Below are positions 1 to 64,000 of a stretch of 64,000 bases of DNA, one piece after another (positions within the stretch are counted from its first letter, which is position 1; every line of letters starts with the position of its first letter). The notes beneath the pieces were generated by a model, which was not told the origin of the DNA, ran no database searches, and saw only the letters and a program-made list of their open reading frames with translations. This DNA comes from Inonotus obliquus (Eukaryota > Basidiomycota > Agaricomycetes > Hymenochaetales > Hymenochaetaceae): the NCBI GenBank assembly GCA_032164295.1, contig JAJHTX010000004.1, positions 186,001-250,000 on the forward strand. The letters are read 5' to 3'. A program made the position numbers and the translations under genes.

Positions 1-1724
1 AAGATAATTTGTTAGCCAAGTGATGTCTAGTCATTGCAGTGGACGACAGATCCTGACCTCGACGAGCTTCTTACTCCGCGCGTCGCTAGCATTGAGCTCG
101 ATAGGCGTGAAGCCAGCAAGCTTGGCGCAAATATGTGCGCTGGTCGTCTTCCCAATACCAGGTGGACCAGAGATTAACACCGCTCGGAACACATTCATGC
201 CGTTCTTCCCTGGTTTTTTGAAGTTGGATTTCACGCTCGAAGGCCTAATAATATCGGAGTTTAACACAGTCAGTTAGTAGCAAACACGTACGCACCAGTC
301 CAGCAGCCATTGGTGCAGTTTCTCAACCTGACCTTTGTTCCCGCAGATCTCTTTGAGAGTCTTGGGGGCGTACCGAACTGTCCATAGCTGTGAGGCTGCA
401 TCGGGCGGTAATTTCGAAGCTGCAGGACTGCCCCCAACACTCGCAGCTGTCTTCGCCCTCTCCTTTGCCTCCTTCTTCTCCGCCTTCTCCATCTCTTGGG
501 CTGCCTTTCGCATTTTCTCTTCCTCTTTAGCAATCTTCGCCTTGGTCTTCTTATCCGCGGAGTCGCTGCTCCGCGTTGCTATGAGGTTCAAGAACTCGTC
601 TTCATTAATTTTTCGTAGCTTGTGCTTATCAATCGCCGCGAGCTTTGATGGACCAGCATTATCTCCGATGATAACAAAGCTGGTCTTACTTGAAGGTTGT
701 CCTACAACGCGACCTCCGTAGCGCTTTGCGAGGTCCACGGCTTCGTCGCGCGCGAGACTTGAAAGCTCACCAGTAAATACGAAGGAAAGCCCGGCCAGGC
801 AGTTTGGTTCACCCTCTGGTATGGTCTTAGAACCTGGTGCTGGCGGTCCAGCCGATCTCGCAGCTTTCAACGCCACCCAGCTAAGTATATTATCAGCATA
901 AGCAAAGGTAATTGATAGGAGGATAGTTACTTCGGCTTTGGTTTGGGCGCTTCCTTCGGCTTTGCCTTTTCCTTCCTGTCTTCTTCCAAGTCATCATCGT
1001 CAACCACTCGTCGCTTCTGTGCACTGATCGTGCTAGGTCTCGGTTTGACTTTAGCCTTGCTAGTCGTAGCAACCTTGTCTTCATCGCTGGTGTCATCCGC
1101 AATAAAATCGCCATCCTCTTTTTTGCGCTTCTTTGTGGTACTCGGTCGAGGTTTAGCGGGAGCCTTTTTGCTATCATCTTTCACTTTTGGAGCTGGCTTA
1201 GAAGTAGTCACATCCTTCTTCGCCTTTACCCTCTCTTCTCCCTCTTCGCCGCTGCTGATGACGCGGGATTTTGCCACACCGTTGCTTTTTCGAGGAGAAC
1301 CTGCCACTCTCTTCTTGGGTGGTGTGACAAGAGGTTTATCGTCGTCTTCATCATCGCTGCTTATGTGTACGGCTTTTCGCTTGACCGGACCATTCTTCGC
1401 TCTTGCAGGAGGTTCTTCGTCTACATCTTTTGTTCCGATATTGAGATACCAGCAAACACGAAATCACAACCACCTACCTATCTTTATTGGGGCACTCTTA
1501 GACGATCCTTGCGGTGATGCTTTCAACATCTACCATATAATTGGTCACCGCGATAGCTGCTTTGATTACGACCTGATACGCACCTTGGAAGTAGGGGTGG
1601 ATTGTTTGGAGTCTCTCGCGGTTACTTTCTTCTGACTTGCACTTCCGCTAGCGCCTCCGAAGAACGATCGGATATCCTTCGCCCCGGGCTTTGGTTCGTT
1701 CGACTGTTTGACTGTAGGAGGCAT
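1..1724 (-). CDS. RFC1: Replication factor C large subunit, N-terminal part (truncated by window edge)
   Basis: This is the large subunit of the clamp loader that loads PCNA onto DNA in the nucleus. Visible exons read as complement(58..244, 296..880, 931..1426, 1478..1529, 1584..1724), and all splice phases agree. The protein starts with a PIP-box-like KDIRSFFGG, as in other RFC1 N-termini. A lysine- and acid-rich linker follows, then a BRCT domain ([20 protein letters not shown] through the YGGRVVG motif), the [10 protein letters not shown] motif, and the AAA+ Walker A box [13 protein letters not shown] followed by [11 protein letters not shown]. The window begins inside the next intron (GTCAGG donor at 57), so Walker B, sensor motifs and the C-terminal domain lie outside. 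Start chosen at 1724 because the PIP-like motif sits close behind it. The family assignment rests on order and spacing of BRCT and AAA+ motifs. Confidence 0.95.
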
Positions 1725-2547
1725 TGCACTGCTTGCTTCGTTTCCGCGAGTACAGACCTTCCGTCAGTAGGCGTGGATTATGGTGCTATAACCAAGAAGG
1801 GATTTCCAAAGTTCCCGTTGGATGGAACACTAGGATATCGCTCAGAGCCTGGACTGGAGAAAGAGGTAGCCAAGCTGCAGATGCGGTTGTTCTTGAGCGT
1901 CCAAGTCCATTCGTCGCGTGTCGCGGCTGCTCCTCGACGCGTTACGCGAACTTGTTACGCAACGCGTCACAGTCTACCACGTGCAAGTGCACGTGCCTTA
2001 TTATTTAAATTTTCCGTAATCTTTTGGGACTCGACTTGCTTTCCTCTCGCGATATCGGACTTCCCGGCTCTGCTTCTCATAAATTGATACCTAAGCAGCT
2101 CTGACATATTCGAAGGTGACGAGCTACTAGCCGCTCATCATATTCGTACTGTGGAATTGCAGATGCCGCTTTGATAGGAAGAATCGAGAGAACCGTGACT
2201 GTCCTAGGTTCCATACTTAATTGGCCACCAGAGCTCGTTTCCCTGAAACGCAATCACAACATTGAGCATTACTCCGAGTCGGAGATGAATCAGCCATAGC
2301 CTATTCTTAGCCCATACGAAGGAAATCCCTCAGGTTCCGGAACACTCAGAAGATTGTTAGCGGTGCCTCATTGCGCCTGCAAATGTGCAGCTTTTATGTC
2401 CGGAATTCACGCTTCTCGCACGATTTTTTTCCCATGCTCGTGACTCCTCCCTTAGCCGGCTTGCCTTGCGCCGTATATAAGCAGCACTTACGCTGGTCAC
2501 CATCACTCTTACCTCTCTTACCCTACAACATCTTTTAGACGGAAGAA
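1725..2547. promoter_or_regulatory. Divergent promoter between RFC1 and the arylamine N-acetyltransferase gene
   Basis: This 823-bp gap separates two divergent starts. It has two perfect ACGCGT sites (1937-1942 and 1962-1967) with an ACGCGA between them (1944-1949), and two perfect CACGTG palindromes (1978-1983 and 1990-1995). ACGCGT is the MluI cell-cycle box bound by the MBF complex upstream of fungal DNA-replication genes, which suits RFC1. A TATA-like TATATAAG at 2474-2481 lies about 70 bp upstream of the N-acetyltransferase start. Short open frames here have no recognisable similarity and look like chance. Factor binding is inferred from the motifs only. Confidence 0.5.
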
Positions 2548-3820
2548 ATGGCAACTACTGGCACTCTTCGCGGCCGTGCGCTCATCCGCAAGTTACCGTC
2601 CTACTACACGGCTGAGCAAGCCTTGCAATACCTCCAGCGTGTAGGATGGAACGAGGGCGATTACACAGCACAAGACATCGCCGAAGGTCGCTTCCCGGCT
2701 AACTTGGGAAATCTACAGGTCATCGTACGGAGACATTACGTATCGTTTGTGAACGATACGACGCTTATGCACTAGTGAGTCCTTAGTGCGGGATATACTA
2801 TTCCTGTGATGCGAAACTGATCAAGTATGAATATCGGGCAATTGATAGCTCGTCTGGACATTACATGGACATTTCACCGGAAGCGACTTTCAAGAGACTC
2901 GTTGAGGAGCGCAAAGGCGGAACTTACTGCTATGGCCATCATACATTGATGCTTGGTGTTCTCCGAGCTCTGGGATACAGGTCTGATCAGTCGAGCTCCA
3001 TTAATTGCGTACTGCTTCTAATCCATCTTCATCTTCGAAAACCAGGTCGTACTCAGGCATCGCTCGCATGAACTTCGGTTTTTTCAGTAAACAGAAGGAG
3101 GCGTACCAAGCTTATGGACACATGATTCTTTTCGTGCAGCTCGGTGAAGGACAGGGCAGTGATCCCGCACACACATGGGTTGTCGATGTCGCACCTGGAC
3201 CGCCATCTCCTACCTTGCCTATAGCACTCAGTGACGATCCCGCAAACGTCATTCAGCACTCCGTACCAGGAGAACTGAACCGCCTTACTCGTGGATTCGC
3301 CGCTGCGTCGAGTTTAGTTGCACCCGATGGACCCGGCGCGTCATATACCGCAGAACAATCCGCACAAATTAAGGATGTGCACGCGCTCTGGCAGATGGAA
3401 TATCGCATGCCCGGAAAATCAGATTTCTTCATCCTCTACCAGTTCTCGGAGCAGGAGTTTACTATGCTGGACTTCAACACGCTCCACTACACCAAGCAGT
3501 TCAAGCCATTCGAAGACGTATTCTCCGACGATGTTATTTCAGCTAGATTTGTACTCTCCGATTTGGACGAGGAGAAAGGTCGTCCTGTCACTGAACGTTC
3601 GTTGGAGAAGTATTCACTGTTCCGCGGCGTCTTCAAGCGGCGCATAGGGGACAAACTTCTCGAGAAGATTGTATGCGAATCGGAGGAGGAGCGTGTCGAG
3701 GTTTTGAGGAAGTACTTTGAAGTCACCATTGCAGATGAGGACATTGCTTATATTAAGAAGACTGAGGCATCTTGGGAGAAGAGGAAAATGATGTCTGCTG
3801 AACTAGATGCTGTGATGTGA
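2548..3820 (+). CDS. Arylamine N-acetyltransferase
   Basis: The enzyme transfers acetyl from acetyl-CoA to arylamines or hydrazines, a cytosolic xenobiotic and amine detoxification activity in fungi. The CDS is join(2548..2774, 2849..2980, 3046..3820), about 377 aa, with consistent phases. The splice joins restore the family blocks: MDISPEATFKRLV, then KGGTYCYGHH with the nucleophile Cys, GYRSYSGIARMN, HMILFVQL with the catalytic His, and TWVVDVAPG with the catalytic Asp, so the Cys-His-Asp triad is complete. One oddity is an extra Thr between the paired Gly and the Tyr-Cys of the active-site loop (usually GGYC). The start is the first ATG after a TATA box, giving the usual N-terminal helical bundle. 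It is divergent from RFC1 and transcribed towards GH43 on the opposite strand. Confidence 0.9.
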
Positions 3821-3939
3821 ATCATTAGATATGATGGTGATAGTGTGTAATTTCCTCTACTAGAATTCCGAGAGAAAAGATAATGTATACCATATGGAAA
3901 CAATGGTCGTGAATAACGCCGAGCTGCGATGTAACTTCC

Positions 3940-5456
3940 TTATACAACTACAGGCCAACCACTGGAGAAATTTAGACGATTGATCCCAAGCTAGAATTGT
4001 TATCAGCACCGATTCGCTTCGACTAAACCAATTGACTCACATGAATTCCATCAGTCGCATAGTAGTCTGGTTGTGACAAGCAAAACACGTTGAATTCGTG
4101 AGAAAGCGAGAAACACAGAAAACGGGAGCGGCTTACGATAGATGATAATTGGCCCGTCATCATCCAAGAACACTTCTTGGCCACCTGGTCCGTAGGTGTA
4201 ACCGTGCGCTCCGAGAAGTAACGTGCCACCACCGGAGGTAAGTGATACACCATCAGCATCGACATAGCCATTTCTCAGGCTAAATAATGAAACAACATTG
4301 GAATTGATAAATCAACCCCATTCAGTAAACAAACCCGAATCAGCATGATCAAAGAGAAGAAAGTCTTACTTTCTCGAACGCCCAACACGGATATGGTACG
4401 TGCTTCCTGTACCCTCGCAACATTGATCCCAAGAAGTAAAGAGGTAGTAAAAGTCGCCGAATTTGAAGATGTAGGGCGCTTCTGTGGCTGTTGAGCCTGG
4501 TGCGCGAGTTGCGAGCGAATCAAGCTGACGGCCAGTTAGCCTACCTGAGTTCGGCGATACACTGAAATCGAGTTAACAATTCTGAAAAAATAACTTGTAT
4601 ACGAACATCGAATGCTCACATCGAGCCTTTGATCCCGGTCCAGAAGCTACCGAAAGTCAGGTACCAAGTTCTCCCCTCTGAAAGGTGATTAAAACGCCAG
4701 TTACTTGCATTGAGGATTGATCTTACCAATGAATAAACTATGTGTCGGTCAGCACGACACTCGCGAAAACAAATTCGGTCACCTACTTTGGGTCAATAGC
4801 CTAAATTTTGAAGAAGGGACTATAAATAACGATAGCAGGATAAAAGTATTCTTTGTAAAAGCTTACATTATGGTCGTCTCCATCGGTAGTTGATGTTATA
4901 AGGCCCACATGCTCGAAGGATCCCGGCAGACCTGTATTAGATATGGCAAGGAAGATCGCAGACTGCAACAGGATATTAGAAGGTATAGCGGGCAAGATAG
5001 TATGAACGCACGCGCTGTGTCCGGTAGGTAGACGCGGAGTAGTATAACTAAATAATATACTTTCAGCATAGTCGCACGGAAAAGCGGTAATTAACTCGAA
5101 CTCACATAAAATCTTCCATCGACGATGGTACAATCCGGGGCCCAGAGATCGCTAAAAGAGACATGAGATTCGGGGAGGGCAATCTAGGGTGGACTCTCAT
5201 ACCCATTTCCAGAGTACACGTCGGTCCAAGGAGCACCATCAGGGAATACCAGACCTTCGAAGGTCCACGATGTCCTATCCTTGGATGTGCGGATCTCTAT
5301 GCCCCTACCAGTGGAGAATAAGAAATATTTGCCGCTGGGATCTTTGCATAGTGTCGGATCATGAGCTCTTGTGTCTCCAGTGACAGGTCCAGGTTCCGGC
5401 TGAGCGTAGAAGGTACTTGCAAGGAGAAGTAGAAAGAGGGAAGACAGGTGCCGCAT
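3940..5456 (-). CDS. Secreted GH43 arabinan endo-1,5-alpha-L-arabinosidase
   Basis: The enzyme hydrolyses alpha-1,5-linked arabinan in plant pectin. The CDS is complement(join(3940..3990,4041..4066,4137..4279,4370..4561,4620..4677,4727..4737,4787..4800,4867..4962,5012..5047,5106..5151,5203..5456)), 308 aa, and every phase closes. A signal peptide (MRHLSSLFLLLLASTFYA) precedes the five-bladed propeller. GH43 residues are visible: catalytic base Asp in AHDPTLCKD, DLWAPD, the pKa-modulating Asp in HNAIDP, YLTFGSFW, catalytic acid Glu in TEAPYIFK, YYLFTSWDQCCEG, and the C-terminal LGINRLNFSSGWPVV. Two exons are only 11 and 14 nt long, so gene finders may mis-model it. The catalytic set is complete, so an active enzyme is likely. 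The closest family pattern is GH43 subfamily 5, inferred from memory of the motifs. Confidence 0.93.
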
Positions 5457-6627
5457 TTCTCCAATCCAGTGTGGTGGGCGTCCGTGAAGGAAAAGTACAT
5501 CCTTTGCATTTATAACTTTGCATTTATACCTTGATGTTTTCAACTCTCGGCGCGGTCCATTTTCGTCGCCTCTTGCATCTGGGTTACATACGCCGAAATA
5601 ACAGATTAGTTTAATGGGGAAAATAGAGAAATCAAGGAACGATCACGCTCGCCGAATCCCAAGGCATCAAAGAAAGAGTCGAGTACCCGAGAACGGATAC
5701 GCGACGTAGAACGAGGCGATCGTGTAGGAGTCGGAACGTTACTGCAAGCTGTTTGAGGAAAATTAATGTATATGTAAAATGGATGGAGGAGAATTTTAGC
5801 GAAGCGCCCCGCCAGAAAGAGATCTTGATTTTCAAAGTACCACTGAGGTGGAAGTGCAATGATGTGAAGTCAGGTAAAGTCATAACGAGTGTCGAAGACA
5901 AGTCCAAATCCAAGTTCCAAGTCCAAACTTGATGGGGTAACGCGAGGTAATGCTCTGTGACCTTGGAAACGCTGCCAGATCAGATTCTATAGCGTACTAC
6001 GCCAAGTACGTCGAGAATCTTAGCAACAGGACCCAACACAGACTCACAGAGTTTGAAGCTACAGTGAGTGGTTTCATTCATGAGGAGTTTTCTCAAAACG
6101 AGTATCAGGAGGAACAGAAGAAATGCTCTTAGCGTTTTCGACAGCTTTCGCAGGGTGGTCCGACGGTGCAATGGTCGGTCTTGAGAAAGATGGATCACTT
6201 TCCTTTCCGGAAGAATCTACACTTACTGGATGATCGACAGTCGATCTCGCTTGCTCAGACTCCCAACAACAACATTACTTCAACCATGTCTAACTGATTC
6301 CCAGTCTATCTATCATTTTGTATATTCGTCAGACAGTTCAACAAGAACAAACCAAGCCTGCGTAAATCCAAGAATGATTCTACATCCTTATTCGAATGTG
6401 TTCATATCTTACGGTGAACTTTCCATATCGGACATACCCCTAAATTAGGTCTGTTAAGTATGCTTCTACTGCTGATATACATCTTGGTTTGCAACTGGTA
6501 GCAAAGATAACAATGCTATTTCTGATGTAGTACAAATCGGTCAAGACAGAGTCCATCAAATCATCCAAGGCATTTACTTATGTGCTAAAGTCGGACTGTC
6601 CTCCAAAAATCATCCTCAATCTCCAAT
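5457..6627. other. Intergenic region with dispersed repeat R1
   Basis: No convincing gene was found between the GH43 start and aspartic-protease copy 1. Short open frames on both strands have no recognisable domain. The right half carries repeat R1 (separate entry) and, from about 6420, the 3' flank of the aspartic-protease duplication unit, which matches the sequence after 14130. Confidence 0.5.
5968..6260 (-). repeat. Dispersed repeat R1, copy 1
   Basis: About 290 bp share clear similarity with 9367-9590 and, inverted, with a third copy that the solo LTR splits at 55283-56902. Read on the minus strand all copies keep a similar peptide (CSFKLCESV, RSFKLCAVPASVDKALDALG and CSFELCAVPASVDKALDALG). 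This suggests a fragment of an old gene or of a larger mobile or duplicated unit. Orientation is given as the strand of that peptide. The family is not recognised. Confidence 0.6.
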
Positions 6628-7917
6628 TTATTTCTGCCTTTTGGAAGCAGAACCCGAGGTTTCTGGTGATTTTCTCTTGACAGCGGTCGCCTTATGTAAG
6701 ATACCTATAGCATTTGAGTTATCACTTCCACTTGGATCGTGGACTACTATTTTTAGTCCCTGATCAGATGCCGCTTGATCTTTGGTGCAAGGAGTGAATA
6801 AGTAATCTACTTTATGAGTAAGCAATTCAAAGCACCTACAATATGGAAGTCCAAGTACGAAATCCATTTCATCTGCAAGTACCCCTGCTTTGTCCAATAC
6901 TACCGTCAACTTATGCTCATCCCGTCCAGCTTTGTACCCCTGTTCAAAAGTGACAGGTACTTTGATCCATTCTTGCTCCCCATGCCCTGTTCCGCAATTA
7001 ACAAGTAAATGTTTCCCTTTTATGAGATTATAATCTTTCTTTGAAAGAATTAATACTTCTATTTTGCCTTCATCTCTGACCTTCTTTCTTGGATTGCAGC
7101 CATCTTCTTTCAACCTATCCTTCAAAGTTTCAAATAGCCACTCCTTCACAAAAATTCCGGGTGCACCCGAATCAAGATCACCATATATACTTAATACCTT
7201 TCCCTCCACCCGTTTCAGGAGGTCTACGTGCTTGTTTACTTGCCCATATGCAAATGTTCCTTCAAAAAGCCCTTTCTCCTGAACTTCGATACCAGCTGGC
7301 TTAAAATAGTGAATAAGAGGATCCCTGGGATCAACGGCTCCAATCTCAATGTAACCTTCGAACTGGTCCTTCCCTTTTTCCCGTGGAGAAAAAATCCGAG
7401 TCATGGTCATGGTCTTGTGCAAATGGCCATTGCCTTGCTGCTTCAAAATGGTATCAATTATGTGAATATAGCCCGTCGCACCATCTTCTGCCGTTAGATG
7501 CCCGAGACCGATGATAGCGCGGTAACCGCGCTGGCCGTCTAGGAATGGTAAATCTGAGACGCAGACCGCTTGCATGGGCTTATCAATATCTATCTTCTCC
7601 TCATCTTTGTAGCCAAGATTCATACGAGAATAGTACACGCTTGCCTCTTCTTCTGTGTCATGAAAACCGAATAATTGAAGGGGGATTGTGTAATCCGCCT
7701 TTGAGGCGTCGTCTAATTCTTGGGTAACTGCCTCGCGTGAAACGGCTGTTGCACCAGAACCAGAGTCCACTAAAGCTGGCAGTTTCGTATCTCCTATCAT
7801 TATCTCAGTGTAGAGCTTTGCTGTATATCCATATGCTCCAAAAATACTATTACGTGTGGCGAGGTTTGTGGGTTGGACAGGTGGGGCTGCGGTACTGGAC
7901 ATGTGTGATGTCGTCAA
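6628..7917 (-). CDS. Pepsin-like bilobal aspartic protease, copy 1 (longest intact copy)
   Basis: A 429-aa single-exon ORF belonging to a four-member family in this window. The N-lobe has a DSG triad (ALVDSGSGATAVSREAV; the other copies have DTG) and the C-lobe has a second one (YGDLDSGAPGIFVKEW). Two D(T/S)G motifs about 180 residues apart indicate a bilobal A1-type aspartic protease rather than a retroviral dimer. No signal peptide is visible, so it may be intracellular. The C-terminus is basic (VKRKSPETSGSASKRQK). This is the only copy whose frame runs uninterrupted to that conserved tail. The Met at 7902 is shared by the copies; the one at 7917 is upstream and specific to this copy. Activity is not assured, because the flap region is divergent. 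Confidence 0.75.
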   Translation of the reverse strand: MTTSHMSSTAAPPVQPTNLATRNSIFGAYGYTAKLYTEIMIGDTKLPALVDSGSGATAVSREAVTQELDDASKADYTIPLQLFGFHDTEEEASVYYSRMNLGYKDEEKIDIDKPMQAVCVSDLPFLDGQRGYRAIIGLGHLTAEDGATGYIHIIDTILKQQGNGHLHKTMTMTRIFSPREKGKDQFEGYIEIGAVDPRDPLIHYFKPAGIEVQEKGLFEGTFAYGQVNKHVDLLKRVEGKVLSIYGDLDSGAPGIFVKEWLFETLKDRLKEDGCNPRKKVRDEGKIEVLILSKKDYNLIKGKHLLVNCGTGHGEQEWIKVPVTFEQGYKAGRDEHKLTVVLDKAGVLADEMDFVLGLPYCRCFELLTHKVDYLFTPCTKDQAASDQGLKIVVHDPSGSDNSNAIGILHKATAVKRKSPETSGSASKRQK

Positions 7918-9286
7918 GGCAGTTTGGTCAGGGCCAACGATAGAGCCCCAAAAATGTATACGCGGATAAACAACCGGATTATTTCTCTTGGGAGGTCCAT
8001 GGGTCGTCGAGGAAGACTGTCCAGGGCCTGCAGAGAGCTCGTCTTTCTGGCTGTCCGATACAGTATCCTTGGGTTTCTTGGCCGGTTCCGAATTTTGACG
8101 TGGATTTGTGTGGAGGTCTCGCAGGGCTTTCCGACCATCTTTAATCTCTGTATTGGGATGATTATTATCTCATTTTACGCTACCATAGAGGAAGGTGAAC
8201 TTTACGTTTTGTGCGATGACGATGTCTTGATTCTTCTTTTTCTGTTCTGTCAGTTCCCGTATTGCAATTTTGAGGCATTGTTTACTATGATGCATCAAAC
8301 GCTCTCGGGCACGAGGTATGATATATGGCCTGAAATTGTGATGCAGCAAAGCTTGCATGCAATATGGGTGGCGTACTTGTTATTGGAGTGCTAGAGACTC
8401 GGATAAGGAAGAGGGGAGGCTGCAAAGTGGCGGGAAGCGTTGTGCAAACTTGAAGTGATCGTCCTTGAGAGGAACGGCGTAATTGTCGGTCACGCAATGT
8501 TCCCTCACTGAGCTCCTCAACGCTAGGGTGCAACATGGCAGGTCAAGACTGCATGAGCGGATTCCAATTTCTTTTCATCTCTCACATATCTAGAGTAGGA
8601 CGAGCTAGTCGTCCAGACTCGTCCTTCGCGTTCCATTCCTCTATACAACCCCTATCGACTCATCAACACAAACTTGCAGCAACAGCACATCCAATCTTTT
8701 GGAAGAATAAGGCGTTGCAGTCCTGCGTGACCCTACGATCGAACTGGGTTGTTGTCTTCACTTTCAGCTGTTCAGAAACGGTGAAGTCGGGTTCAGCCCA
8801 CAGCACAACAGCACACTAAGATACGATGACAGCCAGCCGGCCCTAACTAAGTCTTGACATCTCTTATGTAAGCAAGGCTCCTTACTGTGAATGCTCGAGG
8901 CATCACTTCAAAAAGCAGTAGGGTAACTGTGAGTCTCTGTTATCCGCTCATATTGTATCCTCTTCATGACAATCCTGACTTTTGTGCGAAATGCCGTTCC
9001 TCTTTTCTTTCTTGAACTACATCAACCGCGAACGGTGCAGTCCAAACTAATAGTATAACCTAGATCTGCCCGTCATAACACTTTGTTGATTCCGGTATAA
9101 TATCGAAAAATGAAGCTAATGTATGAATCTGTGATCGTTTGCTAGCAAGACGATGTAACTAGTAAATAAACGGTATCTCGCGTCCTGGCAAAGAACGTGT
9201 GGACATCACTATGGCATCTTAAGGACATTGGATTATCCACTACAAGGGTATGTGTATAATCACGCGAGTTAGTTAGTCACTCAGTT
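7918..9286. repeat. 5' flank of aspartic-protease unit, copy 1
   Basis: This non-coding or weakly coding stretch is similar to the flanks of the other three protease copies (about 15610-16560, 52450-53410 and 58500-59470). Shared blocks include the tttacgctaccatagag segment near 8172 and a small conserved frame on the plus strand near 8718 that reads AVLRDPTIELGCCLHFQL. The copies therefore share well over 1 kb upstream of the protease and the duplicated unit is larger than the gene. No further gene is supported. Confidence 0.6.
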
Positions 9287-9352
9287 CTACTTAGCTTCGA
9301 AACCTTTATAACATCTATACCAACCATCATCCACATCGCTGCCCGGGTAACA
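9287..9352 (-). pseudogene. Relic of an NLR (NACHT-WD40) 3' end
   Basis: On the minus strand this short piece encodes a peptide ending DGWYRCYKGFEAK-stop, matching the C-terminus of both NLR genes (DGWYKGYIGSDAK-stop at 21337 and DGWYKGYNGHDAE-stop at 47654). Nothing else of the NLR is visible next to it, so it is a truncated remnant of a third copy. Its neighbours are R1 on one side and protease-unit flank on the other, the same families found near the inverted duplication. Confidence 0.5.
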
Positions 9353-9366
9353 GACCCTGGCTCCTG

Positions 9367-9590
9367 ATCAGATTCTAAAGCTTACTACGCCAAGAGCATC
9401 GAGAGCTTTATCAACAGAAGCCGGCACAGCACAGAGTTTGAAGCTTCGGTGAATGGTTTCATTGCTTCTCATAACGAGTATCGAGAGGAGCAGAAGGGAT
9501 GCTGTCAGCGTGGGCAGAGCACATTTGGTCTTGAGAGAGATGGATTATGTAGTCCGGATCTCCCCGGATGATCGACAATCGATCGCTGGC
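9367..9590 (-). repeat. Dispersed repeat R1, copy 2
   Basis: Similar to 5968-6260 and to the copy interrupted by the solo LTR. This copy is unbroken at the position where the solo LTR inserted. It has a single GAGAG in tatcGAGAGgagcag near 9479-9494, whereas the interrupted copy has GAGAG (CTCTC on the plus strand) on both sides of the LTR. It therefore serves as an empty-site reference. Confidence 0.6.
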
Positions 9591-9938
9591 TTACTTAAAT
9601 ACTTTGGACACACAGATCGACGACTCACACGTGCAATTACTAACTCTAAGTATACACAAAAACTGAAGCAAACGACTTCAAAAGAAAAGGTGTCCAAGCG
9701 AAAGATGCGCACAGCTGCGCCAACGCCTTGGTTGTTGTCCATGTCGCGGCGGAGACAACTCGGAGTGGGTTGACGGTGAGACGGCGAATAGGATGGGTGT
9801 GATATGCTGACGTAATCTAGAAAGGACCAATATTAATACCACTTTCACTCTCCCTATCCGAATTCCGCACCGCACATCGATCTTAATCTTTATCTTCATC
9901 CACCACCATCTCCCCCTCCTTCACCCCTCTCGTCCATC

Positions 9939-11657
9939 ATGCCCGTCAATGGCTTTGAAAAGCAAAAACTTATACAGACTTTCGATATCAATCTCGAAGG
10001 ACAGACTACTCGTCGACCGGCGTCTCATAGAGGAATACTCTTGTCTACCTCGACGATGACTTAGCCGATCGCCGTTACAATGGCCCCTCTTTCATTATCA
10101 CCCAGGTGAAATGAACTTTGAGGAGGAGAATTGCTGGCATACCGACAAGCAAACCTCAAATTCGCGGATGTCGTTCGGACACAGTCAAAGAGTGGCGACA
10201 TGGTCTGGGTGCAAGATTACCACTTCATGCTGCTTCCAATGCTTCTCCGCAACATTATCGAAAACTTGGACAAGAAAAAAAATCTTACGCAGCGAGAGCT
10301 CAACCGACTCACCGAGGGTATGGAGGGAGAGCTACAGGTCTCATACACCGCTACACTCAAAGATGTCAAGATCGGCTTTTTCTTCCATACACCATTCCCA
10401 AGTAGCGAAATCTACCGGTAAGTGCATAGTGTCATTGCAAGACGCTCTGTCGCTGAATGAAACGTAGTATATTGCCTGTACGACGGGAAATTCTGCTCGG
10501 AATCCTCTACTATGTTTTTATTGGTTTCCACACCTACGACTATGCTCGCCATTCATCCTCTTCTTGCCCTCGGATTCTCGGTTTACCAACTATGCCGAAC
10601 GGTGTCGAGTTTGAGGGTCGACTGGTGCGTGTCGGTACCTTCCCGATCGGGACAGAACCGAGCAACTTCCTTGATAATCTAGAGAAGGAACCTGTCAAGC
10701 GACGCCTCGCCGATCTCGAACAACGATTCAACGGAGGCAAGCTCATCGTGGGCGTTGACCTCCTGGATTACATCAAGGGTGTACCTCAAAAGCTACACGC
10801 TTTAGAACTCTTCCTTGCTCAGCATCCGGAATGGATCGGCAAGGTATGTGTTGTACTTCTCACTGGCACCGCGCCTTCCAGATACTTAAAAAAGGGCAAA
10901 GGTTGTCTTGGTTCAGCCTGCTGTCCCCTCGCGGCAGGATGTCGAGGAGTATCAGAATATCCTCTCTACAGTAAATGAACATGTCGGTCGATTCAACGGA
11001 CGATTCGGGACGGTCGAGTTCATGCCAATCCATTTCATGCACAAGTGCCTCGTTTGACGAGCTCTTTGCGCTTTACGCGCTAAGCGACGTATGCTTGGTG
11101 AGCAGTACACGAGACGGCATGAACCTCGTTTCGTATGAGTACATTGCATGCCAACAGAAGTGACAGGGTGTCATGATTCTATCCGAGTTCGCCGGGGCTA
11201 CACAGAATCTCAATGGCTCTATAGTTGTCAATCCATGGGACTCACAGCAGGTTGCGGATGCGATATACGAAGCGGTGACCTTGGATGCGGAAACCCGAAC
11301 GGAGAACCAAAGGAAGCTCTTAAAGGTACAGAAGTGTTTCGTTCCCTCCATTTTCTCTATTCTAACCAGTATTGGATGCAGTACATAGGCGAATATCCTT
11401 CATCGTTCTGGGGGAGTTCATTCGTCGGTGAGATGGTGAAGATCCACGCAGGCCAGACCGCGAAGCTCGCCCCTCCTGCACAGGAAGAAGCTAAGAAGGC
11501 TGACGTCGCAGGGAAGACGGCTATCGTGAAAGAAAAGAACGCCAATCTCGACAGGTTAACGCCTGAGGTGACGGGAGTCAATGGCGTCAACGGAATATCA
11601 CCCGATGCTAAAGATTCGCTGATGCATGGCGAACCGCAAATCGCTGTGTCTTCTTAG
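9939..11657 (+). pseudogene. TPS1: Trehalose-6-phosphate synthase (GT20) pseudogene
   Basis: TPS1 makes trehalose-6-phosphate from UDP-glucose and glucose-6-phosphate. Family blocks are plain: YLDDDLADRRYN, PLFHYHPGEMNF, MVWVQDYHFMLLP, FHTYDYARH, VDLLDYIKGVPQKLHALE, STRDGMNLVSYEYIA and ILSEFAGATQNL. The gene is broken in several places. Most of the N-terminal Rossmann lobe is missing between SHRGILL and YLDDDL near 10040. Residues are lost before PLFHYHP near 10085. There are frameshifts near 10130 and near 11055, and an in-frame TGA lies just before GVMILSEF near 11161. Remnant introns still interrupt it (for example about 10843-10900), so it is a degenerated gene copy, not a processed one. 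A functional TPS1 is expected elsewhere in the genome. Confidence 0.9.
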
Positions 11658-12027
11658 CGTTGCTCTTTCCCTGTACTCAGGTTCTCTTACTGAAACACGT
11701 AGCGTGGACAATTCAATACTCGACTGATCGACTGACGACTCAACTTCTCTGCATCGCGACCATCACTGTAGATAGAAAAACGCACCTCACATGGGTCGCT
11801 GTTGATGATGCCCTTTTCTTCCTTATCTTATTAGCTATTTTACTTGCTCTAATGGCGGGCTGGAGCGACTTTACTTGCTTAGATTGTACTTCTTGCAGCC
11901 AAGGTTTGTCGGATTTCGGGAACATATATCATTGTATTGGTACATGTTAATGTACACAGACGGCATCCTATCGCATAGACAATAGTTGCAAAGCCGTGGA
12001 AAGGATACTCATAACGGTAAGTCAAGA

Positions 12028-13335
12028 TTAAATCATATCCTGCAATGCATATAAATCATTGTCGCTGCTGATAGGGTCTCCAAAACCGCAACCGGCAAGG
12101 CAAGGCTCCATAGGGTGAGGTGCGTCAAAGTCCTTCGTCAAGCCCACTCCCATCAGATGAAATTTCTGGCACTCACATGCCACATGGACACCATGGTCAA
12201 ATGGACCAATGTCAAGTCCGAGAATGCTTGACTCCTTTTCGGCGTTGGACTCGCTTTCGACGCTGGACTCCTTTTCCGCACTCGACTCGAGCTCGGATAT
12301 CAGCTTCGCGTAGTTGGTGGGGCGGGAAGCAACAGGTGCTCGGAGGAAATCGCCGGAGGCGGTTCCTGCAAAGCTGGTTTCCTGAGGGTTGGATGCCTGC
12401 GGGTTGGAGACTCCTGGGTTGAATACCTCCGGGTTGAACTCCCTCGTGCCTTGCTCGACGGTCTGAGGTTCATCGGCGAAGAACGACTCGCATGGCCGGT
12501 TGACGTTGTGGGAGGTGGAGGAGTCTACCGCCATGCCTTGACACTCTGGGGGGGCGTATTGGAACGGGTCGGCTTCATAGAATTTCCCCTCGAAGGATGA
12601 GGTGGAGGCCTCAGGTTGACTGGACGGTAAACCTTGACATGCATAGGTTTGATCTAACCATGACGCCGTGCTGGATGACGATGAATAGGATGTCTCGGCG
12701 AACGGGATGCAAGCAGAGATGCTGGAAACACCTTCGTTGCCGCCATAGTAGCCGAGATGGAATTGTCGATCGTCTACTATCGTACCCTCTTGAGGGGGCG
12801 GGTACAGGGTTGCTGCAATCGTGCCCTCGACTGCAGCCTCAGTTGCAGCCTCAGTTGCAGCGCCCAGGACGCCAAACTCCTCGAGGGGAAGGTTAAAGTT
12901 GGCATTCTGGGAGGTTAGCGCATTGTAGAACGCGTGAAATTCCTCCATTTTGCGTAACATGTTTGTGTCGTAATAATTCAAGTTGACATCGCAGTTGGCG
13001 GTTGACTGAGATGCGATACTCATGGGGACGGGATCTATACCTTGTCTTCGAAAGTAACCATGCTCATCAAATATATTGGAGAAAACGGGCATAGCGCCGG
13101 GCTCGGCCTGTACCTCCATCGAGGAGGTCGAGGTGGATATGATGGGGTCGTTGCTCTCGTTGGATAACGCAACGGCGATGGAGCCGGCCATTTTCTCAAA
13201 TTCCGGATCCGCGAGAGCCGCCTCGAGTTCGTCGAGCGGTATGATCATATCATCAGGGCCCTCGCAGTTCAGGCTCGGAAAGTCCATATGCAGGTCATCA
13301 AGAAGACCTGGGAATGATGCCATTTCTGTGTCCAT
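12028..13335 (-). CDS. Acidic low-complexity protein of unknown function (435 aa)
   Basis: An uninterrupted 435-codon ORF with no recognised domain. The N-terminus is acidic and hydrophobic (LLDDLHMDFPSLNCEGPDD), resembling an activation domain. The middle has short tandem motifs: three-fold AATEA-type alternation, FNP/SNP repeats and ESS/EKE repeats. The C-terminal part has a Cys/His cluster (HVACECQKFHLMGVG and EPCLAGCGFGDP). There is no signal peptide or membrane segment. A regulatory role is possible but not shown. The upstream region contains TA-rich stretches and repeated CCAAT-like words near 13696. The plus-strand shadow frames lack coding character. Whether a non-coding first exon exists is unknown. 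Confidence 0.6.
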   Translation of the reverse strand: MDTEMASFPGLLDDLHMDFPSLNCEGPDDMIIPLDELEAALADPEFEKMAGSIAVALSNESNDPIISTSTSSMEVQAEPGAMPVFSNIFDEHGYFRRQGIDPVPMSIASQSTANCDVNLNYYDTNMLRKMEEFHAFYNALTSQNANFNLPLEEFGVLGAATEAATEAAVEGTIAATLYPPPQEGTIVDDRQFHLGYYGGNEGVSSISACIPFAETSYSSSSSTASWLDQTYACQGLPSSQPEASTSSFEGKFYEADPFQYAPPECQGMAVDSSTSHNVNRPCESFFADEPQTVEQGTREFNPEVFNPGVSNPQASNPQETSFAGTASGDFLRAPVASRPTNYAKLISELESSAEKESSVESESNAEKESSILGLDIGPFDHGVHVACECQKFHLMGVGLTKDFDAPHPMEPCLAGCGFGDPISSDNDLYALQDMI

Positions 13336-14060
13336 GTTCGAAAGTGCAGTGCGGAAAGCAAACTATCAAAGTCAGGAAGATGGTTAGCTCCTCGCCTCTT
13401 GTCACAAGAGGCAACGCCGGAAAGACGAACCTCAGAAGTACGGTTAGGAAGATGCTGGAACAAGAACCCGGAAGGGACTCGGAAGAAGAAGCAGACGAGA
13501 GAGGAGGAACGGTCCACTGAACGAAGTTGAGAAGTGGTGTTGAGGAGTACACCGTATTTTATACCTTATAGCCGACAAGCCAGCCACAGCGTCCAGATGT
13601 CACACCTCGCAGTTTTTTAATCAAGCATAACAAAGAAAGAACCCTGTTTGGACCAGAATAATTTAAGCGCAGCATACGCAAGGTAAGCCCTTCAGCCAAT
13701 GCAGCCAATGCGGTCAATGCAGCCACATCGGTGAACTTATCGGGTCAATCAGTTGGTCAAAGACTTCCTAATCATTCTCTTGTGCCAATCCAAAGTGTCC
13801 AAAACAGGTAGCAAAGGGAGAAAAGGGGTATGGAAATTGAGAAGACCGTTGAAAGCCACGTTCGCTTAGAGTGTAGGATTTGATGGGAGGTGATGGGAGG
13901 TTGGCCAAAGGAGGTCAAAGACTGTTGGCTTCACTTGGCACAATACAATGGTTGTGAGCCACAACTTGAAGCACCACGCGTCGCTCTCGAACGGGTGAGG
14001 CCAGGTGGTTGTGCGATAGTGTGCAACTATCGAACTAATTCCCGGTCGCCCCTGTCTATC
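13336..14060. other. Intergenic region
   Basis: No gene supported. Directly repeated words are present (tgcagccaatgcggtcaa type near 13696-13730, and gatgggaggt twice near 13880-13900). The inverted-duplication arm begins at about 14060. Confidence 0.5.
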
Positions 14061-14282
14061 CTTATAAGGTACAGCGGTACCTACAACGGTACCTATAGTG
14101 TCTTACGATGAATATATTCCCAACTTAGTTCTGTTAAGTATACTTCTACTGCAAACGCATCTTGGTCTTGCGACTGTATAAGGCAATAAATATTAGAGAT
14201 AACTAAAATAACAATGCTATTTCTGATGTAGTACAATCCTAAGCTCATATGTTGGACTGTCCTCCGAGTATCACTTTTTGGT

Positions 14283-15605
14283 TCATTTCTGCTTTTTTGA
14301 ACCAGAACCCGGCGAGGCTCCTGCTGCTGATTTTCTCTTGACGGCGGTCGCCTTATGTAATATACCTGTTGCGTTTGATTTATCACTTCCACTTGGATCG
14401 CGGACTACTATTCTTAGTCCCTGTTTATATGCTACTTGGTCTTCAATGCAAGGAGTGAGTACTTACTTCATGAATAAGTAAATGAAGCGAAAAGCTTACA
14501 AAAAGGGAGCCCAAGTAGGCAATCTGCATCATCTGCAAGTGCCCCTGCATTGTCCAGTTTCACTGTCACCATGCTCCGTTTCGAGCTTGAAAATTAGATA
14601 CTTCCCTTTTATGGCTTGATAATCTTTCTCTGAAAGCATTAGTAAACCCATAGGTCTGTGCTCCTGTCGTGGATTACAGCCATCATCTTTCAATATGTCC
14701 TTCAAAGCTTCAAATAGCCACTCCTTGACAAAAATATCTGATGAACCCGAATCAAGAACATATGTAACTATTGTCTTTCCCTCCTCCCGCTTCAGGAGGT
14801 CCACGTGCTTGTTTTCTTGCCCATATGCAATTGCTCCTTGGAAATTTCCTCCGCTACCAGCTGGCTTTAAATAGTGAATAAGACGGTCCCTGGGATCAAC
14901 AGTTCCAATCTCAACGTAGCCTTTGAACTCGTCCTTCCCTTTTTCCGGTGGAAGTAAATTCATGGCCATGGTCTTGTGCAAATGGCCGTTGCCTTGCTGC
15001 TTTAAAATGGTATCAATTATGTGCATGTAGCCCTTCTCAACTAAAACTTTATCCAAAATCCGGAGACCGATGATAGCACGGTAACTTTCCGTGCCGTTTA
15101 GGAATGGTAAATCTGAGATGCAGACCGCTTGCATGGGATCATCAATAACTATCTCCTCATCACTATCGCAGCCAAGTCTCATGCGAAAGTAGTACACGCT
15201 TTCCTGTTCGGCTGTCAGTGTGCCATACCCGGGGAAGTGATTTGAGACTTTGTAATTTGCCCTTCGGGCGTTGCCTAATTCTTGTGCAACAGCCTCGCGT
15301 GAAACGATTGTTACATCACAGCCAGTGTCCACTAAAGCCGTTAGTTTCGTATTTCCTATCATTATCGCAGTGTAGAGATTTGTTGTATTTCCGTATGCCC
15401 CAAAAATATTATTACGTGTGCCGAGGTCTGCAGGTTGGATGGGTGGCACTGCGGTACTGGACATGTGTGATACCGTCAAGGCAGTTCGGCCAAGGCCAAC
15501 GATAGAGCCCCAAACATGTAGACGCGGGGTTTTATTTCTTTCGGAAGGTCCATGGGTCGTCGAGGAAGACTGTTTATGTTGAGGGTCCAAAGAGAGCTTC
15601 GCCAT
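14283..15605 (-). pseudogene. Pepsin-like aspartic protease, copy 2 (frame-disrupted)
   Basis: Same family as 6628-7917. The N-lobe motif is ALVDTGCDVTIVSREAV and the C-lobe motif is YVLDSGSSDIFVKEW. The open frame runs 15605 to 14529 (358 codons) and then shifts. A stretch of about 75 bp present in copies 1 and 3 (around the GYKAG motif) is deleted after LETEHG, so the frame reads into an early stop. Beyond the break the sequence still matches the family in another frame, down to the conserved basic tail and stop at 14283. The catalytic lobes are retained but the C-terminal subdomain is lost, so it is probably a pseudogene or a shortened product. Confidence 0.7.
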
Positions 15606-15609
15606 CGGT

Positions 15610-17276
15610 CCGACCAGTGTAGCAACTTTGGGGTTACCCGGACGACGGTTTCGGTCGGGTTTTCTAAGGGCTTTCCGACCATCTCCAGCCTCTGCAGTGG
15701 AATTATTGTTATCATCTCACTTTACGCTACCATAGAGAAAAAGAAGGTTTACGTATCTGGTGATGACGGCTATGTTTTGACTTCTTTTCGTTCGGGACGC
15801 CAGTTCTGGTCCAGAGACTTTGAGGCATTGTTTACTAAGATGCATCGAACGCTCTCGGGCGCGAGGTAGGATATGTAGTCTTCCAAGATAATTTGTGGCG
15901 CGAGTGAAGTTGCGATGTGGCATAACTACATGCAATATGCGCAAAGTGGGGGAAAACATTGCGCAAAGTGATCGTCCTTGCAAAGGAGCGGCGTAATAGT
16001 CGGTTCTGCGTTGGTCAATGAAATTCCCTCACTGAGCTCCTCAGCGCACGGGCATTGCTTTCATCGCTCATACATCTTTTAGAATTCAGACTTGAACGAG
16101 GCAGTCAGTCGTGTTCCATTCATCCAACTATAAAGCCTCCATCGACGCATTTGCAGCAAGAGTACCTTCAGTCTTGGGAGCATCCGACATTGCAGTCCTG
16201 CGTGACCCTACAGTTGAATCTGGTTGTTGTCTTCACTTTGAGCTGTTCGGAAACGGTGAAAGCAGAGTTCAAGGTCAGAGCTCTGAGCACAGTGCACTGC
16301 TGGCAAATACTGTGATGATGACAGCCGGCCCTAAGTCTTGACGTACTTATGTAAGCAAACGAGCGTTTCACCTTACTCTTCCAACGTTGAATGCTGAGTT
16401 GTGGCTCATCGCTGTGAATACTTTTTTATGCTCTTTGAGGCATAGCTTAAGTCAGCGCTTGGGTAACTGTGAATCTCTGATACCTGATCATGCCGTGTCC
16501 GCTTCGTGGCAATCCCGATATTTGTGCGAAAGGTCATTCTTCTTTTCTTTCTTCAACAATGTCTGCTCGCATCATGACAATCCATCTTCTCAGTTCCGGT
16601 ATTAACACCGTATTCTCATGCACTGTTTCTATATGACTCCATCACGTTCCTGGCACTCGTATAATTCTCTATGAAGCTACCTCCGTATAGACCTGCTGAC
16701 TCGAGACCCACCTCGTGAGTCTTCTGTTATCACCACTCACTAAGTTGGATCATTCTTTTCAACTATTTCTGACGTCGTAAGTGATCATTCGTTCATTAGT
16801 CCCGGTTTTCTGCTAGAGCTTGTAAACCTATCTTCAGTCAAACGTTCTCTCGATGTGCACAACTTTTCATTGGATCTCTGAGTCACCCGTATCTGCTCGT
16901 AGATCAGATGACAGATGTTTCGCATTCTGGCTTTCTCCTGGTTTCATCGCTCACCGCACTTACAGGGAAATTATCGTAGAATTATTGAGTTCATCTCAGA
17001 GGGGGGAACTATGGGAATACCAGGAACTTGAATAGCTCCTTGTGAAACAGATACAAATGGATCGTGCAACTCACCAAGTTCCTCAGGTTCTTGATCTGTT
17101 CTCTCTAGCAACCTCGTTAGTCTAGAATGTGCACTTGGGCTCGAGATCGCTATTGGACGTGAAGGGTTCTGCTACGTGTAGCCGATGTGATCTAAGCCTC
17201 TTCTACACTCCTTGGAGCTCAATAACTCCGCCATAGTTGATTTCATACATACGTCGTAGTTAAAATCCAGGATTCA
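15610..17276. other. Intergenic flank of protease copy 2 and glycosyltransferase in the left arm
   Basis: The protease-side half matches the flanks of all four protease copies. A small plus-strand frame at 16111-16341 encodes a peptide containing ASDIAVLRDPTVESGCCLHF that is conserved in the other copies, but no domain is recognised. The remainder (16560-17276) is non-coding and matches 51700-52450 in the right arm in inverse orientation. Confidence 0.5.
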
Positions 17277-19364
17277 CTAATGAAGAACATCTACTATGCG
17301 CTTGATCTCCTTCCATGCCTCTCCCTCAGGCTCCCCGCACTTACCAAGTTCCCGTCCGAGTTTCCGAATATTTGCGCGTTTGATCTTCCCGTCTTCTCCT
17401 CTCGCCTTCTCAAGTACTTCTTTGAGTTCGCGTCTGAACGCTTCCACAGTGCCTTCTGGTGACTTATCTCCAAGTCGATGGATGGGCTTTAGGCCGTGCC
17501 AAGACCGGGTCTCGAAGAGCTCGTACCCAATTTTGTGAACGTCGGAGATGAGAGCTGCATTTATGGGTTGATCTATGTCTAAGGGCCAGCAAATCCTACA
17601 CCATCCTTCTGAGACGCCACGATTAGGGTACACCATCGATAACTTACAACGGAACTCCCGCTACCATTGCTTCCATAAGAGAATTATGACCGCAATGAGT
17701 TACGAACCATCCGCATGCATATCAATAAAGAAAATCACTATGAATATGAGAATGACTCGAATATCACTCAACAGACCTCATGATTCAAAATCGAAGTCTG
17801 AGGGAACCACTTTGAAATCAAACCAAGGCCCGACTCTTTGATCTTGGTTTCGATCTCTTCGGGTATTATCGCAAACGGACTAGCCACGGAGAACATCTAT
17901 CTGAGATGAGTCAGTATACTTATAAGATGACATATCAGACCCACAAATGGTATGCCACACTCCATGAAGACGTCCAGAGCGGCCCAGATCTTTTCCGGCC
18001 GCGAAGACCATAAAGCCGAGCCAAACGACATCTAGAAGAATCCTTTCTGACTGAACCGATCTCGTAGAGACTGAATATAACATACGTAAACGACGGAATG
18101 AGGACCATATGTCTTTAGTGCCGTGCTAAGGAAATCATCCACCTCGTCTACTCCAGACAAACTATTGCCTTTCCTTGGAAGAAGTGGAAAATCGAACGGA
18201 GCTGGACAAATGATCGGCTTGTCCAGCCACTCTCGAACAGCATCGATCGCGCCCTTTTCTAAAAGGGGCGCAGAATTCATGATGACGCCATCGCATTCCA
18301 TGAAGAACCTGTTATAAATCGTTTCAATGAACCATCCGATATGATCGCACAAAGGAGATTGTGACTGACATGTGAGCAGGTGCGTTGGTTTGTGCAATTG
18401 GCAGATCCATGAACAAACTGTCCATAATATAATATCAGTTCATACAGAGAAAGAACAAAGCACACGACTCATACCTTTTGCGGCGAGAACTCATGGTCTT
18501 ACATCGGAGGCAGCCCAGGAACTTTCAATAGTTCACCCTTCACTCTACGATAAGTCTTTGTAGAGAATGTCAATTACGCCAGACTATTCATACCAGTGAG
18601 AATTCTTACTGTATCCGCCTGTTGGGCAGCTTCTCTCTCATCTGTCGTAGTGATCACTTCAAGCTTCTTTGCAAGATCCCCGTTCCCACCGAAGCGTTCA
18701 GGACCCCAAAGGAACACAACCGCAGACGCCGATGTCGGGTCGAGGACATAGATGGGGACCGACTTTCCAGTTGCCTATCTGACACCTTGAAAGGCATCAT
18801 ATGTGAAGAACTGAAGCGAGAACATTAGATGATAGAGATCCATGTATTTTGAAGGAAATTTACATACGTCCATTATAACTAGCTGGGGAGGCGCAACAGG
18901 CTTATAGTAGCCATCTCCGTTTGTCGTGATCTTGATCGGTTGACTTGAGCAGAGTTGCTTGTACCCATCCAGGAATTCGGAGGTTAGTCGAGTAAAGTCT
19001 AGCGGGTGAGCATCATTCTCCAATCCGGCAATCCTAGCAAGATGAGTGAATGAGAAACGTGAATTACAGATACAAACTAGTGAGATGAGCTTCAGTAACC
19101 TGATCAAATCCTTCAATCCGTCCTCTGTTCCTGGAATGAAATTGGCTGCAACCTCTGCCTTGATCTTGTCGTAAAGCTGAACAGGAGCGAAAACGGTGGC
19201 ATGAACGTTGCCGAAACGGACAATCTTCGTGATCAAAGTGCATGTTGCCTTTGCATGTCCTGGTACGTGTGATGGAGTGCCATTAGCATCTGAGAGAATG
19301 GATCAAAGAAGGGGTTACCCCATGCGAGGATTGTGAGTGCAACGACGTGACCCTTCGGAGACAT
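17277..19364 (-). pseudogene. UDP-glycosyltransferase, left copy, with premature stop
   Basis: A GT1-fold glycosyltransferase that would transfer sugar from a UDP donor to a small lipophilic acceptor. Its exons mirror those of the intact right-arm copy (49608-51695). Start MSPKGHVVALTIL is at 19364, the acceptor-side block is ITKIVRFGNVHATVFAP, and the donor-binding PSPG-like region (SKWFPQTSILNHE, CGWFVTHCGHNS and ICWPLDIDQP) ends at 17277. In exon 5 the Tyr codon of the right copy (PPMYDHE) is TAA here (18499-18501), which would remove the whole donor-binding half. The new GTAAGA at that point could act as a splice donor, but it would change the phase. All other exons seem open, so inactivation is recent. 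Confidence 0.75.
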
Positions 19365-21017
19365 TTCGAAGTAGAGTACGGATACTAAGTTTGCCGTCTC
19401 TTCGTCTCATCCAAACTGGATTTGTATATGGCCGTTTTCCCTGACATCAATGTCAGTGTGCGCGTCGTTGAGGACACCGAATTCGAAACGCGTTCTCGGA
19501 TCACTGATAAGCACAGGCTGAGGTGCGCTTCCAGCCCGTCAGCGCAACGTTCCGGTCTTGACAGACTACAATTCATGCGAACAGGTGGTGCGATCAAAAC
19601 TTATCCCTATCAGGTGCATGCCATACCCACCGACTTCCGAGATTTGCATCGGATGGTGGCAGGGAAGGAAGAACGAGTCGAGCGAGGAGCTGCGGGGTCG
19701 AGCGTCGAAAGACTTGGACCTTCTCCCATCTCGATCAAAGAGATTGTTCATACCCTTTGTATTGCCCATCATGTCCAGGATTACTCTAATGTAGTCCGAT
19801 TATTATTTATGCCTCCTGCTTTTGCGTGAATTCCTGTCACTCACTAGTGTAATCCTGTTTAGGCTAATACTTGGAAGACGGGTACAAGGTCATACGTCGG
19901 TAGGCCTGAAGTAGACGCAAGGCAGAGAATCCACTGCAGCACAAATTAAATCGAGTCGAGCCTGGAAGAAGGAGTGTAGGTTAGCTGCGTTCTCGGGTTG
20001 GTATCTCCGATGGACAACGAGAGGTGCATAACATACAAGCGATTCTCTCCAGCTGGCCTTTGGGTATATTACTGCACTAGCACGTTGTGTTCCATCCCTT
20101 GGAAGCCACAGTATTCGCAAGCTTCGGTGGTGTCGGGGTCACTTTGCATGTCCATTGAGTGGTAAACCAGAACTGAGAAGAGTTGAGTTCACGCACGCAA
20201 AAGAAACTGGATGACATAAGTGATGCGCTTTGTAATCAAGGCAACCTCTGTCCTCCAGCGTCAAAGGTTCTGTGCCGCGCGAAATCACAGTTGCAGCTGT
20301 GAATAACTAAACGTTCTGTTGGTCTCAGAATGAGATGGCTAGCCGGAGTGTCACCCATTGGTCTTCATGGTCAGAGATTATGAGGACATCGCCGGCCACC
20401 TCTTTGAATAACTGCAGGCGGATGATGAAGTCAAAGTCACTCCCTCTTCAACACCATTCATCCCATTGTAACCATACCTTCTCCCGGATTTCCATCGCTG
20501 AGGTATGCAGCAGCGTCAGTCTGTGCCATGCATGAATGACGTAAGCTTGGTTATTCTGGTTAATGTCGATCAGGCACAGGCTACAAGCGGGAGCAAATCG
20601 CTAATTTCCCACGATTGCTTTCACCTGGTCTAATGATATTTCTTGCTCGACCTCGTCGATAATCTTACTATCTGTCCTTTCTCCCATGAATGGTAAACAA
20701 TAGCATTGACATATTGCTCAGAGCTTTATGTTGTCTCATATCCAGGCTCTCAGTTTCTTCCGATAGGGGAGTTGTTTATTAGAACTAGACGGTGGAATAT
20801 CCTATACGCTTGAATCGGTATCGGGTCTGCAAGTAACTGAACGTATCGACCTGGTGTAGCTTGCTTGGATTCATTTGAATCCAGCTGCGATAAACAAATT
20901 TAGTTGATAACTTCATGTAAGGTGCTGCGCATTCTCATTGGAGTACAATTGGTGACGCGATTGAAGGCATGACGGACAGACGAAGTACTCCAACTTATTC
21001 ACTCTTTGACTGCACAA
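19365..21017. other. Glycosyltransferase/NLR intergenic region, left arm
   Basis: No complete gene found. The plus-strand frames at 19422-19829 (VFPDINVSVRVVED, then FRDLHRMV) and 19558-19794 (DYNSCEQVVRSKL) have partial counterparts on the minus strand of the right arm at 49096-49416. A divergent gene fragment next to the glycosyltransferase start is therefore possible. The product is not recognised. The rest shows no signal. Confidence 0.4.
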
Positions 21018-21257
21018 TCAATATCTCCGAGCACCATCTCTATTCGCCTGAAATTGCACTGAATAAACTAGTCGCCCTGTCGTATCATATGTTTGCATTG
21101 CATCCACCCAGAAATCAAAATGTTGATCTAAATTGTACACGAGTAGTCGCCCGCTTACATCTAGTTCACCACCACAAGCATATGAGATTGATAATGAGAT
21201 GACCCACAAAAGAACGATAGAAGTTATTAAATGACTGCTACCTTGCACAAAGAACAC
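21018..21257 (-). CDS. Short conserved ORF downstream of the left NLR
   Basis: A 79-codon frame containing GGELDVSGRLLVYNLDQH and VQFQANRDGARRY-stop. The right arm keeps the same frame on its plus strand, ending at 48048, with mostly conservative changes and the same stop. It may be the last exon of a gene whose upstream part is lost, or a small protein. No family recognised. Confidence 0.35.
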   Translation of the reverse strand: MFFVQGSSHLITSIVLLWVISLSISYACGGELDVSGRLLVYNLDQHFDFWVDAMQTYDTTGRLVYSVQFQANRDGARRY

Positions 21258-21336
21258 ATTGGAATGATGATATGAACGGAAACTGACTACCGACTACGTG
21301 AATATGTAACTAAATGAATAAGTTAGAGGTCGCTTT

Positions 21337-24300
21337 CTATTTAGCGTCAGATCCTATATAACCTTTATACCATCCATCACCCACTTCGTCGCCCGTAAAT
21401 TCAAGTCTCGTAGAGAATCGTGCCCCGATTATAATAGTATTGTGAGGTTGATAAAGCGTTCCGCGCATGTCTGGCGGAATCCACAGCAATAACTCTCCAT
21501 TCTTCCCTAATAACCACCCATCATCAGAGCGAATCCAATCCAAAGAAATGCCCAGGCGAACAAGAAGTGCAGGTCGTTCTGCGTCGGTTCTTCCGTGGTG
21601 TAGCAATTCATCTTCGGATACGTCTCTTGATACAACGGCGGCAGATAGTCTGCCGTGTTCGACGTTCCAAACACGAACCATCCTATCCTCCGAACCAGAA
21701 GCAACTTGTTCTCCATCCGACGAGAATCCGGCCGAATTGACCCAATCCTCATGCCCTTCAAATGGACCAGCGACGAGATTCCCGCTCTCCGCATCCCACA
21801 CACGCACTGTCCCGTCGGACGATCCCAATATAATGCGCGTCCCATCTGGAGAGAAAGCGACAGAAGTGACCGCACTTTCAACCCCTTCAAATGGACCTGC
21901 AACGAGTTTCCCGCTCTCCGCATCCCACACACGAACTGTCCCGTCGGACGATCCCAATATAATGCGCGTCCCATCTGGAGAGAAAGCGACAGAAGTGACA
22001 AAATCTTCATGGCCTTCAAATGGACCTGCAACGAGTTTCCCGCTCTCCGCATCCCACACGCGCACTGTCTTGTCCCACGATCCCGATACAATACGCGTCC
22101 CATCTGGAGAGAAAGCGACAGAATTGACCGAACCTTCATGCCCTTCAAACGGACCTGCAACGAGTTTCCCGCTCTCCGCATCCCATACACGCACTGTCCC
22201 GTCGTCCGATCCCGATACAATACGCGTCCCATCTGGAGAGAAAGCGACAGAATTGACCCAATCTTCATGCCCTTCAAACGGACCTGCAACGAGTTTCCCG
22301 CTCTCCGCATCCCACACACGCACTGTGTCGTCGTCCAATCCCGATACAATACGCGTCCCATCTGGAGAGAAAGCTACAGAATTGACAAAATCTTCATGGC
22401 CTTCAAATGGACCAGCGACGAGCTCCCCGCTCTCCGCATCCCACACACGCACTGTGTCGTCGTCCGATCCCGATACAATACGCGTCCCATCTGGAGAGAA
22501 AGCGACAGAATTGACCGAACCTTCATGCCCTTCAAACGGACCTGCAACGAGCTCCCCGCTCTCCGCATCCCACACACGCACTGTGTCGTCGTCCGATCCC
22601 GATACAATACGCGTCCCATCTGGAGAGAAAGCGACAGAATTGACCGAACCTTCATGCCCTTCAAACGGACCTGCAACGAGCTCCCCGCTCTCTGCATCCC
22701 ACACACGCACTGTCATGTCGGACGATCCCGATACAATACGCGTCCCATCTGGAGAGAAAGCGACAGAATTGACCGAACCTTCATGGCCTTCAAATAGACC
22801 AGCGACGAGCTCCCCGCTCTCCGCATCCCACACACGCACTGTGTCGTCGTCCGATCCCGATACAATACGCGTCCCATCTGGAGAGAAAGCGACAGAATTG
22901 ACCGAACCTTCATGGCCTTCAAATGGACCAGCGACGAGCTCCCCGCTCTCCGCATCCCACACACGCACTGTCTTGTCGGACGATCCAGAAGCAATCTTTT
23001 TCCCATCAGGGGAAAACGCAACTGAGGTGACCTCGTCCTCATGTCCTGTAAACGTTTTCATACACGGTTGCGGTGGCTTTGTACCAAATCTTCGAACTGG
23101 AATAACCGGACAAATTTTTGAGTAATGCTCTGCAACGACCGAGTCTGCTCTCGAGAGTGACAGTGCGGAGATATAAATGTGTGGAACGCTTGTTGAAATC
23201 GGCAATGCGAAAACGCTGGCTAGCCTATAGGCATCCCATAGAAAGGAAGAAAGATCCTTGGCACTAGTCTAGTACACGATTAGTGCCTTCATTGACAGAA
23301 CAAACCTGGCATACTCACTGCGGTCCATAGCGTGGCTTCAAGCAGCGCACGGCCAGCTAACCGTCTGAAGTGCTTCGTCAAGCTGAGCACTTCAAACCAG
23401 TACATCAGGTGTTTCCGTGCAAAAACGTTTAGTCTATCGGATAACTCGGCTGAGTATGGCACATCGTAGAGATGCTCAGCCCAGAACCGACAAGCGTAGT
23501 CCAGATCCGGAGAAACGTTTCGCTCGATTGCGTCTCTGATCTCGGCGACATCATCATTACGAACGAAGGACGACGGCAAACCGCAGATATTGAATCGGAG
23601 CTTCTCCCGCATGACATCAAAGCAGCGCTCTGCAAGGTCCTTCTTTTGTGTTGTCACGTCGACGTACCATGGCCGCCCCGCGCGTCCAGGCGACATGAGA
23701 TAATCGAAGAACGATGTGTGAAAAAGGCGAATAGGTTCGTTGACGTTGTCGGTTGTGTAGACAAGTACACTCTGGAGGCGGGAAACGATGAACTTGGAGG
23801 ATAGAGCAGGAGGAAGGCCTAGGAGTGCATCGATGGCAGGGACGGAAAGTGGTGCTTTACCAAGAAGGATGACACCTAGAACTCGTGAGAAGCATTCTCG
23901 TGATTCCCCCTCTTCCCAACATATCTCAGAATGCTGAAGTACCAAATCATATAGGCCATGTAAGTCGAATACAGGGCCCGCGTCCTTGGAGCGACAGCAA
24001 TTAACTAATCGCTGGAGTGTAGCGAGCGGGAAAGTGCTCTTTTCAACGATAAGCACCGCAGTTGATGCCCAAACGAAAAGACCGTCGGCTGTTTCACTCA
24101 GAAGCTCCAACCTTTCTTTCCAATCCTCTGGCGATTCCTTCGTCTTCGTCAGAATGGGATGCATCTTGTGCTCAATATATTGAGACACATCCGCGCGACT
24201 CTCCTGCGACGAGTGGTGAAGCTTTAGCGGAAAGACACCTGGTCCGGCTAGAGCCTCAGCTAAGTCTTCCTCCGGACGGCTCGTAATCAAGAATCGGAAC

Positions 24301-26188
24301 GAAGATGGAAGCCTAGGGAACTGCTCTTTGATAATTTTAAGCAAATGTTTGCGAGCATGAGATGTGCCACATTCGTCAAGCGCGTCTAGAACAACAGCAA
24401 CAGGACCATGTATAGAGCCCGCCGCCGCCGCCAATGGTTCGAGTAGAAGCTTCTGGAACTGGGCGTCAAGCGAAGCAGAGACAATTCCGTTGTCACGTCC
24501 GATAGCTTTCGCAATGTTCTCCGCGATAACCTGGTCGAACGATGCCAGCCAGAACGCGATAGTGCGGATGACACTGCTCGGATCGGACTTGCCACGAACG
24601 AAAAAGAGGTAGGCACCACGACGAGACATGCGTAAGCACTCCTCGGCGATGGTCATGCTGATGGTGCTCTTCCCCGTGCCTGCTGCACCGGAAAGCCAGA
24701 GAATATTCTCCTGCGTCTCCGAGAACAACCATTCCGTGATTTGTGTCAGATATTCTGTACGAGTGCCAGGGAGACACTGATCTTTCTCGGATGCATTCAT
24801 GTCAGCGGGGGCGAGCTCGTTTCGCAAATCTGGTGACAATCATCAGGCAAAGTAAGGGATAATCATAATCAACACTCACATATAGCGTTGACCTTTCCAG
24901 ACATCCGCGCGGAGACAAATGTTGTCTGAAGAGTCGTTCCGCGTTCTATTGCATCCCTTAGATCGTTGAAACGCGCGACGAAGTCGTCAACTTTCTGTCG
25001 TTGACCGGACTTGACCATTCGTTCTTAAAACCAATCCTCAGTCCCTGAGCATGATGAACATATTGCGCCAGAGTTACTCACCGATGAATCCGGGTCGAGT
25101 GTACTGCCGAATGAAGAGACAGCATTCCGTTGTCTGCCGAAGAAATTCGACTATTTTCGATTGCAAAGGGTCAATCTTGTCTCGCAATGAATCAGCGTGC
25201 TCAACGTAGTTGAAGGTCTCTTCCATCAAGCGCACAAGTCCAACGACCCGCTGGTCGGCCTCGATCTGCTTCATGGCGGCCTTTGCGTGATTTCAATATG
25301 TCTGCAATTGTCCAAGCATAATAGATACACATACGTTGTAGAGAGATGATATGACGTGCCATGCAGCATTTGCGTATGGGTGAATCTGAGAAGTACTGAT
25401 CAGTAGATGGTCAAATTCCACAGTGAGTTTGGACGTACTGCTGCGATGCTATCCACGAAATCGGTGAACTTCTGTATTTTACCGAGTAGAGCCCCCAGAG
25501 AAATGACCAGGTCTTTCTGTGCATTCACTTGGTCCGTTACGTCGGTGGCAGTAGCTGCGCCCTGTGCAAGAGTCGAATTTACCGTTTTAAGTCCCTTCAC
25601 ATCCTCCTTAGCTTTCTCCATTCCCTCTTTCACTGCCTCCTTATCATCGGCGGGCTTGATGCGCAGGAACACAGTGGCCGTCACATTTGATGAGGTGTCG
25701 TCAAGGCGCGAACGAAGTTGGAGCTCGACTGAGCGCAAGTCAGTCCCCTGAGGGAGAGTGAGGGGCACAGATGGAATGCTTTACCTTCTCCGTTGGTACT
25801 TTCCTGAAATGCTTGCAGCTTCACTGTAGCGGCTCCAATGCAGGTTCTTCGAAATGGTGGGAATAATGACTTGTGTTTTAGTTCAACAATGAGATCTATC
25901 GCACGAGAAGACTCCTGTACGTTTCTGCAGGAGGAAATCAGATAGCGGAACGGTGAAGGAGGACAACGGGTACATACAATGCAAACGCTTCGTTCCACTC
26001 AGGTGAGGTCGTCCTGTTCAATTTTCGAGTTTTCCACTCTTGGTTGCCGAACATCACCTTGACATAGGCATTTGGCGCCTTGCTACCCCACTCTATAATT
26101 TCTGCACGAAGGACTGATATGGATATTAGAACACGAAGCTGAGTGGAGGGTAGAGAGACGAACCTTCGAGGGTGTAAGGAGTGGCCAT
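21337..26188 (-). CDS. C2-NACHT-WD40 NLR-type STAND protein, left copy
   Basis: A fungal NLR-like receptor with a signal-transducing NTPase and propeller sensor, the class that includes HET-E/NWD incompatibility proteins. Start ATG at 26188 (MATPYTLE, split by an intron before VLRAEII). An N-terminal C2-like domain follows (APNAYVKVMFGN, SPEWNEAFAL and TCIGAATVKL). Next is a helical region including IHPYANAAW and MKQIEADQRVV. The NACHT exon (23319 to about 24840) has Walker A GAAGTGKST and Walker B VVLDALDECG. The last exon (21337-23268) carries 11 WD40 blades of about 43 residues (VAFSPDGTRIVSGS and TVRVWDAESG). It ends with a WIRSDDGWLLGKNGELLLW domain. Blades 2-8 are nearly identical at DNA level. 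The frame is intact throughout. The long opposite-strand frames here are shadows of the repeats. Confidence 0.88.
21690..23062 (-). repeat. 129-bp WD40 minisatellite-like array, 11 units
   Basis: Eleven tandem coding units of about 129 bp. Units 2-8 differ mainly in the two or three residues after GHE (GS, DF, DW), at the DDD/SDM/DDG/WDK position and at GEL/GKL. Such near-identity among WD40 blades is typical of fungal NLRs that recombine between repeats. Units 1 and 11 are the most divergent, as expected if unequal exchange works on the inner units. Confidence 0.85.
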
Positions 26189-27578
26189 GATGGGGGTAAA
26201 TCTGCCTGGGATCAGTCCGCATTCCCTTATACTTATCTGCCCATCGCCATCTCACGCAAACTTTGTCGAAAGCTCAACATGCTGTATCCTCATGGTGATG
26301 CACAGTTGCTTCCAAGAGATGGAATGCGAGGGTACCACAAGGGCGTGTTGATGTAGTGATATACGGACTATGCGGATGAACTGGAATCTGTTGCTGTCAG
26401 CTGAAGTGCGCGATCGATCTCGTGGCCAGGGCATGTTTCCGTGTTATCCGGGAGCAGTTTTGGACACAAAGCTACCTTTTTTTCCTTTTTTCTTTTCAGA
26501 GCATTGATGTACCCCGTCTTCACTCACACCAGTCTCACCAACAACATAGTCTCATGCCCGGAACTAGGATTGATCTACGAAATCTCCGCTCCAAAGTCTC
26601 TTGGATTCCTACTGCCTTCACTAGAAGGCATGCAAACACCCACGAGGTTGTTCCGATAGCTGAATTGGAGAAGCACAATTTCTCGCAGGACCGTGTAAGG
26701 ATTGCTCCGGTAAACTTGGGTTGAATGTGTGCGGAGACGCTCCGTCTGTAGGAGCGGATGATTTCGTGGTGTCGATTGGTACATGGATAACAAAGTGAGT
26801 AGCAGTTGACCGTCAATAATTCTTATTCTAGACGTGTTTTGATATTGAATGCTCCAATCAAGTAATGGACAATTCTACGCGGAGAATGCGGGAAGGTTCT
26901 TTACAGGTCAGATTTCGTTGTACGTCTGACACCGTCTGAATAGCTATTAATATTTCCTGGAGAAGACGACTCCAACTGAAACCGATTGCATACAACTATT
27001 CTGGATGAAATCTTAGGTGAGTAGACCACAAAAAGATTATTCCGGTTTTGCGATGACTGACATGTTGCGAAACAGTTACCTGTGTGATTATGGAAAAGAG
27101 ACTAAGACAGCAAAGTTTGTGTCTTCTGTCCAGGAATCAAACGTCGTTACAGTAACAAGAATGCTGACTGTTGTTATTTTAGCTTCTTCTGCAGAGAATT
27201 CACAGCATTGAGTGCGCTGCTGGTGGTGGTGGCGGCGGCGGCGGCGGCGGAGCAGGAGGAGGATTTTGAGAAGCTTTTACAGTTTGGAACAGACGTTATT
27301 TGTTCCCATTTTTCCAATAGACTTCAGATATGTACATACATCCTACCTTACGAGTCACTTTTTTCCTAATAGGATATTTGTGAAATTCATTCGTGCAAGA
27401 CACTATAAGAACGGATTCAGACGAGAGCAACAAGAAAACATTTCCAAGTCGGTGTACGTATCTCTCGATAACCAATGATAAATAGACAACGGCCCAGAGC
27501 AAATCTCAACACAAGATAGCAAAAACCAAAGCGACAATAAACAAGTCTTTAAAAAAGGAATGGAAACATCACGGTTAG
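26189..27578. other. Region upstream of left NLR with gene relic R3
   Basis: Past the arm boundary at about 26362 there is no intact gene. The sequence 26640-27020 shares blocks with 41060-41460 in direct orientation: atagctgaattggagaagca, and a donor-like gatgaaatcttaggtgagta block. Read in frame it gives PIAELEKHNFS. This looks like a decayed exon set of an unrecognised gene. A trinucleotide run of GGT/GGC units (27219-27263) follows. Confidence 0.45.
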
Positions 27579-29222
27579 TTAAAGTTCATCAGAGACATGG
27601 TGCTGCGTTCCGTCTTTCGAGTCGGCGGCTTGAGCTATACCAGGAAGCGTGTTGAGCCATTTACGCAGCGCAGCGTTGAACTCTGCGGGTTTCTCTAGTT
27701 GGACCCAATGTGCCGCAGGGATGGACTGAATACGCATTGAACGTATTTCAAAACACAAAGGTGGTGCGAGAAAAAAAAAATGAGCACAACCTCATTCGGA
27801 GAAGCATAAAGACCTACAGCGCGAGTAAGGTTCGGCAAGTACTTGGCTGAACCGAGGCGTTTCTCGACCTTTTCCCAGTCCGCTACTACGTCGAGTGTTG
27901 GATAGATCGCGAGTGCGGGTTGGGGAAGTGTATGGTTGCCTTGGATGTTGGCAGATTTCCAGGAGCCATAGCGATTCTATACTATTCTGTCAATTCTTTT
28001 TTTTGCGAGTCTATGAGAACGTGGCACATACACCGTAAGTATAAAATTGAAGGCCTGTACATAGGAAAGATGCTCTTGTAATTAGTGTGACGGAAGTAGA
28101 GGAATATCACCCACTGTGGTAGAATCCTTGTATTGAATATTGTTGGACGAGGTAGTCCTCCTCTTCCTTTGACAAAAGCGGCCAACGTGAGATCTACAAG
28201 CAACAGCTAAGTCAACTGATCTCTCGGAATCTACGAAGGGAGGGAGGCACGGACCTCAGTATCACCATAAGCGCCCAGGAAATCAGTTTTTGACTTTAAG
28301 AATGACAACGGCGGAGGACTCTCGGGATCGCGATATATCGCACGTAATGATCTGCGAATGTCTTTGTTGAGTTCCTCCGCAGCGGCGATGGTGTGGTCTT
28401 GGAAGTAATGCTGGTATCCGAATGCCGGGAAGAGCCAGACGAGTATCCTGAGTGGTGTAAAGAACCACCCTGAGGCAGGGATGTACTATACGGATGGATA
28501 GTGTTACTTTTACTGCGCAGAGGATAGTACGAACAAATCAACTGACAGGGACCACTGCTGACGCGACGGCTTCGAAGATATCCGGTCGCATATGGGCAGC
28601 TTCCCAACATATCTGCCCACCCCAGTCATGTCTGTCGTGCATTCGTAAGAGGTTTTATTAACGAATGATTACATGAAAGACGAACCCGAGGCAGATAGCT
28701 TTGTCCACACCGGCGTCCTGAAGAACACACACAAGGTCTCCTACGATGTCGCCCATTGTTCCGGAGGACTCGACGTCCCCTGGATGAGTAGACTCGCCGA
28801 TTCCGCGGTGAGATGGTGCGATGATATGGTATTCGTTCTATGAAGTAAAAGTTCCAATGAATTGCAAGAAAATGTGCAAGGCATGAAATTAACCTTGAAT
28901 TCATCAATCTGGTGTACCCAGTTGGACCATAGACCTGGCCACCCATGGACCATAATGATGGTTTTCTCAGCTTGTGGGTTCACATCTACGTAACCTACTC
29001 GCAAGATTAGTCAGAGGACTCGACCATAACGAGACAAACAAACATACTGATCTCAATATCCTTCTCTGCATTTTCTCGCCTATTCAAGGCTTTGCATTTC
29101 GCAGTTCTTTTTGGGTATAAAGACGGATCGAACGGATGCGAAGTCTGCCTGGCCAATGTTGAGGTCGACAAAGCTAGACCAAGGATGGATAACAGGCCAA
29201 GACTCCAGATGGAGGAACGCAT
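27579..29222 (-). CDS. Alpha/beta hydrolase, epoxide hydrolase-like, with signal peptide
   Basis: A multi-exon gene. Readable exons include 29048..29222, 28894..28994, 28686..28837 and the following ones, to a stop at 27579. The N-terminus is hydrophobic (MRSSIWSLGLLSILGLALS), indicating secretion or ER entry. Epoxide hydrolase signatures are clear: oxyanion-hole HGWPGLWSNW, then HRGIGES, and nucleophile Asp in GHDWGGQICWEAAHMRPD. Further exons give YIPASGWFFTPLRIL, VADWEKVEKRLG and the C-terminal IPAAHWVQLEKPAEFN, where the catalytic His is seen. These enzymes hydrate epoxides to diols. The substrate cannot be predicted. The gene lies in the single-copy spacer between the duplication arms. 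Confidence 0.85.
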
Positions 29223-29702
29223 TGTTGCTGCAAAAGACGGAGGCAGTACTGGAGTGAAATCTATTTATAGCTGCAATTCAGTTGTCCTGTGCAAGAGAGA
29301 ATGTGATACTGCCGAATTACCGGACGTGCTCAAGCTCTCGGTGGGGAGCAGAGCCTCTCGTTTGTAGCGATTGTTGGCCAGAAGTGTTCAACTCAACCAC
29401 CAGCGACTTGTTGGTTGTAGGAAGGGAAGCACTGAGCTGTTCGGATGCCGTTGATATCAAAGATATATCCATTGTGTGATGCACGTGAGGTCCAAAGCAA
29501 AGGATCGACGTCCGAACCCTGATATGGATGGGCTGAGATGCCGGATTAGGACGGTCTCTGGTCTCTCTTATCGACCCGTTGGACGGACCACGACTCCCAT
29601 CGGCCACCGTACCCTGGTCTCTTGGTGAGTGTTTCCCGATAGTCGAACATTCTCGGACTCGCTGACCGACCACGATGGCCACGATGACCACTACCAGTAC
29701 TC

Positions 29703-31454
29703 ATGGATCCATCGCTCCCAACCCACGCATCGACGGGCTCGGTCTCCCTCAATCAGGGTGCCGAGCCGCCTGCTGGGATATATTGTGCCAATCCTGATTG
29801 TCGGACAAAGGCGGGTGAACGGTCTCGCGGGCATCAGAGCTGTCGTTCTCTGTTGTGTGGTCACTGCTGTCAGAGCGCAGCTAGGACGGCGGCCGAGGCA
29901 GGCGAGCAGCGTCCGATATGCAAGGTCCATGCCAGGAGACTCCATTTGGGCCATAAACCAGCGCCCAAAATGGAGCGACCCAATGAGGGGAGCGCGAATC
30001 CAACCGCGACGGTGGATAATGCGAGCGCAAGCACTGCAGGCTCACGAGCTGGAGACTCTGATGACCTGCACCAACTATTGGAGAAACGAGCGAGACTTGA
30101 GCAGTCTCTCAAACGATCCTTGACGATGATTATCTGGTATTCGGTACGTTATAGTGGACTCGCTCATGTGTATAGCATCGGCACTAATAATTCTTTGCTC
30201 ACGCAGAACGGCTGTGAACCTCTTCGAATTGCCCACGAAGTCACGACTTTCCCACTTTTTCAACTGCAAGACTTTCCCGACCTTATTCATGATTTATGCC
30301 TTCAACCCTCATCCTACATCGATGCATACAATAATGAAACCGGGCATTGGGAACAGCATAAAATATCAACTGTCCGCACCGTCGAGCAGGATCAGCGTCT
30401 GCTGTATCGACTTCGGCCAAGCTTGCTCGATAGCTTGACGGATTGTCCTTCGCTGGAACAGGAGCTTAGTTTACAGCCAAAGAGCAGCATGGCTAAACGA
30501 CATCCGGTAGCTTCCCCTGCATCTGCTCCACCGGGTAAACAAGTGAAAGTCCTCTCCAATCCCACCCCTGTGGTATGTATACTCATTTGATTTGACCCTG
30601 GTCCCTGAGTAACGTATCTCACTCTGGCTTTAGCGAGCACCTACAGCAACTACCGCGTCTCCTCAGATCGGAACATCACAAACTTGTCCTGTCAGCAGCG
30701 TTTCCGGACAGGGGGCCCCATCGTGGGCGCTCACTACTCCTTCAAGTACTACCGCTTCTAGTGTACGTGCAAGCCCTACTGCGTCGACGTCGGCTGGTAA
30801 CGCGGGCAATTCCATAAGACGCTGGCCCACGGATTATACGGTACACGAAATCGTCGATGGTTTCAACACAATGGCGATTATAATGAAGGCTGTTCCAAGT
30901 GTGAAACAGAAAGCTGCATTTGAGCGTGTATTCCCGCCTTGTCGATACGTCAAGAGTACCGTTGGACGTGCGAAGTTGTACTGGAAGAGAGCAAGTGAGC
31001 AAATACGAGAACATTTCCTATCGTTGCCGCGGGAAGATTCTCGTGGGACGTGGACGAACTTTGTGCATCTTATGGATGGAAGATTGGTTATTGAGGTTGG
31101 GAAGGTTAAAGCTGGGGATGTTATGGACACGGATAATGAGATGGCGGAGGGAGATGAACGGGCGGACACTACGAGTCCATTGAGTTTTGCTCAATCGCAG
31201 GCTCGAGTTCAACCTCCGAGCACCCGTAAGAGCTTTCTGGATATTGTATAACGTCGGTGAAACTGATCCTAATATATCTTTTAGAACCTCGAATCGCTAT
31301 TCAGTCACCACCAGCGATACCCACACACGCATCTTTGTCGATCCCAAGAGCTCCACCTCCAATGAATGCTCTCATGCCGAGTCCTAATCCTCTTACGCAT
31401 CACGCTAGTGCACCTTCCATGCCTATGACAACGACATTTGCTCTCGGTCTGTAG
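29703..31454 (+). CDS. Cys-rich N-terminal protein of unknown function (522 aa)
   Basis: The CDS is join(29703..30143, 30207..30572, 30634..31225, 31285..31454), with phases consistent. Residues about 28-80 hold a Cys/His cluster (CANPDCRTKAGE, HQSCRSLLCGHCC, then PICKVHARRL) that could bind zinc. The middle part has NETGHWEQHKIS and LLYRLRPSLLDSL blocks. The C-terminal half has a Ser/Thr/Pro linker and a conserved-looking segment (YTVHEIVDGFNTM, then FPPCRYVKSTVGRAK). The first intron is a multiple of three and reads through, so frame alone does not prove its removal, but it has clear GTACGT and GCAG ends. I do not recognise the family. The layout suggests a nuclear protein, but this is inference. 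Confidence 0.65.
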
Positions 31455-32382
31455 TTTTTTCATAACATCATATCTTGACGTTGCTGCTGATACGGGATAC
31501 GTTGTTTTTAGATAGGAGTATCAATATGAACCGATCATCTAGCTCTCTTTCCGGAGCTATGACGATACACGATGCTTGATCGTTGAAGAGATACTGGATA
31601 TTGCCGGACGTGTATACATATCTCTTCAGTTTAGTACTTGCTGCTAGTGTCAATTCATATCGTGGATTTTCGGAGTTTCTGGTTTCTCATCACACTTGAA
31701 TAACCTCGGACGGATCTATCAATCTTCAGAGGCTGAAGTTGTGTTGGTGTTGGGTTTGCTTTGGTTAACAATTGGTTGCCATACACCACCTCGTTGTGAG
31801 ACGATAGTGAAGGTGATATGTGTTTACCGGGCTATTGCAGAACTCTGCTACCGCGTTCGCCGAGGCCGAGGATGATCTCAGTATTAGTCATCATTATCTG
31901 ATCCGGTTATTGCCGAAATGATGTTCAACTGTTTATTCGTACATTTATTTTCTATTTTCCGCGTTGACTTGCTATTTATACTGAACCCAAATCTAGAAGT
32001 GCGATGTGGGAAGTTATAGATACATGCTGGCGAGCGGAACTAGTCGAGTACTAGGGGACCATGTGCTATCGTCCTATCGTGTACAAAGGAACTCAGGAAG
32101 CTGTACGCGGCGCTAGTTGATAGACTGATAGACGGTTCTCTCTCTAGTGAAGGCCTTGCTCTGTTTGCTTCCGTGGCTTCTGGGGAGAAAAATGGGAGGA
32201 TATTGGGTTATTTTGGTATGTGATAGTGATGGGTATCTTTCGTGCCCATATGGCCATCGTGCTGCTCGGTTCGTTACGTATATAACTCCTCGACTTTGAG
32301 AAGAAGTTGGTCAATTTGACTCGGACTCGGACGGTCGTGTGCTTCGTCTGGACGGTCGGTAACCAGTCTCCTCGCCATCGCG
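31455..32382. other. Intergenic region
   Basis: No gene, repeat or RNA feature could be supported. It serves as the 3' region of the Cys-rich gene and the promoter of the carboxypeptidase gene. Confidence 0.5.
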
Positions 32383-34995
32383 ATGGCTCTCATACCTAGA
32401 GGTACTCTTTTCCTCCTCGTCCCTATCCTATGTCTCCTCTTCGTCGAGCTATCCGCTGCTCGTCAAATCACAAAAGCACAGATGCGCGAAAGGAAACAGG
32501 AGGCTATTAGGAGCATGTCGAGTTCTTTAGATGGGACGAGACGGAATGTTAGGAGGGCAGATGTTTCGAGTGGTGTGAAGAATATCACGTTTACGAATCC
32601 TAGGGCCTCAGGTATGTTTGTCTACTCGTCTGTGAAAACTGTGGTATATTTTTATTCTTTTTTTGCAGAGTTTTTCGTTGTCGGTTCGTCGATCCCCGAA
32701 GTCGATTTTGATATTGGTCCGAGCTGGGCGGGGCTGTTGCCTATAAGCGCTGATCCTGATGAGACGCGTAAAGTAGGTTGTTATTTCTCCTCTTCTCTGT
32801 ACTTTTCTGATGAATGTGTATTGAACACTAGCTGTTCTTCTGGTTCTTCCCACCTGGTCCTCAAGGTAGTCCGGACGACCTCATATTCTGGTGAACATAT
32901 CCGTGCAGGAACTTTTCTTTCGAGTCTGACTGCGAACTTGACAGGACGAACGGAGGGCCAGGATGCTCCTCTCTCGAAGGTCTCCTCCAGGAGAATGGTG
33001 TAAGTGCCGTCCAATTCCCCAACCCGTTTATGAGAACAAGTCGTCTGACATGCTTATTTCTTGATCGAAATAGCCATTTAGCTGGTCGTGGGGTCAAGCG
33101 AAACCGACGGTGAACGAGTTTAGCTGGACGAACCTTTCGAATATTTTATTCGTTGAGCAACCTGTTGGGACGGGATTTTCTCAGGGGACGCCGAATATCC
33201 AAGTGAGTACGAGTACGATTTCCGCATTGTACCAATGGGTTCAAGCTTTTTTGACTAATATTGAATCGGTTTGATTATAGAATGAAGATGATCTGGCGGA
33301 ACAGCTCGTTGGTTTTTTTCAGCAGTTCTTGGAGGTCTTTTCGGAGTTGAAAGGAAAGAATTTCTATCTTTCGGGCGAGAGCGTGCGTTTGTGGTCTTCT
33401 TGCTTTCTTCATGCCTTTGCTGATCAAATCTATTCGTGGGTACTATAGTATGCTGGCATGTACGTCCCGTGTAAGCTCGTTTTCTCGTCTATCTCGTTAT
33501 GAGCGTTCAGCTAGCTCACCATTGACAAAATTCATGACTCATGGATAGATATTGCCAACTTCATATTCAACAACCCGGATCTGCTGGATTTGGACTTGAA
33601 AGGATTCTGGATAAGTGATCGTACGTTCATTATGTTGCCCCTCGTCTCTTCGGTACAAGTCGACTGAATGAGCTCATCTCTTTTAGCGTCGATATCGTTT
33701 GACGTCGTACTGGAACAAATACCAGCTGTGAATTTCGTACACAAATACGAGAACGTCTTTGCTTTCAAGTACGTCTTGTCACATTCCTCTCCCGATACAC
33801 ATATCAACCCTTGTCACTTCCCATTCTATAGCCAGTCCTTCCTCGCACAACTCGACGCACAAGCTGCCTCTTGCGGTTATGCAGACTACCTCGCCGAATT
33901 CGTTACGTTCCCTCCTAAAGGTCCTTTACCACTCCCTGGAAATTCGCCACGTACTGCGAGAGGTTGTGATTTGTGGGATGAGATTTTTGAAGCTGCGTTT
34001 CAAATAAACCCGGCTTTTAATATTTATAGGGTGTTTGATACGGTATGCGACAGTGACTTGTCTACTCTTGTCCAGAGATTTGAATTATTCTCGTACTGAC
34101 AGGCCTTGCTTGATAGTTCCCAATCCTGTGGGATGTCCTCGGCTTCCCAGGGTCTTTCCCCCAAGTTCAAGTCTCTCCGATATACTTTGATAGACAAGAC
34201 GTCAAAGAAGCCATTCACGCTCCTACCAACGTTTCTTGGGACGAATGTTCTAACGTTAATGTATTTCCGAGAGGAGATGGGAGTGCACCTCCTGCTACGA
34301 ATGGAGTATTGGCGAATGTGATTGAGAAGAGTGAGAGAGCTGTTATTGTGCATGGTTTGGCGGATTTCATTTTGATTGCGGAGGGGACGAGGATCGCTAT
34401 TCAGAAGTGAGTAATGTCTTTTGCAGATATAGACATTCGTTTTAGGTATTGATTGTTAACGCGGTGGTGCTGGTGAATAGCATGACATGTAGGTGCCTCA
34501 TCATCAAATCTCCAATCTCTTAGTTGCTCACCTTGACTTGTACAGGGAACGGTGCGCAAGGATTCCAAACTCCCATAGAGCCCGATAGTTTCTTTGTCGA
34601 CGGAGTGGGCACATCGCTCGGAAATGTCCATTCGGAACGCGGGTTGACGTATTATGAAGTTGTGCTGAGTGGACATATGTACGTCTTTCCGGCTTTACTT
34701 TCTTCGCATTGCTTCTGTGTTCTTGGGTTTTCGTCATTGTTCTATTGCTTACCTGTCAACTTCCCTTTGTCTTTTGTCTTGACCTTTGTTCGTTTTTTTC
34801 TTGTTTCTTTTCTTCTCCTCTCCGGATAAACGTACTCGGCTGAACGAATGAAATTAATATTACAGGGTGCCTCAGTTCTCTCCGGTAGTAAGTCCTCTCC
34901 GAGTTCATTTTGGGAGAGAGATGTATGTTGATGTGCATGTGTAGGCAGCGTTCCAGGTTATGGAGTTCCTGATGGGGTTCAGGGATAGGCCGTGA
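32383..34995 (+). CDS. Serine carboxypeptidase, S10 family, secreted
   Basis: Removes C-terminal residues from peptides, usually in the vacuole or outside the cell. Start at 32383 gives a signal peptide (LFLLVPILCLLFVELSA). First exons are 32383..32611, 32669..32772, 32832..32890, 32945..32999 and 33074 onward; the last coding exon ends with TGA at 34993-34995. Family motifs after splicing: WTNGGPGCSSLEG (oxyanion hole), ILFVEQPVGTGFS, nucleophile Ser in GESYAGMYVPYIA, Asp in VHGLADFIL, and His in LSGHMVPQFSP. The Ser-Asp-His triad is complete. The many introns fragment the open frames, but the joins restore an uninterrupted family alignment. Distal exon edges are estimates. Confidence 0.9.
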
Positions 34996-35511
34996 GCCAT
35001 GAGGAGTATGCGATTGGAAGATGAAAGAAAGAACTGAGAAAAGGGAAGAGAGGAACGAAGAGCCGGAAATGAATTGTGACTGGGAGTTGTTCTGAGAGAG
35101 GAGAGTAGTTGATCTCATAGCTCGTGTATCTCGTGTGGCTTACGCGTGCACTGAAATAAATGGCTGTTTATTCCAACATAATATTCGAGTAAACAGCATT
35201 GACGCGACGAAACACCCTCTCTCCATTCGACGACCAGCTACTTTCATCCCCCCCATACACCTCTGGAAGGGATATCCTCAAAATACAAAAACAAAGGACC
35301 AAAAAAAGAATGAAAAAGAAGGACAACGTGGTAATAGCCAGGCAACCGGCGATTGAATTGCCTCGAGGCAGAAATCATACCAAAGATGGCCCTACACAAC
35401 GCTCATAACACGCCGTAGTCGCATGTACATACAATCCTACCATTCTTTTATTATCCCTACCTCTTCATCGTCATTCGAAACCATCCTGCCAGTGGTATCC
35501 TATGCCCATCG

Positions 35512-38500
35512 ATGGCTGCTAACAACTCAAATCAGTCTGTTCAACAACGTTCTTCGACCACTGCGAGGAAGCAATCACAACAACAACAGATGTCGACGAC
35601 TCATGGAGGTACGTGTACAGTATCAGTCGTTCTATCACCTAAACCTTGCTCCTCTCCTTCCCAGGCTCGCCTCTTTCCCTATTTCCTCCTGTTTTTTGTA
35701 TTGATTATGTCGTTTACGTTCTCCTATCCTGATTCAGGCGCCGTCCAATCATCAAACGTGCGTTCAGCTAGGGAAAGAGACGCTTCCCCTTCTCCGTCTC
35801 TTAGAGAGCAGCAACAACAGCATCAACAGCGTCAACGTTACGTACGGACACAGTCTATGCCTATCGTCGCTGGTGCACAACAGACTCATTCAGACGATTT
35901 CGATTTCGACGACTCTCAACAGGCGCCTAATTCGTCCGCTCAATCCCAGCAAGCATATCCACGTCCTGTACCTGTCTCCCGTGTTACGCAGCCTCAATTT
36001 CGGGGCACGGGTGGAGGACAGGGACAAGGCCAGCTGGAGAAATGGCAGATGACGGATGACTTACAGGCTGACATCGATCGTGCTGATCTACTTCAACAAC
36101 AACAGCAGGTGTCGGGACAAAGGCAGCAATCGCATTCTCCAGCAGGGATCGTTGATGTTCGTGGGATGGCGATGTCAGTTGCACTGCCAACGACGATAAC
36201 GATTCCTCCACCTGGTACTCAACCTGCTCCTGGTACGGCTGGTGTTGCTTATGCAGGTGGTGCGGCAAGCGCCGGTGTCGCTTTCGTTAGCGCTGCTTCA
36301 ACGGGTGGTAGTAGTGGACATTCGAAGTCTCATTCTGCTACTGGTATCAGTCCAGTTGTAGGTGATATTCTTGATAGTCCTGGTTCTCAAGCGTCAGCTG
36401 CGGCAAGAAGGCGAACTGTAGCGGCTGAACAAGCTGTACATCGTGCTTCACCTTTATCTTATGCTTTGCGAAAGGCGGCGAATAGCTCACCTGGGTATCC
36501 TGGTGGTGGAATGTCGATGCCTTCGCCTAGGTCGTTGAAGAATCGAACACCGGATAGGAGTCTACCTGTTCAGGAGGAACCGGATGAACATGAGCAGCAC
36601 CAACAGCAGCATGGGCAGGCACACCAACGACAACAAGGTCCTGGATCTGGACGCGTCACCCCTTCTCCTGCGCCCTCGTCTGATTTGAACCCGACGAAGG
36701 ATTTGGATCATGATGGTGAAGGAACGCTTGTCGATTTGGGTGATGACGATGATGAACAGGACGATCAACCTGGGAAGAAGTTGAAGGACGGTTTGCGAAG
36801 CGCTGGCGGTGGTGGTGGTGCGAATGGAGGTGCAGGTACTGGAGGACAAGAATCGACTGAAGGCGAAGGATCGCATACTCCTCGTTCACCGACGAATTCG
36901 CTTTATCCACATAGTCATGGCGCGCACGCACATGGTCTTATTCACCAACAACATTCTCAACATAATCATAGAGGAATTCACGAACTCTTACAACCTGATA
37001 AAATGCATCCCAATGGAGGTGGAGGGACACACGTATCTACTACCTCGTCAGGTTCATATTCTAATTCCTCCGCTGCGTTTGACCCGCAAGAATTCCAACA
37101 AACATTGAAGAAAATTCAGCATCTACCATCTTCTTCTCCATACCCTACGTACCCACCTCACGCACCAACATCAACACATCCACCAGCAGTCCCACCACCG
37201 CCCTTCTCACCCTTCTCACGAGCAGAATTTTCAAGGAACGAATCACGCGGATCGTACCCGACTTGGATGTTTGATTTTTATCATAATTATCCTGCGAGTA
37301 CTGCTCCTGGAGAGGAAGGCATGGGAGGAGAAGCGTATTATGAGTATGATGCTGCTGCGGAAGCGTTTATGCAGCAGTTTTTGCCTCCTGGGTCCGGGCC
37401 GACGTATAGAGCGCCTTCGTCTGTAGGTGGACCAGGAGGACCGGGAGGTTATGGTGCAATGGGAAGCGGAACGGGGATGAGCGGGAGTAGTGGAAGAAAT
37501 GGGTATGGGTATGGACATGCGAGACCGGATGCTCCCATTCCTCCTACGCCGCATAGTCAGACATCTGCCCCAACACCGTTCAGACGATCACATCAACAGC
37601 AACAAGAACGTCAGGGACGGGAACAGAATGGCGTTGAGAATGAAGATAACATTCAAAACGATAACGATAACGAGAATGAGGATAATGAAGAGGTTGTTAA
37701 TGGTGCAGTGGAAAGGCAGCATGACCGTTCGCGTTCTCGGGATCGAAACGTTAATGAAAACGGGCAGGATCTTGCGCAGAATGGACAATCTCAAGAACGA
37801 TTTGTTCCTCCCTTTAGTCCGGCTCCTCCGAGTGGGACTCCTTATCCTTACCCATACCCTTTTTCACATGTTCGTCGAGTTGGTGGATATGTTTATCCTC
37901 GAGGTACTCATCCATCACACGTCCCTGCACCTCCTCCGTCCGTACCCATACCTGGTGCAGTCCCACCACGCGTACCTTCGTCGATGTACAACTACGACCC
38001 TAACGCCGTTCAAGAACAGCTCCGTCTCCAAATGCAGATGTACGCATACAACAATTACAATAACGACAACGGAGCTATGACGGATAGTACGTTCTCAACA
38101 ACTAGTACTCCTTATCCCGGCATGGCACCTGGTTATACGCCATTTGGAGCATATCTTAATCAGAGTAGGAAGATTGCGAGAGCTAGGGAAAGGGAGAGGG
38201 AGAGAGCCGTTAATGCTGCTTATAATGGTGGCGTACCGGATGATGGAAGGTTAACGGTTGCGAGTATGCGATCTAGTCCGAGTCATTTACCTGTTTCGTT
38301 ACCGCCTATGCCGATGTTGAATGGAACGACGAGGTTGAAGAGACGTGATCGATTAGGGGATTTACGGGAGGAGAAAATGGTTAATGGTGTTGGAACGAAG
38401 TTGAAACCTCCGCCGAGGGTGGATAGTACGCAGCCTCGCGATACGACACCCGAACCTATCTCAGAGGTAGACGATGAAGATGAGGAAGACTCGGGTGAAG

Positions 38501-39613
38501 AAACTGCCGGAGAGAAATACGAACACGAACATCGAGAACACGTCATTCCTTCCATTACAACACCTTCGAACCACGTTGTATATCCTCCTTCTAGACAAGG
38601 GTATGGTTATCCTTATGGTTATCCGAGACAACGTGGGATTGTACGGGATGATGATGTTGAGGAGAATGGTGGAGAGTGGGTTGATGAAGAGTCGGATGAG
38701 GAAGAGGATTTGTTGGATTTGGAGTTTCATCCTTCGTATGTTACGAATCCGGATAGGAGACGGAGGAGGTGGGAGAAGAGGTGGGAGGACTTGGTTAGAG
38801 CTGTAAGTCAGGCTTCTCCCCTTCATTCTGACCCTCTGACCGCTTTCTCTTACAATGTTCTCCGCCCGTTTGACGCACGTTACTGACGTACGCTTTCCAC
38901 GCTAGTTCCAAGCCCTCGACAGAGAAACAGATACAACACTCCTCCTTCTAGCTTCTCCATCCCACACAAACAAACTCTACTCTCTTTCCTCTCGATCTAT
39001 TCGTCGAGATACTCAATTGGGAGATGGGAACGAGCTGCATGCTGCTAAAGGAGCGTTTGGGAGTATCGCTGCGAAGAGGAGGAAGGAGAGGAGAGAGGGT
39101 AGAATGAGTAGTTTGATTGAGAGGCTTTATTTGGCGGAGGCTGGGAATGGAGTTGAGATTGGGAATATTGGAGGAGGTAGTGGTGGTGGTGGGCCGCAGA
39201 GTCAGAGTGAACGATCACAGTCTGGAGTAGACGGTGATGATGATGCTCCTCCAGAAGGAGAAGGTGGGGACAACGCTGGTCCCACTTCTAACGACTCAAT
39301 CCCATCCGTAGCTCAACAAACTCATCCTCCTTCGACAACATCATCAACAACACCCCTCCACAACAACAACAATCACCCAGATCAAACTCAACATCTTAGA
39401 CGTTTATTACGTACTACGCTTCATAGTTTGAGTGCGTTACAGAGGATGTACGAGGAGAGGGAGGGAAGATGGAGAGCTGAGGAGAGGAGGATGAGAGAGG
39501 AGAGGGAGGGGGTTGATTTACTTTTGAGGCAGGCATTTGGAGTTGGGGTTAATGGTGTGGGGGGTGTGGGGGGTGGTGGGGGGATGGGAGAGGGAGGGTT
39601 GGGATGGTCTTAG
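35512..39613 (+). CDS. Large intrinsically disordered Gln/Pro/Gly-rich protein
   Basis: Probable CDS join(35512..35608, 35738..38802, 38906..39613), about 1289 aa. The first intron is 129 bp and in frame, so an intron-retaining form also stays open; its pyrimidine-rich content and GTACGT/TTCAG ends argue for removal. The second removal joins EDLVRA to FQALDRETDTTLLLLA. The protein is rich in poly-Gln, His, Pro and Gly with Asp/Glu runs. The only ordered-looking part is C-terminal: FQALDRET, RRDTQLGDGNELHAAKGAFG, and a helical HLRRLLRTTLHSLSALQRMYEEREGR cut by Arg/Glu repeats. Function unknown. A regulatory or scaffold role would fit but is not shown. Confidence 0.75.
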
Positions 39614-40377
39614 GCTTCGTATGAACAGACTAATCTGCGAGTCTTTATACTTCATTACACCTTCGCCTTATCCACAATTCGACCATCTACTCATCTGAAC
39701 ATCTGCAACATACTTTCCCCTACTCCTCGTCACACCTTCTCTCTATTTTCCCAATGCCTTTCTACCCCTACACAGTCATATCACGCCCCTTCACCGGAAG
39801 GAGAAAAAGCATCAAAAGTACGGAGTACCAAGAAGACGTCGAGCTAGAGTCATGAAGACTAATTCTCCTCCTCTGTTTGTCCTCGGGTTACCCTCATCTC
39901 ATCTCAACTCATCTCTGTTGCCCTGTTGTGTTTTTGTTTCTTTTTTCGTCATTGTCGTACTGTACTTTTGATTTTCTTCCTCCCCTCCCCCTCCCCCGTC
40001 ACCTCGAACCCTCTTCGTTTGACATTGATTATCTCATTCTTCGTCCTTCGACCTTTCGTCTTTCTTCCGCACACGCCTTTTCTGTCGAATTCGAACAGGT
40101 TTGGACTAGGCTGCGTTGAAGTTTTTGAATTACTCCAGCTCCCCCCCCCGCGTGTCCCTTCGCATCGCTTTTCTTTTGCTTTGTTTGTGTTGTACTATTA
40201 CTGTATAGTTCGTGGTGTTGTACTCCATATACGATGTATTTTGCTCAATGTTTACTAACGCTCGCTCTGGGAACTGTGTTTCAATAGTTGAGAAGGGTAG
40301 ACAACATCGAGTCATAAGTGCAGAAGCTCGTCTTAAGTTCCTCTTAGTCCGGCCCTAAACTCCAAATGGGACTTCGG

Positions 40378-40745
40378 TTTTTTTTGGCACACCAAAACTT
40401 CGAATCGACCACGTCAGTGAGACCATCCCAGCCTCGTGAACTTCACTAAAATCGTGCGATACTGTGCGGTGATTTATCTCCTATAGAAACGAACCACTCC
40501 TGGGCTTGTGCTACTCTACTGTTATATCCTGGAGAGTTCGGTATGCGGCTGACTTGGTCTTGGGTCGGTAATCTGGTCAGTACTTCATCGGCTGTTATAT
40601 TACATTTGCGGTGGACGCCAGAGCCCAAAGGAGGAACTTGGATGTTTTATACAAGGGCGACTGCTTGCTGCTGTATTGCTTCATCGAATTGAGTTGCTTG
40701 TAGCTGTGCGTGCTGACTAAACTTGGACTTTGAAACTCGGCGCCT
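40378..40745 (-). repeat. Dispersed repeat R2, copy 1
   Basis: About 360 bp similar to 57976-58345 in direct orientation, starting with ttggcacaccaaaa. On the minus strand both copies keep a related peptide (KCNITADEVLTRLP and NSPGY), so it may be an old exon. No family recognised. The second copy directly abuts protease unit copy 4. Confidence 0.6.
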
Positions 40746-41059
40746 CTTTTCAGTCGCTGGATATCTAGTACAGGACAATTGCCTGATATTTTGGTCAGGG
40801 AATGGTGCTTGGACGGGTGCGTCTTTCTGCTATCCCGGATTCTAATCCGACTGACGCTCTATGTCTACTTCACCGGGTATAGCATTATCCATCCCAGACG
40901 ACCGCTGGCGCTCCAGGCTCATCTTCACTACCCGCAACTACGAGTCTGCGACAACAATATGCAATCTCCTATCATCTTCCGAATCTACACTCGGCAAAAG
41001 GCAGGACTCTTCTACGAAGTTGTACTTCGATCTATAGGTGTTATCCAGACATACCAAAT

Positions 41060-41460
41060 CAGGATATCCTTATAGCTGAATTGGAGAAGCATGCTTTTTC
41101 CCTACCTCGTATTATGATGACTCCTGGGCCTGGATATGGATTAGTCGCGAATGGATTAGATGTTTCGTTTGTGAAGGAGAAGGATTTCTTTCTGAAGAGT
41201 AGTAAACGGTCGTCCGGGTACGTACTGATTGGTTAAGATTTCGGTAATATTGGGATATATTACGATCATTAATTGCCAATCTTGAAAGCCGACAAATGTT
41301 CAAGGCAAGTAGCGGAAGGTTTTATGACTGGAGAAAGAATCTTCCGTTAGCTAGCATCCCTATTGCGCAAGTGGATTGTTCGATTCGAATCCAACGCATA
41401 TCAAACTTGCGTATGGGTGCGAAGGGATTCTAGACGAAATCTTGGGTGAGTAAGTAAGTC
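41060..41460 (+). repeat. Gene relic R3, copy 2 (first copy at about 26640-27020)
   Basis: Shared with 26640-27020 in the same orientation, although the duplication arms next to both copies are inverted. Includes the peptide LIAELEKHAFS and a terminal block ending in a donor-like gacgaaatcttgggtgagta. Probably the decayed remains of one gene flanking the single-copy spacer on both sides. Confidence 0.5.
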
Positions 41461-42717
41461 ATTCTTCCTTCTCTCCCGGGCTTTCAAAATCGTCTGTTTA
41501 CATACCATAGTCACTTGTCTTATGATGCAAAGACAGGAACGTCCGTGTTCTCTCGACTTTATTTATTGTTGGAATGATGAATCTTATGGTACTTTCCGCT
41601 TCTCCGTCAGCGAGTTCTTTGTCAGGATCGCGAACACACATTGGAGGTAGTACAGGAAGTAGAGGGGGAAGCCGTTGATGTTCACTTTGAGAAAATCACA
41701 CTCGGCCTGCCCAGGTTTTGATACGAACGGCCCGTGAAATACCTGTAACTCGAAAGACTAATCCATGGCAACGTAGCCGTGCGGTGAGTCACGAAAGGCA
41801 GGGAAGTAAAACGAGGTGGATGTTGACGGACCCGAGGCAGAGGAGAGAGGGTGACTCGCAGTCTACGCATGATGATGCCTAGTGGCCATGTCTCAGAGCA
41901 TGTTTAATGAAGGGGGATAAGACGACGGAAGAAGGCGATGATGGAGGAACATATGAGGCTGGCGACAATGAGGACGGCATTCTAGTCATTGCTACCCCAA
42001 AGTCTGCACCTCTATGTCCCTTTTCAATACGAATCCTTGCTAGCAACTCTCGATCAGACCGCCTCGGTCGTCTCGGTGCAGATGACCAGCCTTGGGCCCG
42101 TTGATCGTGCGGATAACTACGACGTGTTCCCGTCGGAGCTCATACCATTGATGCGAGTATCTGGTCCTATTTAACGGACTTGTGGAGGGACAAGACTGAG
42201 GTAAGGCTTTTGAGAATAGCAGAGCAAGAGGAGCCATCTCCTTCGATGGGGAACGTCTTGAAGGATAGTTAGAAGGAGATGATAGCAGCTCGCCAAAAAA
42301 ACTCTCACATTCATCTAGTCGTCTAAAATCGTCAAGTATCACATCATATTCACAATGGGTCTTTATCCGCCAACGCGAAGTGTTGCAGACGAGTTATCTG
42401 AGAGAGAAAAGTCTTATCACTACATCAACACGCCCTTGCAGTACCCTCGCATTCCATCTCTTGGAAGTTGGAAGCAACTGCGCGTCACAGTGGTAATGAG
42501 GATACAGCATACACGTTGAGCTTTCGCCAAAGTTTTGAGACACATGGACAAAGAGGATTTCGAGCGTGGAGCGCACTGACTTCTTGAAATCCATCAAAGC
42601 AGAAGCTGCGTGCCGGGAACGTTGCTTTCATGAATTGAATTGATTAAAGCGTGAGATGGCGATGGGTAGATAAGTATAAGGGAAGATGGACTGATCCCAG
42701 GCAGATTCACCCCCATC

Positions 42718-45700
42718 ATGACCATTTTTTACACCCTCGAAGGTTCGTGTCTCTACCCTCCACTCAGCTTCGTGTTCTAATATCCGTTCCAGTCCTTCGT
42801 GCAGAAATTATAGAGCGGGGTAGCAAGGCGCCAAAAGCCTATGTCAAGGTGACGTTCGGCAACCAAGTACGGAAAACTCGAAAATCGAACAGGACGACCT
42901 CACCTCAGTGGAACGAAGCATTCGCATTGTATGTACCTGTAGTCCTCCTTCACCGTTCCGCTATTAATGTCCTTCTGCAGAAACGTACAGGAGTCTTCTC
43001 CTGCGATAGATCTCATTGTTGAACTGAAACACAAGTCATCATTCCCACCATTTCGAAGAACCTGCATTGGAGCCGCTACAGTGAAGCTGCAAGCCTTTCA
43101 GGAAAGTACCAACGGAGAAGGTAAAGCATTGCATCTGTGCCCCTCACTCTCCCTCAGGGACTGACTTGCGCTCAGTCGAGCTCCAACTTCGTTCACGCCA
43201 TGACAACCGCACCTCATCAAATGTGACGGCCACTCTGTTCCTGCGCATCAAGCCCGCCGATGATAAGGAGGCAGTGAAAGAGGGAATGGAGAAAGCTAAG
43301 GAGGATGTGAAGGGACTCAAAACGGCAAAATCGACTCTTGCACAGGGCGCAGCTACTGCCACCGACGTAACGGACCAAGTGAATGCACAGAAAGACCTGG
43401 TCATTTCTCTGGGGGCTCTACTCGGTAAAATACAGAAGTTCACCGATTTCGTGGATAGCATCGCAGCAGTACGTCCAAACTCACTGTGGAATTTGACCAT
43501 CTACTGATCAGTATTTCTCAGATTCACCCATACGCAAATGCTGCATGGCAGGTCATATCATCTCTCTACAACGTACGTGTATCTACTATGCTTGGACAAT
43601 TGCAGACATATCTAAATCACGCATAGGCTGCCATGAAGCAGATCGAGGCCGACCAGCGAGTCGTTGAACTTGTGCGCTTGATGGAGGAGACCTTCAACTA
43701 CGTTGAGCACGCTGATTCATTGCGAGACAAGATTGACCCTTTGCAATCGAAAATAGTCGAATTTCTTCGGCAGACAACGGAATGCTGTCTCTTCATTCGG
43801 CAGTACACTCGACCCGGATTCATCGGTGAGTAACTCTGGCGCAATATGTCCATCATGCTCAGGGACTGAGGATTGGTTTTAAGAACGAATGGTCAAGTCC
43901 GGTCAACGACAGAAAGTCGACGAGTTCATCGTGCGTTTCAACGATCTAAGAGATGCAATAGAACGCGGAACGACTCTTCAGACAACCTTTGTCTCCGCGC
44001 GGATGTCTGGAAAGGTCAACGCTATATGTGAGTGTTAATTATGATTATCCCTTACTTTGCCTGATGATTGTCACCAGATTTGCGAAACGAGCTCGCCCCT
44101 GCTGACATGAATGCATCCGAGAAAGATCAGTGTCTCCCTGGCACTCGTACAGAATATCTGAATCAAATCACGGAATGGCTGTTCTCGGAGACGCAGGAGA
44201 ATATTCTCTGGCTTTCTGGTGCAGCAGGCACAGGGAAGAGCACCATCAGCATGACCATCGCCGAGGACTGCTTACGCATGTCTCGTCGTGGTGCCTACCT
44301 CTTTCTCGTTCGTGGCAAGTCCGATCCGAGCAGTGTCATCCGCACTATCGCGTTCTGGCTGGCATCTTTCGACCAGGTTATCGCGGAGAACATTGCGAAA
44401 GCTATCGGACGTGACAGCGGAATTGCCTCTGCTTCGCTTGACGCCCAGTTCCAGAAGCTTCTACTCGAACCATTGACGGCGGCAGCGGGCTCCATGCAGG
44501 GTCCTGTTGCTATTATCCTTGACGCACTTGACGAATGTGGCACATCTCATGCTCGCATTATCAAAGAGCAGTTCCCTAGGCTTCCATCTTCGTTCCGATT
44601 CTTGATTACGAGCCGTCCGGAGGAAGACTTAGCTGAGGCTCTAGTCGGACCAGGTGTCTTTCCGTTAAAGCTTCACCACTCGTCGCAGGAGAGTCGCGCG
44701 GATGTGTCTCGATACATTGAGCACAAGATGCATCCCATTCTGACGAAGACGAAGGAATCGCCAGAGGATTGGAAAGAAAGGTTGGAGCTTCTGAGTGAAA
44801 CGGCCGACGGTCTTTTCGTTTGGGCATCAACTGCGATCCTTATGGTTGAAAAGAGCACTTTCCCGCTCGCTACACTCCAGCGACTGGTCAATTGCTGTCG
44901 CTCCAAGGACGCGGGCCCTGTATTCGGCTTACAAGGCCTATATGATTTGGTACTTCAGCATTCTGAGATATGTTGGGAAGAGGAGGAATCACGAAAATGC
45001 TTCTCACGAGTTCTAGGTGTCATCCTTCTTGGTAAAGCACCACTTTCCGTCCCTGCCATCGATGCACTCCTAGGCCTTCCTCCTGCTCTATCCTCCAAGT
45101 TCATCGTTTCCCGCCTCCAGAGTGTACTTGTCTACACAACCGACAACGTCAACGAACCTATTCGCCTTTTTCACACATCATTCTTCGATTATCTCATGTC
45201 GCCTGGACGCGCGGGGCGGCCATGGTGCGTCGACGTGAGTATACAAAAGAAGGACCTTTCAGAGCGCTGCTTTGATGTCATGCGGGAGAAGCTCCGGTTC
45301 AATATCTGCGGTTTGCCGTCGTCCTTCGTTCGTAATGATGATGTCGCCGAGATCAAAGACGCAATCGAGCGGAACGTTTCTCCGGATCTGGACTACGCTT
45401 GTCGGTTCTGGGCTGAGCATCTCTACGATGTACCATACTCAGACGAGTTATCCGAGAGACTGAACTTTTTTGCATGGAAACACCTGATGTACTGGTTTGA
45501 AGTGCTCAGCTTGACGAAGCACTTCAGACGGTTAGCTAGCCGAGCGCTGCTTGAAGCCACGTTATGGACCGCAGTGAGTATGTCACGTTCAAGATGTCAA
45601 CGAAGGCACTGATCGTGTAGTAGACTAGTGCCAAGGATCTTTCTTCCTTTCTATGGGATGCCTATAGGCTAGCCAGCATTTTCGCATTGCCGACTTCAGA

Positions 45701-47654
45701 AAGCATAGCACACATTTATATCTCCGCACTATCACTCTCGAGAGCAGACTCGGTCGTTGCAGAGCATTACTCAAAATTTTGTCCAGTTATTCCAGTTCGA
45801 AGATTTGGAACAAAGCCACCGCAACCGTGTATGAAAATCTTTACAGGACACGGCACGGTCGAATCAGTTGCGTTTTCCCCTGATGGGAAGAAGCTTGTTT
45901 CTGGATCGTCCGACAAGACAGTGCGTGTGTGGGATGTGGAGAGCGGGGAGCTCGTCGCTGGTCCGTTTGAAGGTCATGAAGGTTCGGTCAATTCTGTCGC
46001 TTTCTCTCCAGATGGGACGCGTATTGTATCGGGATCGGACGACAAGACAGTGCGTGTGTGGGATGCGGAGAGCGGCGAGCTCGTTGCTGGTCCATTTGAA
46101 GGGCATGAAGACTCGGTCTACTCAGTCGCTTTCTCTCCGGACGGGAAGCGCATAGTTTCGGGATCGGACGACAAGACGGTGCGTGTGTGGGATGCGGGGA
46201 GCAGCGAACTCGTTGCTGGTCCGTTTGAAGGACATGAAGGTTCGGTCTACTCTGTTGCTTTCTCTTCGGACGGGAAGCGCGTTGTTTCGGGATCGGAGGA
46301 CAAGACAGTACGTGTGTGGGATGCGGAGAGCGGGAATCTCGTTGCTGGTCCATTTGTAGGGCACGAAGGCTACATCAACTCTGTCGCTTTCTCTCCAGAT
46401 GGGAGGCGCATTGTTTCGGGATCGGCAGACAAGACGGTGCGTGTGTGGGATGCGGGGAGCAGCGAGCTCGTTGCTGGTCCGTTTGGAGGACATGAAGATT
46501 CGGTCTACTCCGTCGCTTTCTCTCCGGACGGGAAGCGCATAGTTTCGGGATCGCAGGACAAGACAGTGCGTGTGTGGGACGCGGAGAGCAGCGAGCTAGT
46601 TGTTGGTCCATTTGAAGGACATGAAGATCCGGTCTACTCCGTCGCTTTCTCTCCGGATGGGAAGCGCATAGTTTCGGGATCGGCCGACAAGACAGTGCGT
46701 GTGTGGGATGCGGAGAGCGGCGAACTCGTTGCTGGTCCGTTTGAAGGACATGAAAATTCAGTCACTTCTGTTGCTTTTTCTCCGGATGGGAAGAAGATTG
46801 TTTCGGGATCATGGAAGACAGTTCGTGTGTGGGATGCGGAGAGCGGCGAGCTAGTTGCTGGCCCATTTGAAGGACACGAAGATAATGTCTACTCCGTCGC
46901 GTTCTCTCCGGACGGTAAGCGCATTGTTGTGGGATCGGGCGACAAGACGTTTCGTGTGTGGGATGCGGAGAGCGGGAATCTCGTTGCTGGTCCGTTTGAA
47001 GGACATGAAGATTCAGTCACTTCTGTCGCTTTTTCTCTGGATGGGAAGAAGATTGTTTGTGTGTGGGATGCGGAGAGCGGAGAGCACATCGCTGGTCCGT
47101 TTGAAGGGCATGAATTTTGCGTCAACTCTGTCGCCTTCTCTCCGGACGGGAAGCGCATTGTTTCGGGATCGGCCGACAAGACAGTGCGTGTGTGGGATGC
47201 GGAAAGCGGAGAGATCGTTGCTAATCCGTTTAAAGGGCATGAAGGGGACGTCCGCGCGGTAGGTTTCTCGTCGGATGGAGAACAAGGTGCTTCTGCTTCG
47301 AAGGATAAGACCGTTCTTGTGTGCAACGTTGAACATAGTAGACTATGTAATGCCCTTACATCGGGAGACGTCTGCGAAGATAAATTGCTGCGCCACGGAA
47401 GGACCGACGTAGGACGACTCTCACTTCTTGCTCGCCTGGGTATTTCTTCGAACTGGATTCGCTCAAATGACGGTTGGTTGTTAGGGAAGAAAGGAGAGTT
47501 ATTGCTGTGGATTCCGCCGGACATGCGCAAAACGCTTCATCAACCTCACAATACTATTTTCATCGGGGCACGATTCTCGACGAGACTTGAATTTACGGGC
47601 GACGAAGTGGGTGATGGATGGTATAAAGGTTATAATGGACATGATGCCGAATAG
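42718..47654 (+). CDS. C2-NACHT-WD40 NLR-type STAND protein, right copy
   Basis: Paralogue of the left NLR with the same exon plan. First exon 42718..42742 (MTIFYTLE), second 42793..42928 carrying the C2-like APKAYVKVTFGN. The helical region includes IHPYANAAW and MKQIEADQRVVELV. The NACHT exon has Walker A GAAGTGKST and Walker B IILDALDECG, and lacks four residues present in the left copy after SHAR (an in-frame deletion). An intron (GTGAGT donor after LLEATLWTA near 45570) leads to the WD40 exon, which has 12 blades, one of which (GKKIVCVWDAESG near 47040) has lost its middle strand. Blade consensus here is GKRIVSGSxDKTVRVW versus GTRIVSGS in the left copy. The C-terminal domain WIRSNDGWLLGKKGELLLW is kept. 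The frame is intact. Confidence 0.88.
45840..47335 (+). repeat. 129-bp WD40 array, 12 units
   Basis: Twelve tandem units. Units share the GKR variant within this array more than with the left-arm array, which favours GTR. This points to homogenisation inside each gene after the duplication. Unit 10 is shortened by loss of the GSxDKTVR segment and unit 8 by one residue (GSWKTV). Confidence 0.85.
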
Positions 47655-47885
47655 AGAGCGACATCAGACTTATTCATTTAGTTACGTACTCATGTAGTCG
47701 GTAGTCAGTTTCCCTTCCTATATCATCTCAACATGTTCTTTGCAAGGGTGCAAGGTAGCAGTCATTTTAATAACTTCTATTGTTCTTTTGTGGGTCATCT
47801 CGTTGTCAATGGAGTAGGAACGTTGTTTGTCGTTATAGTAGACAGTACAGTCACGTCAAACAGCAAGGAGCTGCATAGCATTGTA

Positions 47886-48048
47886 TGCTTGTGGTGGTGA
47901 ACTAGATGTAGGCGGACGACTACTCGTATACAATTTAGATCAACATTTTGATTTCTGGGTGGATGAAATGCAAACATATAATACGACAGGGCGACTAGCT
48001 TATTCAGTGCAATTTCAGGTGAATAGAGATGGTGCTCGGAGATATTGA
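47886..48048 (+). CDS. Short conserved ORF downstream of the right NLR
   Basis: Counterpart of 21018-21257. Reads CGGELDVGGRLLVYNLDQH and ends VNRDGARRY-stop. The same stop and conservative substitutions in both arms suggest that the frame mattered before or after duplication, but the upstream part differs, so a proper start is not evident here. Confidence 0.3.
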
Positions 48049-49607
48049 TTGTGCAGTCAAAGAGTGAATAAGTTGGAGTAGTTCGTATGCCCGTCATGCC
48101 TTCAATCGCGCCCCCAATTGTCCTCCGATGAGAATGCGCAGCACCTTACACGAAGTTATCAACTGAGTTTTTGTATCGCCGCTGAATCCGAACGAAGTCA
48201 AGCAACCTACACCAGGTCGATATGTTCAGTTATTTGCGGACCCGATACCGATCCAAGCGTATATGATATTTCCCCGTCTAGTTCCAATGAACAACTACTC
48301 CCTATCGGAAGAAACGGAGAGCCTGGATATGAGACAATCTAAACCGCTGAGAAAGATGTGGGTAATATTACTTGTTATTCGTGACTGGAGAAAGGACTGA
48401 TAGTAGAATTATTGACGAAGCCAAGCAGATATCATTCCCGACCGTGTAAACGAAACGGAAAGCAATCGTGGGAAATTCAGCGATTTGCTCTCGCCTGTGT
48501 GCCTGATCGACATCGGGATCGGAATAACCAAGCTTACGTCATCCATACATGACACAGGCTGGACGCTGCTGCTCAGCGATGAGAAAGGTATGGTTATGTT
48601 AGGATGAATGGTGTTGAAGAGGGGGAGATTTTGGCTGCATCATCCACCTGCAGTTATTCAAAGAGGCAGCTGAAGATGTCCTCACAATCTCTGACCATGT
48701 AGGGCGACGCTCCGGCTGGCCGAGACAGAATGTTTAGTTCTATCATGTCCAGGATCACTCTAATGTAGTCCGATTATTATTTATGCCTCCTGCTTTTGCG
48801 TGAATTCCTGTCACTCACTAGTGTAATCCTGTTTAGGCTAATACTTGGAAGACGGGTACAAGGTCATACGTCGGTAGGCCTGAAGTTAGACGCAAGGCAG
48901 AACATCCACTGCAATTCAAATTAAATCAAGTCGAGCCTGGATGGAGTGTAGGTTAGCTGCGTTCTCGGGCTGGTATTTCCGGTGAAAAACGAGAGGTGCA
49001 TAACATACAGGCGATTCTCTCCAACTGGCCCTTGGGTATATTACTTTGCATGTCCGTTGAGTGGTAAACCAGAACTGAGAAGAGTTGAGTTAGCCCTACC
49101 TACTAACCAGAAACTGGATGACATAAGCGATGCACTTTGTAATCAAGGCAACCTCCGTCTCCAGCATCAAAGGTTCTGTGCCTGTGCCGCGCGAATCAAG
49201 TTGCGCGAATAATACAAAGGGCATGAAAAATCTCTTTGATCGAGATGGGAGAATGTCCAAGTCTTTGGGCGCTCGACCTCGCAGCTCCTCGCTCAACTTG
49301 TTCCTCCTTCCCTGCCACCGTCCGATGCGAATCTCGGAAGACGATGGATATGGCATGCACTTAATAGGGGTAAGTTTTGATTGCACCACCTGTTCGCATG
49401 AATTGTAGTCTGCCAAGACAGGAACGTTGCGCTGACGGGCTGGAAGCGCACCTTAGCCTATGCTTATCAGTGATCCGAGAACGCGTTTCGAATTGGGCGT
49501 CCTCAACGAGGCGCACGCTGACATCGATGTCAGGGAAAACGGCCGTATATAAATCCAGTTTGGATGAGACAAAGACGGCAAACTTGGTATCCGTATTCTT
49601 CTTCCAA
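48049..49607. other. NLR/glycosyltransferase intergenic region, right arm
   Basis: No complete gene. The minus-strand frame 49096-49416 (DYNSCEQVVQSKL and EELRGRAPKDLD) matches a plus-strand frame at 19558-19794 in the left arm, consistent with a divergent gene fragment next to the glycosyltransferase promoter. Blocks matching 19800-20300 are also present. Otherwise nothing seen. Confidence 0.4.
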
Positions 49608-51695
49608 ATGTCTCCGAAGGGTCACGTCGTTGCACTCACAATCCTCGCATGGGGTAATCCCTTGTTTGATCCATTCTCTCAGACGCTAATGGCATCCGAT
49701 TACACGTACCAGGACATGCAAAGGCAACATGCACTTTGATAACGAAGATCGTCCGTTTCGGCAACGTTCATGCCACCGTTTTCGCTCCTGTTCAGCTTTA
49801 CGACAAGATCAAGGCAGAGGTTGCAGCCAATTTCATTCCAGGAACAGAGGACGGATTGAAGGATTTGATAAGGTTACCGAAGCTCATCTCACTAGTTTGT
49901 ATCTGTAATTCATGTTTTCTCATTTACTCATCTTGCTAGGATTGCCGGATTGGAGAATGATGCTCACCCGCTAGAGTTTACTCGACTATCCTCCGAATTC
50001 CTGGACGGGTATAAGCAACTCTGCTCAAGTCAACCGATCAAGATCACGACAAACGGAGACGGCTACTATGAGCCTGTTGCGCCTCCCCAGCTAGTTATAA
50101 TGGACGTATGTAAATTTCCTTCAAAATTCATGGCTTTCTATTATCTAATGTTCTCGCTTCAGTTCTTCACATTCGATGCCTTTCAAGGCGTCAGGCAGGC
50201 CACTGGAAAGTCGGTCCCCATCTACGTCCTAGACCCGACATCGGCGTCTGCGGTTGTGTTCCTTTGGGGTCCTGAGCGCTTCGGTGGGAACGGGGATCTT
50301 GCAAAGAAGCTTGAAGTGATCACTACGACAGATGAGAAAGAAGCTGCCCAACAGGCGGATACAGTAAGAATTCTCACTGGTATGAATAGTCTTGCGTCAT
50401 TGACACTCTCCACAAAGATTTATCGTAGAGTGAAGGGTGAACTATTGAAAGTTCCTGGGCTACCTCCGATGTACGACCACGAGTTCTCGCCGCAAAAGGT
50501 ATGATTCGTGTGCTTTATTCTTTCTCTGTATGAACTGATATTCTATGCTGGACAGTTGTTCATGGATCTGCCGATTGCACAAACCAACGCACCTGCTCAC
50601 AGGTCAGTCACAATCTCCTATGTGCGATCATATTGGATGGTTCATTGAAAAGATTCATAACAGGTTCTTCATGGAATGCGACGGCGTAATCATGAATACT
50701 ACGCCCCTTTTAGAAAAGGACGCGATCGATGCTGTTCGAGAGTGGCTTGACAAGCCGATCATTTGTCCAGCTCCGTTCGACTTTCCACTTCTTCCAAGGA
50801 AAAGCAATAGTTCGTCTGGAGCAGACGAGGTGGATGATTTTCTTAGCAAGGCACTAAAGACATACGGACCTCATTCCGTCGTTTACGTATGTTGTGTTCG
50901 GTCTCTACGAAATCGACGCAGTCATAAAGGATTCTTCTAGATGTCATTTGGCTCGGCTTTTTGGTCTTCGGAGCCGGAAAAGATCTGGGCCGCTCTGGAC
51001 GTCTTCATGGAGTGTGGCATACCATTTGTGGGTCTGATATGTCGTCTTATAAGTATACTGACTCATCTCAAATAGATGTTCTCCGTGGCTAGTCCGTTTG
51101 CGATAATACCCAATGAGATCGAAACCAAGATCAAAGAGTCGGGCATTGGTTTGATTTCAAAGTGGTTCCCTCAGACTTCGATTTTGAATCATGAGGTCTA
51201 TTGAGTGATATGACAATCCATTTCATGCTCATGGTGGTTTTCTTTATCGTTAGGCATGCGGATGGTTCGTAACTCATTGCGGTCATAATTCTCTTCTGGA
51301 AGCAATGGTAGCGGGAGTTCCATTGTAAGTAATCGATGGTGTACCCTAATTGCGGCGTCTCATAACGATGCTATAGGATCTGCTGGCCATTCGACATAGA
51401 TCAACCCATGAATGCAGCTCTCATCTCCGATGTTCACAAAATTGGGTACGAGCTCTTTGAGACTCGCTCATGGCACGGTCTAAAGCCCATCCATCGACTC
51501 GGGAATAAGTCACCAGAAGGCACTGTGGAAGCGTTCAGACGCGAATTCAAAGAAGTCCTTGAGAAGGCGAGAGGAGAAGATGGGAAGATCAAACGCGCAA
51601 ATATTCTGAAACTTGGACGCGAACTTGGTAAGAGCTGGGAGCCTGAGGGAGAGGCATGGAAGGAGATCAAGCGCATAGTCGATGCTCTTCATTAG
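49608..51695 (+). CDS. UDP-glycosyltransferase (GT1-like), intact right copy
   Basis: The CDS is join(49608..49653,49713..49872,49940..50105,50163..50363,50418..50498,50556..50602,50664..50886,50941..51027,51076..51195,51254..51324,51377..51695), 506 aa, all phases closing. The N-terminal acceptor lobe begins SPKGHVVALTILAWGHAKAT with the conserved His after Trp-Gly created by the first splice. The donor lobe has VVYMSFGSAFWSSEPEKI and the PSPG-like signature SKWFPQTSILNHE, CGWFVTHCGHNS and ICWPFDIDQP. No membrane anchor is visible at the C-terminus, so it is probably cytosolic. It would glycosylate a lipophilic small molecule or sterol-like acceptor, but the acceptor is unknown. Its left twin is broken, so this is the likely functional gene. 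Confidence 0.88.
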
Positions 51696-53416
51696 TGAAT
51701 GCTGCATTTCAACACCGACGTTTAGATGAAATAAGCTATAGTAGAGTTATTGAGCTCTAAGGAGTGTGTAGGAGGCTTAGAACACATCGGCCACATGTGA
51801 ACAGAACCCGACACGTCCAATAGCGATCTCGAGAATGACGCGTATCCAAGTATAACAGTAAGTACTGAGGTGAGTTTTGTCGGACTGCTTTCGCCCAAGT
51901 TCACATTCGGGACTAAAGAGGTTGCTAGAGAGTACAGATCAAGAACCTGAGGAACTTGGTGAGATGCACGATCCATTTGTATCTGTTTCACAGGGAGCTA
52001 TTCATGGTCCTGCTTATTCCCAGAGTCCCCCCCTCTGAGATGAACTCAATAATTCTACGATACTTTATGTAAGTGCGGTGCGTGATGAAAGCCAAAGAAG
52101 GCCTTGTTGCAAACATCTGTCATCTGATCTACGAGCAGATACGGGTGAGATCCAATGAAAAGTTGTGTACATCGAGAGAACGTTTGACTGAGGATGGATC
52201 TACAAGCTCTAGCTGAACACCGGGACTAGAAACCAATGATTATTCACGACCCAGAAGTAGTTGAAAAGAATTATTCAATTTAGTGAGTGGTGGTGATAAC
52301 AGAAGACTCACGAGGTGGGTCTCGAGTCAGCAGGTCAATACGAGACCAAGTTTTGTTGAGGCAACGTTTCTCGAGGTAGCTTCATAGAGAATTATACGAG
52401 TGCCAGGAACGTGATGGAGTCATATAGCAACGGTGTGTATAAGCATACGGTGTTAATACCGGAAGTGAGAAGATGGATTGTCATGATGCGAGCAGACATT
52501 GTTGAAGAAAGAAAAGGAGAATGACCTTTCGCACAAATGTCGGGATTGCCACGAAGCGGACACGGCATGAGCAGGTATCAGAGATTCACAGTTACCCAAG
52601 CGCTGACTTAAGCTATGCCTCAAAGAGCATAAAAAGTATTCACAGCGACGAGCCACAACACAGTCGCAAGTTTGCTTACATAAGTACGTCAAGACTTAGG
52701 GCCGGCTGTCATCATCACAGTATTTGCCAGCAGTGCACTGTGCTCAGAGCTCTGACCTTGAACTCTGCTTTCACCGTTTCCGAACAGCTCAAAGTGAAGA
52801 CAACAACCCAGTTCAACTGTAGGGTCACGCAGGACTGCAATGTCGGATGCTCCCAAGACTGAAGGTACTAGTACTCTTGCCGCAAATGCGTCGATGGAGG
52901 CTTTATAGTTGGATGAATGGAACACGACGACCGACTGCCTCGTTCAAGTCTGATTGCTAAAAGATGTATGAGCGATAAAAACAATGTCCGTGCGTTGAGG
53001 AACTCAGTGAGGGAATCTCATTGACCAACACGTAACCGACTATTGCGCCACTCCTTTGCAAGGACGATCACTTTGCGCAATGTTTTCCCCCACTTTGCGC
53101 ATATTGCATGTAGTTATGCCACATCGCAATCCGCGTCGATCTTGGAGGACTACATACTCTACCTTGTGCCCGAGAGCGTTCGATGCATCATAATAAGCAA
53201 TGTCTCAAAGTCTCAGGACCAGAACTGACACCCCGAAGTCAAAACCTCGCCATCATCACTCGAAACGTAAATCTTCCTTTTCTCTATGGTAGCGTAAAGT
53301 GAGATGATAACAATAATCCCATTGCAGAGGCTGAAGATGGTCGGAAAGCCCTTGGAAAACTCGACCCAAATTCCCGTCGTCCGGGCAACCCCAAAGATAC
53401 TACACTGGTCAGCCAG
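51696..53416. other. Glycosyltransferase/protease intergenic region, right arm
   Basis: Matches 15606-17276 inverted. From about 52310 it also matches the flank of protease copy 4 (58350 onward). A minus-strand frame at 52689-52925 keeps the FHSSNYKASIDAFAARV to GCCLHFELFGNGES peptide found in three copies. No recognised domain and no other gene. Confidence 0.5.
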
Positions 53417-54661
53417 ATGGAGAAACTCTCTTTGGACCCTCAACATGAACAGTCTTCCTCGACGACCCATGGACCTCCCAAGAGAAATAAGCCGGTTGTT
53501 TATCCGCGTCTACATTTCTGGGGCTCTAACGTTGGCCCTGACCGAACTGCCTTGACGATATCACACATGTCCACTACCGCAACCCCACCTGTTCAACCCA
53601 CAAACCTCGCCACGCGTAATAATATTTTTGGAGCATATGTATATTCAGCAAAGCTCTACACTACGATAATGATAGGAAATACGAAACTGCGAGCTTTAGT
53701 GGACACTGGCTCTGATGTAACAATCGTTTCACGCGAGGCCGTTGCACAAGAATTAGGCAACGCCCGAAAGGCAGATTACACAGTCCCACTTGACTTCCCC
53801 GGTCGAGGCACCCTGGAAGCCGAAAAGGCAAGCGTGCACTATTTTCGCATGACTCTTGGCTGCGAAAATGATGAGAAGATAGTTATCGCTGATCCCATGC
53901 AAGCGGTCTGCATCTCAGGTTTAGAATTCCTAAACGGCTCGAACAATTACCGCGCTATCATCGGTCTCGGGCATCTAACGGACGAAGAAAACGCGAAGGG
54001 CTACATGCACATAATTGATACCATTTTGAAGCAGCAAGGCAATGACCATTTGCACAAGACCATGACCATAAATTTGTTTCCACGGGAAAAAGGGAAGGAC
54101 CAGTTCAAAGGATACATTGAGATTGGAGCTGTTGATCCTAAGGATCCTCTTATTCACTATTTTAAGTCAGCTGGTAGCGAAGTTCAGGAGAAAGGACTTT
54201 TCGAAGGAACAATTGCATATGGACAGGTAAACAAGCACGAGGACCTGAAGCGGGAAGAGGGAAAGATAGTAAGGACATATGGTGATCTTGATTCGGGTGC
54301 ACCAGGAATCTTTGTGAAGGAGTGGCTATTTGAAGCTTTGAAGGACAGATTGAAAAAGGTCGGCTGCAATCCAAGACCGGAGGTCATAGTAGAAGGCAGA
54401 TGGGGGGTACTAATACTTTCAAAGGAAGATTATAAAGTCATAGAAGGAAAGCATCTAATCGTCAAGTGCAAAACAGGGTATGAGGAGCAAGACTGGGTCA
54501 AAGTGCCTCTCACTCATGAACTGGGCTATGGATACAAAGCAGGACAGGATGAGCATGAAATGACAGTGGTACTGGACAAAGTAGGGACACTTGCAGATGA
54601 AGGGGATTTCCTACTTGGGCTCACTTTTTGTAAGCTTTTCGCTTCATTTATTTACTTGTAA
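53417..54661 (+). CDS. Pepsin-like aspartic protease, copy 3 (C-terminus altered)
   Basis: 414 codons. N-lobe DTG in ALVDTGSDVTIVSREAV and C-lobe DSG in YGDLDSGAPGIFVKEW are both intact. The frame stops at 54661 after GLTFCKLFASF. Sequence homologous to the copy 1 tail continues in another frame to a basic tail and stop at 54838 (GILHKASAIKRKSK). This is either a frameshift relative to copy 1 or an unconfirmed intron starting GTAAGC at 54630. The N-terminal MEKLSLDPQHEQ extension is shared with copies 2 and 4 but not copy 1, so the true start could instead be the Met near 53567. Confidence 0.65.
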   Translation: MEKLSLDPQHEQSSSTTHGPPKRNKPVVYPRLHFWGSNVGPDRTALTISHMSTTATPPVQPTNLATRNNIFGAYVYSAKLYTTIMIGNTKLRALVDTGSDVTIVSREAVAQELGNARKADYTVPLDFPGRGTLEAEKASVHYFRMTLGCENDEKIVIADPMQAVCISGLEFLNGSNNYRAIIGLGHLTDEENAKGYMHIIDTILKQQGNDHLHKTMTINLFPREKGKDQFKGYIEIGAVDPKDPLIHYFKSAGSEVQEKGLFEGTIAYGQVNKHEDLKREEGKIVRTYGDLDSGAPGIFVKEWLFEALKDRLKKVGCNPRPEVIVEGRWGVLILSKEDYKVIEGKHLIVKCKTGYEEQDWVKVPLTHELGYGYKAGQDEHEMTVVLDKVGTLADEGDFLLGLTFCKLFASFIYL

Positions 54662-54985
54662 AGTAATCATTCACTCCTTGCACCAAAAGATCAAGCAGCA
54701 TATGAGCAGGGTTTAAGAATAGTAGTCTGTGATCCAGGTGGAAGTGATAAATCAAATGCTGTAGGTATATTACATAAGGCATCTGCCATCAAGAGAAAAT
54801 CAAAAGCCTCGAATTCTGCTTTAAAAAAGCGGAAATGAATTGAAAAGTGAAGATGGTACATATAGTTGCAAAGCCAAGATGTATTCACAGTAGAAGTATA
54901 CTCAACAGAACTAAGTTGGGGATATGTTCATTGTAAGACACTATAGGTACCATTGTAGATATCATTGTGCCTTGTAAGAATGTAG

Positions 54986-55277
54986 TAATATTCTGGGATA
55001 TATGCGCGTCTGTTGAACTGTCTGTTATAAATGCAAAAGGATTGGTAGAGGCGACCGGAAATTGATTGCAAGCATGGTTGTGGTGCTAGGCTAGTGTGAA
55101 CCTGCAAGGTCCTCAATGATCCGCATGTCTAAAGTAAGTGAGCAACCAACTGTCAATCATCCCCAGAGAGATCTGGACTACATAAGTGTGATTCTTCCTT
55201 TGGTCCCAGATTGCATCCGTCCTTCTCACTCAAGACTGCGAAAGCTGACACCCACACTGTCAGCATCCCTTCTGCTC
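54986..55277. other. Sequence between right arm and solo LTR
   Basis: No gene. From about 55190 the plus strand is the reverse complement of repeat R1 (downstream half), interrupted at 55278 by the solo LTR. Confidence 0.5.
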
Positions 55278-55282
55278 CTCTC

Positions 55283-56902
55283 TGTTAGAAAGGCAATACA
55301 ATTCACTATTACTAAGTCTGATTAATAACCAAAGCGATCTCAATATGAATTGGATACAGGAAAGGTTGAATGCGGTTACACGAATGCTACAGCAGCCAAT
55401 AATACCAGCAACACCAAGATCAGGAGTGTTACAGTATTGTAGTACTGTAGACCAGCACACGAGATAGCAGAGAAGCTACTTCGGGAGATATTGAAGGAAA
55501 TAACATATTCAGCAATAATTAAAGAACAATCGGACATCATGATTAGGAGACGATTCATCATAATGAACTACAAACTGAATACAGCTGTACAGAAAGCTTA
55601 TGAACGAGAAGTCAGATTACTCTCATACGATAATCATTACTTCCTAATGGCAATAGGAATAAGGAACATTGCTTCAAAGGAAGACAATCACCAATGCGAT
55701 GTAGCAGTACTTGACATCAACATTCCATACAGGAGCAAACCTGAAGGTATAGCAAGAGAGTCAGCCTATAAGTGGACTGAGTATCTAGTCCAAAGGCTTA
55801 AGCAATTACTAACAGGAGGAAGAACAGTTGTAAAAGTAAAGGAAGACCGACATGGAGGAATAATAAGGATCAAAGGAATCCGAGGCAGATCACTAGCAGA
55901 TATAGCAGTAGCACCAGGATACACTAGAGTGCAGCAAGTGATTAATAATATCAACACACCTAGGGCAATAGCATTATCCAGATGGCGAAGTGTAGGAACA
56001 TAGACAGAGCCGATGCAGACACCCATATGGCACGTGACCCAAACATTACCATACATGGCACAAGATCGACAGCCTCGACGCCGATCACATGTTATAGATC
56101 TCGACAACATAATACACCATTAAGGATGAGCAGGCAAAACAAAGCTAGGTGGAAGGAGATAGATTACTAAGGACAGGACTAGAAGGTAATAGGAATATGA
56201 CATAAGGTAGTTAGAGTCATCAGAAAACAGGTATGACCGGAACCAATATGAACAAGTCATAGAGCAATGCAATGCAGTTAGCATCGAGTATGACTAGGTC
56301 TGAAAGTAGATACAATGAGGCAAACAGACCAATAGCCCATAATTTCTATACTAGGCAGGCATGTAAAATAGTATAAATAGGAGGCCATCTTAGGGCCAAC
56401 CAACAGTTTAATCCAAGTCCAGAGACTCAGAGTAAACCTCACAGAAAGTCTCCAGTTGATCGATAAACAATCTTACATACTAAGAACCCAAGAAGTACTT
56501 GAGAGCGACCCTTCTTAGCTAATCAACAGTGTGAGTTGAAGCTTAGGTAAAATACGGATTGCAGCTAGACTGTTTCTCCCTATCATTAGCCTGAGTGCTA
56601 ATTGATCGAAGTGTGGTAACTATCGACCTCTCATACCTCTCTTATCGTGTCCAACAAGTGTTAGTACAGATAGTTAAGGTCATCACTTAGTTGTCAGTAT
56701 AACTAACATTACAATAATAGTATTAGACTGAAGGTTACAGAAGTTGGTCAATAGTTGTTTTAAGACGGAGCTTAACACATCCCCTAAGGTGGCTATTGAT
56801 TCCACAGCTATAGTAACATATTGGATTTGGATTAACCCCTCTTTTGAGGTAATAACCAGATCTAGACGCTGATCCTACCAGATCAGCGCCTCCAAACTAA
56901 CA
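55283..56902 (+). mobile_element. Solo LTR of an LTR retrotransposon (1620 bp)
   Basis: The ends are TGTTAG at 55283 and CTAACA at 56902, perfect inverted repeats with the canonical TG...CA. They are flanked by the 5-bp direct repeat CTCTC (55278-55282 and 56903-56907). A TATA box (TATAAATA, 56372-56379) sits in a block shared with the second LTR (catgtaaa, then taggaggccatc). The sequence after the TATA box up to the end has no ATG on the plus strand. The 5' half holds a decayed copy of the LTR-encoded ORF. No internal region remains, so it is a recombination product. The superfamily (gypsy or copia) cannot be decided without pol. Confidence 0.88.
55344..56003 (+). pseudogene. LTR-encoded protein, copy in solo LTR (frameshifted)
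   Basis: Homologous along its length to the 256-aa ORF at 60601-61371: WIQERL, QPIIPATPRS, a CxxC-RPA motif, EITY, DIMIRRRF, QKAYEREVRLLSYD, GIRNIA and PGYTRVQ. One base is missing within the CxxC motif near 55441, so the first ~35 codons and the remaining 170 codons lie in different frames. Apart from this the frame is open to the stop at 56003. Similarity is roughly one half at protein level, so the two LTRs are old relatives and not recent duplicates. Confidence 0.7.
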
Positions 56903-56907
56903 CTCTC

Positions 56908-57975
56908 AATACTCATTATGAGAAAGGAAGAAACCGTTCAATGCAGCTTTGAGCTCTGTGCTGTGCCAGCTTCTGTTGATAAAGCTCTCGATGCTCTTGG
57001 CATAGTACAGTCATTCACGCGTCCTTTAAACATACCCCGTTCCTTTGAACACAAGCCATTTTTCGCTCAATTCTTGCTCTATCTCCTCACAAACTGGTAC
57101 ACAAGCTCACAGAGTATATGTTAATATATGTGCAAAATTTGAGAAAAATCCATCAAGTGGTTCTTTCTCTGATAGCTATTTACCTCGAAAAATAAGCAAA
57201 TTCTGACATTCATGCAGAGGGCAAGTTTTCCTGTACCAATTATTTCCTATAGGATCATGACTTAACTTATGATATAGCTTGTACAGTGCATTAATAATGC
57301 CCTGGACAAGTTTCATGAGATTTGAAGCGGGGGTTACATTTATATCAAGCAGACAAGTGGAACACCTCAAGAAAATGTGACAAATCGAGTGATCGATGCA
57401 ATTACATAATTTGTATTAGCATGCGCATAGTGTCACTTGCTGTAAACAAATGAGCAATGAGAGCTACACTTCCCTTCATCTGCACATACAAAATGATACA
57501 TAGGACATTAATACCAAGTATAAAAATGACAGATAGTATATCTAGGATAAGAGAGGAGTGGGAAGGTAGTATTCAAGCTAGTGTGACATAGTGTCACGAA
57601 TGTTCAAAGAAGTTGGTTTTGCATAACAGGGACCCTACTGGCATCTCTTCACATTCTCATATTTATTTTTTTACTCAATTTTTTGCTACCAAACAATTAC
57701 ACAAGGTGTATCCTGCTGGGAGCTATACATTTATGTACTTAAGGTGAGAAAAAAAAGAGTGTGATGGGTGTTATTTTGAAGGATTGAATAGGTGTTTAAA
57801 GGACACGTGAATGACTGTAAGCTTTAGAATCTGATCTGACTCCAGGGTATGTTTCGCAATACTTTTGGGAGCAATTTCGGACATCACCTTCCATTTTATT
57901 GGAGCATCGACACCCCATTTGAGAAGGTGTCTGATCAAGTAACGAACAAGACAGTGAAAGGAGAGCCCATATAAA
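56908..57975. other. AT-rich region with no supported gene
   Basis: After the R1 half (to about 57010) nothing recognisable was found. A short palindrome with 6-bp arms (gtgacatagtgtcac) occurs near 57585-57600. Open frames are short and without known motifs. Confidence 0.4.
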
Positions 57976-58345
57976 GGTATTTTGTTTTTGGCACACCAAA
58001 AATTCGACTCGACCATGTCAAGTGAGACCAGCCCAGCAACCTCATGAACTTTACAAAAATTGTGTACTATGTGATGATTTATCTACTATAGAAACGAACC
58101 GCTCCTGGGCTTGTATATATCCTGGAGAGTTCAGTATGTGGGTGACTTGATCATGGATTGGTAATCTTGTTAGTACTTCATCGGCTGTTATCTTACATTT
58201 GTGGTGGACGCCAACCAAGGGAGGAACCTGGATGTCTTCAACGATAAAAAGACTGCCTGCTTCTATATTGCTTCATCAAATTGAGTTGCTTGTTTGTAGC
58301 TGTGTGTGCTGACTAAACTCGGACCTTGAAACTCAACACATCTTT
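57976..58345 (-). repeat. Dispersed repeat R2, copy 2
   Basis: Direct-orientation counterpart of 40378-40745, with conserved word tggcacaccaaaa at the left end and ggtggacgcca near 58203. It ends where protease unit copy 4 begins (cagttgcaggtggatctcgag), so that junction marks a duplication breakpoint. Confidence 0.6.
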
Positions 58346-58349
58346 TCAG

Positions 58350-59479
58350 TTGCAGGTGGATCTCGAGTCAGTGGGTCAATACGAGACCAAGTTTTGTTCT
58401 GGCAACGTTTCTCGAGGGAGCTTTATAGAGAATTAGACAAGTAACAGGAACATGATAGAGTCATATAGAAACAGTATGTATTAGCATACAGTGTTAATAC
58501 CGGAAGTGAGAAGATGGATTGTCATGATGCGAGCAGACATTGTTGAAGAAAGAAAAGAAGAATGACCTTTTGCACAAAATGTCAGGATTGCCACGAAGCG
58601 GACATGGCATGAGCAGGTATCAGAGATTCACAGTTACCCAAGCGCTGACTTAAGCTATGCCTCAAAGAGCATAAAACGTATTCACAGCAATGAGCCACAA
58701 CACAGAGCATTTGACGTTGGAAGAGTAAGGTGAAACACTCGTTTGCTTACATAAGTACGTCAAGACTTAGGGCCGGCTGTCATCATAGCCAGCAGTGCAC
58801 TGTGCTCAGAGCTCTGACCTTGAACTCTGCTTTCACCGTTTCCGAACAGCTCAAAGTGAAGACAACAACCCAATTCAACTGTAGGGTCACGCAGGACTGC
58901 AATGTCGGATGCTCCCAAGACTGAAGGTACTAGTACTCTTGCCGCAAATGCGTCGATGGAGGCTTTATAGTTGGATGAATGGAACACGACGACCGACTGC
59001 CTCGTTCAAGTCTGATTGCTAAAAGATGTATGAGCGATAAAAACAATGTCCGTGCGTTGAGGAACTCAGTGAGGGAATCTCATTGATCAACGCGTAACCA
59101 ACTATTACGCCACTCCTTTGCAAGGACAATCACTTTGCGCAATGTTTTCCCCCACTTTGCCCATATTGCAGGTAGTTATCATAACTTCATTCGCACCACA
59201 AATTATCTTGGAGGACTACATATCCTACCTCGTTCCCGAGTGCGTTTGATGCATCATAGTAAACAATGTCTCAAAGTCGCAGGACCAGAACTGACATTCC
59301 GAAGGAAAATAAGTCAAGACATAGCCGTCATCACCCGAAATGTAAAACTTCCTTTTCTCTATGGTAGCGTGAAGTGAGATGATAACAATAATCCAATTGC
59401 AGATGGTCGGAATGTTCTTGGAGAACTCGATCCAGATGCCCGTTGTCAGGGCAAACCCAACAATACTACGGTTAGCCAG
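58350..59479. repeat. 5' flank of aspartic-protease unit, copy 4
   Basis: Matches right-arm sequence from about 52310 to 53416, in the same orientation. The minus-strand frame 58760-58987 keeps the peptide with IAVLRDPTVELGCCLHFEL. No complete gene. Confidence 0.6.
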
Positions 59480-60557
59480 ATGGAGAAGCTCTCTTTGTGC
59501 CATCAACATGAACAGTCTTCCTCGACGACCCATGGACATCCCAAGAGAAATAAAACGGTTGTTTATCCGCGTCTACATGTTTGGAGCTCTATCGTTGGCC
59601 CTGGCCGAACTGCCTTGACGGTATCACACATGTCCAGTACTGCAACCCCACCTGTCCAACCTGCAGACCTCGGCACGCGTAGTAATAATATTATTGGAGC
59701 ATACGGATATACAGCAAAGCTCTACACTGAGATAATGATAGGAAACACGAAATTTAAGGCTTTATTGGACACTGGCTCTGATGTAACAATCATTCAACGC
59801 GAGGCTGTTGCACAAGAATTAGGCAATGCCCGAAAGGCAGATTACACAGTCCCACTTGACTTCCCCGGTCATGGCACATTAAGCGAACAGGCAAGCGTGC
59901 ACTATTTTAGCATGACTCTTGGCTGCGATAGTGATGAGGAGATAAATATCGATAAGCCCATGCAAGCGGTCTGCGTCTCAGATTCACAATTCCTAGACGG
60001 CACGGATGGTTACCACGCTATCATCGGTCTCGGGCATTTAACGGACGAAGAAAACGCAAAGGGCTACATGCACATAATTGATACCATTTTGAAGCAGCAA
60101 GGCAATGACCATTTGCACAAGACCATGACCATGAATTTATTTCCACGGGAAAAAGGGAAGGACCAGTTCAAAGGATACATCGAGATTGGAACTGTTGATC
60201 CTAAGGATCCTCTTATTCACTATTTTAACGAAGTTCAGGAGAAAGGAATTTACGAAGGAACATTTGCATATGGGCAATTAAACAAGCACGTGGACCTCCT
60301 GAAGCGGGAGGAGGGAAAGACAGTAGTTACATATGATCTTGATTCGGGTGCACCAGATATTCTTGTCAAGGAGTGGCTATTTGAAGCTTTGAAGGACAGA
60401 TTGGAAGATGATGGCTGTTATCCACGACAGGAGGACAGAGGAGGACCTGTGGCTTTACTAATACTTTCAGAGAAAGATTATCAAGCCATAAAAGGAAAGT
60501 ATCTAATTTTCAAGCTCGAAACAGAGCATGGGGAGCAAAAGCGGGTCAGAGTGCCTC
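59480..60557 (+). pseudogene. Pepsin-like aspartic protease, copy 4, cut by an LTR element
   Basis: The N-lobe DTG (ALLDTGSDVTIIQREAV) and C-lobe DSG (YDLDSGAPDILVKEW) are both present. The coding sequence is interrupted at 60557, where an LTR starts with TGTTAG; the open frame then reads five codons into the LTR and stops at 60571. About 70-80 C-terminal residues of the family are missing here. The rest of the gene should lie beyond the far end of the retroelement, outside the window. Confidence 0.8.
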
Positions 60558-62021
60558 TGTTAGAAAGGTAGTATTATCCATCATTAATAAGCCAATAACT
60601 ATGAGCGTCCTACGTTGGATACAAGAGCGGTTAGCGGCAGTAATACAAGTACTAGAACAGCCCATCGTTCCTCCGACACCGCGAAGCAATATATTACGAT
60701 GTTGCAACACGTGCCGCCCAGCTAAAGAACTAGCTGGAGGACTAATGCGAGAATTAATCAGAGAGATCACGTACGGAGACATAATGAACGGACAAGCCGA
60801 TATAATGATACGACGTCGATTTGTAGAACTAACCTACGACCCTAACCAACAAATGCAAAAGGCTTATGAAAGGGAGATACGAGTATTATCCTACGACGCC
60901 GGACACTTTGTAATGATGATCGGAATACGAAACGTAGCACAGGAAGGAAGACACGAACGATGCGACGCAGCTATAGTAGATGTTGACATTGCCTACAAGC
61001 GAGACCAAGCTGGAACGAACGAGAGAACTGCATATGCTTGGGGGCATTGGATAATGAATTACATAAGTCGAGGATTACCTTATGGATATACCATAATGGA
61101 AATAAAGGTAGAACAGTACGGCGGAGTAATACACCTACAAGGAGTACAAGGGATAACCCTACAACGCGCCAGGACAACGCCAGGATATACACGAGTGCAA
61201 ACTATTCGAAACTGGCTGACTGTACCACGACCGATCCTACCGATACCAACGAGACCCGAAATACAAGGACAGATGACTCAGCAATTACCTAGAATAGCTG
61301 AATTAGATCAAGTGCCGTTACCTACACAAGGATCAAACCTATCTACAAGATGGTACCGCCCACTACACTAAACTAATCAAAGAGAGGCTAGTAACACAGA
61401 GGTAGTGAAATGAGGAAGGAAGTAAAGAGAAAGCACGGACCAGGTATCATAGAGGAAGAAACAGATAAATACCATAAACAGTAAGTAACAAGGTAGTAAC
61501 GTCACACATGTAAATTAGTATATAAGGAGGCCATCGTAGAGCCGACCTAGTAGTTTAATCCAAGTCAAGGGACCCTACCATAAGTCCCTAAGTTAAATCG
61601 TAACATCAATTACTTGCGAGCCAGTAAATTACCAGTAGCGACACGGCTGAACTAAACCGATTGTGTGAAATCGAAGTAAAGCTAAAAATACGGATTGCAA
61701 CTAGATTGTTCTCCCTATTGTCTGCACGGTACGAGCTACTCACAACGTAGTGCGATTCCCGATATTCCCTTATCGTGAATAACAATCAGTATAACAATCG
61801 CGTCTGCACGCCGACTTAATACTGTACGATTATAGTATCAGGTTCAACTGCAATATTAGTTAGTTGCTAGTTGTTTCAGATCGGATCAGCTACACAGTCC
61901 ACTAAGGTGATTAGCAATTCCATAACCAGTATTGTAGAATTTGGATTAACCCCTCAAACCGAGGAATTAGCCAGATTGGTCCGTCGATCAAGAATCAACG
62001 AACCCTCCACGGAGATAAACA
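60558..62021 (+). mobile_element. 5' LTR of a retrotransposon inserted in protease copy 4
   Basis: Begins TGTTAGAAAGG exactly as the solo LTR does and is homologous to it over its whole length, ending near taaaca at 62021. The end is placed by alignment with the solo LTR and by a TGG-starting, primer-binding-site-like block at 62024 (tggattaaactccc). The TATA box (TATATAAG, 61519-61526) lies in the same conserved block. A small inverted repeat with changed loop (cccctc, aaacc, gagg near 61950-61965; cctc, tttt, gagg in the solo LTR) is conserved. The 5 bp preceding the LTR are GCCTC. The matching target duplication would lie outside the window. Confidence 0.8.
60601..61371 (+). CDS. Intact LTR-encoded protein of unknown function (256 aa)
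   Basis: The ORF begins 43 bp inside the LTR and ends before its TATA box, so it lies in the U3 part. Features: CCNTCRPAKELAGGL with a CxxC, EITYGDIMNGQADIMIRRRF, a central QKAYEREIRVLSYD, CDAAIVDVDIAY, VEQYGGVIHLQGVQG and PGYTRVQ. No known domain is recognised. There is no signal peptide or membrane segment; it is Arg-rich and could bind nucleic acid, which is inference. The frame is also open from the LTR start to this ATG. As it precedes the LTR promoter, expression would come from the 3' LTR copy at the end of a full transcript or from an upstream promoter. Conservation with the solo-LTR copy supports real coding function. Confidence 0.75.
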   Translation: MSVLRWIQERLAAVIQVLEQPIVPPTPRSNILRCCNTCRPAKELAGGLMRELIREITYGDIMNGQADIMIRRRFVELTYDPNQQMQKAYEREIRVLSYDAGHFVMMIGIRNVAQEGRHERCDAAIVDVDIAYKRDQAGTNERTAYAWGHWIMNYISRGLPYGYTIMEIKVEQYGGVIHLQGVQGITLQRARTTPGYTRVQTIRNWLTVPRPILPIPTRPEIQGQMTQQLPRIAELDQVPLPTQGSNLSTRWYRPLH

Positions 62022-62023
62022 TC

Positions 62024-62040
62024 TGGATTAAACTCCCTTC
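62024..62040 (+). other. Possible primer-binding site
   Basis: The block tggattaaactcccttc begins 2 bp after the inferred LTR end and starts with TGG, as expected for pairing with a tRNA CCA end. I cannot match it to a specific tRNA. A related word (ttggattaacccctc) lies inside both LTRs near their ends, so the exact LTR border could shift. Confidence 0.35.
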
Positions 62041-62123
62041 TTGGCAAGCTTAAAGGAACAAGCGCAGACTACTGCCAATAAAGGTAATTGTGATAGCACG
62101 AACTAGTCATTCAAATAGACTGA

Positions 62124-62513
62124 TTGAATAATTCCCTTATCCAATCAGTAGGCCACCTGGAACGGCAAATAGACATCAGTAACAACCACCGAAACCTAGA
62201 ACCACAGGTCGGGTTAACATTGGAGCGTACAAAACAAACGCAGGAACGAGAACGAGGAGCGCCGAAGGATATAGACGCGTGGAAGCTAATAGCGAGGCAA
62301 CCAATTTGGCAAGATCTCTACTGGGATCATTTCAAGACAGGAAGGGTTATAGGCAAGGTATCACCTACACCACACGAGAGTGTATTTAAGAGAGCACTAG
62401 AAAACGGAGGAGGAACGTTATACTCCGCGCAAGCACACGCCAACCTATTACACCGAATACTACTAGCCCTACTCAACGGAAAGAAAGAGAAAGCAAAAGC
62501 AAGTAAAGTATAA
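62124..62513 (+). CDS. Retroelement ORF1 without any Met codon (129 codons)
   Basis: An open frame between TGA at 62121-62123 and TAA at 62511-62513, with no ATG in any frame. The encoded peptide includes DAWKLIARQPIWQDLYWDHF, a Gly-Gly-Gly turn (ENGGGTLYS) and a Lys-rich end (NGKKEKAKASKV). The position right after the LTR and primer site and the basic tail suggest a Gag-related or nucleic-acid-binding protein, but no family is recognised. Translation must start at a near-cognate codon (the frame has TTG at 62124 and CTG at 62157, among others) or the frame joins another by splicing. Confidence 0.6.
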   Translation: MNNSLIQSVGHLERQIDISNNHRNLEPQVGLTLERTKQTQERERGAPKDIDAWKLIARQPIWQDLYWDHFKTGRVIGKVSPTPHESVFKRALENGGGTLYSAQAHANLLHRILLALLNGKKEKAKASKV

Positions 62514-62534
62514 GCACAAAAACCGAATATATAA

Positions 62535-64000
62535 TTAAATATAACTATAGTGGCTTACGAAGGAATATACGCGGGGCTGGTTACAGTATTCATATTTGGT
62601 ACGATCTACTATAGGACAGCGATCACAAGTGCGCTCAGACGAGGAACAAGACTACTTCAATACCTGTCTATTTACGAACCCTACGCAACGCAGTGGGGGA
62701 TATATCACTACTCAACTGCCATTGGAACGCAAGTGGACCGATTGGCCGGAAGGATCGAACTAATCCTCAACACACAGGCTGAAAAGGATCAAGCATTGGG
62801 AGTGTACCTAGACCATCAGTTCAATCAACATATCGAGAAACATAGCCGCTGGCACAGGAGTAACGACGAGGCACACCATATCACCAGAACGTTAGTAAGG
62901 TACAACCAGACAGAGCTAGGCATCCTCAGGACAATAACGAGAGAAGTACAACATACCTTCGAGACGCTACAACGAAGACAAGAAGAGCACATAGAGCGGT
63001 GGACTGCCCGAGAACACCGAGACGCCGAATTTCAGCGCGAACTATTAGATAAAGTAAGCCGCATCGAGACAAACTTCCTACGCCTAAGGAATCAAGTGTC
63101 GGATATCAGAGTCGCACTCGCCGCGTGGGAAGGAGAAGAGAGACAGCGGGAGGAAACAGAAATCCAACAAGACTGGAACACCGTCGGATCGTTATTAGGA
63201 GACGATCAAGATCAACCAACGCCGGAACTAACTCAGTCCGAAGCCAGTTGGGAATCACCGAACGAATCGGAGCAGAACGGAGGAGAGTGGGGAACAGGGA
63301 GCCGTTGGGCAAATTCAGAACCAAACAGGTTTAGGGACTTCAACGGAGACGAAAGTTACAGGCACCCAGACTCGCCAATTCCCACTATTCCAGACGAGGA
63401 ACCGGAAGAAGGAGAGATACAATTACACGTAGTCGACTTCAGGGCCCAGACGGAAAACGAAAGTGAGAACCTAACTACAATCACGGAGGAAGAAGAAGGC
63501 ATTAACCAAGAAAGTAGTACCTCCAGGGTTACATTTGATAACGGGAGAAGACTACCAAGCGGCATTAACGTTACTCGAGATCAGACAGGGAACGTCCGCA
63601 TAGACCTGCGAGGATTGGCTAGGTTAAACATAAACGAGATAGTCGAGGAAGTAATTACAGAGCTACAAGAAGAACTAAAACCGACAAACGAACAAATCCC
63701 AACAATAACCATTAGTCGCAAATATCATCGAAAAGCAGATCAGGACAGAATAGTTAAAGGAATCATAGGTCGAATCCGAGAACAAAGGGAAGCGAACAAT
63801 AGGAAAGAAGAAACCAGAGAAGTCCAGAAAACCGAACGAGAACAGGGGATAATTGAAGAGGTAGAAACGAGAGGAAGGTTGGTATTGTATTATTCCCCAG
63901 GATCCACGACCAGTGGCAATTCAGAAGAATTCTCCAGCTCATTCAGCGACGTTAGTCAAGCCCACAGTAGCAACACCACAGAAGACGAATACCTAGAAGA
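62535..64000 (+). CDS. Retroelement ORF2, Met-free, gag-like, continuing past the window
   Basis: The frame is open from after TAA at 62532-62534 to the last base, at least 488 codons with no stop and no Met. It is in the same frame as ORF1, with two TAA codons between them. The best start candidate is GTG at 62550 (A at -3, G at +4). The product would begin with a hydrophobic segment (GLVTVFIFGTIYY), then an amphipathic coiled-coil region (HTFETLQRRQEEHIERW and LLDKVSRIETNFLRL), an acidic Ser/Glu/Pro linker, RGLARLNINEIVEEVITELQ and a charged helical part. This layout fits a Gag-type structural protein. No zinc knuckle, protease or reverse transcriptase lies within the window. Confidence 0.6.

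Follow-up and report, generated by a model that had tools for sequence, protein, structure and literature searches.

Rice tungro bacilliform virus (RTBV) and the badnaviruses are described as carrying consecutive ORFs without internal AUG codons in front of the capsid-polymerase ORF. The first ORF of RTBV has a non-AUG start, and ribosomes leak through to a downstream AUG (PMC5902531, PMC3542737). Some LTR retrotransposons carry additional ORFs. The plant elements Retrosat2, RIRE3 and RIRE8 carry ORF0 ahead of gag-pol, and the passages of that report dealing with ORF0 mention neither AUG avoidance nor start codons (PMC3485330). Additional ORFs with no function assigned are mentioned in a study of fungal and spikemoss Gypsy elements (PMC2864245). 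In the titles and abstract openings listed by the literature searches, AUG avoidance or non-AUG ORFs 5′ of gag are not reported for LTR retrotransposons. The layout of Tf1 begins with gag. The same is described for Tj1 (PMC4600332).

The locus studied here combines traits of these systems. It lies in a chromovirus designated family A, which has an AUG-free tract of 2,550 nt, far longer and nearly three times the length of the RTBV tract of about 895-900 nt; RTBV ORF II has an AUG, whereas neither upstream ORF of family A does (PMC5902531, PMC3542737). Family A is an integrase-bearing LTR element and RTBV a pararetrovirus, and a ribosome shunt is not supported here. The Caulimoviridae are pararetroviruses without integrase and LTRs, and family A has both. 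Like Tf1 and Tj1 of fission yeast (Tf1/sushi), family A and the diverged family B have a primer binding site complementary, over 11 nt, to the putative 5′ end of their own RNA (PMC4600332). Unlike Tf1 and Tj1, family A has two additional ORFs 5′ of gag and another one in the LTR. An extra ORF before gag-pol is shared with Retrosat2, RIRE3 and RIRE8, but family A has two upstream ORFs (PMC3485330). Bdelloid rotifer LTR retrotransposons, which captured additional ORFs, likewise bear accessory ORFs (PMC5408684).

The host element

The 3′ end of the window, the whole 64,000-nt stretch of DNA that was analysed, sits inside a Ty3/gypsy chromovirus of 11,342 bp, which is flanked by a 5-bp target-site duplication, GCCTC, in an apparently fungal genome. 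Downstream of the gag start the Pfam domains follow in the order Ty3_capsid, zf-CCHC, gag-asp_proteas, RVT_1, RT_RNaseH, Integrase_H2C2 and rve. Gag thus comprises a capsid domain and a zinc knuckle and is followed by protease, reverse transcriptase, RNase H and integrase. A chromodomain (PF00385 Chromo, E 1e-12) lies C-terminal to rve. The gag and pol frames overlap with an offset of -1. The earlier note had correctly assigned the sequence to an LTR retroelement. The features of the 5′ region are as follows.

60558..62021, + strand: 5′ LTR of 1,464 bp, TG...CA, 100% identical to the 3′ LTR at L009:6937-8400
60601..61371, + strand: LTR-ORF in U3, with a putative start at its ATG
61519..61525, + strand: TATA box read from the sequence, ending 27 nt upstream of the inferred transcript start
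61552..61562, + strand: self-primer of 11 nt, AGTTTAATCCA, an exact complement of the primer binding site in families A and B
61552..62123, + strand: AUG-free leader of 572 nt, 0 ATG where 8.0 are expected
61690..61704, + strand: 4-codon short ORF with an ACG start; the family B counterpart at the corresponding place starts with ATG
62024..62034, + strand: primer binding site TGGATTAAACT of the self-priming type, complementary to the self-primer

The self-primer would mark the 5′ end of the RNA, and position 61552 is used as the putative transcript start below.

The AUG-free tract

The absence of ATG from the plus strand over 61511-64000, claimed in the earlier note, was confirmed. The last ATG is found at 61508, and the gap overruns the window. 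None of the 64 triplets has a longer gap in the window, where the second-longest ATG gap is 557 nt. The gap does not start after the TATA box, as had been stated, but 8 nt upstream of it. The first ATG beyond the window edge is L001:3068, equivalent to window position 64102 and 102 nt past the window. A first AUG past the window had thus been correctly anticipated; however, it opens gag, and the suggestion that it might be the start of pol is rejected. Between the putative transcript start at 61552 and the gag AUG, the tract of 2,550 nt contains no ATG and covers the leader and two open frames, ORF1 and ORF2. The last ATG lies 44 nt 5′ of the putative transcript start, and the next one is that of gag.

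Dinucleotide shuffles of the tract (n=1,000) gave a mean of 22.5 ATG and a minimum of 13. The earlier estimate of 30-40 expected ATG was therefore too high. The depletion is specific to the strand of the transcript, as had been noted: CAT is near normal, with 29 occurrences (about 28 in the earlier count) against 36.7 expected over the tract. Elsewhere in family A, observed and expected ATG numbers are 18/16.2 in U3, 25/19.1 in gag, 88/74.6 in pol and 46/36.7 in the 3′ region, and no off-frame ATG depletion was found in gag, pol or the LTR-ORF of families A or B. Synonymous shuffles of ORF2 of family A 5′ of the gag AUG gave 10.5 ATG on average against 0 observed, and none of 5,000 was as low; for ORF1 the corresponding values are 2.4 and 0, with 154 of 5,000 as low. 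From the gag AUG onwards ATG is no longer avoided: ORF2 of family A runs on for 47 nt and contains two further ATGs there. Because the depletion of family A stops within ORF2, the ORFs as such are rejected as its cause in favour of the RNA that would be scanned.

Other copies, which the earlier note had proposed to check, show the same depletion. Nine of the 14 family A copies with a complete leader have no ATG in the tract; the other five have one each, none of them shared. These counts omit two of the 16 copies (L022 and L025), in which leader and ORF2 are separated, so that the self-primer is missing from their loci. The copies themselves record selection: changes confined to one copy do create ATGs, whereas those shared between copies do not. 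With indels excluded, variants present in one copy create ATG 5 times against 4.71 expected in family A and 2 times against 2.35 in family C. Variants present in two or more copies create none, against 3.76 and 2.13 expected, respectively. The numbers in this shared-variant test are small, with P(0) of 0.019 for A and 0.106 for C and a product of about 0.002. When the window copy is taken as reference, one shared variant nominally makes an ATG (1 vs 3.78 expected), but an adjacent base is also changed in six of six carriers and therefore no copy has that ATG. Nonsynonymous changes are also fewer than expected among the single-copy variants (26 vs 35.7 in ORF2, 9 vs 22.0 in C). Some of them therefore predate insertion, and this 'neutral' class is not purely neutral.

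ORF1 and ORF2

Both open frames named in the earlier note are present, the second running from 62535 to L001:3114 (537 codons stop to stop).

62124..62513, + strand: ORF1, open frame of 129 aa without ATG in any frame
62550..62552, + strand: proposed GUG start of ORF2, with A at -3 and G at +4
62550..64000, continuing to window-equivalent 64148, + strand: ORF2, 532 aa from the proposed GUG, without ATG in any frame before 64102

ORF1 and ORF2 evolve under protein-level constraint, as judged from the variation among copies. Among the shared variants of family A, 13 nonsynonymous changes against 32.6 expected were counted in ORF2 and 3 against 6.9 in ORF1. With the window copy as reference, the values are 16 vs 36.4 and 3 vs 6.9. 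The two indel sites found in ORF2 among the family A copies measure 6 nt and 3 nt. The conserved part of ORF1 begins at QIDI. Conservation of ORF2 between families A and B starts at ATA-GTG-GCT; the GUG lies in a 12-nt block, ATAGTGGCTTAC, that both families share, its context is good in both, the upstream codons differ, and an N-terminal hydrophobic segment begins at this GUG. The start of ORF2 is therefore probably the conserved GUG at 62550. In a profile search of a 5.8-billion-protein set, no relative of ORF2 was found at E <= 0.001.

Families B and C

Family B is diverged, its ORF2 being 33% identical to that of family A. Its LTRs match over 1,615 bp with 99.9% identity, and a target-site duplication, GATAG, was read from the flanks. 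The corresponding tract of 2,597 nt contains 2 ATG against 24.0 expected. One of them opens a 4-codon ORF in good context; the other has G at -3 and opens an ORF of 30 codons. Synonymous shuffles of ORF2 before the gag AUG gave 7.4 ATG against 1 observed (3 of 5,000 as low), and those of ORF1 gave 2.8 against 0 (46 of 5,000). An older family B copy at C13 has 8 ATG, compared with 2 in the young copy.

The family C sample consists of 11 of 16 gag matches at 22-25% identity with a locus, each with about 1,450 nt 5′ of gag, and the full leader was obtained from one copy (L067 with L053). This leader has 0 ATG against 9.9 expected in 952 nt, followed by a lone AUG in the weak context TATaugC, which opens one extra ORF ahead of gag. 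The next 832 nt again contain no ATG (4.3 expected) and end at the gag AUG in the strong context ACAaugG. Taken alone, the family C ORF is borderline, since 252 of its 5,000 synonymous shuffles contain equally few ATGs. The protein search with this ORF returned no match at E <= 0.001, and a sub-cutoff match to Kbp-5 (E 2e-4) is not believed.

A more distant gag relative, L051 (at C12), has a gag with stops that is 31% identical. It has no desert, as the 1,488 nt 5′ of the apparent gag AUG contain 14 ATGs; the ends of its LTR and leader are not delimited, and the comparison covers ATG positions and open frames only.

Proposed mechanism and alternatives

The earlier note had proposed leaky scanning. 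A stranded depletion bounded by the putative transcript start and the gag AUG, its presence in other copies and in two further families, and the constraint on the ORFs all favour this reading. We consider it likely that the transcript is a polycistronic mRNA with an RTBV-like logic: ribosomes get to gag by scanning, and initiation of ORF1 and ORF2 takes place at non-AUG codons. The full-length RNA would carry ORF1 and ORF2 5′ of gag. The 40S subunits would enter at the cap and move along the RNA by linear scanning. Weak non-AUG codons would serve a minority of ribosomes as starts of ORF1 and ORF2, for ORF2 most likely the conserved GUG. Most ribosomes would leak past both ORFs and begin gag at the first AUG, and pol would be made by frameshifting out of gag. 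Any AUG within the tract would capture ribosomes and leave the element short of Gag, and selection would therefore remove it. On balance we also favour the wider reading that a fungal chromovirus lineage evolved, independently of plant pararetroviruses, a polycistronic genomic mRNA from which two accessory proteins are made solely from non-AUG codons on an AUG-free path of 2.55 kb, and that in family C one weak AUG achieves this result.

Several points weigh against this reading. The distance of 2.55 kb that ribosomes would have to scan far exceeds that of RTBV, family B retains two ATGs, the family C ORF is borderline, and L051 has no desert. A structured leader with the self-primer duplex at its 5′ end is a further point against linear scanning. 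None of 100 shuffles folds as well as the leader of family A (z -3.3), and in the minimum-energy fold of this leader all 11 nt of the self-primer pair with 62024-62034. Such a leader might be jumped by a shunt of the RTBV/CaMV type, in which the 4-codon ORF is translated and ribosomes land before ORF1 and then leak to gag. The short 5′-proximal ORF found at the corresponding place in families A and B would suit this model, but in the fold of family A it is enclosed by the main closing stem, the self-primer duplex, and does not precede it. The leader of family B has only a mild folding advantage over its shuffles (z -1.6; 1 in 20 is as good), its fold differs from that of A, and folding of the leaders revealed no matching shared stem that would give A and B a common shunt structure. 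A shunt would also not require the leader to be AUG-free, which it is. We therefore regard it as unlikely. It also seems rather unlikely that linear scanning serves gag only and that ORF1 and ORF2 are translated from another RNA, which would either have an AUG exon joined to it upstream by splicing or come from another promoter. The long open frames without AUG speak for such an arrangement, and the AUGs of the upstream LTR-ORF could supply a first exon; however, the A/B conservation of ORF2 begins at ATA-GTG-GCT, and its hydrophobic N-terminus at the GUG.

A long 5′ region ahead of the main ORF can generally signal internal ribosome entry. Entry directly 5′ of gag, with an AUG loss unrelated to scanning, is nevertheless very improbable, because it would make an AUG-free path needless, and the depletion extends to the putative cap site and stops at the gag AUG. 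Least credible is a mutational or compositional bias in place of selection. The A-richness of the region and its strong AT skew would suit such a bias, but the dinucleotide and synonymous shuffles and the near-normal CAT number contradict this cause, single-copy variants create ATG at the neutral rate, and the older family B copy has more ATGs than the young one. It was rejected on these grounds.

If true, the proposed leaky scanning would add fungal LTR retrotransposons to the plant pararetroviruses that use this strategy, and the element would be a natural, multi-copy, evolving test of the distance limits of scanning ribosomes. The finding points to AUG-less protein genes, of which ORF2 would be an example. 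AUG-based annotation would miss such ORFs, and accessory genes of LTR elements may therefore be widely overlooked.

Family A also carries two small 3′ ORFs; Pfam gave no match for these or for ORF1, ORF2 and the LTR-ORF. The LTR-ORF is conserved between families A and B. Family C has an ORF in the same LTR position, and its 22% alignment to the LTR-ORF is suggestive only.

Family A and its priming site

The window corresponds to C4:186001–250000 in an assembly of 36.07 Mb in 30 contigs, whose size and gene content suggest a fungus, probably a mushroom; this assembly was searched. The LTR retroelement proposed in the earlier note for the right end of the window was borne out by an LTR pair and by a set of Pfam domains (Ty3 capsid, zinc knuckle, aspartic protease, RT, RNase H, integrase and chromodomain). 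The domain set, including integrase and chromodomain, identifies the element (family A) as a Ty3/gypsy chromovirus. The following features were located, L009 being an extracted locus:

Contig C4, 246558–257899: whole element including both LTRs, 11,342 bp, GCCTC at either flank
60558–62021: 5′ LTR, 100% identical to the 3′ LTR at L009:6937–8400
60601–61371 and L009:6851–7750: LTR-ORF, a protein-coding frame in U3 of the LTR
62124–62513: ORF1, 129 aa
62550 onward: ORF2, about 532 aa from a proposed GUG
59378–60571, 53303–54661, 14529–15716, 6628–8169: four alike ORFs, 395–513 aa, with a retropepsin-like motif

Because the two LTRs are identical, the insertion is young. The element is inserted into the ORF at 59378, and a similar reading frame picks up again past the 3′ LTR. 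This ORF, the only one of the four scanned, matches Asp_protease_2 (E 5e-5). The pol frame of the window's own copy is broken by stops; in the other family A copies, 7 of 14 pol matches lie within a 1,521-aa frame. The stretch from the chromodomain to the 3′ LTR holds two small ORFs (L009:6073–6384 and 6347–6850), neither with a Pfam match; one carries a strong hydrophobic segment and the other is very acidic.

The sequence TGGATTAAACT, directly 3′ of the 5′ LTR, is perfectly complementary to AGTTTAATCCA, which lies 27 nt downstream of the TATA box. The latter is paired over 11 of 11 nt in the fold of the leader, and the same 11 nt are found in family B. Tf1 and Tj1 are described as self-primed in this way (PMC4600332), and the arrangement places the 5′ end of the RNA at about 61552.

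Extent of the AUG-free tract

The first ATG after 61552 is at L001:3068, equivalent to window position 64102. The 2,550 nt between them contain none, in agreement with the earlier note; 1,000 dinucleotide shuffles of this tract gave a mean of 22.5 and a minimum of 13. The triplet CAT is present 29 times (36.7 expected). The first AUG lies beyond the window, as had been supposed, and opens gag rather than the suggested pol, making gag's AUG the first on the RNA. The ATG content of the adjoining regions is normal or high (U3, 18 observed versus 16.2 expected; gag, 25 versus 19.1; pol, 88 versus 74.6; 3′ region, 46 versus 36.7). ORF2 extends 47 nt beyond the gag AUG and contains two more ATGs there, which ties the ban to the scanned RNA and not to the ORF.

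The layout is the same in family B (contig C6), whose ORF1 and ORF2 are 30% and 33% identical to those of family A; its tract contains 2 ATGs in 2,597 nt (24.0 expected). A 4-codon short ORF is found at the corresponding place in both leaders, starting with ACG in A (61690–61704) and with ATG in B (L063:3824). Family C comprises 16 gag matches at 22–25% identity. Its leader, examined in one copy from about 30 nt past the TATA box, has no ATG in 952 nt (9.9 expected). It is followed by a single AUG in weak context opening a 293-aa ORF, a further 832 nt without ATG (4.3 expected), and then the gag AUG in strong context. In the approximately 1,450 nt preceding gag, 9 of 11 copies have only the AUG of this ORF and 2 have one extra. 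The overlap of the upstream ORF with gag is 47 nt, as in A. The ORF2 search gave no match in family C and so lends no support to a shared origin of the upstream ORFs. One locus counts against the generality of the AUG-free tract: in L051, a gag relative with stops (31% identical), the 1,488 nt leading up to the apparent gag AUG contain 14 ATGs.

Selection against ATG

Base composition as the cause of the ATG absence was rejected in favor of selection on the grounds of synonymous shuffles and of variant classes among copies. In 5,000 shuffles holding protein and codon usage constant, none was as low as ORF2 of A upstream of the gag AUG (0 ATG versus 10.5), 154 were as low as ORF1 of A (0 versus 2.4), 3 as ORF2 of B (1 versus 7.4) and 46 as ORF1 of B (0 versus 2.8). 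The family C ORF is borderline (0 versus 2.2; 252 shuffles). No off-frame ATG depletion was found in gag, pol or LTR-ORF of A or B.

ORF2 of A is present in 16 copies, including that of the window, at 97–100% identity. The depletion recurs in the 14 copies with a complete leader: nine have no ATG and five have one each, every one from a single-copy change. Single-copy changes created ATGs at the chance rate (5 versus 4.71 expected), whereas the 77 changes found in at least two copies, which presumably came mostly through transposition, created none (3.76 expected, P 0.019). When a single genomic copy serves as the reference, the values are 5 versus 4.51 and 1 versus 3.78, the one shared ATG being nominal, as it is absent from all six carriers. 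For family C they are 2 versus 2.35 (single-copy) and 0 versus 2.13 (shared, P 0.106), or 2 versus 2.45 and 0 versus 1.99 with a one-copy reference. In the control, gag of A, ATG-creating changes number 4 versus 2.49 (single-copy) and 2 versus 0.79 (shared). The single-copy class is not purely neutral, since it is also short of nonsynonymous changes (ORF2, 26 versus 35.7; family C ORF, 9 versus 22.0). An older family B copy (contig C13) has 8 ATGs versus 2 in the young copy, with 10.7 new ones expected if every difference arose on the C13 side.

Upstream genes and their proposed translation

The variant pattern argues that ORF1 and ORF2 of A and the family C ORF are genes.

Shared variants, observed versus expected (one copy as reference in brackets)
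ORF2: synonymous 38 versus 16.0 (40 versus 17.4); nonsynonymous 13 versus 32.6 (16 versus 36.4)
ORF1: synonymous 8 versus 3.6 (8 versus 3.6); nonsynonymous 3 versus 6.9 (3 versus 6.9)
Family C ORF: synonymous 16 versus 6.9 (17 versus 6.9); nonsynonymous 4 versus 12.1 (4 versus 13.2)

Indels in ORF2 occur at two sites (6 nt and 3 nt), and 15 of 16 near-full copies are stop-free, one having a TGA. The sequence ATAGTGGCTTAC at the start of ORF2 is identical in A and in the young and older copies of B, and it does not vary among the 14 A copies; within it, a GUG with A at −3 and G at +4 immediately precedes the N-terminal hydrophobic segment. The conserved part of ORF1 starts at QIDI, and AUA and AUC/AUU codons are candidate start codons.

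These sequence features fit linear scanning, in which ribosomes would pass from the cap through ORF1 and ORF2 to gag, the two upstream products being supplied by weak non-AUG initiation. Ribosome shunting and splicing deserve weight as alternatives; an IRES is given none. The linear route would follow the logic of rice tungro bacilliform virus (RTBV), the comparison drawn in the earlier note, AUG-free ORFs being scanned through en route to a downstream AUG. In the excerpts of PMC3542737 and PMC5902531, RTBV ORFs I and II are without internal AUGs across about 895–900 nt and ORF I starts with AUU. In kinship family A is unlike RTBV, being an LTR chromovirus bearing an integrase.

LTR-ORF and other observations

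A retrotransposon LTR seems to encode a conserved protein. LTR-ORF has 125 genome-wide matches listed, many stop-free, with other families among them mostly 41–47% identical; two ENA proteins are 40–43% identical, and no Pfam match was obtained. A decayed relative lies near the element at 55309–55973 (C4:241309–241973).

The window also contains two highly similar ORFs in opposite orientation (21337–24839 and 44068–47654), which we take to be NACHT-like with WD40 repeats. Off-frame TGA without a preceding A is scarce too in ORF2 of A (62535–64000; 5 versus 12.5, with 20 of 5,000 shuffles at or below that count); in ORF2 of B the shortage is mild (11 versus 17.4, 171 of 5,000).
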